From: Ectocarpus siliculosus
Lineage: Eukaryota > Sar > Phaeophyceae > Ectocarpales > Ectocarpaceae
Assembly (NCBI GenBank): GCA_000310025.1
Contig: FN649726.1
Span: forward strand, 62,001-126,000
Length of the DNA: 64,000 bases
Reading direction: 5' to 3'
In this document: positions 1 to 64,000 of the stretch, one piece after another
Numbering within the stretch: position 1 is the stretch's first letter
How the letters are laid out: every line of letters starts with the position of its first letter
Translations under genes and position numbers: made by a program
Notes under the pieces: generated by a model
Told to the model about the DNA's origin: nothing
What the model saw: the letters and a program-made list of their open reading frames with translations, nothing else
The model's database searches: none

Positions 1-1549
1 ACATCCTCATAACAGGCACGCGCAGCAGTAGCACACAACCCAGGTCTCTCTCTTGGCTAGACGGTAGACCTCCCCCACGAGCAACTTGCGGGATTTGCGC
101 TTGTTGCAAACGACGAGGACCTGCGGGTGGGGTGCGAGACTGTTGCATAGTAGGTTTTCAGCCAATCACCGTGGTGGGGAAACATTCCGACCGCGAACTA
201 TCCCTCTGGCGCGGAGAGAAGCACAGGGCGGAACCACCACCAGACCCAACAACAACAAAAACACCCACACGGCCGGTGCAACTTTCAAGTGGGAACAGGG
301 GGCGAGTCTGTGGACCTCTTCTTCTTGCTACTCCTCTTCTGTGTGTTGGAGAGAGAGAGTGTGAGAGAGACCCGGGGCGCGCGAAATCGCTGGCCTTGAA
401 AGAGCTGGCGACAAACCAGGAGGTGAGAGGCGCGGAGCGCATGCATCACGCATGCATGCAAGAAGGCATTTTTTCTTGATTTTTCCTCTTTGCCCTCCCC
501 ATGAGATGATGCCCCGCGTGGCAGAGAGCCAGAGAAACAAGAGAGGGCGTGGAAACACGCAATCTCTTGCCTTTCCTGCCCCAACTTCAGCATCCGCCGT
601 TGATGGTTGGGTTCCTGCGATGCTGGGAGATCAGCTCTGGGGGCAGCGCTGGTGGAGCTGAAGCGCACGCCCTGCTTCTGAGCGGGAATATGTCGTGACC
701 CTGCTAGTGTGTTCCGTCCAGGATTCTGACAAATAACAGCAGCAGAGCAGCGCCTACTTGCCTGCTTGCCACGCAGCCCAAGGGATGAACTTGATACCAC
801 GCCATACGAACTGAATGCACCCTTAGCCACCCTTGCGCGAGTTCGTGGCACTCTGCTGTGTGCCTCTCACACAACCACAATCACAACCAGTACCACGTAG
901 TTGCCGCATGATCTGCTGGCGTGATCGCTGTGCGTCGACCCGACGGCCCGCCCTGACTTGTATTTGAATGGTATAAAGATCGCCCGGCTGTGCGCTTCTT
1001 GCCAGCAACACTTTTGATGCGCTTCGTTTGCACGCATTTGCTGAATGCACTGAGATGGCGACGCCCTCACGCTGACCAAAGCGATTCCGTTAGACCTGAC
1101 CGAGACAAGTCATTACCACCCATGTGTGTACCATTTGTGAGAATAGAATGTCGTGTGTGCGAAGTTCGTCTCCGGAAAATATTTTCAACGTCTACTGCTG
1201 TAAGTTGAAAGAAGAGAAAAACAAGCGCCCACGAGCATCCATGACCCATTGCTTCTGCGCTGGGGCGAACGTATGCATACCACTGACTCTCTTCGTCGAA
1301 ACCAACACACAGCAGTAGTGTTCCCTTCGAATTTTGTGTGCGTCACGTACCCGTTATTCCCAGCAGTATACACATTGATACTGTAGATCTTTGGGACTAA
1401 CCCGTTCTGATTGGTCGGGAGTTGTTGGGCGTTTGTTCTGGCGGCCGATTCCTCTCCAGCGCCCTCTCCCCTTTCCGCATTCCGAGCACGCGGCGCAGCC
1501 GGGTGCCGCCCAGTTCGCGGCCGCTAGGCCGTGCTTTGGCCGTGGATGA
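1..1549. other. No supported gene
   Basis: Open frames here are short or low complexity. The longest (minus strand, about 285-851) shows no family motif and is rich in Ser and Arg, as expected from chance translation of GC-rich sequence. I see no convincing exon border pair linking recognisable protein segments. Confidence 0.5.
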
Positions 1550-1585
1550 GGGCTAGGGCTAGGGTTAGGGTTAGGGTTAGGGTAG
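1550..1585 (+). repeat. Interstitial telomere-type repeat
   Basis: About six consecutive GGGTTA/GGGCTA units; the first are GGGCTA variants and the last three are exact. TTAGGG is the telomere repeat of many stramenopiles, so this is either an internal relic or a repair scar. It is too short and too internal to be a chromosome end. Confidence 0.8.
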
Positions 1586-1838
1586 ATGTGGGGTGAACAA
1601 CCTAGCCTTGCTCGCGTGAAGAACCTAGCCTTGCTACGTTCAACATCGGGTAGTCCTAGAGAGTTACTATAATATCAAAGTGTAACCAAGGCTCATTCCC
1701 AGGCACGGCTGCCATACGGTTATGGTGATGTCAGGTCACCGTCGATAGGAACGAAAAAGCTGCAACAAGTAATCATGTTTCCTCTTGGGTGGCCTGCGTA
1801 CACAACACACGTGCCGGTGTGCCAGCCCTAGTGAAGGG

Positions 1839-1963
1839 TGATATCGTGATATTTATGTCTTAGCGTGTTTCTATGTACACGGAGCCAAGGAGACCACCAA
1901 ATGATATCGTGATATTTATGTATTAGCGTGTTCCTATGTACACGGAGCCAAGGAGACCACCAA
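1839..1963. repeat. 63-bp tandem duplication
   Basis: Two adjacent copies (1839-1901 and 1902-1963) begin TGATATCGTGATATTTATGT and end GGAGACCACCAA, with only a few substitutions. No coding frame runs through both. This looks like a recent local duplication. Confidence 0.85.
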
Positions 1964-2007
1964 TTCCCGCCAGTCCGGGTCCGGTGTCAAGTGACTCTTC
2001 ATCGGAT

Positions 2008-2072
2008 GGGTTGATTCATTGCTAAGCTATCTTAGTCTCTTCAGACTAGAGATGGATTCGTCGTGTCATACA
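2008..2072 (+). repeat. Dispersed ~60-bp repeat, copy 1
   Basis: The stretch containing GATTCATTGCTAAGCTATCT and, after a small hairpin, AGAGATGGATTCGT recurs with few changes at about 58808-58868. It is probably a fragment of one mobile element family whose larger piece lies at 58.6-58.9 kb. Confidence 0.65.
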
Positions 2073-2275
2073 TACGCATATTAAATTAATAAGAAAAAAA
2101 ACTATTACTCCACACTTGTACTTCATTTGTAGTCATATTTGGAATTATGCGTACACTGCTGTATTTTTGCATGCATAGGTAGAGGATGGCCCTAGTGCCT
2201 ACGGTATACGACCACACAGATAAAGGATACCACACGTCATACCATGGTACTTGTCAACACATGCGGTGGTACCAC

Positions 2276-3158
2276 TACAGTAGCGGCTACGGTTTAACAT
2301 AAGATGTTTAAACAAAAGTACGGGTTTAACAGAGGTGAACTGGCTTGGCACCAGAGAGTAAAAAAGTCCGTAGGTTAGGCGCTTGCGCAGACCCGAGCCA
2401 AAGGCGAGATGCGGCCCCCCGCAGGGGCCCCTCGGGAGGGCCCCCGGAGAGCCCCCGGAGGGCGCCGCCTGCGTAGGGCCCTCGCCGGAGGGGCCCCGCG
2501 GAGCGAAAAAATTGGGCTATTTCCTATAAAACTGAAAAATCAACCAACAACAGCCTGGAAGTGTCAATTATTTTGTTTTCTACGCGTTTTTTTAGCAGGA
2601 TATGTCTCTTTCAAGCACAAAAGGCCCTCAAAAAACATTTTTTCGCCTCCAGCCAAAGAAAAGGGCCGCAAATATTTGTTTTCGCCTACGGCGAAAAAAT
2701 GCGGCCCAATTTTTTTTCTGCGGCAAGCCGCAGATTGGCCCCATATGATCCTGCGCTGAGAGCATATTTTCGAAAAAATCTGCGGGCCCGCAGGGCCGTA
2801 GGCCCTTTTTTACTCTCTGCTTGGCACCGCCAAAAATGGTTTTACAGAAATTTGTCTTGTTTCTGAGATTTTCTGTCAAGTGAGTTTGTGGAGGCTGCGT
2901 CACAGACATCACACAGACACACTCAACAAACACACACACAGCTGCACACCATATGCTCTGCGCAGCGGGCAGTCGCTGCACAGCTGTCCCCAATCATACG
3001 CTAGGCCCACCGAAGTTCACAAACCACCAATGCCGAGGCGTCTGCGGGCAGCACCTCCATGGCACCTGCGGGATTTCCTGCAGTTTAACAGAAGTGCCGA
3101 TTTAACAGAGGGATTTGGGCTTGTCACGACCCTATGTTAAACCGTAGCCGCTACTGTA
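2276..3158. mobile_element. Tc1/mariner-like non-autonomous element (MITE)
   Basis: Terminal inverted repeats of 24 bp beginning CAGTAGCGGCTACGG are identical at 2278 and, reverse-complemented, ending at 3156. A TA dinucleotide directly flanks each end (2276-2277 and 3157-3158), the target duplication expected of Tc1/mariner. The 879-bp body has no transposase frame. It holds a very GC-rich palindromic block (about 2409-2500) followed by an AT-rich stretch with G/C-rich hairpins, and an inner inverted repeat (GAGAGTAAAAAAG near 2353 and its complement near 2808). It was therefore probably mobilised in trans. The TIR and TA duplication are seen directly; the superfamily assignment is inferred from them. 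Confidence 0.77.
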
Positions 3159-4244
3159 CTTCAAAGTATTTACTAATAATGGTATGCATACATATGCATA
3201 GCGTGGGGTAATGAGCCGCGGGGTACGGCTCAATACCTGTCTTCCAGTACAATTCTATGCGCGATTACGAGACCCTGCTTCCAGGTAGCAACCACACACA
3301 ACGTGGAGAATTCCGCAATTCCTACATATGCATGGGTGTGCGGAAAATTCGAGCGGATCTCCAAGACTGGTGCATGCGCTTCCGTTGGAGTGTCAGACTG
3401 GTTCAATGTTCAACACTACACCAACGGCGGAGGAACATAATACAAGTACGCCGCCGTAACACACTGGCCCTGCTTACAGCGGCATTGCCGTCATACGATC
3501 GGCACGTAACAGCAATGCCGCCGGCATTATACATGAACAAGTGTCGCGGACACAAATACACTAGATAGAGCCCATTGGGGAGCGCGGTGTGGAGGGCAGC
3601 AGGAGCACAATCCAAACAGAGCCGTAACCGTTCTCCGCAAACATTGTCGAGCGAATCTTCACTGCTGTTGGTGCATCCGCTCTGCCAAATGTCTAACAGA
3701 GCCACTAAACACATCGCGTCGGAACAGGCCGACATGAAGAGCCTTTTTTCCCCTAGTGGGATGGAGTGGAAAAGGAAGCGGCTGACGCCGCCTCACAGCT
3801 CACTATTACTATTTCATCGTCACGGGTCGGCCAAACCAAAACCACGCACCAGTATATTTCTTTCGTGACAAGACCTCCAATACCACTATTTTATTATCTT
3901 CTTTCACCGGCAACATCGGGGGACAAGAAATGCTCCCACCACCGCGTTGGCGAACACTTTTGGGGACTGGTGCAAATATCTACGCACGAGGAAGATTTAT
4001 CCTCGTACTTTTGCGACAGTTCCCCCCCGAGGAGGATGCGTTGGCTAAACACACGGGCGGCCTAACTCAGCCGGGGATTCTCGATTCCGGGCTCGCAGCC
4101 ACTGCATGACTTTCGTTGCCAGATCCGTGTCACCACCAGCCTCAGCACCATTTTGTGCCATTTGTTTTTTTTTTGTTCGCCGGTGCTTACAGGTGAGAAA
4201 GAAGGGCGTCGTTAGGCTCGTCCAAGACGCCGCACGGTTCTGCG
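3159..4244. other. Upstream region of the LNR gene; no separate gene seen
   Basis: No recognisable coding segment. Near 4160-4192 a pyrimidine-rich stretch ends in CTTACAG, followed by GTGAGAAAG, so the 5' leader of the next gene may contain a small intron. No TATA box can be assigned with confidence. Confidence 0.4.
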
Positions 4245-6202
4245 ATGATGAACGTCGTCACACGCTTCTGGTGGGCCGTTGCGCTACAGCTGTGCTTGGC
4301 GATGTGTTTTAGCGGCGTGTCGTCGACCCCAAGCTTCCCGGGCTGCGACCTCATGAAGCCGGAGGATGCTTTGTCCCTCGGGGATGGGGTCTGCGACATG
4401 CTCTACAACATCCAGGATTGCGGCTACGACGGAGGAGACGTAAGAGTTTTGCGTGACGTCACTGACTGTTGGTTCTCTTTTCGTTTGGTGGTGCGACAAG
4501 GCCCTGTTTACACCTTGTTGCGTGGTGTGGAGCTGATGTGTGGTGGCCACTGAAGGCAACTAGGGATCATATGGCCAACATGTTTTTGTGTACAGCAGTC
4601 GTGGGCCCTCTACATGTGCCCGGGCGATTCGCCCGCCCAGAGCAGGGCAGCCACCCTGTTGAAACTGTAACGCAGCGTGAGGGTTGTATTTGAAATAAAT
4701 ATTTAACCCGCCCTATGCTGTCCACCTGCCCTTCGGAGAGCCCCACAACTGCACCTTTTTTTGTCAATAACGCTGGCGGCACGATTTTTTGCGTTGAGAC
4801 ACTTTGTAGCATCTTTAGCTGTGGTGTAGCCAAGCTTGTTCTCGTGGTGCTCATCGTCGCGCGATATGATGCCTGCTGGTGTGGCCGACGAACTATTCAG
4901 CTCGTCCCCGGCACCTTTCCATTTGTTCAAAACCCCTCCTCCCTCTCACCTTAGCCTCATCGGCACCTTTACATTTGTTCACCCTCCTCCCCCTCATGTT
5001 TGCCTCATCGTTCTCTCCCCGGTTGGCGGCCGGCCTCCTGACGCGCTCGATGTGGCAGTGCTGCCCCTGCACGTGCCTGGGCAGATGGGACCGGGAGAAA
5101 GATTCGGGTAAGAGGGCCCTCCCGGCGTGTTTTTTCTTGCCGTCGTCTCTCGCTGGCTTGGTAGTCGAGACGGAGCATCTATCTTTCCTGTCGTTAGGGA
5201 TAACCTACGAGAGATCGTTCGTCGGTCGGAAGAGCTCTGCTCCTATTTTGCACAAGTAGGCAGCTTTTTACGTATGGATCGCTTTTTAGCGTAGCTTTGC
5301 AAATGTGTCACTCACCCGGTTTAGACCGCGCTTTGATCAACCCTCACATCAATTCTTTTTTCGTCCCCCCCCCCTCCCCCCCCTCCCGCAGTAAATTATG
5401 ACAGAGGTCATGAAACTAGACGTAGTTTTCCTGCAAATGGCCGCAAAGGCGGGAATACCTTGGTCGTTGTTTTCGTTCCTTGGCTTTCCAAACACCTTCG
5501 CGCAGAAGCTGTAAAATGAAAGCTGTCCCGCGACCTAGATTACCCAATCTTATCACCCCCATCACCAGCAGTATTTCAAGATCTTCCGCCGACCCCCGGG
5601 GCGACTGCCGTTGTGTGTACCTGTGGACATTCGCCGAACCCCCCTTGCCCCCTCTCTTTTCAAACCCTTTCCTGCCGGCAGACTACGCGTGTGGCTCGAG
5701 CGGCTATCACTGCCTCGACCCAACGGCTCCCTGCTTGGCCGAGCACGAGACAGCGCTCCGCGAGCTGCAGTCGGGATCCGACGCGGCCACAGGGTCCACC
5801 TACACGGACGACGGATCTAACACGGGCGAAGGATCTTACGCCAGCGAAGGGTCGTACACGGACGAAGGATCTAATACGGGCGAAGGATCTTACGCCAGCG
5901 AAGGGTCGTACACGGACGAAGGATCTAATACGGGAGAAGGATCGAGCACGGACTCGCGTAGCCCCACATCGGCCCCCACCGGGGCCCCCACCCTGTTTTC
6001 CAACCAGGACGTGGTGGACGCCTTTTCCACTGCCGCCGATGGCCTCTCAGGCAGCGCCGTCGGGGCGATCGTTGGGGTGTGCCTCGTCGTCGTGCTCGTC
6101 GGTGGTGCGATCTACCTCTACAAGAAGAAGCAGGGTGGTAGTGGAGGCGGCGGCAGCAATGCCCCTAACTATGCGGCCGCAGACTCGGCGAGCCTCACGT
6201 AG
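4245..6202 (+). CDS. LNR (Lin-12/Notch repeat) single-pass membrane protein, 3 exons
   Basis: Exons 4245-4439, 5059-5107 and 5682-6202 join in phase (0, then 1) to give 254 aa. Residues 1-27 form a signal peptide. An LNR module follows: C34, C50-D51, C59 and YDGGD, with the completing C66 supplied by exon 2, whose Cys-rich start (CCPCTC) confirms the splice. Residues about 119-170 are an acidic Ser/Gly/Thr repeat with an 18-residue period, then a PT-rich stalk (SAPTGAPT), a TM helix at about 207-228, the stop-transfer KKK and a short Gly-rich cytosolic tail. It should sit at the cell surface with the LNR outside. LNR modules in other proteins bind Ca2+ and control proteolysis, but no Notch, metalloprotease or phosphotransferase domain is present, so its job is unknown. 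Intron ends are GT-AG; exon 2 is only 49 bp. The ATG at 4245 gives the signal peptide; a second ATG follows immediately. Confidence 0.83.
5801..5962 (+). repeat. 54-bp coding minisatellite in the LNR gene
   Basis: In-frame tandem units of 54 bp (18 codons, core ACGGACGAAGGATCTAA), about two and a half copies, encode the YTDEGSNTGEG/SYASEGS stalk repeat. Units are nearly identical, so copy number is likely to vary between individuals. The length keeps the reading frame. Confidence 0.88.
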
Positions 6203-9200
6203 TTGTACCTGGTCCGAACGCGCGGACGAAGAGGGAGGAAATCGTGTGCATAGCTCATAGCTCCATGGGCGGTGTTGAGGTACGCTGGCCGTACCCGTGG
6301 TTGCCGTCGTTTGAACCTTGGCTCTTACGATTTGGTGCGCCCGCCAACCAACAGTCAGCCACGCCATGCCGTGACAACGAAATTTTTTGTATTTCATTCG
6401 TCGGACCGTTGTGACTTGTCATTTTGTTGTCTCCGTTTTGCAATTTTTGGTTTGAGCTACGTATGCACCCCGCGTAGGTATTTTTGCCGTGAGCCGTACC
6501 CCCCCCCCCCCCCCCCCCTTTATAGCCTATATTGTATTGTCTAAAGTCAGGAGACTCCCACGTGGTCGGTAAGCACCTTGGCAGCATTGCCTACGGTTTG
6601 TATGGTGCGGAGCTCACAAGGACGCGGTCATTTTGCGTAGAGGCGTGCTTGGCTGCTATTTCTAGCAGTTCGAAGCGCTGTTGTTAAAGGGCGTTGTGGT
6701 TTCCAGCGTGTACGTGCCCCTATGCTGCAGTGATTGCGGCAGTTGCAGTGATTGCAGCAGGTCTTGCTTGACCGATAGGCATGTAGGGACGGTCTTATAG
6801 TTTCATTTGCGTGTCCTGGAGTTCCATGCAGTCTGGGGCAGAGTGCCATCTCCCTCATGATGCTGCGAGCAGCAAATATTCGTTTGCCTCTTGTTTATTT
6901 CGTTGGTGTAGCACGTGTGTTGTAAAACGCGTGTTGCCTCCATGTTGCTCCTAGTGAGGTTAGCCTGGCAGGTGGGACATGCTGACGATACACACTCCCC
7001 AACATGTCGGGGCGTTGGATGATAATAGTTTTTTTTCTGTATTTGTCGTCTGTTTGTTTTTGGCTTGAGCATCACCCAGTTGGATCCATGGGATCCACCT
7101 CCTGTCTCTGAAATTGTTACTCCAGGAACTTTTATCTTGGTTATTCTATGTACGAAGCTTAGGGATATTTTTTTAGCAGTTGGTGGGAACCACGTCTTGG
7201 TTGTGGGTGGTTCGTGTATATTATTTGGTTAGCTCATGACAACATGAAATCCTTTCTTTGGCTGGAAGAGTGCGTGCGTACGAGGAGGAACCACACAGAT
7301 GTCAAAACGGACGCTTTTGTCAAGAACCAACGAGGAGAACGGCAGCGGGCAGGGTTACTTTAGATGCTGCGTGTGTGGTATGGAGAGCGTTTTCACGACG
7401 GAGATGACAAGACATACACAGGTCTGACGCGGAATAAGAGATCGCTTTCAGTCCACGTGGAAAGACGTACCGAACGCAGGTACCACACTGTGACACACAC
7501 AGTTTTTTTCGACCAAGCATCTCGGGTGTTGCCACCACCGATTCAAAACGCGATTAAACAAATCATTTGGTTGTTTTCTTGGCCTTCTCGCATCCCCGCT
7601 CACTTTTTGTCGTTCTTACTGAGAGCGTTTTTGTTGTTTCTTACTGCATCTATCGTACGGCACGGCCAGTCAGCTACAATAATTTCAGCCCTTGACTCAT
7701 TTCGTCGGGTCACGCGTTCTTGGACGGGAATAGGCTGCTCGCCATTGTTCGCAAAGATCGAACATAACTGGTGCTGCGAAAGGTGGGGTGCGGGCAGGAG
7801 GTCATGCCCAACCTATGCTGTGGATCTGTTGGCTATAGTATGAACTGAGAACCCATGGCTGGTATTTCGACTCAGGAGAAGACGGAGTGAACTCACACAC
7901 CACGATTGATCCAAGAAATATGCATTTTCACTCTTCGTTGAATTCGTTTCACTCACGATTCACTTCGCGACGTCAGTTGACAGTGACTTTCTGTGTCGCT
8001 ATCACAACGTATGGTCTTCCCCAAGCTACGCTACGATGCCTGGGCAGAGAAAGGTGGAACTGAGGCCGCACAGTCTGAGAAATATTGCTGCCGTTCTTGG
8101 AGGGCTTGCATGTTGCAACATCCGGTGCTGATCCGGGTGTCGTTCCTTCAAAGTTAAATTAATTCCACCGTCCTAGTTTCTTGGAGTACCCCCGTTTCTC
8201 TTTGTTTCGCGTAACAGTTGATTTCCAGAGTTGACCTTGCTCTTCGAGGTTACATAGAGAGCGAGCAAATGGTACGCGCGGCAGGTGAAGATGTTTGCAA
8301 TGTTGACCCAGGTAGTACACGGAGTACCCACCCTCGCGTGGAATTTTCACTAGTTCATGGTGCTACAGGGTCCTACACGCCTCTGTCATCGCAGTAATAG
8401 TGGATGGCCGTTGTTTCTGTAATCGATGGCCACAAGAACTGGAGGAAGCGTGCGAATAGAGGGGGTGACTTTCCACGGAAATGAGAGATACCGCAGAAAA
8501 ACGAAAAACCACGGGTGATGGATGGAGGCATCCACGAGTGAATGGGTGTGTCTTGGAGTACCGAAAGCACATGAGATCCTGCAGGCTTCCAAAGCGCATG
8601 TAAGCTGCAGAAAATGATGCATCGACGGCTACCGGGAAGAGTCCTTGTGTGGTTCTTTTCATTTTGTAGGTAGTTTTTCATTTTTCTGTGGTCTAGTGAA
8701 TTTGTCGGGAGAACAAGCGGAACAACATGCCCGCGGCCGTTTGCAATTTTTCCATTCTCGCCCTCGAGATCCCTTTTTATTGCGTGCCGCAAATGGTTCA
8801 GGATATTCAGAGTCTTCAGCTGGTCGTGCTTGGCAAGAGTCACTCGTTGAACTGATGGACGGATGTGTCGTTTCATTCAACGGCTTTAGCGAAAGCAAAC
8901 ATTGCACGCACGTTGAGAAAGTGGGCTCACGGCAACCCCGAAACTTGAGAACCAATCTTAAATACCAACTGCAGGAAACAAAACATACCGTGTGTTCCGA
9001 CATAAGGCGGCAACCATGCCTGAAGAGATGAACGCCTACAGTAGTCGCTCCCCCTTAGGAATGCACACGAGAGTTCATCTAAAGGTTCCGGCGGCCACGC
9101 TTACGAAAAAAAAATGAAACTGACCTCGCCCATATCCAAAATGGGGATCCACGCGCGGTTTCGTGCCAGTGTATGTTCTCTTGCTCAAGAAACAATCGTA

Positions 9201-10106
9201 CGCTTCAACACGTTAAACATCGCATAATGGCGGTAGCGACTTAGCCCGTATTACACGCTTACAGCTTTGTGCGGAGAACGCTTTCGAACACCCCTGCGCT
9301 GCAGCCGACGAAACCTACCTCCACCTGAGGTGAAGTGATCTACTAGCCTTGCTGGAGTCCGCCGCAGATAGGCAATACAGTCTAGCCCTGCTGGGGCTAC
9401 AACGCCACCATTTCAGAATACAATCCTTTTGTGACGCTTCCAGCCACCGGGTCATGTTTTTTTCTTCTTAAACATCTTGGAGAACGCAGATTTCACTGTC
9501 GAGCCAAACCTGGCCGTTTCATTGCACCGAAAGGAGGCGGGTACACAGCAGACGATGGGGCACGGGAAACGTTCAGTTTCAGTGGCACCAAACGTCCCGA
9601 GAGGACCTCAGACACAACGCGGGCAAGTACGGCCAAGCGAAATGTAGCAGCATCAATACAGGCGTGTCGATCGAGATCGCTTGGACAAAGCAATCGCACT
9701 TCACAACGAAGAACTCGAAAAAAAACTATATATTCAACCGAGATGCCTTTTCCCGAAAATTGCTAAAGCCCAGCTCAGGGACCGAATGAAAAATTGCCAG
9801 ATTTCCTTCCACATGATCAGAATTAGGTATTTCAGTGAAGAAACACATGACACTGTGGGTTCGAAGGGTGAAGCCTGATATATTTTGTTAACCCTGATGT
9901 GGCTGTCTTCACATTCACAATTGCCGTGTAGCGAAGTAGACATTCTGCACAATCGTCCGAACAGATCTTGGCGACGCAGCAACGACCTCCAAATATCGCA
10001 AAGAAAACACAAAACTAACGTTCTCCAACACAACGTAGCCCAATACCGTATCCCAAAAACTACGACCGAGGCATTCACTCTAAAGCACGCGTCCAAAACG
10101 ACAAGC
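6203..10106. other. Gene-free interval between convergent LNR and rhodanese genes
   Basis: No family-recognisable exon found on either strand. It contains a C22-like homopolymer at about 6499-6521. Several open frames of 100-170 codons (for example 7364-7843 plus and 8373-8876 minus) have no motif and no supporting splice context. The first few hundred bases on each side are presumably 3' UTRs. Confidence 0.45.
6499..6521 (+). repeat. Poly-C tract
   Basis: An unbroken run of about 22 C residues 300 bp downstream of the LNR stop codon. Such runs are hard to sequence, so the length may not be exact. Confidence 0.9.
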
Positions 10107-13100
10107 TTACCATCCTGTCGCGGTGAACTTGATCGTCTCGAAGTCGTCGCTTGCGTGGTCCCAGGGTGACCCGAACACGTGCAATCGCTTGACCTACCGG
10201 GTCAGCAGCCGAGACAGCAGTGTGTTTCTTCAACTAGAATCGAAAAGCTAACCGGCTGACCAGTTAAAAAGCGTCAAGGATTGTGCACGTTAGATTCTAC
10301 TCCGGAGTATGCATTTTGTTTTCGGGCGCATCTATCGGGAGCAGGATAGTGCCCTTCTATCCATAATCTGCACTGCCTGTCTGAGCTTTTTCTCGAGGAG
10401 AATTAAGCCTTTCGTTTCCCTCGTCGACCGGTGAAGTCAATTTGTTTGTATTCACGAGGAAATCGTTGATCGTTCACATTTGTCCCAATTCGTGCGACGG
10501 GCCCTAAATTCGAACTCAAGTTCTCTCGTCAGCTTCGAGGTTGCTGGAATACTGGGGCGAGTGAAATAAAAGTAAGGCAGGAGTGAATTAATGCCACTGA
10601 GGTGGAACCAACGTCGTGTGCGTTCGCGACTTACTACATGTGGTGAGCGTGCTTTTTGTTGTGTAAGATGATGAATCGGTGGAGTTTCAGGATGTTAAGT
10701 CTCGCGTGGCTTGTTCGATCGAAAACCATCGCTGTCCATCGCATTCTTCCATCAGTACTTTGTTGTTGTAGTAGCTTTCGTCTTGACGTCAAAACTTGTT
10801 CCGAGCTACATCCGGCCCGTACTGTCAGCAATAAAGAAAAAGCTAAATATACCTTGCTTATATTTAGCTGCAGAAAGCACGGTTTCACAGCTTGTCAATG
10901 TACACCTACGAAACACTTGTCACGTAGAGAGATCCGCCGACAGCCTCAGCCCGACCAAGCTCACCTCAACACCAGAACCGTTCCGAGGTCCGCTACCTGG
11001 GCTACCCCCGGATTCCACCTCATCTGCAGCACGCGCAACCAAGCCGTTGCCGACGTCGTGGGTCCACAGAACGACTCCCTCACTGTTTCTGACCGATGGG
11101 TATCTTCACAGCAAGGGGAAGGAGTGGGTGGAAGTCGTGGTTAGACGCGATGCTGAAAGAAAACATCAACAAGAGGCACCCAACGTAACTTGCCACAGCC
11201 GAAAGGCGTGGACGATCTTGAATGCGCTGCTTGGTCGGTCGCTCGCAAGGTGGCCAGACGAATGCGCGTGCCACTTCCCTTTGTAGGAGAACCCATGATA
11301 CATTCCACCACAGCCTCCCGATCAATGTTACCGAAAAAACGTTGGGTAGGATAGTGTACGCCATACAGTACGTCGGGACTAACGCACCCCAAGTCCACGA
11401 GCTTCTTGGCGTACTGGCCGGAACGGAATCCAACTGTACAGTACGGCGCCACGACACCCCAAGCCTCCTCGCCTTCCCCGGAACGTTCTCGGAACTTTTT
11501 CCCGGTCCTGGCCGCCTCTCCCAGGCTGCTGTTCTCGAACTCTTCCCTGTGTTTTTCTCAAGACGAGAAGGGCGTACAATGTCAGGCTTACTCCTGCCGC
11601 GATCTGGGAGGTGGGGAGCGAAGCGAGCAGATCGCACGTCTATTTTTTCCCCACTCGCTGAAAAGACGTCAGCACACCCCCTTCGACTGTGGTATTTTCT
11701 CGAACGGTTAAGTCTTTCTTTGATTGTAGATTTCTAGAAAAAAGAAACGCATGAGTGCGTAGCAGACACACACAGAGGCGGCGCAACTTCCTGTCGGCAA
11801 TTTCAGGTAGCATGCGAACACAAGAAGTAGAGGACGACGATGCTGGGCGCCCTCGTCCGTGATGACGCAGTCGTTGCACTCAGAACCCTCTCAGTTGTTG
11901 CAAATGCTCATTGTTATTGCACGAAGAGCACGTGACCAAAAAATCACTTGAGGGTACTTTTTGAGATCACTTGAGGGTATTTTTTGTACATTCAAAGATC
12001 TTGGACTCCAGCCCCGACGGTTGCCCAGCTCAACAGGTTCTTGAATTGGTGGCGAGTTCCGCGGTATGGAAGAGGACGTGCGGATAGAGAGGTCAATACG
12101 GTATGGTTTGTGAAGGAACTAGCACAGAAGACAACAAGACCAACGATTGTAGAGCCCAAAACAACCCTGTGTTTGCAGGCAGGTAGTGGCAGAGGGCTGG
12201 GGGGCTTGCCTGGTAAGAGCGCCTCGGAGCATGGAAACCTTCATCTCGTCCTCCGTACGAACGTCGACCAGAAGCACCTTTTTCCCTTGGAAGCGTTTAG
12301 AAGCATTTCGATGCGTGGCGAAGGACCGCGTGAAGCGAGGAGCGAGTGCAAGGCTTGGCAGTCATGACCGCAAGCATGTTCAGAAGGGAATTGCGTGTAT
12401 AGATTGGTTATCAGGAGACGTTGCCTGATGTTGCGCTCGATTCGTGAAGTCGACGCCGAAAGGTGGGACGAAAAAGAAGAGCATTCGCGCAGTACTATTG
12501 TAGACCGTTCACCGGGATGGCCGCCTGCCAACGACAAAGGACGTACGTAACCGAGCGCGCCTCATGGTGCTGCCATTTAGAAGCACTTGAGGCCAATCAA
12601 CCATAGCACCGCTCTCTCACCTTCTTGTTCTAGCCGTAGCACGTCTTTGGCCGAGATTGTCTGGACATCCGCGAAGTGGCCCGTTGCCTAAACAAAGAAG
12701 CACGGCAATGTCCGAACGAAAGGCCGAAGTTCAAGACGAGAAGCTCAGAAAATGAGCTCGACACAGATCTACGTCGACCAGGCTTACAAACTGGTTGCAC
12801 GCCACGGAGGCATCCATCGAACAGGCCGCAACAGAAAATACACTCGCATATGCATATGCCGAACGCCGGTAACAACTACTAGGCGAATTGATACGCGATG
12901 GATTGGATACGACACACAGTCCCGCGGAGGGTGTTCCTTTCCATCACTCTGGTGCAAGCCCGCCGCGATCTCGTGCCTTCGCTCTCGTGCCTTCGCCCTC
13001 AATCTAGCACACCGCACGTCAACCCCAGCGAGCCGTCCATCGACAGCAGTAGTCAACACTCCTACCAGCCGTTGCCTCAATCAAGACGGTGTTGCAACAC

Positions 13101-14115
13101 CACGGAAACCTAGTGTCTACAGCGAGTGGCTGTGGGGCTGAGCTAATGGTATATGATGGAGGAACCCAGATATATGCTTGCCACGATTTTTCGTCAAGGC
13201 CCTCTCGTATTCAGCTGGTAGCTTGTGCTGTGATCATGAAATCATGTGGTCGGGACAAGCGTGTAAATATCTCGTTATGACGCAAAAATTACTTGAGTAC
13301 TTACAGCAGTAGGAGGAGGATCGACGCGGGTCGCGTACATCAATCCATTGAGGAGAAAAAAATTCTTCCGAAAAAAAAAACTGGTCTCTTCTCTCTAGTC
13401 TAGCCATGATCCTTCTCACCTCTAGCAATAATCCATTTATGTATGTAGCAGTCAACAGCGAACTTTTACAGAACGAATCTTAATCTTCACTCTGCTGAAT
13501 GACAGCTACAACCTAAATACGTTGAGATCCACACTCCTTGCGTGACACTGGTCTTACACCAACTTGTAGAACCTTTCCCCCATTGGGCGACTGGCATCTG
13601 CGACATTCGGGAGCCGACAGACCCGTCCAACCTACATACGACATACGCTTTATACGACATACGCTTTAGCGTGATGACAGAATGGTGCATTTACAGGCCC
13701 ACCTTGCTGTAGGGTTTGCTCCGCACCATCAAAGTGGACTCTGCGCTTCGTTGCCATATCGCACAATTTTTTCTTCATTGCGGCAGGAGACCGTGGACGA
13801 AGAGGTCATGCCAAGGGAATGGTCTCCCCGAAATTGAAGCTATACCCCAAAAAAATTTCGGCTCGGCGCTGCGTGTTGACACGAGAGACCTTGACCGAAG
13901 CAAACAAAGGTTACACAACTTGAATCAGGCACTATTATTATGAATAGACTGTGCCGCATCTCGGACGATGCGGGCACGTCACGCGTCACGCACACCTTTT
14001 CAACGCTAGCCCTGGCTTTCTCGTAGCTCTTAGACGTCGAAGCCATGCCCCCGGGTGGCCATACAAGAAGAACAGGAACAATGAGGGGCAGCACGGCAGT
14101 ACCAGCGAGCAGCAT
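10107..14115 (-). CDS. Rhodanese-like domain protein, 6 exons
   Basis: Exons (minus) 14115-13996, 12687-12621, 12285-12210, 11546-11388, 11082-10965 and 10193-10107 join with matching phases to 208 aa. Recognisable order: a hydrophobic N-terminus (residues 1-20); FADVQTISAKDVL; the rhodanese CH2A-type strand KKVLLVDVRTEDEMKVSML; ALTREEFE; the catalytic loop C124-TVGFRS (persulfide cysteine plus phosphate-loop-like turn); then VVLWTHDVGNGLV and the C-terminal signature VKRLHVFGSPWD ending at TAA. Rhodanese domains carry sulfane sulfur on this cysteine; the physiological acceptor is unknown. The intron after exon 3 uses a GC donor (12209-12208) inside AG|GCAAGC. The N-terminus could be a membrane anchor, or the tail of a targeting peptide if another 5' exon exists: a CAG directly precedes the ATG. 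The stretch between KKLVDLG and EGVVLW is shorter than in many rhodaneses. Confidence 0.88.
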
Positions 14116-17100
14116 CTGCGAACCCTCCAGCACCAGATGGCAAAGACGCCTGACGCGGCATAATTTTCCCTGTTGCCAGGTTCTGGGCGGCGGGTATTGC
14201 GCCTTTTGGCAGATCTCGTTGAATGCATGCGATTGTTGGGTGTTGGATGCGGAGGGTGATGGATAGTTTAGATGGACATAAATAATGTACCTGTGTTCGG
14301 AGACGAAGAACACCTGTCGCTTCACTTGCGCCTACAGGGGGCGGTACTAGAACGGTATGGGCGAGCATGCGGACACCACTGGGCGACGATTCATTGATCC
14401 CAACGATGACAAGGTAGCGTTCCCTGTTTCGTAGTTTGGCGACTTGGAGGACATGTTTGAATGTTGTTTTGTACTTGTAGCAAGGTGCCCGCTCTTGGGG
14501 GCTGACATCGACGATAAGTTGGGAGGATCTTTGCTGCGATGCTAGCGACAACAGCGGCAAGAGCACATAATTTGACAGATTCCGTAACATCTCTGTATGC
14601 ACGAACCCCAGCACACCGGGGTGAACCATGTTGGCACACACCTCTGTATGTCGTCGAACTACAGGAAATAACTGCCAATCCGGTTTAGCACGATGCCCTC
14701 AATAGCGCTTGTAACATTTTGTGACACTATGGACCGCTCAACCGGGATCACGACTACAGTTTGATACGAGAGAAGTTACCGTACGTCGTCGACTCTGTAT
14801 GCTACACGCACAGCGGAACCAGGGCCTTAACGGGCACAATCTACCCGGCTGCTGACTGCCGACAGGTCGATTACAGCGACGACGAGGATGGATTATTGGA
14901 ACTGTACGACGACTACGCATACGACCACAGCAACGAGAAAGCAGAAGAGGTGGGGCGTGATGACACTGGTATGATAACCCTGTAGAGCAAAGAGGGATGT
15001 ACGACAGCCACTTTCCGAATCTTTGGAGAATCCGTGGACGCGTGTCTCTCCAACTTTTTTTTGTCGTAGTAGTCTTCAATGAAACGGCCAACTCCATCAA
15101 GATGACAACCAAGAATTGTAAGAGTTCTGAAGCGCAAGTTGCTGATCGCCTAGACTATCACTTGCAGCTCATTCGCCCTCAAGGACGTATTCTAGTACGC
15201 GGCTCTCGTCCACAGAAAATGCCACGTTGGAACATGACAAGTGCAAGAACGAGAGCGCACTGGAATCATTCATGTGCTACAGAGATATGCCGAATGTTTT
15301 CTCGACGTGAATGCTTACGACCTGACTGGAAAAGGTGTTGCGTATGTACCTCTGGGTTTTCGTCCTGCTCCCAACATCAGGACGAAGAAGGCTTCCCGCA
15401 ACACAACTATGAGGAGGAGGACGACGGCGAGGGTCAGGTTCTAAGCTCCGTCTACGAAGAAGATCAAGCGCATGAGACGAGCGATATGTGGTATGTAGCC
15501 CTCTGCACTCGTAATGCTCAAACCATAACGTCATACTTCGAAGTACATTTCGAGAACGGCACGATAGCACTGGTTGCCGGCGGTGGACTGGTTTGACCAC
15601 TTACCTTTCAAAGAATACAGGTTTCGCATCAGACATTGGTGACCAAATCTTTTGCTCTTGGTGGCGGGGAGAATCCTCCAGAAATACACTCACGAAGAAT
15701 GAGGCTCTCCCTTTGCGCGACACTTCCAACTTGCTCTGGTGGATCGTGAGTGGGAGGGTCATGGACACCTCCTCCGCTATCAGCAAGACCTCGGGACACG
15801 ATTGTACATACCATGAGTACTATTGTTTTGCACCATCTCGTTCATCTATCATGGGTAGTTCTCTATCTACACAGACAGACGATCTGCCTACCTGGACCGG
15901 TAGCTCCAAATCGAGGTCACGCAGAAGTTTCCTCAGCGGGACGCGCATTGTTTCAGCCTGACAAGGCTCCAGCAGTCCGTTCCTTGAAGAAAGTGCTCAC
16001 GAAAAGTGCTTCTTTCACGGTGGTGATTTTCGTGAGACGAAGACAAAAGCAAGGATTCGAAGTTTCAAACTAGCGTTGAGTTGATGTCAGTTGTGGTATA
16101 CCGTACGTCCCAAGCCAACGGTAAGAGAATAGGTGCTGGGTGTACGATCACTGTCATGGGTCTGCGTCTGGCGGAAAATGGTGCTTAAGTACGCATTATG
16201 GTGTGCTTGCACCGTGCTTTTGGTCCGCTTGTGTTTGCCATATCCATGCAGCGGTAGGTGTGCTGGTGCCGAGAGTGAGGATGGCCAGGACGCCGGAATC
16301 AAGATCAGTCAGAAGGACGAGCATAGACTGCTGTAAGGACTCGGGAGCCGGTGTGAGACAACACACATGTAATACAAGTACCTTTGTCAGATGTTTCGCT
16401 GGCATTGCATCCAGGAGAGTTTTTTCTTCTAGGCCTTCTTTGCCACCTCAGAAGCAACCCTGGTGACCATTCCTGCGGTACCGAGCATGCCCTTCCAAAA
16501 GAAGCAAGGGTTGGAGCTTTGGAAAGGTTTCCGTGCAAGCGGTTGACTGACTACCATATGAACGCCTTCATGTGCAGTGATCGATCTATAGATCATGCCG
16601 TCGGTCCCAGCTACCATCGGAAAGGTTTCGGAGTTCACAAGTCTCTAGTTCACAAGCCTCTAACCAGGCAATATGTCTCCGGCGGTAGCCGTCCCGGACC
16701 TGAAAACCGAACGTTCTATTGATCTATACCCCTTGTGGTGCTTCCGTTTCACCTCGCTGCTCCCTTGACGCCCATGGCACAACGCTACGGTCGTGAGAAG
16801 TGGGGCGTTTTTGCTGGCGGTGGATGGTGGTCTGAGTGGAAGCGGCAGAGACAGTGAGGGTGGGGGGCGCTGTGACGAGCCCCAGCTGCCGACAAATGCC
16901 CCTGATTGCTTAAAGAAGGTGCCTGTCGCGCTGCAGGTTGTTCGGTTGTGAAGTAGCTCACGGCGATGTTGCGTGGTTGTTCCACCAGCAACGTGCAAAC
17001 CGTGCCGGGGCAGCAGACCTTAGAACAGGGAAGAGCTTCGCTGCTTGAAGGTCGCGTGCATCAATGTTAGCTCCTCAGATGCTAGGAACAACCCCTCTTG

Positions 17101-18797
17101 TCTGGATCGATGTACTTGTGAGGCTTCCTCCGCAAAAGTAAAAAGTACGTGCACCCGTTGCGAAAGCTGTAATGATTCTCGAGAAAAATCGGTGGGAGCA
17201 TCAAGCTGGAGAGCTCTCCGTAGGCGTCCGTGAGGGTGTTGCACACTGTTGTTCGCCAGCTGAACGCGAAGTGCTTGTAGGTGATATCCAAAAGTCTTAT
17301 GTTTCCGATCCTTTTCTTCGTCGCCTGCACAGTTTAGAACCATCGCTGCCTCGTTGGGGCTGAAGACCACTCGGGAGCAGTTAAGAGAAGACTTTGAGAA
17401 GGTGGGAAGCGCTGTAGCACAAACGGAGAAATTGCGCGGAAATCGCAGGCGTGTCGCGCGGTCTTTCTACCACGTTTTCCCGAACTTGCGCGGTGCGTCT
17501 TGCAGGGGTAGTGCGGTGATGATGAAGCGGCATGTAGCTCTATCATCTTGCTGCAGAACCACCCGTGATGTCAGATCTACCTCTTGGGGGAGCTGTTTCG
17601 TGCCATGTATAGAGTCCGAAATCGAACCCTTATGCTAGTCAGCGCTGACTCTTCTCATGGTTAGGTTTCGGATTCTAAACATGGCGTCGACGGGGTCCGT
17701 GACCAGTTTCTTTTAACTCTCCGTCTCAACGTCTTTCTGGGGCGCTTTATCGGGCCAGTCGCGCACATATTCGTAGATTTGGGTTCTAGAGGAGTCCCTG
17801 CTAGTATGGGTAGGTCACAACCAAGTATCTCCACTCCAGTGATCACAACCCGCGATTGTCGCATACGTTTGCGGTCCACGGCTCACGTTTGGTCGTGTCT
17901 CCAAAGAAAGGTCGTTCGCAGCAACGGGCTGGTAGACACCTCCCCCGGGGACCCTTGGCTAGGGGCCGATGACACGGAGAGACCGGTCGTCGCCTTTACC
18001 TACAAGGTAACCCAACATCAGGGGATATAACCCAACGTCAGGGGATGGAAGACTAAGTTGATGGGTGGATATCCTGCGGTCTCTTATGATGCAGCTGCAC
18101 CTGAATATCCGGCTGACGCGAGGGAGCGGTTGATTGATAAGGACGTCGGGAGGGAGCGTAGGTGATCGTGGCATATCGAGGGGCGGTTCGATCAAGCTGT
18201 TGGTTCGAGCAAGGGCCAAAGATGACCACGCCGAGATCACGTGGGCCAGTCTTCGAACCCAGTTTATGTGCATGACTGCCGCATCGGGCAACAAGCCGAC
18301 TCCGATATATGTGGTTTCGTTGGACCTTCGTATCTACAGTACAGATATTGGATCTGGGCTAGTTTCGTGCGTTGATACGGGTAGGCGAGCAATACGAAGA
18401 CCTCTGTTCTAACGTCCGATCGTCGTGATACGCACACGGTGGGACGGTATGTGCAGGTGTTCCGACGGTACTATCTAGCCAAGATACAAGGGGAGCTACT
18501 GGAAGTCAACATCCGGCAAGCGTGGGAGGATCTTCACCAGGGAACAGGTATGGCCGTCGGGGTGAACCGTGGCACATGACGTAACTCACAATAGCAACAC
18601 ACACACCAGCACGCCACTTGGTTCGTCGAAACCCCACCGTTCTCCGTCCGGAGAGTATGGAGGGGTGAATACTCTGAGCTCCCCGGGGCACTCCAGAAAA
18701 AAGAGGTGTCAGATACAGCAGATGTAAAGGACTGTCGTCGTTACCGCTCTGATCAGGCGCCACCCATGACCGCTGCTGATGCACAGGAGGCAAGCTC
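14116..18797. other. Unresolved interval with coding-like fragments
   Basis: No complete model could be built. Coding-like pieces on the plus strand are an acidic open frame at 14752-14985 (YSDDEDGLLELYDDYAYDHS), a signal-peptide-like 52-codon ORF at 16178-16336 (MVLKYALWCACTVLLVRLCL), a segment at about 17925-18007 reading DTSPGDPWLGADDTERPVVA before a GTAACC donor-like site, and FRRYYLAKIQGELLEVNIRQ at about 18460-18530 after an AG. These may be exons of one or more lineage-specific genes, possibly upstream exons of the EF-hand ORF at 18.8 kb, or decayed sequence. None has a family match I can name firmly. Confidence 0.3.
16178..16336 (+). CDS. Possible small secreted protein or signal-peptide exon
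   Basis: ATG-initiated frame of 52 codons. A basic residue is followed by a hydrophobic, Cys-containing core (residues 5-22) and a PCSGRCAG segment that would suit signal peptidase cleavage, then a charged tail ending at TAA. A GGTAGGTGTG inside the frame could instead act as a splice donor, making this only a first exon. Not recognised; it could be chance. Confidence 0.25.
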   Translation: MVLKYALWCACTVLLVRLCLPYPCSGRCAGAESEDGQDAGIKISQKDEHRLL

Positions 18798-19103
18798 ATG
18801 CCGTCCGGGGCATCCCCCATCGGTTTTGACGCAACGGAAGCGTCGGCAGAAACATCCGGCGGGGGAGACGGAGGACGGCACTATCGCCACCACCAGCAAC
18901 GCGGAGACTCCGACATTGGTGGAGGCGACTCTCGCGGTAGGCCGTACGTGGCGCGCGCAGAGCTGCAGAAGATCTTGACGAGGGAGGGGGAGGCCTTGAC
19001 CGACGAAGAGGTAGACGAGCTGCTCAGAGAGTGCCGTCCAGATGAGGTGGGCCGCATCGTGTACGAGGGCTACCGAAGGATGCTCATCGATCCGTCGCTC
19101 TGA
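18798..19103 (+). CDS. Small protein with degenerate paired EF-hands (calmodulin-like C-lobe)
   Basis: 101 codons, ATG to TGA. The first half is Gly/Asp/His-rich and disordered. From about residue 52 it follows the calmodulin C-lobe pattern: a loop-like DSRGRPYVARAE, helix ELQKILTREGEALTDEEVDELL, a second loop-like stretch RPDEVGRI, then YEGYRRML. In a working EF-hand, loop positions 1, 3, 5 and 12 are acidic. Here loop 1 keeps only positions 1 and 12, and loop 2 keeps only position 3 and has Gly at 12, so calcium binding is unlikely. Flagellar EF-hand proteins of the EFCAB2/DRC8 kind have similarly worn loops, but the match is too short to assign. It may be the last exon of a longer gene whose earlier exons lie in 17.9-18.6 kb. 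Confidence 0.5.
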   Translation: MPSGASPIGFDATEASAETSGGGDGGRHYRHHQQRGDSDIGGGDSRGRPYVARAELQKILTREGEALTDEEVDELLRECRPDEVGRIVYEGYRRMLIDPSL

Positions 19104-19872
19104 ATAAGCTTGATCAGGCGGTTGGTTGGGCGCCAGGGTAGATGCACGCACTCGCACAAACAAGCAATCGCGGGACGCCACCGCCGGCGTATGTTCGGCT
19201 GCTCAACAAGGCCTTCCCACCCCGCCCGAAGCGGGTTATATTGATGAGAAAGAATGTTGTACCTCGTGTCCAGATTAGTACGGGGTAGCCGATCAACTTC
19301 TTGTCAAGTGCGTACGGTGGATGCCCAATACGTGAGCTACCGGTGGGTCTGTACCCCAGCCTCCCGGATAGGCAGGCTTCGAAAGTGAGCAGCGGGTTTC
19401 GAGAAAAATAAATTATCGGCTTAACGACCCGCCTAGACATCGCACTCGAGGTCGATGGAACTCTGGGAGGCCTTCCAGCGATGCCATCACTTTTCTGTCG
19501 CCGACCCGCCCACAGCACATGAAGCGAATATTGTTCCGTCGTGTCTTCAGTACAACCTATTCGCGGCAAGGGATACAGAACGCCGACGCCTCCGTCATGG
19601 CCGGTCTCCTCTAGAACCCTACAACCAACACCACGCAACAAACAGGGCGGAATGAGGGCGGACGCAAACAACAACGACACACGTTTCACCTCCCCGGGGG
19701 TTCACGTGTGTCACGCCTCCTTGCCCAGACCAAGTATCCGCACAACTAATGGTCTCTTATGGCCCCTTGCTCGCCTCAAGCTTTCGAAGCTCTCCAAGGC
19801 CGGTTTTCTTCTCTTTGTACATATACGCGTCGGTCTTATTCGGGGCAGATCGCAGGGAGAACCTTAAAAGGC
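19104..19872. other. Intergenic, convergent 3' ends
   Basis: No supported gene. It lies between the stop of the plus-strand EF-hand ORF and the stop of the minus-strand membrane protein, so it should hold both 3' UTRs. Confidence 0.5.
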
Positions 19873-21132
19873 TCAGCCAATATCATCCGCCCCCGTTCGC
19901 CCCTTGGCCGCCAACAACAGCTTGGCCCTGGTCCACAAGAAGCGTGCGGCCCACATCGCCAGCAAACCGGCTAACTCGACGGTGACCAGACCGATAACTC
20001 CGTCCCTCAGAAGTTCCCAGGTCGTGACCCGCTCTCCTTCCCAGACAAGGAACGACGCGACGATTACCTCCATTGCTGCTGAGCCCAGCCAGACGAGCCC
20101 ATTGCCGAACGCACCGAGGTACGGCAGCCGACCTTTCGTCAGGAAATACTCCGTAGCTAACAATTCTGCCAGGGCACCCACGGCCGCGCCGCCGGCTGCT
20201 GCCCACACAAGCCAAAACGTCGCCACCTCGGTGGGGTAGCCTTTCCTGTAGGCGTAGAAGCCGGGGAGGGAGAGCAGCACCGATGCCACTGTCACTACCC
20301 CACAAGCGGCGGCGGCTGACGCCGCCGCGAGGAGAAGGGTGCCGCGGGACGGGTCCTTCAGGTACCGGAAGCCCACCACCAACTCTATTAGCTGGCTGCC
20401 CAGAGCTACCACCAGAGCAGTCACGGTAAGCTCGGCTGTGCCGGTAGGGTTTGCCGGCCAACACTCGGAACGACCGATCGTTGGTATGAAGGAATACGGA
20501 AACTCGACTTCGACTGCTCGCGCTAGGCAGCCAGCGTAGTTCGAAACAACGCCGCTCGAATTTTGGAGAGCCACCCAAGAACAGGCAGGCGCATCAAAAA
20601 CAATATCGGTGGAGCAGCTACACACCTCCAGAAATGACGAAGTGTCCCCGGAATTTGTGGATTCGCAAGGGTCGTAGTCACCGCCTAAACCTGTTTCACT
20701 CAGGAACATATCCGAATCGATCCGTTGGCTGCACACCTCCTGCGTGACAACGCTAAGCTGTTGCATAAACAAAATTCCATCCTCATCGCAATTGGCCTGA
20801 CCATCCAGACCCCCCGCTTCGACGGCTTGCCGGAACGCCCAGAGGGTCGCAATCAGCTCCAGAACGATTCCGGCTGCTAAGCATGCCCCAGAAATTATGA
20901 GTCCACGACGGCTCCGGCCGCTAATGTCACTGCGATCAATTCCGCGGCAGCCTGAAATTCGTCCCAATACGTGCCCTTTTCCATTGGCGGTGTCGCTCGT
21001 ATTATCTTGTCTCCCATCGGTGCTCTTGTTACTCTTCTTGGACGGTGACAGGGCGACAGAAGCTTCTTCCATGTAGCAGCCTTTGATACCCGCCCTTTTG
21101 GAACAGCATTGAAGGACGTTCATGAGCAACAT
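19873..21132 (-). CDS. Six-TM membrane protein of unknown function, single exon
   Basis: An uninterrupted 419-codon frame from the ATG at 21132; the frame stays open to 21231, giving an alternative start 33 codons earlier, and another Met lies at 21072. Residues 1-76 are polar, Ser/Lys/Gly-rich and likely cytosolic. Six hydrophobic helices are visible at about 77-100, 235-255, 264-290, 302-326, 339-364 and 378-400, then a basic tail (RTKAKLL-like). Between TM1 and TM2 lies a loop of about 130 residues with many Cys (NCDEDG, EVCSQR, DPCEST, VCSCS, PACSW, GCLAR, ECWP) and one NSS glycosylation site, so it is probably extracellular and disulfide bonded. No transporter, channel or GPCR signature is recognised. 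GC-rich, regular codon use and the absence of stops support a real gene. Unlike its neighbours it has no introns. Confidence 0.72.
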   Translation of the reverse strand: MLLMNVLQCCSKRAGIKGCYMEEASVALSPSKKSNKSTDGRQDNTSDTANGKGHVLGRISGCRGIDRSDISGRSRRGLIISGACLAAGIVLELIATLWAFRQAVEAGGLDGQANCDEDGILFMQQLSVVTQEVCSQRIDSDMFLSETGLGGDYDPCESTNSGDTSSFLEVCSCSTDIVFDAPACSWVALQNSSGVVSNYAGCLARAVEVEFPYSFIPTIGRSECWPANPTGTAELTVTALVVALGSQLIELVVGFRYLKDPSRGTLLLAAASAAAACGVVTVASVLLSLPGFYAYRKGYPTEVATFWLVWAAAGGAAVGALAELLATEYFLTKGRLPYLGAFGNGLVWLGSAAMEVIVASFLVWEGERVTTWELLRDGVIGLVTVELAGLLAMWAARFLWTRAKLLLAAKGRTGADDIG

Positions 21133-21892
21133 GGTGAGGGTATGAAGGGCAGGATTGTTCGTTGTTGAGCGGTGATAATTATACTGTAGACACCATGTGT
21201 GTGTATGACGTAGTTTAAAACAAGTTTTCACCGGAGCGTATAGTCCCCATGCCCGAGCGTTGTCAAATACCCTCCGGTGACCTGACGACTGTCCTGAAGC
21301 ACCCTAAGGCTTGCAATCATTGCTGGAATCAACTGGAATTTCATCTTGGAAATTCGCACGTCCCCGGAAAAACTGGTTGCGCCTCCTGAAGGTGTCTCCT
21401 TGACCCTGCTCTTGGTGTTTGCTCAGTGCTTTGTGGTCTGCAGCTGTTCTGCATCTTTCGGCAAAGATAGGCCGGCATGTTCACTGCTGTGAGGGCGGCG
21501 CGCCGCCCAACCGCCGCCGGTGTCTCCGTTTCGTCTGGGGGGGATGCTGGGTGGGGCAAAATGACGCTGCATTTGTCGCGATTGTGTTCAACTGATGAAC
21601 AGGCATCCCAAATCAAAGGTTCTTCTTCTACTGGAGGGTGGCCGTACATGCCCAGACTCACCTCTGTACACCACCTTGAGCGTTCTCTTCCTCTCCAGCC
21701 TGCCTCAGTTCGCCTCCCTGACAACACACGGGGCACAACACAACATGTAGCGTGTGGCCTACTCCCCGACGCCCCGCGTTCGCTTGGATCTTTAGCGCCG
21801 CCCAAATGACCCCGCTCGCCATGTCGAGGAGTTTTTCAGATCGCGGGACTGTCACTTTGGGTCGCGCGGAGCATTTTTCAAGATCATAAAAC
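21133..21892. other. Upstream of the six-TM gene; possible exon fragment
   Basis: A minus-strand frame abutting the hAT insertion (about 21905-21760, WFYDLEKCSARPKVTVPRSE...) looks mildly coding, but I cannot place it in a family or join it across the element. Otherwise no feature. Confidence 0.3.
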
Positions 21893-21900
21893 CAGCTAGC
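21893..21900 (+). repeat. hAT target-site duplication, left
   Basis: CAGCTAGC immediately before the left terminal inverted repeat. It is identical to 23301-23308 after the right terminus, so the insertion is fairly young or this copy is well preserved. Confidence 0.88.
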
Positions 21901-23300
21901 CAGTGTTGGATATTGGTCGGGCAGAAGGGTTCGATACAATACGCCCATCGCATCGAGAAAAAAACACAAATATCGAAATTTTGTTCGATATCCCGAAAAT
22001 GGCTCGATACGTATCGAGTATCGATACTCGATATCGATACGGCTGTTTTGAAGGCCTCAGGTTACAAGAAGAAGAGCGAGCGTTTCGCAACTACACATAC
22101 CCTGGCACACCCAAACCCTTATCTGAAGTATACAGCAGTGCGCAAGACGTGCGCGCATGGTCCGGCGGCATGGAAGTAGTGGTGTTGCCAGGTGCCAGGT
22201 GTGTGCAGTTGAACATCACGAGCACAACAACAGCGGGCACACGTTGTGATGATGTGATGTTGTTGCGCATACAAAACTGCATCGTGCAGAGGTTGGTTGT
22301 GTAGCTATGTCCACCAGATATATTTTACATTTTACAGCCAGTGTGCATGTGTGTATACACGTACACACTATAACACCGCCATACGGTTGCGGTCGAATCA
22401 GTGCAAGCTCGGCTGCGAGCAGGATTTCATTACAAAAAAACGCGGAAAAAACTCGAACACTTGGTTTTATATTATCTTACTACTTGTACCTTCAAAGTTA
22501 TGCATGCAAAATTCCACCCACCAGTAGTGGGTGCCCAACAATTAGCAGTGCACCTCGAGCGAGTATCAACTCTAGACACCCAACAGCCAAAAGGAAACAA
22601 AAGAAAAAACATGGCGAAAACATTAGTCTATGTGCGAAAATCAAACGCTTGCCAAACTTGAACACGACCACATAATAATAACCTCTATTCATCACACGCC
22701 CAAGTGGTCGGACATGAAATCAAGCACACCTTGCCATTACGTATTACAAGTCCCAAAACCAAGTTCACACAGCATAAATTGTCCGCAAGAGGTACGGCCT
22801 CTGTTGGCACTAATGTAGTAGCTCTACTGCTGAAACTGCGGGAAACGCCAAACCTACGTAAGGAGGCAAGCTGACTCTAACGGGGATGACTGCTACTCAT
22901 TCGGCAGAGGCAGCGCTATCGTCGGCAACAAAGCCTAATTCTTGAAGGCTCATGTTGCACACCGATCGATGTGGTTCTCAGGAGCTGAGACACAGGCACT
23001 GTTGGTGTGGTGTGTGGCTGGCAGGGGCTGGTGTGTGTGTGGTGTGTGGTTGTGATGGCAGTGGGGGGCGACAGGAGTAGGCGCGTAGGCGCCGGAGCGA
23101 AAAAAGGGGGTAGACAGCTGGGAAACTGACCCCCCCCCCGGTAAAAAGGGGGCCAAAATATCGAATATCGAATACCGATATCGATACCGATACCGATTCG
23201 TATCGACAAATATCGGCGTGGAAACCGGCAATACCGATACTGCGTATCGTCGATGTATATCAGTTTTGTATCGATATTCGATACCCAATATCCAACACTG
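21901..23300. mobile_element. Non-autonomous hAT-type DNA transposon, 1,400 bp
   Basis: The ends are perfect 16-bp terminal inverted repeats: CAGTGTTGGATATTGG at 21901 and its complement ending at 23300. An exact 8-bp direct repeat, CAGCTAGC, flanks the element (21893-21900 and 23301-23308). An 8-bp target duplication and a CAGTG-type terminus are the hAT hallmarks. Subterminal regions (about 21985-22045 and 23158-23290) are packed with overlapping ATCGATA/TATCGATA motifs, plausible transposase-binding sites. No transposase frame is present, so it depends on an autonomous relative. Confidence 0.88.
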
Positions 23301-23308
23301 CAGCTAGC
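23301..23308 (+). repeat. hAT target-site duplication, right
   Basis: CAGCTAGC directly following the right terminal inverted repeat; partner of 21893-21900. Confidence 0.88.
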
Positions 23309-25241
23309 CTACTTTGGCTGTGTCTCTGCATGCTGCTTGTGTGTGGCGTTTGGGGTTCGGGGGTGGCTTAATGGGGAAGCAAGGACTTCAAGGAGTTTGG
23401 TGGAGTACACTACAAGCAGTCATTGTCCGCACCCGCGTGTGGCGACAACAACTGGGGGCACCATCATGTGAAAACCTTCCTCTGCGTGTGAGAACAAAAA
23501 GGCGTGTGCGTGCCGCCACCGCTCGCGCCCCCACAACGTCCCTGCCATATTTATTTGCAAATGCGGTCCACATCTTCCCGAGGGACGATCCAATGTTATG
23601 TATGTATTCAAAGAGCTGAGCTGCATACCTTCCATATCATCGCGAGAGATGTCTGGCTCAGCAATTAATTGTGTACTCCAAGTAGGTTGGCCTTTCGAGA
23701 ATGGCTGAATGGTTGAAACGGTTCTCTAGGAACATGGGAATACTGTCTAGCCCGAAGGACAAAGTTGATCATTGCGGTGTGATTGTGTACTATTATCTTA
23801 GGCGATTAATATGCATTCACCACTCGACACCCGAGTCTGGTATCTACATAGAAGTACAACATATCACAACGAAGATGTGACGACAGTATGGCACGATGAC
23901 TCTGAGAACAACGGCGGAATTGTTCTTGCCCATTTGGACACTCCTTCGACACGTCGGGATCGGTGTGGTTTTGAACTGCATCCTTAGAAGCGTCAGAGGG
24001 GGCAGAAGGCAAAGACACCAAAGCAATAATGCCAGCATCAACAGAAACGGCATGGCAGGTTGCGGCTTAACTTCATTCACCCTTTAAATAACTCCAATCT
24101 GAACCATTGGGATTGTATTCGGTGTCGCTGTTGAAGACCAGTCGAAAACTGACTACCCGTTGAGAGTTGTAGAATGGGACCAGAACGATACGGAGTGTTG
24201 GTGCCGTCAGGCAAGCATTTTTATTGTAGCCACCAAGCGCGCTTTTTCGGGCGAACCCAAAGCCTCATCTACCAGGGAGGACAAACAAGCATCATACCAT
24301 CAACTTGGCAGCCAACCAACGTGAAACATTCAAATAAACTTTCAACCCTCTCCCTCGATGTGTCGTCGACAGGGAGAAAGGCAATATAAGTAGGTTACAG
24401 GTTGCCCGCATCGCAACAAAAAAAACGTGCTGCTCCTGCTCCAAGCTCATGTATGCAGCAGTTGTTGTCACGTCTACATGTCGGGACAGACACCGGTTGA
24501 GTCCCCCCTGATTCAACCGCACTCCTTGCCGATCGCCCCGCCGCCTTTTGGAAAATGAACAACGAGAACATACCCGTTCAGATTTAACTATTTGAAGGTC
24601 TACTACAGTCGTGACACGCTTTGCTCGCGGGGTCAGGGAACGAGGCCCAGCGCCGACTAGCCGTGTTGAAAGCTTCAACTGCCCCCATGAATCGTCTCGA
24701 AACGACCATCAGCACCACGGTTCTCCCACTCTCGAAAAGCAAGACGTGACGCTACACGAGCCGGGCTGCCTACCGTACACGTGTACCCGAGCTTAGTTAA
24801 ACAGCCACACGGCACAGACGCAAGAGTAACTGGGAAGAGGGCGCAGCGTAGGGCAAGCCGGCATTTCGGGTAGGGGGCAGGCAATACGAAGCCAAGGTAG
24901 CCCCTGTTGCCACCAAACCCCACATCTCATTTACATGAAGCCGGCTTGTGGTGCCCTCGGTCGTAACATACCATAACTAACGGCCCCGCCGACTTGCCGT
25001 CAAAAACCGGTGGGGCACACAAGAAACGAAGGTCAATGTGCAGAAACAAAAAAAGGACGGAGAGTTCAAGTCGTCCCAGCTCCGCCCCTACAACGAAGAG
25101 GGGGACACAAAAAATACTTCCTTCACACCAACACGGTTCCTCCCCTTATCCAACCACCACCCGCGTCATGTCTACATAATTCGCCAACTATCTTCCAGCA
25201 ACCCAGAAGTGCTCCCCCCCCTCCCTGCCGCCCAATCAAAA
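23309..25241. other. No supported gene
   Basis: Only short frames without motifs. The last several hundred bases before 25242 should include the 3' UTR of the minus-strand SNF7 gene. A short A/T run with ATATAT lies further on, inside that gene's intron 3 (about 25980-26000). Confidence 0.45.
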
Positions 25242-28200
25242 TCACATCGCCATGCTGGCCTCGAGCTCCCGCAGTGCTCGAGCGTCCTCGTCCTCCTCCA
25301 CCGCTACGGGCGCGCTGACGGGGGTTGTCGACGGCACCGATGGCAACTCGTACCCTTCGGGGACCTTCGATTCGGCGACCGCCGGCTGCTCGACTCCCTG
25401 GGGCGCCGCGGGCCGCGCCGTCGGCACCGCGGGGGGTGCGAGGAGCTGCTCCTCGAGGTCCGCCTCCTCAAGCATGTCTAACTCTTCCAGGAGGGCGTCG
25501 TCGTCAAAGAGGTCGTCCGCCGGCCTCGCGATCGCGTCCCCGATCTGATTGATTGTTGGGTGTGACGCCGGGTTGGGTGATCGGTTTGTGTTGGTTTGAA
25601 TGGGGGTGATATTGGGTGACTTTTGAGGGGACTCGAGATTTGAAGGCTGGGTGTTGGGGATTGTGGTGGCGAATGATCCGGTTCAACAGGTGTTTTGGTT
25701 GGTTGTGGGTGCTCCCACAGGCCACTGAAGCTAGACCGGCACTACATCGGGACAAAAACGCACCGAATGTCCCGCCGCGTCCTACATACATTTGTGTTCC
25801 TTTTCGTCTGACACAAGACACGGAGGGGCAAGTAACCAGGCACATTAAAGACAGGAAATGGGCGTCGGTATGACAACTCTTACGCATATTCCATCGGCAA
25901 GCGCAACAGGGTGCAGCTGGAATCATCCTCTCAGTGACTTGACGTGGCGTGTCGAGGCAGTGCTCTTCGTTTTGTGCGCAAAAAAAAAAAATATATATAT
26001 ATGTCGATATATGTATGACGCCCCGAAACAAATGCGGTGCAGGAAAAAAAAAAAACATCACGAGTATCGTTGGTGGTAATCGCCACGACCACATCGGCAG
26101 CAGTGGCAACAGCAACAACAACCACGCACCTGCTCCGCGATGTCCATCTCGTCCTTGATGTCGTCCATCACATCATCCACCTGGTCAACGTCCAGACGCC
26201 CCCTAGCGTCCTGCATCGCCTTCGCACCGCTCCGCATCGCGTTGAACGTCTGCATGTTCATGTTCGACCCCTCTAGAGCGATGATCTGGGGGCGTGGACA
26301 GGACAGTTCCACACGCGGCGGACAGCAGTAAGCGGAGGGGTGAGAAAAGGGGAGTGCAGACTGGGGGACAGGGGAGGTGGGGAACAGCATTGAAACGCGA
26401 AGCTGGAGCCTGCCTGATCGATCGACACTCGAAAGACGAAACGCTGCGGCGGGGCGACAAAGGAGCAGGAACACTTGCCGATAAATACCTGCAAGCCCAC
26501 GGGGGCGAAATTTTTATGCCTCGCGCCCGTGGCCAAGCTCGTGATGTTGGAAGCAAGCATGAGACCAAAGCACCACCACCAACCTTGCTTTGAAAGGAGC
26601 ATGGTTCAAGATCAGGCACCGGTTATGAAACCGGACATGTACAGCTCGCCAAGTCTGGGCTACGTTCCACGCCACAAAACAATCCTTTTCACATCATGCT
26701 GAAGGTTTGCAAGCCTTACTTGCTTAAAGGTGATTCGTTCACAAGCTCCCGGAGTTCATAGATGCACAATCTTCGCTGCGCTTCTCTTGACTAGCACCCC
26801 CCTGCCTGTCAAGAGAGGGTAGTACACCACTATGCAGCCGCTAACACCCCGGAGACCCTCTCGCTTGCCACAAGTCTGAACACAAACAACCAAACAGCGG
26901 TTTAACCGCATATTGTAGCTCTCGGCGGAAATAAGCTCAGACAGCACAACGCCAGCTCTCCTCCATCACCAGCAACGTAAACCCGTACTCACAGGCATAC
27001 GGGGCTCGACTTGGCGTTGCCTTCACCCACCCACCTGGCTCTCCAGCGTCATGCGTGCTCCGTTGAGCTTGTTGACTTCCCCTTCGTACATCTTCTTTCT
27101 CTTGAGGGCGAACAGGGCCCCTCTCTTATCCTTCGCGCTGCTTTTCGCCTTGGCATCAAGCAGCTGCGCCTTGATCTTCTTCTGAATGTGGTTTTCCCTA
27201 TATTTCCGAGTACACAAAAAGTAAAAGAAAATGAAGGTCTCCGTGTTATTTTCTCCTGTGTGACACCGGCTTGTACGTCAAATTCATATTCCGAAAGATG
27301 CAGACTGGCGCCAGAACAGGTGGGATTAGCGTTATGGCTGATCGCTGGACCTGTGTCACAGGAGTCTGACAATTAAGGCGAGATGTGTGTCTCCTACGCA
27401 CAGCACCGGCAATTGCTCGTTTTGTGTGGGTGCGGCTTCATCTTATGTGGAATCACACTGATTCCAAGGAGAACTGTACCGCATGCATACCCAAACGTGA
27501 TAGGGCATTAGAAGCATCCAATAATAACACATTTTTTTCGATAAATTCGTTCGAATATTCAGCGGCCATGACCGTTTTTTTCTATCCCACAACTCCACTG
27601 CCGTAATTGGCGGCATCGCAACTCCATACTATTATACAATGTATCAGATGAAGCCTCTAGGACGCATGGGAGTACAACATTAGCTTCACGGACACGAGCC
27701 GCATTCGGTGGAACCCAGTTCTTCAGAGGCTCTACAAACTTCGGAAGACGAGGTGGTCGCGCGGCTTTTCAGCGCTGCCAGCGGTCCCAGTTTGAACCTC
27801 ACAACGATAGCAGCCCGAAGTCGCTTAGCAAGTGATGTGCTGTGGAGAACAGCGACTACTTGTACCGCTGTATATGCGTCGTGAACACCAGCTCGGCCTC
27901 CGTGTGGCCGGCAGACGAAACATCGTTTCTGAGTCGGACGAGGCGGATATATTGCTGAGAAAAGCTGTACACAGCGGAACCCAGAGAGCGGCAATTGCTT
28001 TGGCGATTGTTGCTCTCTCGATGCTATATCACAAGGTAACCTCTACAGAACATCACACCCGGTGATACTATTATTGAAACGCCAAACATGTACAAGTGGC
28101 AAAAAAAAAGCAAAAGGTGTCGGAAAACCACTTTGAAATCACCAGGGGGTGTTATCTTGTTTGATTACTGCATGCATCTGGAATGACCTCACCAGTGCGT

Positions 28201-29581
28201 CGTGAAGAGGCCACAAAATAAGTAAGGTTTCACTGGTCACGAGCTGTCCCATGGGGCAAAATGTATCTGTACCCAATCGGCCCATCAAATGTGGGGGCCA
28301 ATCTTCACCTTCGGTAAATTGTTGACGCATCAGTAGGGGACATACTGGAGGAACGCAAAAACTGGATTGCATTCTCCATCCCTCCTTCCCCATAACATGC
28401 TTTGCCCTCGATCATTAACGCGGAGAGAGGGTTCGTTCAGCACAGCACTAGTCTAAAATATCTCTCCTGTGTTTGCTCGTGACTGCTGTGCGCTTTTCGC
28501 GCACATGAAAACAGCGTTTTTTTCACTCCAGAGAAATTCGGCCCCGCAACGTCGAGGGTCAAGGTCCGAGGTCGCCGACTGCCTTAACAATGGGAAATAT
28601 GATGTTCACATGCATACACTGCTGGCAAGTAGTTCGCACATTTCGAAAGGTTAAGTTTATACGTGTACATCGTGCGGATCATACTAAAGAACGCGTAACC
28701 TGGTTGCTTCGGTTCAAGAGCGCAAATCTACAGGAAAAGAACATCGGCAGCTCTGCAACCGTAGATACGGCGGAGAAATCTTGCAAATTTAACAGGCTAC
28801 GGCAGTCCACAGAAGCGATCGTACCGGTGTGGGCTGGAAAGGGGTTAAACTTATGCCAGCTGATGATGCACATGTGGTAAAAAATCATCCTTGCCACATC
28901 CGTCCAACCAACGGCTATTGAGTCTCATCCTGGAGCGCAAGAAAATTTATTCACAATCCGCCGCGCTGTCTCGTGTGCTTCCAAGTGTTTCTCGGTCACG
29001 CGGTCCTCTCGCTTCAGATAAAGAAACTCACATAACAGGGCCCCATATCGAACAGAAACGAGCCATGCTCTCCTCACCAATGCGTGCGGGGATGCCGTCG
29101 ACGCACTGGGTTTGGTTGCTACAGCAGCACAGCTCCCGTGCTCATGCTTATTCGCGGTTTTACAAGTAGAGTACGTGTGGACTGCAAACAATAATGTTAG
29201 TGTTCAGCAAAAGACCGCCGCAAAACCAAAGGCCGTTTTATAAATGCACGCTCGTGTCACAGAAGGGCATCACCAGGCCATAGAAACGTAGGTGTTGTGT
29301 GTGACAACGGTTTCACAGGTCTAGCGTGTCAATTCCGAAACCCTGTTCTACATCAACCCCGCGGGCTTCACAGCAGCTGGTGCCCTCTCGACAGATAGTT
29401 GCCCCGGTTCTTATATCAAAAGAACCAGGACGGGTTGTATACCTTGCGAACCAACTCCTCTTTGAGTTCGAAGCTGCCCTCACCTCTTGTCCAAGGAGTC
29501 CAGTGTCTCCCTGAGCTTGAGGATGGTGGAGGTGGTGTCCGCGGCCTGCGGCTTCGCTTTTGCTTTTCCAAACAGATTCAT
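25242..29581 (-). CDS. SNF7/CHMP4: SNF7/CHMP4 (VPS32) ESCRT-III subunit, 4 exons
   Basis: Exons 29581-29484, 27197-27035, 26285-26130 and 25544-25242 join (phases 2, 0, 0) to 239 aa, a normal length for the family. The N-terminus MNLFGKAKAKPQ and the amphipathic ILKLRETLDSLDKRE match SNF7. Exon 2 gives helix 1-2 (KKIKAQLLDAKAKSSAKDKR, ALFALKRKKMYEGEVNKL). Exon 3 gives NMNMQTFNAMRSGAKAMQ and DVDQVDDVMDDIKDEMDIAE. Exon 4 gives the acidic ELDMLEEADLEEQL, a Pro/Val-rich linker and a last helix ALRELEASMAM resembling the ALIX/Bro1-binding C-terminus of CHMP4. SNF7 polymerises on membranes for multivesicular body sorting, abscission and repair, and is recycled by VPS4. All introns are GT-AG; intron 1 is about 2.3 kb. 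It is divergent from the aldo/keto reductase, 384 bp away. Confidence 0.95.
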
Positions 29582-29965
29582 CTTTCCTCCGGCAGCGTCC
29601 AAAGTTACAGCAGCAGCAGCAGCAGCTTCAAGAGTGCGAATTTACACGCGCAAAACAGGCTCCTCCACCTAAACCCTCGTCAAAATATGCAGTGGTTTGG
29701 TCTTGATAAGGCGTGCTGTTGAATTTCTTGTCCTCGGCAGATAGAGAGAGCGTGGTGTGTGGCACGCCGACGAGTGCACCTATCCTGTATCTGGAACGGC
29801 AAGTGGTAGACAGTAGAACTCTCTCCGACAAACTTGGGCACGCGGGGCTCCGTGTGTGTTTGGTCCTACCTCAAAGTTGACATTTTCATTTGTGTGCCCC
29901 CTCCCGACTGCGATCAAGCGCTGCACGGCCCTTCAGTCCAGTCGCTGTGTGTTGCCGCCGATACC
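29582..29965. promoter_or_regulatory. Shared intergenic promoter region of SNF7 (-) and aldo/keto reductase (+)
   Basis: Only 384 bp separate the two start codons, so both core promoters and 5' UTRs must lie here or overlap. A CAG-rich stretch (about 29612-29625) lies just upstream of the SNF7 ATG. No TATA element can be assigned. Co-regulation is an inference from the spacing. Confidence 0.6.
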
Positions 29966-32900
29966 ATGAGGACCGCTGCGGCTTGCCTGGGGGCGTCCTT
30001 ATCCCTGTATGCTGTTCCATCGCGAGGCTTCCTTCCGCCTGGTAGACCAACGCTTGCGCCTTCTCGATCCGCGGTTGGAACCGGACATGGCAGCAGCAGC
30101 AGCAGCAGCAGCAGTAGCAGCGCAAGGTATGCATTATGGTGTACGTAAAACATGCTACCGCAGCCGTACGTGAAGGCCGCCGGCCGACACAACCTGTTGC
30201 GATGGCCAAATCCCCATTGGCTCCCTGGTCTCATGTCATGAGCAGCTTGGAAACCTGTACGTAAGCCTCTGCCAGCTGCAGTGTGTGAACAAAGTTGCTG
30301 TTGTGGTCTAAGCGGTGATCCTCGGCTGTAAGTCGCTGAGCCGGAGTACTGGGCAGCACCAGGCAACGAGCACCCACCCCGAACACTCTCCTGCACACCC
30401 GCCATTGTAGTGCGTCTCTATTGAGCGTGGAAGTGTCGTGGTCGGTCGGTGTATGCAGATAAGATGTTGTTGTTGTTGTCCTGTGTCACTGCTGTGTCTT
30501 TCGTGCCTTGAATGCGATGGTTGATGTTTTTGCTCAGTCAGACGATGTTCACGCGTACACACTGACTGGTATACAGGACACAACGGGCATGAGGGGCAAG
30601 AGAGAGGCTGAACACAGAGTGATCGCTGTAGGTGTACTCTTAGGCACTTCGGCCTCGACCCGTGGGTGCGATCGCTGGACTGCAGTCGCAACCGGGAAAC
30701 AAATCGCGCCCCTCCTTGGACATGTCACATCATATCACTAATGTACCTGTTTGGTCGAGCTCCCCAACCGCCACGGACGTGTATCCGCAAGCGAGGGTTT
30801 GCACCTGGAGGTGCTGACACGTCATCAGCATCGACCACGGAAAGATCTCGACCGATTTTCCTATCAACTGCTGTGTATTTCGGCGTCTGGGCCCTGTCCC
30901 TCGTCTCAACATCGTGCGGACATCGCTCGTTAAGATTCCGGCAAGGGCGGACGGGTCACGAGAGGAACGACCAATAACTCGGACAATTTCTCCACGATGC
31001 AATCCCTCCGTCGTTCTCCGAAGACACAACAGCAGTCCAGCAGCGGTGTAAGGGATGCCCAGTGTCCACGCTGGTGGATTCGTAGAACCTCCCCCGCCGC
31101 CAAGAAAAGATTCGCTCGTTTGTGTCCGACCTTACACGTGACCCTTCTGCCCGCCGTCGCCTTGGCTTTGATCCGCCGCACCTTGTTGTCCCGCTTTCTT
31201 CGACGCAGTAGCGCTCGGTCCAGGGGCGGGGGGCTGCACATGTCCCTGGGATTGAGAGACGGTGACGTTTTCTGGGCGAAGGAGCTCCGGCTGGGGATGG
31301 AGTGAGTACAACGGCGCATGGAAAATAATTCCTTGTGCTGACCTGCCAGATACTAATATGTAAATAATATCTACGTGAAAATTTGTTCGGCATGGCCACG
31401 CGTACGATAAAAAATCCACGGTCCATTTCGATTTTTGCGTGCGCCCTGCCGCTGCTATTTTGCGCCGACATGCCATGAAGGGCGAGGAGCCGCACACGCG
31501 GAGCAGCGCTTATTTTCCTTCAGTTTACGGTTCAGCGGCTTTTGATGTTGCTGAACGGTTCTGTTTGGTTTCTTACCCTTTCCTGGTTGGCTTAATTCCC
31601 GTTGTTCGTTATGATTTCGCCTCCCTTTTTTTTTGTTTCGATTGCTTGTGTTTTTGTCGCTGCCTTGTTGTCCGGCAACAACAATAACAATAACATACGA
31701 CGCCACCACCACCACCACCAACAACCTCGACGACGACATCAATAACACAACAGGTACAGCCGGCTAGGGAAGAGCGACCTCGTGGTTAGCAAGGCGTGCC
31801 TTGGCACGATGACGTGGGGGGAGCAGAATAACGACGAAGAGGCCTTCGAGCAGTGCAACATGGCCTTCCACGAGTTTGGCGTCAACTTCATTGTGAGTAT
31901 CGTGTTGACCCGAATATGCACCCTCAAGCTGTGAGTTTCATGCTCTTTTTTTGAGTACGCAATGCTGTGCGGAGGAATTCGCCTCATTTCAGCGTTTTTC
32001 GACTCTTTGCGAAGGGCAAGGAGTGAATCTACACGCAAGCTAGAGGAGAGTACTGACGCAAACATGTACCACCTAGTTGAAGGAAGCTTCAGATGGGCGG
32101 TTACAGCCCCTGGCGTAACTGGAATGAAGCGAACGTTTGTTAGCGGGGGCTCTTGCAACGGGCGTGGAGTGAATCTACACGCGAGCTAGAGGAGAGTACT
32201 GACGCAAAGATGTACCGCCAGGTTGAAGGAAGCTTCGAATGGGCGGTTACAGCCCCTGGAGTAGCTGGGCGCGTACTGCGGCACTTCTCCATTGAGAGGG
32301 ATCCCTACCAACGTTGGGAAATGTTTTCGCGCCGCTCCCGGCCACCCTCGAACTCGGCTCGTTCTCGTTTTTGATCTGAATGAAAATGAAAGGATGCGGC
32401 GGAAATGTACCCGGTGCCACCCAAGCCGGAGACGCAGGGTAGGACGGAGATAGCCTTGGGAAAGTGGCTCAAGTCCGTCGCGAGGCACAACGTAGTTGTG
32501 GCCACCAAGGTGAGGAAAGCACCTCCTCGGACTGCTCAATCGGCCATGCTTCCGTCCATTGGATCCTGTTACGTGGGAAACTTGCGAGTGCACAGCTGTA
32601 CGTTAGGGTGACGGCAACGAACATAGCGTTAGACGAATTGTGTGTTTCAATAGTCGCAGCGGCTCTTTTGTCCAGTCGATAACGAGAAATGAAGCAATGT
32701 TGGTGATGGCCCCCCAGAATATGGACTCTCCCTGAGCATAGCACAGTCTGCCCAATCGCGCCCTCCACCCAACCGGGGGACGTTCATCCAATCGCTCTCT
32801 ATCTTATTTGCCGGGTATAATTGTCCATGAGATGTCCTCACGTCCGTCTCCCTTCCCCCTGCAAGGGTGTCGGGGTATAATCGCGTGTCGAGCTGGCTCT

Positions 32901-35900
32901 ATGGAGGGGGGACACCTGTTTGGATCGTTTTTTTTTCTCTCTGTCCATGCACGTGTCCGTGTGTCTTTCTTCCTCTTGCTTGGGCTACCATCTGGTACTT
33001 TGGCTCCGAAACGTTTGCGCCCTTGATTGATGCTTCGCGCGGAATGCAAATATTCGGGCATGTCTCGCACCGAGAGGGTTGTTTGGCCACCATTTACTAT
33101 CTTGTTTTTGTTATTCATTGCGTTTTTTTGCTCTGCACGACTCTCCTCCCCCTTATGCATCGTGCCACTTTTGATGTCTCTGGCGATTGTTTTGTTGCCT
33201 CGGTGACGTGGAGGTGGCCGGTAGGAGCGACAGATTGACGTGGCTAAGGGACGATGGGAAAGGCACGAGGGTGAACCGAAAAAATATCATAGAGGCGGTC
33301 GACAAGTCTCTCAAGAGGCTTGACACCGACTACATCGACCTTCTTCAGGTGCGGCGTTATTCTTGCTTGTTTGTGGGTGTTTATTTTCGTCACGCGCGTG
33401 TGCCTGGGTACCTACACATGCCTGGATGGTGCAGCTTGTACTTTCGCCGCCTCTCGAGAGGCTTATCCTCGACGTCATTTGACCTACGAACGGGCATCAA
33501 TTGTATGTTTTCATGTTTGTGTCTTCGTCAAGCTGGGCCGTGGCCGAAGCTTTACGCGAGTTGCGTGCGTACTGTTCATGTGCAGCACATTTTTTCTCGG
33601 ACTTGGCGATTTCCTTTGTTTTTCACGTGGTCGGACGCACAGTTGGCCATGTATTGGTGTCCTCGATCCAGGGTTGAACCCCGAGGACATTGATCGAACT
33701 TCCCCAGGCGACTGTTTGCCGTTCCCCCATCACGCGAGGTCAACGCCGGTTTATCATGCGAGGGTTGACCCTCACCTTTCCTCTTTGACCCCATTCGACC
33801 TTCGTTCCTCTATTTCTGCCTGTCGACGTTGGTCCTCCAACGAGGTGACAGATCCACTGGCCGGACCGTGCGGTGCCTTTGTTCGGGGCCAACGAACGCT
33901 ACGACGTTGCGGTACGAAGATGAGCCTCGTTTGCCACCGGCGGGGGGTGTACTCATAGTCGTGCATGCCGTAGTCGTTAGACCATTGACCTCGTTTCCCT
34001 ACAAAGCCGGGACGGAGCACGCCGGGTTCTCACCGGACCAGGCTCTCGCATCACCAAACGCGAAGCACCGTGAGGTATTCGGCGAGTCGCATGAAGGGTG
34101 CGGTGCATCCTGCTAAGGGTTTTAGGCATCGTGTGCTTACTTCTTTGCGTACGAATGACAGCTGCGTATGACTTGAGTTATTTTCTGGTGCTTTCACTTC
34201 AGAGACTGTTGTAAGCACGGTGTAACTGCCTCGAGGGTGCTTGGCCAATTTAATACAACGTGGTGCGATCATCCCCTTTGCGCGGAGTGAGGGTTCTCGA
34301 CCCCGCACAACATGATCTACTCGATCACCGTTATGGTTGCCGCAAAACAAATTAACAGAGGCAAAAAAAAAGCTGTAACCTGGTTGCCGAGCTCACGAAG
34401 TGATCGGCCTGTTTTTCAATATCGCTGCCAAGCGACGAATACCCAACCCCGATGGCAAACACCGGGGGGGGGGGTTGGGTTTGTCACGGGGGGAGAGTAG
34501 AGACTGTATCGTTGTGTGGTAGAGGGGGGACTGCTCATCCTCCTACATGACGAGCTCATGGTTGTGGGTGGGGGAAGGCGCGGCTTTGTGGCCTTGGTAT
34601 CCCCTGCGTTCTCCAAGCTGTGGTTTCTGACGAAACTCCGTCTCTTTGTTTGTCTGGCGTTGACGGTGTTCGCCGTTCTTGGCCGTGACGACGGTGATGG
34701 CGGTGTTGACGGTGTTGATTGTTAACCTCTTGTCTCTTGTCTCACCTCGAGCAGAAAGAACAAGATGACGACACATCCTTCGAGGAGCAGCTGGAGGTCA
34801 TGGACGAGCTTTGCCGGGCAGGGAAGGTAAGAGCTCTGGGGGGGGGAGTGATTGGCTCTGCTCTCGTTTGGATGGTGGGAAAGAAGCCATGTTTTGTCTC
34901 ACGAACCCGAGCCTCCTTGGCGGCGTGGCGTTCATGCAAGTGAAATTGTGTTGGCGTTGGATAAACCATGTGCATCGTTTCGCCTTTTGTGTTTCGTCTT
35001 TCGAAATCTTCGAGTTTTTGCGGTGGTGAGGCTTCTTCTTCCCTGGATCCACCGCTGTTTCCGAGGAGTTGTGTTTCTGTGTGTCTTCCCGTGGTTCACT
35101 AGCGAAGCTTGCCGGCCGTCCTGTGGCTGTTGCTCTTGTTGCCACGGCCGCTGTTGCCGACGCGCCTGTCGCCGAAGGTTCGTGCAATCGGCACGAGCAA
35201 CGACACTCCGTATGGCATCACCAAGATGGCGCAGCTTGGCGAGCGATTGGGCTACCCACGAGTAGCTTCGGTGCAGGTGAGGACAGCTCCAACGCATGCA
35301 TATGCGGCACCGTGGTAGAATTTGTTGCGAGTTCGTTAACCTGGCCCCCTTGCTTATCTCGGTAAAGCTTGGCCTCGTGTGAAGTGTTTTCTTTCCTTTT
35401 TTTGTTTTGGTTGGTTTTCTGGATTTTTTTCACTGGGTTTCGTGTAGAGGTGCCACAAGGGCTGGTTCCTTGAAGCACCCCAATCAGAAGGAAGTCGGGC
35501 AAGTCTATGACATCCCTCCTGGGATTCCGTCAAAGCGTTCGGTTGTTTTTCCAGCGTCGTCTCAACCGCCCTGAGTGATTTTCGTTTTTTTGCTGCATGG
35601 GCGGCGCCTCGAGCCATCCCACCTCGTCGAAGGCCTACTGGTATCAATGAATCGTCTCCGTTGACGGGGGCCGAGTCCCTCCCTTGTTGTGGTGTCTTCG
35701 TCTGGGGGGGGCGGGGGGCGATGAGTTTATGAGTTGCCCAGACGCGGATGCCCCCCTCTATTCGGCCTCTCCGTCCGGCTTCGCCGTCCACTCACACGCT
35801 CTCCGCGACGACCACATTTCACGTGCGGGTTGGTTTCTATTTTTGCCTCCATTCTCACCCCTTCCGATTCAACTCGAGCCCGCTTTCCCACGCGATACAC

Positions 35901-38070
35901 TACGCCCGGATGTGAAAAGAATGACCGCTTCGTTTTCCGGATCAGTGCCATGTTCCCCCTCGGTCGGCGAAATCACCTTATACTTCCCCGTTGGCGTGAA
36001 TATCGCCCCGAAGTGGTTGTGACCACTGCCGTCGTCCTCAATTTGTCCATCTGGCGTGTGCTCACTTCGACTTTCTCCCCCCATGTGTTCGGTGTGATAA
36101 CACTCGTGCGTCGGTGTGCAGAACAACTACAACATGCTCTCCCGCGCGGATGTGGAGCTGAGCAGCATGCCGGAGACTTGCTCGAGGGCGAACGCCGATG
36201 TCAGCTACCTCGCATACTCTCCGTTGGCCGGCGGGTATGTTGTTGTTGTCTACGTCGCTACGGTCGCTGTTGTGAATATGTTGCACTTTGCGACACCGTT
36301 CATTGGTATTCTACTGTTGTTGCCGAAGTCTGTGCTTAAGTTTCTTGCGTTGGCAGTCATTGACATCATTCGACTTCCTGTATACCTTGGCTACCCATGT
36401 GACACTTGTTGATGCTTGTTCACTCGGTGCTTTGGTTGAATGCAAAATCGGATAGTTGCGCTATTGTTGTTCACCGGAGCATCAAGTGGGGTCGTGTCAG
36501 CCCATGTGCCCATACTCTCAAAGGAAACGGGTGCGCATGACACGCGCCTGGTGGTATCTGCTTTCCGGGGATTCCCGGAACTCGTTGCCGCGGGGGGGTA
36601 CAGGCCGCAGAAGTGCGGTGGCACGCAATGCACCTCTGACAATGACGTAGGTGGATGTTGAAGCACCCTAGGCGATCGGGCCGCTGGGAACATGCATGTT
36701 TGTTCGCAATCACTCCCAAGCACACAGAAGTTCATGTTTATAAGCCTCCCCATCTGCTGGCCCGTTTTGCTGAAGAATACCCCGTGGTCAATGGTCTAAC
36801 CGCTATGGCGTGCAAAACATGAGTACGCCCCCCCTCCCCCCCCCCACCCGAACGCGATGCATGCGTGACTGTCCATGACGCTGGCTGCCCCCCCCCACAA
36901 CCCAGGGTATTGAGCGGCAAGTACTTGGATCCTGATGTGCCAGTCCCCGACGCCCGGCTGAACAAGTTCCCGGGGTACTATGCCCGCTACAGGACGCCCG
37001 AGTGCATCGAGTGCACAGCTAGATACGCCAAGATTGCCGCTGACGTGAGTGAGCCACCGACGTCTTCACCTTGGTGTTGTCGTGCAATGAGTCAACACAA
37101 CACACCACAGCTGTCGTAGTTGGTGATGTCGCTGCTGTTGTTGTGGTTTTGGTCAGTACTGTGTTCTTTTTTGCAGCTGCTGTGTTTACGTAGGTTGGTG
37201 GAATTGTTGTGGCCGCGAGGGTCGGTTTCTAGGTGGAGTATTCTTTGCCACGTGGCTGCATGTGTCAACGTATCGTGATGGAGTCGGTGTAGTTGATGAT
37301 GATGAAGTGGGGTTGTTGCATGATTTCGCGTTCACTCTTACCTTGCAACCCTTCCGCGTAAGGCCATATGGTTTTTCTTGGCGACTTTTGCTGCACAACA
37401 CACCCTCGTCTCTTGTGTGATTATTTCGTCGCGTTTGGAAGAGTTTCGAAACCAAGCAACGGCAGTAGCTGTGGCGATGTGCTCAGGTGTAATGTGTCTT
37501 CCGCCTTGTGTTCTTGCTTTCGAATGCCCCCGTGTTGTCCGTTCGGAACAGATCGGTCTCACCCCGGCGCAAATGGCCCTGGCTTGGGTCTACTCGCGCG
37601 AGTTCATCACGTCGACCATTGTGGGTGCGACGACCATCGAATCGCTGAGAGAGAACCTCCGGGCGCTGAACTGTCCCGTCACCGAGGAGGCCCACGAGAA
37701 GATCGTTGCGGTTCATGAAGAGTGAGTAATAGCACAGGGTGGCGGAAGTACCTCATTTGGTCTGTGATGTTGTTATTGTGCTTTGGGTGATGGTGTCAGG
37801 TGTTTTGCCCGAGCCAACAACGCAGACTAGTTTTTTTGCGTCGCCAACGAGCGCTACTTTTTGTTCGGTACACTTTTTCATTGTCGCAAAAATTATTGTT
37901 CGCCGAAATTCTTGGCAAATCTGTCCCTTCCCTGACACTGCTGTGGCACCAACTGTCGTTTCTTGTCTCGTTCGGGGAGCAGGTTCAGAGACCCCACCAA
38001 GACGAAGCGAGAGTTGCTGCCCAAGTTCGTCTTCAACAGCAGCAAGCTGCCGCCGCTAGAGAGAAATTGA
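29966..38070 (+). CDS. Tas-type aldo/keto reductase with organelle-targeting-like N-terminus, 11 exons
   Basis: Exons 29966-30126, 31754-31892, 32393-32509, 33214-33348, 33852-33911, 34755-34826, 35178-35276, 36122-36234, 36906-37044, 37552-37721 and 37983-38070 join with consistent phases to 430 aa. The mature region from residue 55 (YSRLGKSDLVVSKACLGTMT WGEQN) is collinear with bacterial Tas-like reductases. It keeps the AKR tetrad D101, Y106 (DAAEMYP), K139 (VVVATK) and H186 (IHWPDR), the late NADPH-contact region (VGATTIESLRENL) and LSGKYLDPD. AKRs reduce carbonyls with NADPH; the substrate is unknown. Exon 1 is separate, basic and hydroxylated (MRTAAACLGASLSLYAVPSR GF...) and ends in a serine run from an AGC repeat, so it is probably a plastid or mitochondrial targeting exon. 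All introns are GT-AG; several hold repeats (SINE-like at 33.9 kb, a non-LTR tail at 36.8 kb, a tandem duplication at 32.0 kb). The last exon gives a 28-residue C-terminal tail. Confidence 0.93.
30091..30123 (+). repeat. AGC trinucleotide repeat in reductase exon 1
   Basis: About ten AGC codons, one interrupted by AGT, encode a polyserine run at the end of the targeting exon, just before the donor at 30127. It is a likely length polymorphism outside the enzyme fold. Confidence 0.85.
32015..32266 (+). repeat. 145-bp-period tandem duplication inside reductase intron 2
   Basis: Two copies (about 32015-32121 and 32160-32266) of a segment containing GAGGAGAGTACTGACGCAAA and GGGCGGTTACAGCCCCTGG, separated by a short unrelated spacer. 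They differ at a handful of positions. The copies lie wholly inside the intron 31893-32392. Confidence 0.85.
33941..34475 (-). mobile_element. SINE-like dispersed element, copy 1 (in reductase intron 5)
   Basis: Collinear with 61697-62304 over about 540 bp, and with a 5'-truncated copy at 54674-54925. Read on the minus strand, it ends GTCAATGGTCTAACGACTAC, then GAGTACACCCCCC, an oligo-C tail. The same tail closes the non-LTR remnant at 53.2 kb. The other end carries GATGGCAAACACCGGGG. No protein is encoded. Size, oligo tail and shared 3' end suggest LINE-dependent retroposition. Confidence 0.65.
36779..36848 (+). mobile_element. Non-LTR retrotransposon 3' tail fragment (in reductase intron 8)
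   Basis: CGTGGTCAATGGTCTAACCG, followed by GAGTACG and a long C-run, matches the 3' end of the remnant at 53.21-53.27 kb in the same orientation. Only about 70 bp remain, as expected for extreme 5' truncation. Confidence 0.6.
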
Positions 38071-38851
38071 GCCCCTCGTTGAGACCAGGAGGAAGTCAGC
38101 ACGCAATATTTGCCCTTGTGATCGAGGCCTCGGAGCACCTTTTACAACGGAGGGGCGTGCTCGATGCTGGTGGTCGTGTGACCCCGCGTCTCGGTTTAGA
38201 CGGAGCACCGTTCCTTAAGAAGTTTCCCTTCCTCCACCTTGAGTGCTTTTTTCCCGATGGAGTCTTTCTTGACACCTGTTTCGCTGTGGCAGAGGGGTGC
38301 CTGGGGAGATTGTCGAGATGCCGAACGTCGTTGATCGGCGGGAGGAGGATCGCTCCTTTGTCTGATTGCGAAAGTGCCCGTTGTCTTGTGCACCATCGGA
38401 GTGTTCGGGCGTTCATTAGGTGGATGTGCCCGTGCAAGGCAAACCCAGCTCAGCAGTTGCCTTCCGTTGAGCCCAACTACTGTGAGGGGAGGGGGTATAA
38501 GTATGCCGATTGACGAATTATTCCGACATTATTGCTGCGTGCCCGCCCTGCTCTGGCATGGCCTTGTCGCCAGTCTGGAGAGTCGTCACATGTGCCACCA
38601 ACAATAGAGTTTTCTTGCCGCGAACCAGACTTGTGAGAGCCGGCGAGGCTTGAAAGACTTGGCCAGCATGACTTTGTTCTTGCCGCTGTATTTGAGGCCA
38701 AGATAGGCCGTAGCCGCTGCTGCTGCTTCAGGGTCCGCATGAACGTGCCTCACGTAGTTGCAACAGATTTTCGGAAATCTCAGCGTGAGACACTTGATCC
38801 GTGTCGTGTAGATCAGTGGGTGTGACAGCAGTGCATACTCTACAGCATCAG
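38071..38851. other. Reductase 3' flank and sulfotransferase A upstream region
   Basis: No gene recognised. The stretch before 38852 shares no visible similarity with the region upstream of the second sulfotransferase copy (52277 onward), so the two genes do not share a promoter. Confidence 0.5.
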
Positions 38852-41800
38852 ATGGTCAACTTGGTATCCCCGAGCGTCGCGGCCGTGCTGCTGGTCCTGT
38901 GTGCTAGGGCTTCACCAAGGGATGCGAAAAAAGTGACATTTGCAGAAGCGATAAACCTGTCGACTGTCGGAGATGAGCAGCAACAGGCGGAGGAGACACA
39001 AAATGCATCAACTGAGATTCCCAGTTTTGAACACGGTAAGAACCAGTGGTTGCCGCTGGCGTGTCGGCGATGATTGGCATTGGCTTGCTGTACCGACGTC
39101 GCAGAGCATGTAATTGTTTTAACCAGAACTTCCATGCATTGCGCCTGCCTACTACAGCCGCAGCACCTCAAATAAAAGGAGAGGGGGACCGTGCTCACCA
39201 CATCAGGTACATATCTGTCGTTTCCGAGCGTCACAGCGGCTTCACGTGGATGACTAGTTTTCTCTGGGAATACTTTCGAGACAAGGATGTCATGGTCACC
39301 CCAACGCTCTGCACATGGAAGGTTTGTTCCGACCCGTGTTCGTCCCTCCGACGATGATTGTCATACGGCAGTTGGCGTGCTTGTGACGTCGGGTTTGTCG
39401 TTGCCATGATGAGGCCATGTCAAGCTCTTTGTGGACGGCAGCAGCACCGGCAGCAGCAACGCGTGCTGCGTGAGTACGCCATCCGCGAAGAGGGAGAAGA
39501 CCAAATCGTTGGCAACTCTTGTTCCGTACGCGCGTCGACGCCTAATACTACAGCAGCCAACCTCGTCGGGTCCTCGCGAACGGCGACAAGGCGTGGTGAC
39601 ACCAACCAGAAGGGAATTTGTCTCGCAAGGGAGTCGAACTCGACACGCTCGGACAAAATTCTGATCGTCAAGCTGATTTAAGGCACCGCCAGATAACGGC
39701 ACCGTACACCATTTTATCCTTCCAAGTTTCGTCGCTGGGTTTGCCGACGGAACTATTGTACACGTTTCCGACAGGTTTTCCGGAAGATACTCTGTACCAA
39801 ATCACGAACTTGAACATCGGAGGATGGGCTTGTACAATGCGCTACTGATACACTCCTCGAGGTTTTGCCGCAGGATCTTCTTTGGTACAAGTGGCTTTGT
39901 CGTAGCATGATCTTCTTGACATGGCATTATTCTCGCGGAGGCGTTAGTACCTCCGCTTCGTCTCGTTTGTACTTGGGCTGTGTTTTCTTTTACGGCAAAC
40001 GCACCATTGGTAATGCCTAGGTCGACACCAAAACCAAACACGTTTTCACAAGCAACCCGGTAGAAGCTCGCGTGGTACGGGGGCAAGTAGCAGGGTGGCG
40101 GCACCCTCTTGAAACCCATTTTCCTCGCAGCCTCTGCGTGTGTATTCAGTTGTTGATATTCCCCGTCTCCGCACACACGTACACTCTTCTTGTTGTCGTT
40201 CAGCACTGGTTCCAGGATCGCATACACCAAGACGTCCAAGATGGCAAACGCCCCTGCCGAGGAAATCAACAGTGCCCTGCGTGCTTAGACACCGAACACA
40301 CCCTCGTGGTTGTCATGTGGCGGAACCCGTACGACTGGATCGGCGGGATGCATTCCAACCCGCACCATGCCAAGGTATCGAACAAGCGCAACTACAGACT
40401 TGGATGGGATGATGAATCGGTAGCTGGCCCATGAAGCAGAATGTATTGAGTTGGGATATTCAGAATGTTCTGTTCACTAAACAAGGACACACGCAGGGCC
40501 CGAGAACAATACCGCAGCCCGAAGACCGTGATAGAACCAGAAAATATCGACGTGTACTCTAGTCTTCGTACAGAACAGGCTGCCACTGAACAACTACCCG
40601 GCATGTGGTGCGGACTCAAAAACCGACAATATCTCTGCTCTTGAGGATCAAACCTTGAAAGAGAACCTGCAGCGGACTCGTGAAAAAGAGGCCGTGATAT
40701 CCACCCCCCTTGCTCTAACCGCGGGGGAGCTGCTCAGGCACATCGTGGAGTACAGGACCTGGAGCAGTTCATGACAATGCCGTGGATAATGGGCCCAGAG
40801 GTGAAGAAAGAGCCCGCCGTGTTCATTACCCAGACGTTGTCCATGGAAGTCCACCTCGTCATGTAAATCCGGCTGTTTCTTGTGGCTGGTGCTCTTGCCA
40901 AGGATCTGTCTATCTGTGTGATAATGTGTTGTTGTTGCGGTTGTTGCTATTGCCCTCGTGGTTGTCATCATCGTCGTCCTCGTCGTTTTTTTGTTTGTTT
41001 TTGCTGCGGCCGTGTTGTTGTGTCGGTGTGTGTTGCTGTTAGTTTTCCTACATTTTGGTCTAATTTCCCCTAACTTACAAAAGCTGTTGTTTGCAATGTC
41101 TACCCTGGGGTCTACGTGTAACTGTTCTTTGTTTGTATTATAGTGAGTTATCGCAAACGGTGCTCAACAACACGCTCGAGTAAGGTTGACTCGAAGCCCC
41201 GGCCATATTTTCCGCGTTATCCGCTCAGATATCCGGTTCGTTCATATTTGGAGCCCGCATGGGTTCACCACGGTTGTCGGAACATCCAACCGGTGAAGTC
41301 AACAACAACCGAATCGTCATGCTGTACCGCCTCCGTGAAAATGAAACAGAAAGAGCAGCGCGCGAGGAAAGACGCTTTGGTCAAGGCCGAGGAGGAGGTG
41401 AACTCTCGCGCGCGCCCCTCCGAGAACACTTCTCGTTATTGGTCCTAGACTATTCGGAACAGTGCCACGAATCGGGCCGTCTATTGAACCAACGATCCAA
41501 CGTCGTGGGGCCGCTCGCTGAGCGAATGGATGCGACATGGTGCCTTCATCGTGAGACGAAAAGAGGGGAGACGCAATGCATACATGGAATTCGTTTACAT
41601 CATTGGTCGGCGATCCTTGCTTCTGACCAAACTGCGGCGCCTTGTCGCGTTGCATCCCTTTCGTCGGGGTTCGTGCCTGTTGAACTCCTCCAGCTTCCGT
41701 GCATCGACAACTTCCTGCCGAACGAGGTGCTGCCGTGCAAGGAGAACGGCAGGTCATCCATCTACGAGCTAGACCGCGACGGACGCGCGTACGGAAACAT

Positions 41801-43352
41801 CTACGAACTGAGGAAGGTGAATGCCAAGCGCTACTGGTGTATCTGTAAGACACAACGTCGTTTCACGATGTTCTCGCTTGGTATCTTCGCGGTCCAGCTT
41901 AGGTTATGTTTAAGTCATTTTCTGCTCGGACCACCGATGGCTTTGATTCGGGTTTGTTTACCATTGTTTTGACCCCTCATCGTTGTTTCAGAATACCATA
42001 CACAGAGGATGCATGTTGCTATGTACTATCTAGGGTATCTTTTCCTTTTCGCTTGTTTTGGTACCCCTTGCTGCATGCGTGGGGTGGACTCAGGCCAAAA
42101 TCCTTGACTTCAACGCTGTCGAGACCTGGGTACCGTTCTACGAGAAGGTGGTGTACGAAGACATGCTTGTCGGGCCAGGGCTCAGGGATTGGCTCAGGTC
42201 GCTCGAGACAAAGTGAGCTTCACCCAGAACAAGGGAAACACGTATTCATTGCCGAGTTTCTCTTAGTATAGGAAGCGTCTGCTTGGTACCCCGAGAGCGA
42301 GAGAAAAGGCGCCGTACGTACGCCGTAAGATTTTCTCTGCTGGTGCTGCTGCCGGTGGGTCCGCCGGTGGTGCAAGCTGTAGACTATTGAGACCGCGTGG
42401 TGATATTTCATTGCTGTCGCCGAAGCCGACCCTCTGCACGGTGGGGTGCGGAGTTGGCTTCAGGAAAGCACTCCTTGTACAGTCGCATCGGATACCACGG
42501 AGCAGCGCGTTCCGCCGTACACATCAACGTCCCGTCCGACCATAGCTCATTGATATTGTCGCCGCTGGTTTCGCTTGTGCCCAGGTATGGCCTCGTTGGG
42601 AACTACATGGATGTTCCGGACAACGTTCTTCAGACAAACATGGCACGGTTGTGGAGCAACATGTACTACACGAACAGGTGAGTGAGAAGGTTCAACCCCC
42701 TTTTCCATCCTTCGGAGATTCTCTAGGGGCACATGGACTATGTATGTAGGTGCAGGTGCATCTTGCGGCTCATAGTGATGTAGGGAGTCATTCTTCAAAA
42801 CCAAGGCGGACAAACGGAAGTAGGCGTGGAACGGTCCTTGGCAGACGCGATACCTACACTGCGGGTGTATGGTGGCGGTGGCGCCTTTTCGAACATAGGC
42901 GTTGTGTGAACACAACTTGGGGTGCAGTCCGTCAATCATATCCTGCAAAGGCGTACATCAAAATGGTTTACTCAATCAAATCTCTCAGCGGTCCGGATCG
43001 TCTCCTCGCGCCCCTACGCCTAGATGCGAAAGACAAAATGGCCGGCTCAAGATGCAACGAAGTGATCGCTCTTGTGTTTACTCTCTACGGGACCAGTGAC
43101 ATCCAGTTCGCCTCGTCGTGTTGTTATTCCATCTCACGATGCTCTCCTCTTACCTGCCTCGTCTGGACAATACCGGCCACAAACAAACCGTGATGAAGCG
43201 AGCATTGCGCGCCGAACTGCACTATGGGCGGTGTGACGGGAGCCACAGCTGTGGAAGCCCTGCACCAGATGTGGGACGAGGAGCTAGAGAGTGGGATCGG
43301 GTACAACAAAGTTGATGTGCAGGGCAAAGCGGAGAAGAACCGCGATGTATGA
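38852..43352 (+). CDS. Sulfotransferase-family protein, copy A, 8 exons
   Basis: Exons 38852-39035, 39164-39321, 40204-40374, 40738-40800, 41694-41816, 42094-42212, 42585-42677 and 43199-43352 join in phase to 354 aa. An N-terminal hydrophobic stretch (SVAAVLLVLCARA) suggests a signal peptide or Golgi anchor. RYISVVSERHSGFTW (residues 76-90) sits where sulfotransferases have the 5'-phosphosulfate loop. VVVMWRNPYDWIGGM (149-163) matches the 3'-phosphate-binding strand with R-x-P-x-D. FMTMPWIMGPE and EVLPCKEN...SIYELDRDG, then DWLRSLETKYGL and VPDNVLQ, fit family order. Such enzymes move sulfate from PAPS to carbohydrate or other acceptors; in a brown alga cell-wall sulfated fucans are a natural guess, not shown. 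An extra exon in 41.15-41.69 kb cannot be excluded: a frame continuous with exon 5 stays open upstream in both copies. GT-AG introns throughout. Confidence 0.85.
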
Positions 43353-43672
43353 CACTCTTCGCCAAGACATCATCTAGGCATAGGCAGGTGTAAAGCGGGG
43401 GCGGTGGGATTCTGTTCTAATAGGGGCAGACGGGTGCTTCGCAGGTCCGATCGTTTTTTTTGTGTGTTATTGCCATTGGTTCTGGGAGCAGTTTACTGAA
43501 TCGTATCACTTGACGTTCTCCGTATTACGGTGGTCACACAGACGGTAGTTCGTGGAAGATATTTTTTTTAGTGTGTGTCTCCCACCATACTTAGCGGTTA
43601 TTGTCTTCGAGTTTTAGAGGGAGAAAAGGGTTCAGCGATCCCTTTCCTCTTGCTCCTTGTTGTGTACCGTAT
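38852..43672 (+). repeat. Left arm of a ~4.8-kb inverted duplication
   Basis: The segment is repeated in reverse complement at 47390-52276, including every exon and most intron sequence. Similarity begins at the start codon and fades in the 3' flank near GGGTTCAGCGATCC...CCTCTT (about 43650). Exons are nearly identical and introns carry small indels. Confidence 0.88.
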
Positions 43673-45330
43673 CATGCGTCCCCTTCCACCACATATTTGC
43701 GAATTTTTACTCACGAGAGAGTTTATAGTCTAGCAACAAGCTCCTGCATAGGCTTTTGAGCTTACTCACTAGATCAGGGATGGGTGAACGTAACCTGTTC
43801 AGGGGGGATCACCGCTGTTTCGGGTAAGGTTGAAGACATTTGGTATTCTACAGATCGTAGCTGTGCAAGTTTCTGCCGTCGTAGCAATCGCAAACAACAC
43901 CGCAGCCGTTGATGGCCTTCCTATACCTGGTTCAACGGATGGACACGAAGCGTTCTGTGACAAGACACACAATGGCAACACTTTTTCCTTTGAATGGTGA
44001 GGGCACGGGACCATCACGGGTAGCACACGAGCTGTCAGTGCGTGTCATAGGGGCGCACCAGCGAGACGTGCCAGGACGTACTGGAAGCCCATGAGGGTCC
44101 ATCAAGTCGTCTCTCAGGTCGAACCCCTATGACGTTCCGCGAAACGAGGGTCTCCTACAGGCCCGCATGGTCGCCGTCGGGCGGCTTGCTGGCTTTTCTT
44201 TGGGTTCCATGGCAGAAACTGAAGCACCAGAGGGGCGTACAAAGAGGGAAACATCACCGAACAGGGACACTCCAAATCAAAACCACACCTTCCACCAATA
44301 TTTCCTAGCCCTGAAGAGCTTACGTTAACGGCGAAGTGAAACCAGGGGGCAGCTAGTTCACCTTTGCAGCGCTGGGCGACACGCTTCGGCGGCTGGCCTG
44401 TCCATGCCCCGATGGACCTGGAAAACTGAAGGGTCGACGCGCTGCGCTTTCCCCCTAGAGTCGTGAGAATTTGGAAAGAAGGACGAGAGCTCGCACCTAT
44501 CCACCATCTTCGCGGTTTGGACCACTCCTTCAGTGAAGGTACAAACACCGTGTTCCCGCGCCCAATCGGCACACGTGTAGCGTTCGACGGACTCATGAAA
44601 ATTCAAACTCGGCGGGATCGAGGACCATGGCATCCACTGCGGGCGTTGTCGTAGCACGTGAAGCAGCCGGTTGAGACACACCCAACAGAGACCCCATGGG
44701 GGCCTCAGTAACCGTCTCTGGCGGCGCTATCGGCACCGTTGGGACAGGTTCGACGGCAGGCTCAGGTGTCATAACGGCTGGCGGCGCTCGTGTTTGCCGA
44801 CGATAAGTACTTGCAGCGGCAGCTGCATACGGAACGCGTGGGGGAATGGACAAGTCGGGACCGAAACCGTAGTTCACATCAGGCTGAGGTTTTTTCAGCA
44901 GCAGCGGTTGTTCTGCGACGCGCGGGTAAAAATCAGTTCCGAGGGATCAAGACGATGCGGTTGCAACGGAGAGGTCGAGTGTGGCCGCAATGAGTTGGTG
45001 GCATCCAAACGATCAGATTGGGAGCCGGTGGCGACAGTTGCGGTCGTAGGAGACATGACAGCGGGCAACCGAGAGTTTTCGTCCGTGGCCTGTGTGTCAT
45101 GGACAGGGAGCGCAAAATGCAAGTTGTAGCCGTGTTGGGCCGCGCAGACAGTCCGGAAACCGTGGCGGTGGACCTATAAAACAGTCTCAGCGGAGACGCA
45201 GCAGGAGACACCGAAGACTGGCTCACCGGCACAGCGTCCTGCTATATATGGGTTGCAGCAGAGATGTCCCCAGGCGCAGCAAGTACGGAGTGTTCGGTGC
45301 AAGACCTTGCACGAGCGTCCGCAAGGTGTC

Positions 45331-45915
45331 TCAAAGGTCCTCCCGCGTTGACGGCAGGAAACACACCATGACAGCAGGAAACACACGAACGACGAATTCT
45401 CCTTCAGGAGCATCAAGGTCGTCAATCCTCATCCGAGGCCTGTGTTTGCGAAAATCCGCAAAATCGTCGGAAGTGAGGGGTAGCCCACACAAAGCCGTTC
45501 CCTGGCTCGGGGGCGCCAGCCCACTCAAACCAATGCCAGGCGTGGTTTGTCCGGGTGATGCGTGACCTGTCCCTCGGATCAGATACACACCAACGTCCTC
45601 GGGGGACGTCAAACTACTGTTACCGTTCATGTCGGCGTCAGTAGGCTCGACCGGCAGGCGAGACAGCATGTCAACACTACCATCGGAGGCACCTAATCGG
45701 TATTCCAACGTGTAGCTGTAGGCCTCAAGCAACTCAAACCAGCGTTGGACGCGGGGGTTGTGCTCGCTGATTTTTGACAAACTTCCCAGCGCCTTGTTGT
45801 CGGAATAGAAGCGGAAGTGTGTGCCACGAAGGTACTCGCGGAGACGATTGATTGCCCACACAACGGCCCCTGCTTCGAGGTCGAGAGCGGTCCAGTTTCG
45901 TTCAGCGTCGAGCAC
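45331..45915 (-). pseudogene. Ty3/gypsy RNase H domain fragment
   Basis: LDAERNWTALDLEAGAVVWA, then FRFYSDNKALGSL (catalytic-region DNKAL) and NPRVQRWFELLEAYSYTLEY, followed by GASDGSVDMLSRLP, are the conserved steps of gypsy RNase H and its exit motif. The frame is open for 194 codons but has no RT ahead of it; its first codon is GTG. It is dead as a polyprotein. Confidence 0.85.
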
Positions 45916-46034
45916 AACTCTGCCAATGAAAACGGTCGGCCGTATGGCAACTCATCCGCGGGTCGGCGGTTCTGTCCACATCGTCGTCGGTAGAACCCAA
46001 AATAGGTCCAGGCACAGAGCACTTCGTCGCCAAA

Positions 46035-47058
46035 CTATTGTTCTAAATGCTCTACCGGCACGCGCATCAGCGGGGTGGCAGCAGCGAGAAAGTCTCCTGG
46101 CTCAAGTTCTACGGCACCCGCGAGTGGCACAAGCTGACGTCCGTCGGAGACAAAGATTTCTTCGTTCGACGAAACATCAGGAAACACATCGACAAGGTAT
46201 TGACCGGTCAATGCCGGTGTACCGTTGGAACGCACCAAGTTGACCTCAATCATTTGGTGGTCTTCTGATAAGGAGGTACCGTCGGCCCTGCATAACGGAG
46301 CTGGAATTGGTTCGCCGGGGCTGTGAAATCAGGCACATACGCGACCGCACCAGAAACGTCCTGGTGGGCAAGCGAATATTTACCAAGAACGCACTCGCCC
46401 AGTTGCCTCGGAGGCAGCATAAGGTACGTGCGAATGCCAAATCGCATGAAACTATCGCGCCCTCAAAGGATGGAAAACTGCATGGTGTTTGCAGGGACTA
46501 AGTGCGCCCAACCGGCAAGAGAAGCCGAAGGCGTTTCACCGCGGAAAAACTGCACACTCAGACGGACTGTGTCGGACGTCTGAAGAGACTCGGATTTACC
46601 AAAACCTCCCGAAGAACGTGCGTTACCGTGCGAGATGCAAGCCTCTGAGATTGCTCCCATGGCTGTGACGTTACCATGTGATTTGGCCGACCCAGCGTGG
46701 ATTTTGGCTCGAGTCCTAAATGACGCGTATCAACACCACCTACGAGGCAAGGACCATGCTCAGCGAGCCACGGCACACGGCTGTCGTCTTCATACTCAGC
46801 GGACGTAACCGTGAGGGCTTCAGTGCTGTGATCAGGTGGAACATTCGCTGATTCGATGCAGTAACCTGAGGACGGGGCGACCTCCGCGGCTGCAGCAATC
46901 GAAATTCGCTCTAGCGCTTCAGGGGTAACCTCATGGGTTGTACTCCGGAGCTTTGCGTCTAGCGAAACTCGTGGTGGAAGTGTCGGCGTCGGCGCGTGCT
47001 CTCGGAGGAGGTTCGGACAACCTTCCGGCTTTTGCCGAGCAGATGGGAGCCTCGCCAC
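46035..47058 (-). pseudogene. Ty3/gypsy Gag-protease-like region with frameshifts
   Basis: Three minus-strand frames follow one another (47058-46558, 46660-46463 with onward sequence, 46253-46035). They include FSILLGRDS-like and MRFGIRTYLMLPP stretches and IEVNLVRSNGTPALTGQYLV, typical of the protease-to-RT linker in gypsy polyproteins, but frame changes near 46.45 and 46.25 kb break them. A stop lies just before the RNase H part. Confidence 0.6.
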
Positions 47059-47389
47059 AAAGCTCTAGCCACTAGAAGGCATGACCCAGTTTTGAGACGA
47101 GACAGGGCCTGTACGCCTGCACCAGATGGTTACCTTAAATTCTCGCATGGGAACATGTCTAAGCTGACCCATGCCTTATTTACACCTGCCCTAACTTCAA
47201 CCAAACTTACACTGGTACCATGCAGTCCCAACCATCGCACCAGAACCGCAGAGCCACACAAACCTCAAGACGATTGAGTATTATTTCCGGGCGGGAGCAC
47301 GCAATGTATTGTGTATTTCTCTTGAGAATTGTTTTTCTCATGACAGAAAACTCGATCATATGACTCCCTGTGCAAAGTGAGCGTTAGTC

Positions 47390-50300
47390 GCGCATGTGTG
47401 TGGTACACAATACGGAGTAAGAGGAAATGGATCGCTGAACCCTTCTCCCACAATACAAGTATATCAAAGACAACAACCGCTAAATAAGGTGGGGCACACA
47501 CTCTTCTATGTAAAAACTTCCACATTATACCGTCTGTGTGACCCCGGTTTTGCGGAGAACGTCAAGTGTTCAATTCAGTAGACTGGTGCCAGAACCAATG
47601 GAAATGGCAGACATAAAAAACCCGGATCGGACATCCGGAGTTGGGGTGGACAGCTTACCGCAAGCACGATCGCGACGTACCAAGCACCCGTCTGCCCCTT
47701 TAGAACAGAACCCCGCCGCCCCCGCTTTACACCTGCCTATGCCGAGACGATGTCCAAAGAGTATCATTCATCACGATTCTTCTCCGCTTTGCCCTGCACA
47801 TCAACTTTGTGGTACCCGATCCCACTCTCTAGCTCCTCGTCCCACATCTGGTGCAGGGCTTCCACAGCTGTGGCTCCCGTCACACCGCCCATAGTGCAGT
47901 TCGGCGCGCAATGCTCGCTTCACCACGGTTTGTTTGTGGCCGGTATTGTCCAGACGAGGCAGGTAAGAGGAGAGCATCGTGAGATGGAATAACAACACGA
48001 CGAGGCGAACTGGATGTCACTGGTCCCGTAGAGAGTAAACACAAGAGCGATCACTTCGTTGCATCTTGAGCCGGCCATTTTGTCTTTCGCATCTAGGCGT
48101 AGGGGCGCGAGGAGACGATCCGGACCGCTGAGAGGTTTGATTGAGTAAACCATTTTGATGCACGCCTTTGCAGGATATGATTGACGGACTGCACCCCAAG
48201 TTGTGTTCACACAACGCCTATGTTCGAAAAGGCGCCACCGCCACCATACACCCGCAGTGTAGGTATCGCGTCTGCCAAGGACCGTTCCACGCCTACTTCC
48301 GTTTGTCCGCCTTGGTTTTGAAGAATGACTCCCTACATCACTATGAGCCGCAAGATGCACCTGCACCTACATACATGGTCCATGTGCCCCTAGAGAATCT
48401 CCGAAGGATGGAAAAGGGGGTTGAACCCTCTCACTCACCTGTTCGTGTAGTACATGTTCCTCCACAACCGTGCCATGTTTGTCTGAAGAACATTGTCCGG
48501 AACATCCATGTAGTTCCCAACGAGGCCATACCTGGGCACAAGCGAAACCACAGCGGCGACAATATCAATGAGCTATGGTCGGACGGGACGTTGATGTGTA
48601 CGGCGGAACGCGCTGCTCCGTGGTATCCGATGCGACTGTACAAGGAGTGCTTTCCTGAAGCCAACTCCGCACCCCACCGGGCAGAGGGTCGGCTTCGGCG
48701 ACAGCAATGAAATATCACCACGCGGTCTCAATAGTCTACAGCTTGCACCACCGGCGGACCCACCGGCAGCAGCACCAGGAGAGAAAATCTCATAGCGTAC
48801 GTACGGCGCCTTTTCTCTCGCTCTCGGGGTACCAAGCAGACGCTTCCTATACTCAGAGCAACTCGGCAATGAATACGTGTTTCCCTTGTTCTGGGTGAAG
48901 CTCACTTTGTCTCGAGCGACCTGAGCCAATCCCTGAGCCCTGGCCCGACAAGCATGTCTTCGTACACCACCTTCTCGTAGAACGGTACCCAGGTCTCGAC
49001 AGCGTTGAAGTCAAGGATTTTGGCCTGAGTCCACCCCGCGCATGTAGCAAGGGTACGAGGACACAAAACAATTTAGCGAAAAAGAAAAGGTGCTAGTCTG
49101 TGTGTATTCCGAAACAACGATAAGGGGCTGCCACAACGGTAACCAGACCCGCATCAAAGCCATCGGTGGTCCGAGCAGAAAATAGCGAAACATAACCTAA
49201 ACTGGACCGCGAAGATACCAAGCGAGAACATCGTGAAACGACGTTGTGTCGAACAGATACACCAGTAGCGCTTGGCATTCACCTTCCTCAGTTCGTAGAT
49301 GTTTCCGTACGCGCGTCCGTCGCGGTCTAGCTCGTAGATAGACGACCTGTCGTTCTCCTTGCATGGCAGCACCTCGTTCGGCAGGAAGTTGTCGATGCAC
49401 GGAAGCTGGAGGAGTTCAACAGGCACGAACCCCGACGAAAGGGATGCAACGCGACAAGAGCGCCGCAGTTTGGTCAGAAGCAAGGGTCGCCGACCGATGA
49501 TGTAAACACAATCTATGTATGCATTGTGTCTCCCTCTTTTCGTCTCACGATGAAGGCACCATGTCGCATCTATTCCCTCGGCGAGCGGCCCCACGGCGTT
49601 GGATCGTTGGTTCAATAGACGGCCCGATTCGTCGTACTGTTTCGAATAGTCTAGGACCAATAACGAGAAGTGTTCTCGGAGGGGCGCGCGCGAGAGTTCA
49701 CCTCCTCCTCGGCCTTGGCCAAAGCGTCTTTCCTCGCGCGCTGCTCTTTCTGTTTCATTTTCACGGAGGCGGTACAGCATGACGATTCGGTTGTTGTTGA
49801 CTTCACCGGTTGGATGTTCCGACAACCGTGGTGAACCCATGCGGACTCCAAATATGAACGAACTGGATACATAAACGGAACACGCGGGAAATATGGCCGG
49901 GGCTTCGAGTCAACCTTACTCGAGCGTATTGTTGAGCACCGTTTGCGATAACTCACGACAAACGAAGAACAGTTACACGGAGACCCCAGGTAGACATTGC
50001 AAACAACAGTTTTGAAAGTTGGGGGAAATTAGACCAAAATGTAGGAAAACTAACAGCAACGACACACCGACACAATAACACGGCCGCAGCAAAAACAAAC
50101 AAAAAAACGACGAGGACGACGATGATGACAACCACGAGGGCAATAGCAACAACCGCAACAACGACACATTATCACACAGAGAGACAAATCCTTGGCAAGA
50201 GCACCAGCCACAAGAAACAGCCGGATTTGCATGACGAGGTGGACTTCCATGGACAACGTCTGGGCAATGAACACGGCGGGCGCTTTCTTCACCTCTGGGC

Positions 50301-52276
50301 CCATTATCCACGGCATTGTCATGAACTGCTCCAGGTCCTGTACTCCACGATGTGCCTGAGCAGCTCCCCCGCGGTTAGAGCAAGGGGGGTGGACATCACG
50401 GCCTCTTTTTCACGAGTCCGCTGCAGGTTCTCTTTCAAGGTTTGATCCTCGAGAGCACTCGAGATGTTGTAGGTTTTTGAGTCCGCACCAAGTATCGGGT
50501 AGTCGTTCATTTGCAGCCTGTTCTGTACGAAGACTAGAGTACACGTCGATACTTTCTGATTCTAACACGGTCTTCGGGCTGCGGTATTGTTCTCGGGCCC
50601 TGCGTGTGTCCTTGTTTAGTGAACAGAACATTCTGAATATCCCAACTCAATACATTCTGCTTCATGGGCCAGCTACCGATTCATCATCCCATCCAAGTCT
50701 GTAGTTGCGCTTGTTCGATACCTTGGCATGGTGCGGGTTGGAATGCATCCCGCTGATCCAGTCGTACGGGTTCCGCCACATGACAACCACGAGGGTGTGT
50801 TCGGTGTCTAAGCACGCAGGGCACTGTTGATTTCCTCGGCAGGGGCGTTTACCATCTTGGACGTCTTGGTGTATGCGATCTTGAAACCAGTGCTGGACGG
50901 CAACCAACAAGCATAGTGCACGTGTGTGCGGAGACGGGGAATATCAACAACTGGATACACACGCAGAGGCTGCGAGGAAAATGGGTTTCAAGAGGGTGCC
51001 GCCACCCTGCTACTTGCCCCCGTACCACGCGAGCTTCTACCGGGTTGCTTGTGAAAACGTGTTTGGTTTTGGTGTCGACCTAGGCATTACCATTGGCGTT
51101 TGCCTCACAAGGAAACGCAGCTCAAGTCAAAACGAAACGAGGGGGAGGTAGTCACGCCTCCGGGAAAATGATACCATGTCAAGAAGATCCTGCAGCTTAA
51201 CCCCGAGGATTCTATCAGTGCGCATTGTACAAGCCCACCCTCCGACGTTCAAGTTTGTGATTTGGTTCCGAGTACTTTCCGGAAAACCTGTCGGAAACAC
51301 TCCCGAACGGGCTAGAGTACACGTGCCGTCCCTTCGGCAAACCCGACGACGAAACGTGGAATCGCAACATGGTGTACGGTGCCGTTATCTGGTGGTGCCT
51401 AATCGGCTTGCCGATTAGATTAGAATTTTATGCGAGCGTGTCGAGTTCGACTCCCTTGCGAGACAAATTCTCTTCTTGTTGGTGTCACCACGCCTTGTCG
51501 CCGTTGGCGAGGACCAGACGAGGTTGCTTGCTGTAGTATTAGGCGCCGATGCGCATACGGAACAAGAGTTGCCGACAAGCTGGTTTTCTCTCTCTCTGCG
51601 AAGGTGTGCTCACGTGCTGCGTGAGCACGCTGCTCCTGGAGCTGCCGCTGTCCATAAAGATTTCAACATGGCCTCATCATGGCAACGGTAAGCCCGACGT
51701 CACAAGCACGCCAACTGCCGTATGACAAAAATCGTCGGAGAGACGCACGCGGGACAGAACTAACCTTCCATGTGCAGAGCGTTGGGGTGACCATGACATC
51801 CTTGTCTCGAAAGTATTCCCGGAGAAACCCAGTGAACCACCTGGAGCCGCTGTGACGCTCGGCAACGACAGAGATGTACCTGATGTGGTGAGCACCTTCC
51901 CCCTCTCCTTTTATTTGAGGTGCTGCGGCTGTAGTAGGCAGGCGCAATGCATGGAAGCAGGCGTAATGCATGGAAGTTCTGGTTGAAAACATTTATGGAG
52001 TGTAGCGCTTACGTATGTACATTCTGTGGGACGTCGGTACCACAAGCCCATGCCGAATCATCGCCTACACCCCAGCGGCAACTACTGGTTCTTACCGTGT
52101 TCAAAACTGGGAACCCCAATGGATGTGTTTGGTGCCTCCTCCGCCGGTTGCTGCTCTTCTCCGACAGTCGACATGATTATTGCTGCTGCAACTGTCACTT
52201 TCGCATCTCTTGGTGAAGAACTACCACACAGGGCCAGCAGCACGGCCACGATGCTCCGGGATACCAAGTTGACCAT
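47390..52276 (-). repeat. Right arm of the ~4.8-kb inverted duplication
   Basis: Reverse complement of 38852-43672. The 3' flank similarity continues past the stop codon (47764) to about 47390; the 5' limit coincides with the ATG at 52276. Small indels distinguish the arms, for example one codon in exon 1 and differences in intron 2. Confidence 0.88.
47764..52276 (-). CDS. Sulfotransferase-family protein, copy B, 8 exons
   Basis: Exons (minus) 52276-52096, 51922-51765, 50892-50722, 50355-50293, 49405-49283, 49024-48906, 48531-48439 and 47917-47764 are the same lengths and phases as copy A except one codon less in exon 1; total 353 aa with no stop. Exons 4 and 6 encode identical protein to copy A, exon 3 differs by one residue (G to S in DWISGM), exon 5 by one (G to D) and exon 7 by one (S to R). 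Exon 2 differs at eight positions, mostly in the predicted PAPS loop: ERHSGSRWFTGFLREYF against ERHSGFTWMTSFLWEYF. The C-terminus ends KNRDE instead of KNRDV. Both copies look intact, so this is not an obvious pseudogene. Its upstream DNA is unrelated to that of copy A. Confidence 0.85.
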
Positions 52277-52795
52277 CCTCACGCTCGTTGCCTCTAGGTA
52301 GCACCTATATCGCTCTTCTCACATATATGTAGCTGAGTGGTTTTTTCGTTGGGGAAAAGTCAGCGAAAAACAAATACCGAATTGTGAAAATATAGTATGG
52401 ATGTACGTCGTACGTACACGTTGTAATATAGGATCTTGAATTGTGGCCGAAAGACGAAGGGGGTGTAGTTACCCCGAGTGTGTGTGCCCCCGTAACGGCT
52501 CCTCTACAGTGGAAGGTGCGGGATTCTCTTTTCTATCGACACGACGCTGGCGTTGTAACAGACATCTCATATTTTGTGAATGTCAATTAAATGTGTTGCT
52601 GCCGTATGAGGGACTGCGTGGTATTGAAATGTGAGCTAGGTGAAGACGATCAGAGATACTGCAGATGTTGGTTTTCTCATAAAATGTAACAACCTAGACT
52701 CCTTTGCGTCTATTCAAACAAAACCCAAGAGAAGGAAATCAAAGCATATTTCATTGTACACCAGACAAGACGGATGCAGGGACAAAGCTTAAGGT
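52277..52795. other. Upstream region of sulfotransferase B
   Basis: No gene seen. AT-richer than the arm; it should hold the promoter of the minus-strand copy B. Confidence 0.45.
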
Positions 52796-53270
52796 CAAAT
52801 TCAGAACCGGGGACATTGCATTGGCCTTCGAGAACGTAGACGAAGATTTACAGTAGGAAGGGCACGATTAAGACGAAAAATAATAAAATGTGATTGCGGC
52901 TCCGAGTGCGAAGACCTTGTTCATGTAACGTTGCGGAGTGCTCGTTGTACAAGAAGGAGAGGGAAGTGAACATGACTGAGCGGGGAAAAGTAGAGGGAAG
53001 ATACAGGGAGATGTTTGAGGCATTGAATAGCCAGGAGAAGAAGGTAGCTGTACTGGGGCATAGGAAGTGGGTTGAAAAGGCGGGAAGTGACATCGATAGG
53101 ATAGATAGACTAGGGACGACACTGTTGAGCCACCTTTTTCGCAAAGTAGGAAGAAACGATTGGCCATCGGTGATCGGTCCTGTGGGAACAGTGCTGAGTC
53201 CTCTCGACGACGCGTGGTCAATGGTCTAACCGCTTGTAAAAGTAAGAGTACGCCCCCCCCCCCCCCCCCC
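52796..53270 (+). mobile_element. Non-LTR (LINE-type) retrotransposon 3' end, frameshifted
   Basis: Across frame changes one reads KFRTGDIAL, LRERRRRFT, a zinc-knuckle-like CDCGSECEDLVHVTLR and SLYKKEREVNMTERGKVEGR, then VAVLGHRKWVEKAGSDIDR IDRLGTTLLSHLFRK. This is the pattern found after the reverse transcriptase of LINE-type elements. It ends GTGGTCAATGGTCTAACCGC and an oligo-C tail (53251-53270). No RT or endonuclease remains, so the copy is truncated at its 5' end. Confidence 0.65.
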
Positions 53271-54361
53271 CAACGCCATACAGGTTCCTTAAAAATCGAG
53301 CCCATACAAGTATAAAGCCTATTTGAAGGGAGCACTTTTCATGCGCGGGGGTAGTACAATCCACGTAGCCCTGGGCGACCTTGCCTGTACCGCAGCCGAC
53401 GGCACCGTAGCAGAGGTTGGGAGGAGGTTTACTGACAGGGTTGGGGTTAGGGAGGAGGAGGAGGGGAGGGAGGGAGGAAAGGGGAGGGAAGGTGAAGGTA
53501 CTCGAGGCGAAAGCGCTCGAAGAAGAGGCTGTTTAGTCTTGTTGAGGGAGGTGGAGGGGCTTGGGGAATAAAACGTACAACGCACGACAAACTGCAATTG
53601 TGTACGGGTGTTGCACATGGAGAAGGTGATGCCACCACCGTAGGCTCATCGCCAGCCCCTCTTCCGTATTTTCCGGGCTTGAGTAAGCATGGATTGATGA
53701 TGTGCCATTTGTTTCTGGTGTGTCGTTTGTTGGTGATATTTCGACATATTCGTCCAAGGTCAAATGCCGTGGTGGACTTGTTGCAAAAGCTTCGAGAAGT
53801 TCTGAGCTTTGCAGCTTGGGGGTTTGTCCCAAGCTGTTATGGGGTTTGAATGTGTAGGAATGTACCAACGGTAGTGCGGGCCCAGAGGAACGTGCGGGAG
53901 ATGTAACTCCCGATTGAAGGATAAACAGGGGACAGGACCTTTGTAGCCCCTGTTAGAGGGAGCTGGTCTGCCCCCACATGCTCAGTCTACCACAGAGAGC
54001 AAGAAATCAGCATGCACTGCTATCCAAAGAGAGAGATAGAGATGAATCAACAAGTGAGTCTTCACCAAGGAAGGGTCTTCAGGGATTGCGACGCGTGTCT
54101 ATACCATTGCAAAGCACTATACTTCAAGACTCCAAAACCAACTGCAAGTGTCCCCAGCCCATCACAGCTATTATACGAAGTAGCAATTATGTACATAAAT
54201 TGTCGTCAAACTTATCAAACTACTCTTCTATCAAGGTCCTTTGTGCACGTTTCGTAAACACGAGCACACACAAGCACACACAAGCACACGCAATTGGGAA
54301 AGCAAGAAAGTCTGCACAAAAGTGTACCGTGACAAAATAAACTCTTTTCGCATCCCTCCGG
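53271..54361. other. No supported gene
   Basis: A purine-rich GGGAGG stretch lies at 53440-53500. A minus-strand frame of about 110 codons (53868-53533) is open but has no motif I recognise. It may be decayed element sequence. Confidence 0.4.
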
Positions 54362-54433
54362 TGGGGGGGGGGGGGGTGTACTCATAGTCGTGCATGCCGT
54401 AGTCGTTAGACCATTGACCTCGTATCCCTACAA
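54362..54433 (-). repeat. SINE-like element end, cut by assembly gap
   Basis: A G-run followed by TACTCATAGTCGTGCATGCC and GTTAGACCATTGACC, the same terminal segment as at 33.94, 54.67 and 61.70 kb. Sequence stops at the gap. Confidence 0.75.
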
Positions 54434-54533
54434 NNNNNNNNNNNNNNNNNNNNNNNNNNNNNNNNNNNNNNNNNNNNNNNNNNNNNNNNNNNNNNNNNNN
54501 NNNNNNNNNNNNNNNNNNNNNNNNNNNNNNNNN
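54434..54533. other. Assembly gap (100 N)
   Basis: Exactly 100 undetermined bases, the usual placeholder size, so the true gap length is unknown. The next ~135 bp (54534-54670) are exaggerated homopolymer runs such as A12, C8 and G/C ladders that look like poor-quality read ends rather than genuine DNA. Confidence 0.95.
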
Positions 54534-54673
54534 TCTTTTTTTTATAAAGGCCTTTTGGCCCCTTTTGGAAAAACGGGGCCCCCCCAGCCCCCCACAACCC
54601 CCCCAATTTGGAAAAAAAAAAAATTCCCCCAAAAAGTTTCCCGGAAAAAAAAAACTTTTTTTCCCTCCCCCCC

Positions 54674-54925
54674 GGGGGGGGGGGGGGGGGGGTACTCATA
54701 GTCGTGCATCCCGTAGTCGTTAGACCATTGACCTCGTATCCCTACAAAGCCGGGACGGAGCACGCCGGGTTCTCCCCGGGCCAGGCTCTCACATCACCAA
54801 GCGCGAAGCGCCGTGAGGTATTCGGCGAGTCGCATAAAAGGTGTGCTGCATCCTGCTAAGGGTGTTCGGCATATTGTGCATACTTCCTTGCCTACGGATG
54901 ACAGCTGCGTATGACTTTAATTTTT
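54674..54925 (-). mobile_element. SINE-like dispersed element, truncated copy
   Basis: Matches 33941-34190 and 61697-61940 (tail end, GGACGGAGCACGCCGGGTTC, CGAAGCGCCGTGAGGTATTC, CATCCTGCTAA) and breaks off at GCGTATGACT. Minus-strand orientation by its oligo-C tail. A second copy of the tail just across the gap suggests the gap separates two copies, or one misassembled copy. Confidence 0.7.
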
Positions 54926-57900
54926 TGTATTCTCCGGTGGGGGGGGGGGGGAGGGGGGGAGGGGGGGTTAGGTGTGTGGGATAATTCTCTTTGTGCTTGC
55001 ATGACCCACAAATGCCAGACCTCGTCCCCCCAACAAACAATTGAAAGAAAAAATTGATATGCATGTAAAAACACACACAAATACAGAAAAAACAAAATTC
55101 TAGATGTACAAGTGGGGTAGTTCACGGAGGCCCAGTGGGGTAGACTAGTTGCCATGCACTTGGGTTTCTCTTCGTCTACTCCTCGCAATTGTTGCGGGAC
55201 GTCAGCGATTGGTGATTGTGCACGAGGAGTAGAAAGTCGAGAGGACGGCCACAAAAGAGGCCACCCGCTTGCATCCTCTACCGCAGAAGAGCTACTAATG
55301 CTGTAATACTGTATTTTGGGCCCTTTAAATTTTGACAACCGTTGGAGTGCCATGCCCACCAACGTCGTCCTGAAAAGTTGTTTGGTGTATGGAGAGGTCA
55401 CACACGCGCACATGACCCTATGACCATGGGCTTACACAGCAATACTGCCCAACGTAACACTCACAAGTTGCCTAAGACGTGTTGGGCAACTTATGTTGGG
55501 CAACTTCATGTTTTCCACACATACATCTAGCAGGGCATCAATGCGGATACATTGGAACGCTGTGTTTTAGGACTCTCCCGTTCACCATATGAAGCTGTGT
55601 CATCGAGTCAACGGACATTTTGCACGAGCCGGACGTTACAGCTAGGCATGTTGTATCCTCCGCGACGTTATTGCCCAAAAGTCTCGCCGTACCTTTGTCC
55701 GCCCCCCGGCTGACGTGTTTTCTTCGCTTGGCAGCGACGTTGTAAGGCACGCCGATCGCCCGTGAGTGGGGTTCCTAACGCCAGGTATCAAAGGAGGGGG
55801 ACAAGCTGTCCGTCGTCATGCAGTGTGGCCTAGCTCATACTGCCGCGCCAATGAGTGAGTGAGTGCCCTTCAACCGGAACTGTATACATATATACTGAAC
55901 AACAGAGTATTATCTCCTTTTGGAGGGGCACTACAAGAACAAAACGGCTGAAGACCCTAACCCGAACCCGAGCCCCCAAGCCCACACGATACATACATGC
56001 GTGCTAGGTTCGCGCTGGGTGGCTATAAGTTCTGGTTGTTGATGCTGTACCGGTGGCTAGTTCTACAGTAGGTTGATATGCCAGTGGCGAAGTTCTATGC
56101 ATGGATTGAAGTTCTCACGGTGGGCACTTCGTGAGCAGTCCATGGGCAGAGTTTGCATACTATGATAAGGAAATGTTCATGGGAAGTCCATGGAAGTCCA
56201 TGGGCCGTTTGGTGGAAGTCCATGGTAGTCCATGGAATTCCATGAAATATTCCATGAAAAAGTACAAACAGTAGTAGTGCAGATGACGATATATCTGCCT
56301 CTTCGCGATTTCTTCCGAAATCTGGATTCGTTTCAAATCCGAGATTACGCACACACATGCGCAGAGATTCCTGATTAGTATACACTCCGATCTCAACACG
56401 ATGAAAGCACTTGTTGGAAAAGAACCCTCCTTTCTTTGCCGCCGCACCGTACATTGCTTGTAGATTACTTCTTTTCCGCGACGCAGGATGTGAGACACCA
56501 AAAGAAACTGCATGAAAAGTACGATGCTGGCGCCGCGGAGGGAAGATGATGTTCCGGACGGTCGTGTGCGCCGGTTCTCAATAGTGCGGGGATGGACACT
56601 TGTGACGCACAAACACAAGTGTCCGGAGTACACATCCCTATGATGGACACTTGGATATTACGATATTACCCACATGTGCCCGGAGGGGGGTTTCCCGATA
56701 GATGCAACCGTATCTCGGGTTAATGATGGAAACCAACGGATTAAATCCCATTGGTTACCATTCCCCGCGCGATGATGAAACGGTTCCTCCGAATGACGGC
56801 TTGCAGGTACCGCATGCCGTCAGAGTGACCTTTCTTTGTGTCCGGAAATTGGGCACGAAATCTTTGTGAACGAACCCGACCGGAGCGCTATTATTGACCT
56901 GATATCCCAACTGTCAGTGATGACCACACGCCTGCATGCATGCCTGACCGGATGATGGAGTACCGGAGGAGTTGGAACCGCATGCTAGTCTAAAGGGGGT
57001 AGTCTACTGTACCGCTGCTTGCCCGCTCGTGGTGTTGATGATGGAGCGCTTGGAATATCTACAGTCGATTTTAGCAGAGACGGTAGCTAGTGATCTGCGC
57101 AGGTTAGAGTGTATTTAGGATATCGTAGACTGGCCTTGTCTCTGGAACAATAACTATTCTGCAACGGCTCTGCTCATTCCTGCTCAAGGCGTCAGCCGCT
57201 TTTCGGGGTACAACAGCAGTAGTAATCCCGTGTACGCGGGGTCACGTCTCGCGTTGAAGTGTAGCGGATTGTGGATTTCAACCAATGAAAATCACACTGA
57301 AAATATCACGTGATCAGTGGGTCAAACGGGCTTACCACGACTGACTATACTGAGCATGTCGTTCCGAAAAAATCCATGTCATCGGTCCGTGCCAGTATCT
57401 CCTGTTGGTGACACCAAGGTCGGCATCATTGCGTACCACGTTACTACACGAACGAGTCGTGCTCGCATTCTCTTCACGCGTACATCAACACCGCGTGAGC
57501 ACGATGAAAAAGAAACCTGTCATACCGACTACTAGCTGTGGTCACGCCAACCTACTGCGCTGTGTAGATCGACCCACACGACCACGTCAATTTCTTCAAT
57601 CTGTACTGCGCCCGCCTCTACGACGCGGTTGAATGGCAACGCACTTCAACCGGAATCTGGCCGCCCGACCCATTCGGGGGCGGTGGGCCAATCGTTCCCC
57701 TATGTACTGTAGCAGCAGTCAATATTATTTTCCACTGCCAGCATCATGAGATTTTTCAACGGCAAGGAAGCATGCAAAGGCGATGTGTACTGCGATGTTG
57801 GAAGCATGCTGTAGACTAGGGGTGCAGTGCAAAAGCCGTGTCACTAGTGAAAGAGTGTGGCGCGGCAGCTGAGGGACCGTCTGCTGTGAAGCGAGTGTGT

Positions 57901-57959
57901 GCGCCAGGTTTGCATTGTATTTTACGGTGTGCAGAAAGCTGTTGCAGAGAGAGGTGCAG
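54926..57959. other. No supported gene
   Basis: Contains a G-rich low-complexity tract (about 54940-54968), repeated TCCATGG/AGTCCATGG units at 56178-56260, and short frames with no motif. Confidence 0.45.
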
Positions 57960-58023
57960 TGCATTAGGGAACCCCTGCATTTATAGGGGACCGTTTCCCA
58001 CAAACGTCCAAGGGGGACCTCTG

Positions 58024-58261
58024 CACTAGGGAACCTCACCTCCACCATCGTTGGAGAACCTCCGCATTACGGAACCTCAACCTCAAATTGACAGGGGAAC
58101 CTCACACAAATGGGGATACGATTTCGTATTCAACAGCCACTGCGTTTTAGGGAACCTCTGCAAGAGGGAACCTCAGCCTCAAATTGCCAGGGGAACCCCA
58201 CACAAATAGGGATACGATCTCGTACTATGTGATGCCGCCGCCTTAGAGAACCTCACCCCAG
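58024..58261 (+). repeat. GGGAACCTC-rich tract with a duplicated ~90-bp unit
   Basis: GGGAACCTC or close variants occur about every 20-40 bases. A larger unit ending CACACAAATGGGGATACGAT occurs at about 58080-58128 and again at 58172-58222 with a few changes. It is non-coding and of unknown origin. Confidence 0.7.
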
Positions 58262-58269
58262 ATTTCTTA

Positions 58270-58292
58270 GCGGGTTAGGGTCTAGGGTTAGT
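58270..58292 (+). repeat. Degenerate telomere-type repeats
   Basis: GGGTTAGGGTCTAGGGTTAG: three imperfect TTAGGG-like units, a second interstitial trace besides that at 1550. Confidence 0.6.
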
Positions 58293-58640
58293 GTACAACA
58301 ACCCCGTAGGTGGAGAACTAACCATCCTTGCCCCTCACCAACTTGCCCTCACCCTGCGAAAACTTGCAGAGAGGGCGACGCGTGACGTACGAGAGTTAAC
58401 ATTTAGCGCTACACACAGCGCTGTCCTTTTATCTACAACAGTGACAGGAGTGTGTACAATATATTGACTAGACTCGAGGGAGATACATGAGGTACAGTAA
58501 AACCAAGTGACACGGATCAATGGTGGCTTGATGTGCACTGAGCTGCTGCCCTGTTGGAAAGCACAGCGTGTAGACTACGAATAATAGTAGTGTCACACCC
58601 CTACGAACACGAACTTTGAGTGTGAGCGTAGGACGGCTGT

Positions 58641-58976
58641 GTGGAGCGAGTGTGTCCGCGGGGCAAGAAAGGGGGAGATATTTTCAGAAGAGATCATCTG
58701 TGGCGGATATCGAATAAATTCTGGAAACATGCGGAGAATAGAATCGCAAATAAATTATGGTTTGAAAGAAAGGCAGCCTTTTATCATGCATCCAAAAATT
58801 CCAGATGCTATGGATTCATTGCTAATCTATCTTGGACTCTTTCGATAGAGATGGATTCGTTGGGTCATATTGATGAAAAGAAACAAATTCAAGTGATATG
58901 TACAGGGCAACGAGTCCGAAAAAACGGAACGATGGTCAGCACCCGACTTCAGCACCGGAACATAATCTGGCGCTGA
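58641..58976 (+). other. Uncharacterised AT-rich open frame containing dispersed repeat copy 2
   Basis: A 111-codon frame (key run RRDHLWRISNKFWKHAENRI) in sequence clearly richer in A/T than its surroundings. Its centre (58808-58868) is the ~60-bp repeat also found at 2008. The composition and repeat link suggest a mobile or viral-type fragment rather than a host gene, but no family is recognised. Confidence 0.35.
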
Positions 58977-59523
58977 ATAAAATCGTCCTTGGTAACTGCT
59001 GCTGTGATTTGACACGTAGTATTGCGCGGCCACGGACGGACGACCACGGGCGGACGCGTCCAGGCCGGGAGGAACTGCCGCAACAAACTTCAAAGCAGGG
59101 ATGCTTGTTGTAACGTGTATTGTGGATGCATGCGTGGCGACTACATAGACCTACATATAGTCTATGTAGGCATGGAGACCAAAAGCAAGAAAGCATGCCC
59201 CCAAAAGTATGCGGACTAAAGTAACAGCAGCGGAACGGAAATCAAGCAGCGTGTTGCCGGCGACGCCAGCAGTCTTAGTGTAACGGTCACCTTGGGGCTG
59301 AATCAAAGTACAGCAGTGTAGTCCGACCACGGATGACACGGGTTGGTGCTTTCCTTTGCTCCCCCTGCGTTTGCTTTCCTATATCGCCTGGCATGCATGG
59401 TGTGGACACCATGCAGCCGCGACGAACACGAACTTAACAGAAGGCCACATGATGATTATTCGATTATTCGGAATAAAAATCTTGGATCTTGCCCGTGGGA
59501 GGTCACACAACGCTTGACAACCA

Positions 59524-59613
59524 ACCCCAACAACCTGTTACCACGGGAATCGAACGGTCAAGGGTTAGATGAGAGCACGGACGGACAGAAGGTACTGGAA
59601 GATGGAGAGATCG

Positions 59614-59644
<31 letters not shown>

Positions 59645-59658
59645 GCAACAACAACAAC
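59524..59658 (+). repeat. Repeat unit ending in (CAA)n, copy 1
   Basis: ACCACGGGAATCGAACGG, then GGACAGAAGGTACTGGAAGA, then a CAA microsatellite (59613-59658, one CAG). The same order recurs at 60470-60587. The polyglutamine it would encode in one frame is a by-product. Confidence 0.7.
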
Positions 59659-60469
59659 ACCTACCATGTTTGTTTGTCGGAGAGATGACAACGGTCGGAG
59701 AGTTGGCACCGATCGGGGTGATGGCACCGGGGTGTTACTGCAACACCTGTCTGTGTGTGTTTCATCGGGGATCACAGCGGTCGGAGAGATTTCACCGGGG
59801 TGCCGTGAAAAAACGAAGCATCTATGTACTTCGGCGTTGCGGCGTGCAATAATAAAATTCCATAACAACACCGGGGTCGGAGAGATGGTACCCGAGTGCG
59901 ATAAAAAGAAAAACGAGGAAAAACAAAGGAAACACATATGATGAAAAAACACGATCGCGCGAGCTCCCGCCCTTTTTTTACGGTAAACAGCAAATAACCA
60001 TGACACGCCTTTTTTCTTTCGATAACCATGGGTATCGCACCATCACACGGCTACCACCTCCGAATATCATGACATTTTTGTGCAATCTACAGTACACGTT
60101 ACCCAACATCGCACATCAGCAACAACAGCAGCCTGACTCCAAGGCATGGGTGGACCTGTGATGAAACACGATGAATGCGCTGCAACGCCTCTCTTTGTCG
60201 ACGGATATAAATAACTGTGCGTGCCATATGGCACCCATCATTGAGTTCGCACCACGCATAGTAGGTGTTATGGCGTTATGGCACCGGGCGGTGTGCGCAC
60301 ACAAAGCGAACGGCATTATTCTTGAATCGCACTGTACAATCTAGGGTTCCCTCGCATAGCGTGTAGAGGCGAGCGGAGTGGCCTAGACTATCTGTCGTTG
60401 ACTTTTATTGGCTGGCGGACCTTTCGGGTCCATTTTTTTCGTGTACCTTTTTTGGGCAAGTTAGCCTGT

Positions 60470-60550
60470 GACCACGGGAATCAAGTGTTAGACTAGTACG
60501 GACAGAAGAAGGTACTGGGCAGAGAGAACGGAATGGTTATTACTGTGAAG

Positions 60551-60586
<36 letters not shown>

Positions 60587-60587
60587 C
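60470..60587 (+). repeat. Repeat unit ending in (CAA)n, copy 2
   Basis: GACCACGGGAATCAAGTG, then GGACAGAAGAAGGTACTGGG, then (CAA)n at 60550-60587. More diverged than a recent duplicate. Confidence 0.7.
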
Positions 60588-60592
60588 CGGTC

Positions 60593-60632
60593 TTCCCGGT
60601 GGTCTAGTGGTGGTATCCTTGTAACGTCGCAA
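60593..60632 (+). other. tRNA 5'-half-like sequence
   Basis: TTCCCGGTGGTCTAGTGGTG resembles the D-arm and pol III box A of tRNA-Glu/Asp-type genes, but no T-arm (box B) or acceptor pairing follows. It is more likely a SINE head or tRNA fragment than a working tRNA. Confidence 0.35.
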
Positions 60633-61696
60633 AGTGTTATGGAGGAACAGAGAAATAAAAGAGGGCCTGGCTTCGGGTACTCACAGTTGTTGTGTGATCT
60701 CTTGTCACTATTTAGTTGCTCCTTTACAAAAGGTCGTGAGCTTCCCCATGGGGTGAAAAAATTCCAAATTATCTGCGGGTGAAATATATAGCTGAAAAGG
60801 CTCTTCTTGAGAGTGTACCAAAGTTCGACGTTGGCACCGTTGACGAGGGAAAGGGACGGCTGGACCCCTCTCGCGATAAAAACGAAATTCAGCACACACC
60901 GCAGGAGGAAGGTGGTGCACGAGAAAAAAAAAAAAATCCTGGTGTTTACCCCCTCCTGTGCGTCCCTGGATGGTTGTAGTTGTACGAAAAGGTACACTGA
61001 AAAGTGTAGCTAGTACTCTACGTACACTGAAGAGAGTAGTACTCGTCTCACCACGAAAACTGGGGGAACTGTAGCCATCAAATATAGGACGAAAAAAATA
61101 CAAAAAATACGCTTCCGCACCGGTATCGGTTTAAGGCATCCGGTGCGATCAACGGTACAAAACCCGCGTTGGAGAATAAGTTTGCATGCTTCCGCAAGGT
61201 ACCGGTACCCTCCGAGTCACGATGTGGCGAACGGCGGTGGAGGTGGTAGGTATCGATTGGGGCGCCATTCCCAAAGGGCGCAGGGGTGGGTGATATCGTG
61301 AACAACAAGTTTGCTGCATTGGTGAGCGGTCTTAGTGGTGGTGCGTCCCTGGGCATCCGTGGGTGGGAAAGAGCGTGCGGAGGCTTTCCTGGCACCTTTC
61401 CGCGGCATTTCCAAGCGCTTGCACCACTGCATGTCGAAGTTTCGTGCCGCGTTTTCTGCCAAGTACGAAACGGCGCTGGAGGATACTATGTCGTAGCGGT
61501 GGCCGTGGGCGAGGTTTCGACAAATTGCGGGAGGTTCTCCACGCTCGTCCCCCGTTGGCGATTTTGCCCAATGAATTTCCCGAGCATTGAGAAGACATCA
61601 TTTCCCTACACAAAGCGGGCTGCCGACTAACTCACCAGGGTACACCAGCAGGCGCTTATGGCTTCTGTGACGGGGAGCACGGTTTTGCGGGGAGGC

Positions 61697-62304
61697 GGGG
61701 GGGCGTACTCATAGTCGTGCATGCCGTAATCGTTAGACCATTGACCTCGAATCCCTACAAAGCCGGGACAGAGCACCCCGGGTTCTCACCGGGCCAGGCT
61801 CTTACATCACCAACCGCGAAGCGCCGTGAGGTATTCGGCGAGTCGCATGAAGGGTGCGCTGCATCCTGCTAATTGTGTTCGGCATCTTGTGCTTACTTCC
61901 TTACGTACGGATGACAGCTTCGTATGACATAATATATTTTCTGGTGCTTTCGCTCTCATAGATAGTTGTAAGCACATTGTAACTGCCTCGAGAGAGTTGA
62001 CCAATTTAACACAACGTGGTGCGATTATCCCCCTTGGCGCGGAGTGAGGGGTATCTCCCCCGCACAACATAATCTACTCGACCACCACTCATGGTTACCG
62101 AAAAAAAAAACATAAAACGAAAGGCTAAAAAAAAAAGCGGTAACCTGGTTGTAGAGCTCACGAAGTGATCGGCTTGTTTTACAACATCGCTGCCAAGCGA
62201 CGAAAACCCAACCCCGATGGCAAACACCGGGGGGGGCGGCTTGTTTTACAACGTCGTTGCCAAGCGACGAAAACCCAACCCCGATGGCAAACACCGGGGG
62301 GGGG
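61697..62304 (-). mobile_element. SINE-like dispersed element, longest copy
   Basis: Full-length relative of 33941-34475. By its oligo-C tail (complement of the G-run at 61697-61703) it lies on the minus strand. At the other end the CGGCTTGTTTTACAAC...GGCAAACACCGGGG unit is present twice in tandem (62170-62236 and 62237-62304, period 67 bp), whereas the 33.9-kb copy has one. No coding frame. Confidence 0.7.
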
Positions 62305-64000
62305 CGTGGCAGTTACATCCGTTCTTTCTCCGGGGACTACGCGTTGACCGAAACACACGGGGTGTGCCATGGCGGAGCGGGCTCGATAGTGCATTCCAAT
62401 ATTTCTCCGGGTACGTCGCGTGCACCGAAACAGAAAAGGCGTCAGACGGCACAGACAGGTGGCATGGCGGGTTCAATAGTTGTTTCCCAATGGACTTGGC
62501 GCTCGCTGACACATAATGTTCATATTTGAAGGATGGCACGGGCATGGGCGGGTTGGTGCCGGTGTGGGGGTTCGATACTCTTCGTGTCTCCCCACAGCGC
62601 ACCCACAGATACATGATATACTCATGGATAGAGGCGGCTCCCAAACCCAGGACGTCTGCTATTTCCGACAAAATTCCAGGCATTCACGAACGGCAAGGCA
62701 ACCTTCGCCAGTCTTGATCCCAGCAGCTTCGTCAACAACTCGATGGGGTTTTTCTGTGATCAAGGGCCACAGCAGGCGGTGCAATTCTAATGCATCGGTT
62801 GGCCACCGAGTTGGCGACGCACTTCGATGGCCATTTGGGTAACATGACAAGTATCTCGGGGGTGAGCTCATGGCAGAACACAGATACAAGTTGGTTGCGT
62901 GGCATTTGGAATCAAATGGTGTGGGGACAAGCAGAGGTGTGCCGGTTACTGTAGGTTAAGGCGGAGATTGGTTCGCCGCGCCGAAATACGGTAATCATTC
63001 CAGCGCTTCCCCAACACCAACACACGTTGGGGAAACGATTCATGAAGGATCTCGTTCATGGCAGGGTGGTGGTGCCGTATAAGTCTGTAGCACGCGGGAT
63101 CAAGCACTCGCGTGTTTCACCGCTAGCAGTGGTCGAGTCACACAATCATACCGAGTGATATTGAATGGTATTTTGTGCGGGTGGAAATGGTAAACGGCAG
63201 GATGGGGGTAGGGGGTGACACTTGTTTTTCGAAACATCACCCGTCAGGGAACCCGGCGAGGTCCTGGCGAGCATCACGAGACACGCGCGTGCTTTTCGGG
63301 AAACGAAAGGTCCTATTTCAGCGTAAAGGTAGACGTGGCGGACGCATTTCATTGGACCCATGCTCAGTGGGACAAAGCACCCATTTACTCTCTCTAATGT
63401 CGTGGGTGCCATTTTGGCGATCAATTTTGGATGGCCGGTGGGTGGAGAAATTCCCCTGGGTGATGGTCCTTGCTGGTGGTGATGGTCCTTGCTGGTGTCG
63501 GCTATTGTGCACTTGCATAGACACGCGAACCACTCCAAAGCGAACGTGTTGCCGGACGCGGACAAAATTGCGTCGCCTGGGAAAGGGGCTGCTTGAGCAC
63601 CGCCGGGTGCTTCCGTTGCGCCCTTTGCAAGCGCGCACACGCCTGGCAAATGTTTCGGCGGAAGGGATGTCCGTGATGCGACCAATCTCGAGACGTTTCC
63701 TCATGAAAAAATAAGAACGTATGCTCTTAGCCATCAGATCGGTTATTGTTTCCGACCGCCTCCGCATGCTAGGAAGCACGGCAGCAGACAACCCCATGCC
63801 TGCAATATCGCAGAATAAACTCACAGACTGGTCAGATAAGCAAGATAGTTCTGGAGTACACGATAGACACGCCAGGCATGACGATTGTTATTTCCAAGAA
63901 AGAGGTCGACAATGCAGTGTCGTGATTAGTGGAGTGGCCGAGCACACGCCGGCGGGCTAATGAAGTTAAACTGGGGAGTTTCGGCACCTAACCACGATAG
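62305..64000. other. No confident gene; window end
   Basis: A minus-strand frame near 63787-63600 (GMGLSAAVLPSMRRRSETIT...) follows a TATTGCAG acceptor-like site and looks mildly coding; it might be an exon of a gene extending beyond the window. Another minus frame at 62889-62659 is open without motif. Neither is assignable. Confidence 0.35.

Follow-up and report, generated by a model that had tools for sequence, protein, structure and literature searches.

Inverted gene pair and its surroundings

The window (the whole stretch of 64,000 nucleotides of Ectocarpus siliculosus DNA analysed here) contains two predicted eight-exon genes, A and B, which lie tail to tail in the two arms of an inverted duplication, next to an aldo/keto-reductase gene. 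The features of the locus are as follows:

33232-37722, + strand: aldo/keto-reductase gene, span of six exon matches (PF00248, E 4.4e-41)
38851-43668, + strand: arm A, inverted match to 52277-47402, apparently the copy in the newer position
38852-43352, + strand: gene A, 8 exons, 354 aa, splice sites predicted by comparison
38852-39035, 39164-39321, 40204-40374, 40738-40800, 41694-41816, 42094-42212, 42585-42677, 43199-43352, + strand: exons of gene A
43669-47401, no strand: spacer between the arms, from self-comparison and genome search
44551-47062, - strand: Ty3/gypsy-like retrotransposon fragment in the spacer, internally deleted, 84-88% identical to many copies
47402-52277, - strand: arm B, apparently the copy in the ancestral position, with a 5′ flank in common with paralogue C and convergent with the reductase gene
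47764-52276, - strand: gene B, 8 exons, 353 aa, splice sites predicted by comparison
52276-52096, 51922-51765, 50892-50722, 50355-50293, 49405-49283, 49024-48906, 48531-48439, 47917-47764, - strand: exons of gene B

Comparison of the window with itself revealed four inverted matches between the arms, the weakest of them with an E-value of 6e-31:

39905-43454 with 51193-47666: 94.7% identity
39129-39882 with 51957-51181: 84.8% identity
38851-39112 with 52277-52018: 86.3% identity
43445-43668 with 47632-47402: 77.8% identity

Over the whole alignment 4418 of 4730 aligned bases (93.4%) are identical, and the longest exact tracts comprise 215 and 211 bp. The arms are of common origin and opposite orientation, which confirms the tail-to-tail inverted duplication, comprising the entire coding region and its introns, that had been proposed from a reading of the sequence alone. 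The span of 38852-52276 given there is correct for the two ATGs, but at their inner limits the arms continue for about 0.3 kb beyond the stop codons. At the outer limits, the base-level alignment of both arms begins with the G immediately before the ATG, i.e., one base upstream, in agreement with the claim that the similarity starts at the start codon on both sides. Aligned with each other, the 150-bp sequences preceding the two genes score 8.0, which equals the shuffle mean (8.0) and was reached by 320 of 500 shuffles; the upstream DNA of the two copies is therefore unrelated, as had been stated.

The predicted exons of A and B are located at corresponding positions with GT donors and AG acceptors, and the frames are complete, A having 354 and B 353 codons ahead of the stop, so that the eight in-frame exons described for each copy could be verified. 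A protein search of the genome, for which a draft protein containing some predicted intron served as query, resulted in 24 exon matches at four loci (28 of 28 candidates scored). Seven of these belong to A, seven to B, six to a paralogue C (C30:1.303-1.307 Mb) and four to a paralogue D (C1:874-878 kb). For D, seven of the eight exons (the later ones) were found at corresponding positions and exon 1 was not found at the D locus. Paralogue C has an ATA where the ATG is expected, and the length of its exon 5 is off by one base, causing a frame shift; for this reason, C looks like a pseudogene. The stretch around it (L001, C30:1300500-1310000) contains this copy with a reductase relic at the 3′ end. 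Among contigs of bacteria, archaea and viruses in public collections, 17 and 10 stretches fit the peptide pattern, none of which was confirmed as a relative.

The name sulfotransferase, used in the sequence-only reading, rests on the 5′-phosphosulphate loop, the 3′-phosphate motif RNPxD and YExxL, which we take to be the ordered landmarks of PAPS-dependent sulfotransferases. In A, B and D, ERHSG[ST]TW is followed by WRNPYDW and then by YEDML, as expected, save for loop changes in A and B. The family name found no counterpart in the databases searched: no Pfam family matched the spliced proteins of A, B and D at E-values up to 10, no NCBIfam family matched the four members of alignment A1, and a PDB search with the family profile yielded no chain. 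Two PDB matches of the draft protein (E 0.38 and 1.7) were taken as chance. PF00685 does match other loci in the same genome, and in an hhalign comparison with pieces of six such loci only the loop (E 0.13) or only YEDML (E 0.067) was aligned, neither of them significantly. The family is probably sulfotransferase-like, with an activity that we infer from the motifs.

The presumed phosphate-binding loop reads ERHSGSTW in C, ERHSGTTW in D, ERHSGFTW in A and ERHSGSRW in B. A and B thus each carry their own substitution in a part of the loop that is otherwise S/T-S/T; at another PF00685-matching locus of the same genome the loop is KSGNFW. The description of both copies as intact is confirmed for the complete reading frames, but not in the functional sense, in view of the loop replacement in each copy.

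The retrotransposon fragment in the spacer includes the RNase H of a reverse transcriptase at 45331-45951 (PF17917, E 4.4e-17). About 1.3 kb that is present between the matching parts in other copies is absent here (40 of 121 candidates scored), and for the remaining spacer nothing but the self-match was found among the same number of scored candidates. Several further repeats were observed in the window. A high-copy repeat of about 500 bp (52772-53271; 84-85% identical to many copies, 40 of 1957 candidates scored) is located about 0.5 kb upstream of B, and some 50 bp of the same family apparently lie near 36800, within the reductase gene. A dispersed element of about 540 bp occurs at 33939-34477, 54682-54926 and 61694-62243 (83-91% alike) as well as at C30:1316986-1317530. 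The sequences 54318-54433 and 54632-54747, around the gap at 54434-54533, are 88% alike, and short direct duplications of 88-97% similarity are found at 5801-5943, 1839-1963 and 32003-32268.

Ancestral position and origin of the second copy

The assignment of parent and copy relies on the 5′ flanks of the genes and on the neighbouring reductase gene, for which three further features are needed:

37182-37599, + strand: part of the reductase gene with a relic directly 3′ of C, counterpart at C30:1308104-1308524 on the opposite strand
37723-38850, + strand: putative new 5′ flank of A, between reductase and ATG, at most 1.13 kb
52277-52335, - strand: proximal 5′ sequence of B in common with paralogue C, from the upstream alignment

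Upstream of the ATG, B and C have about 60 bp in common (score 18, reached by none of 500 shuffles). The corresponding comparison of A with C is weak, its score being reached by 26 of 500 shuffles. Since B and C share this sequence and A convincingly matches neither of them, it is probably A that has lost its ancestral 5′ flank.

The second line of evidence is a decayed neighbour. The window sequence 37599-37182 and C30:1308104-1308524, on opposite strands, gave a local alignment score of 79, whereas none of 200 shuffles scored above 19 (their maximum), and the relic at C30 begins 75 bp beyond the end of the gene-copy homology in C. In a genome search with 36800-37800, C30 was the sole other location of this part of the reductase (40 of 192 candidates scored). 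In the reverse search, starting from C, the window did not appear among the scored candidates (40 of 475), which were mostly repeats adjoining the relic. As a protein, the relic reaches an E-value of 0.049 with one stop codon, and it is not among the nine candidates of a genome-wide protein search; because it is short, weak as a protein and unlisted in that search, the synteny of reductase and C rests on the DNA match. At the D locus, no reductase relic was found by tblastn (all matches with E of 1.9 or above), and the 3′ flank common to C and D was discarded as a dispersed repeat.

The alignment of 37599-37182 just 3′ of C suggests that C descends from a locus with a reductase gene and a sulfotransferase-like gene in convergent orientation, which is the orientation of the reductase to B. 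Together, the flanks indicate that B occupies the ancestral place and that A is the newer copy, inverted between reductase and B. From the reductase part to the ATG of A there are about 1.1-1.25 kb, whereas the counterpart gap in C is only 75 bp, so that either an extra deletion in C or an insertion here is required. It is also conceivable that A was already present in the ancestor of C and was lost there later; A-C and B-C are the larger distances, which argues against this, but the ages are uncertain because A and B have converted each other.

Quite probably, the locus thus started from the convergent order of reductase and B, A was inserted in inverted orientation between them, and partial gene conversion followed. 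B would be the original gene still in place. A second copy, reaching from the ATG to just beyond the 3′ end, would have been set inverted between it and the reductase, giving the order reductase, A, B with only B on the reverse strand and the ATG of A abutting DNA formerly downstream of the reductase. A switch onto the opposite strand as template, in the course of replication or of break repair, would yield this product. That the break falls exactly at the ATG is a coincidence that counts against this history.

The 5′ flank of A might alternatively have been replaced after an originally longer duplication, by a deletion or insertion at the ATG. The junction may be of any age, and most of the 1.1 kb that separates the reductase from A is single copy, both of which would suit such a replacement. 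We regard it as unlikely, as no trace of the sequence upstream of B is left beside A: a comparison of 52251-56000 with 28001-38880 (E < 0.001) resulted only in scattered repeat pieces beside 25 bp at the ATG. A genome search with 37800-38850 found this flank to be single copy apart from a weak 72% match of 38616-38731. This concerns the sequence 38616-38739, which is 72% like C492:387183-387297 over about 116 bp. An older link of the flank to C492 was dropped, since the stretch retrieved from there has no match to the sulfotransferase-like protein.

Under the preferred history, with A as the inserted copy, the DNA upstream of A is what formerly lay downstream of the reductase, and it is a candidate promoter source at most. 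It had been proposed that one copy captured a new promoter or that the duplication broke at the 5′ end. The new upstream DNA of A and the break at the ATG stand, and the capture itself is at present a conjecture.

Divergence classes and gene conversion between the arms

The divergence of A and B is unevenly distributed over the arms, which were subdivided as follows:

38852-39994, + strand: outer block of arm A with exons 1-2, unhomogenised, from A-B non-coding divergence
39995-43441, + strand: core of arm A, apparently homogenised with arm B, from the best-segment test and divergence
40584-40633, 41204-41253, 41554-41604, 41929-42056, + strand: divergent islands inside the core, from 50-site windows

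The non-coding divergence between A and B amounts to 14.9% in the outer block (116 of 778 sites, 38852-40012), 3.7% in the core (96 of 2579, 40013-43340) and 16.8% at the inner end (52 of 310, 43341-43668); the last rate has no outgroup control, because C has no measurable counterpart of the inner end. In non-coding DNA, C is 28.1% distant from A and 27.5% from B within the outer block; for the core the two values are 29.0% and 28.8%. In the best segment (39995-43441), A and B agree at 752 of 859 variable sites, compared with 175 of 314 outside, with a log-likelihood gain of 63.9 (maximum of 200 permutations: 13.3). The longest concordant run of 60 sites was not reached in 2000 permutations, but with a maximum of 59 it is marginal on its own. 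The core itself is patchy, with a variance-to-mean ratio of 3.14 over 51 windows of 50 non-coding sites each (maximum 1.65 in 2000 permutations): five of the windows, spread over four regions, show 12-20% difference among others close to zero.

This mosaic fits several conversion tracts. The data indicate patchy gene conversion across exons 3-8, with exons 1-2 staying private to each copy, so that the conversion to which the arms had been said to be prone is borne out by the divergence and the permutation tests. The arms would first have diverged by about 15% and then have been overwritten repeatedly by ectopic gene conversion, over a stretch that starts within intron 2, in its second part, and runs through to the 3′ end (39995-43441 in A). 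Separate histories would have been retained by exons 1-2, the inner ends and the 5′ flanks of both copies.

A history of two duplications, the older one surviving in the outer and inner ends and a later copying event replacing the core in one step, would account for the single sharp block at 39995-43441. The several tracts demanded by the mosaic core make this quite improbable. It is very improbable that two alleles or a chimeric read were joined as an inverted pair in the assembly. A gap of 100 N lies 2.2 kb outside arm B with a direct duplication on its flanks, but it is the sole N run in the window (54434-54533) and none falls inside the arms. Divergence between the arms reaches 15-17%, numerous separate indels set them apart, their outer flanks are unrelated, and the spacer is unlike either. 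A single recent duplication with a core merely more constrained than the outer block is hardly credible: the core contains the majority of exons, and constraint is apparent in exons 3-8, but the non-coding core is as far from C as the outer block (29% vs. 28%) and A and B are fourfold closer there, and this flat distance to C rejects constraint as the cause. Judged by outgroup C and the mosaic, the core is a block of identity raised beyond constraint.

The coding changes between A and B differ between the two regions. Exons 3-8 differ by 5 non-synonymous and 9 synonymous changes (dN/dS 0.14, Fisher p 0.0004), which indicates purifying selection. In exons 1-2 there are 28.5 non-synonymous and 5.5 synonymous changes; the dN/dS of 1.63 is not different from 1 (p 0.52), and positive selection was rejected as unsupported. 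Each gene would thus consist of a shared body and a private head, i.e., its own 5′ flank, N-terminal segment and presumed 5′-phosphate (donor-binding) loop.

A more far-reaching idea, to which we attach little probability, is that of a two-headed gene, in which a converted common body (exons 3-8) carries unconstrained private heads, A is expressed by read-through from the reductase, and double-stranded RNA arises from the 3′ halves. A may be transcribed by such read-through, and even spliced to the CAG just upstream of its ATG. The facing, near-identical 3′ halves could in addition yield double-stranded RNA acting on the family.

Relation to known systems

The A/B pair is real and well resolved, and it represents a known kind of event, an ordinary gene duplication with partial concerted evolution; no general idea is altered by it. 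Its value lies in the outgroup paralogue C and the decayed neighbour gene, which reveal the parent, the landing site of the copy and the reach of conversion. The locus separates the conversion-protected exons 3-8 from a free 5′ flank and exons 1-2. As conversion spares the latter, promoter change and divergence of the protein head can be studied on one body.

Inverted duplications arising via fold-back or replication template switching (PMC10622511, PMC4689423) likewise give an adjacent inverted copy, whereas the A/B event is ancient and diverged, with junctions too old for reading microhomology. Some duplicates have left the 5′ region of the parent behind and adjoin new upstream DNA (PMC5460883, PMC3449122). 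The new copy A resembles them in that it is without the upstream DNA of its parent and has new upstream DNA, as a candidate for promoter capture would. It differs from them in its whole coding region and inverted orientation. In the brown algal sulfotransferase families (PMC7291590), genes are intron-rich and clusters of neighbouring duplicates are reported in Saccharina japonica; A and B are likewise intron-rich neighbours. The duplicates described there are tandem and the word "inverted" is absent from the text, whereas A and B are inverted. Inverted duplicates homogenised by ectopic gene conversion are described for chromosome palindromes (PMC3403216) and in Drosophila (PMC3924832). The A/B locus is small and autosome-like and lies in a gene-dense contig, its arms are only partly homogenised and its spacer carries a retrotransposon relic, but it shares with these duplicates two inverted copies with patchy high identity bounded by older divergence.
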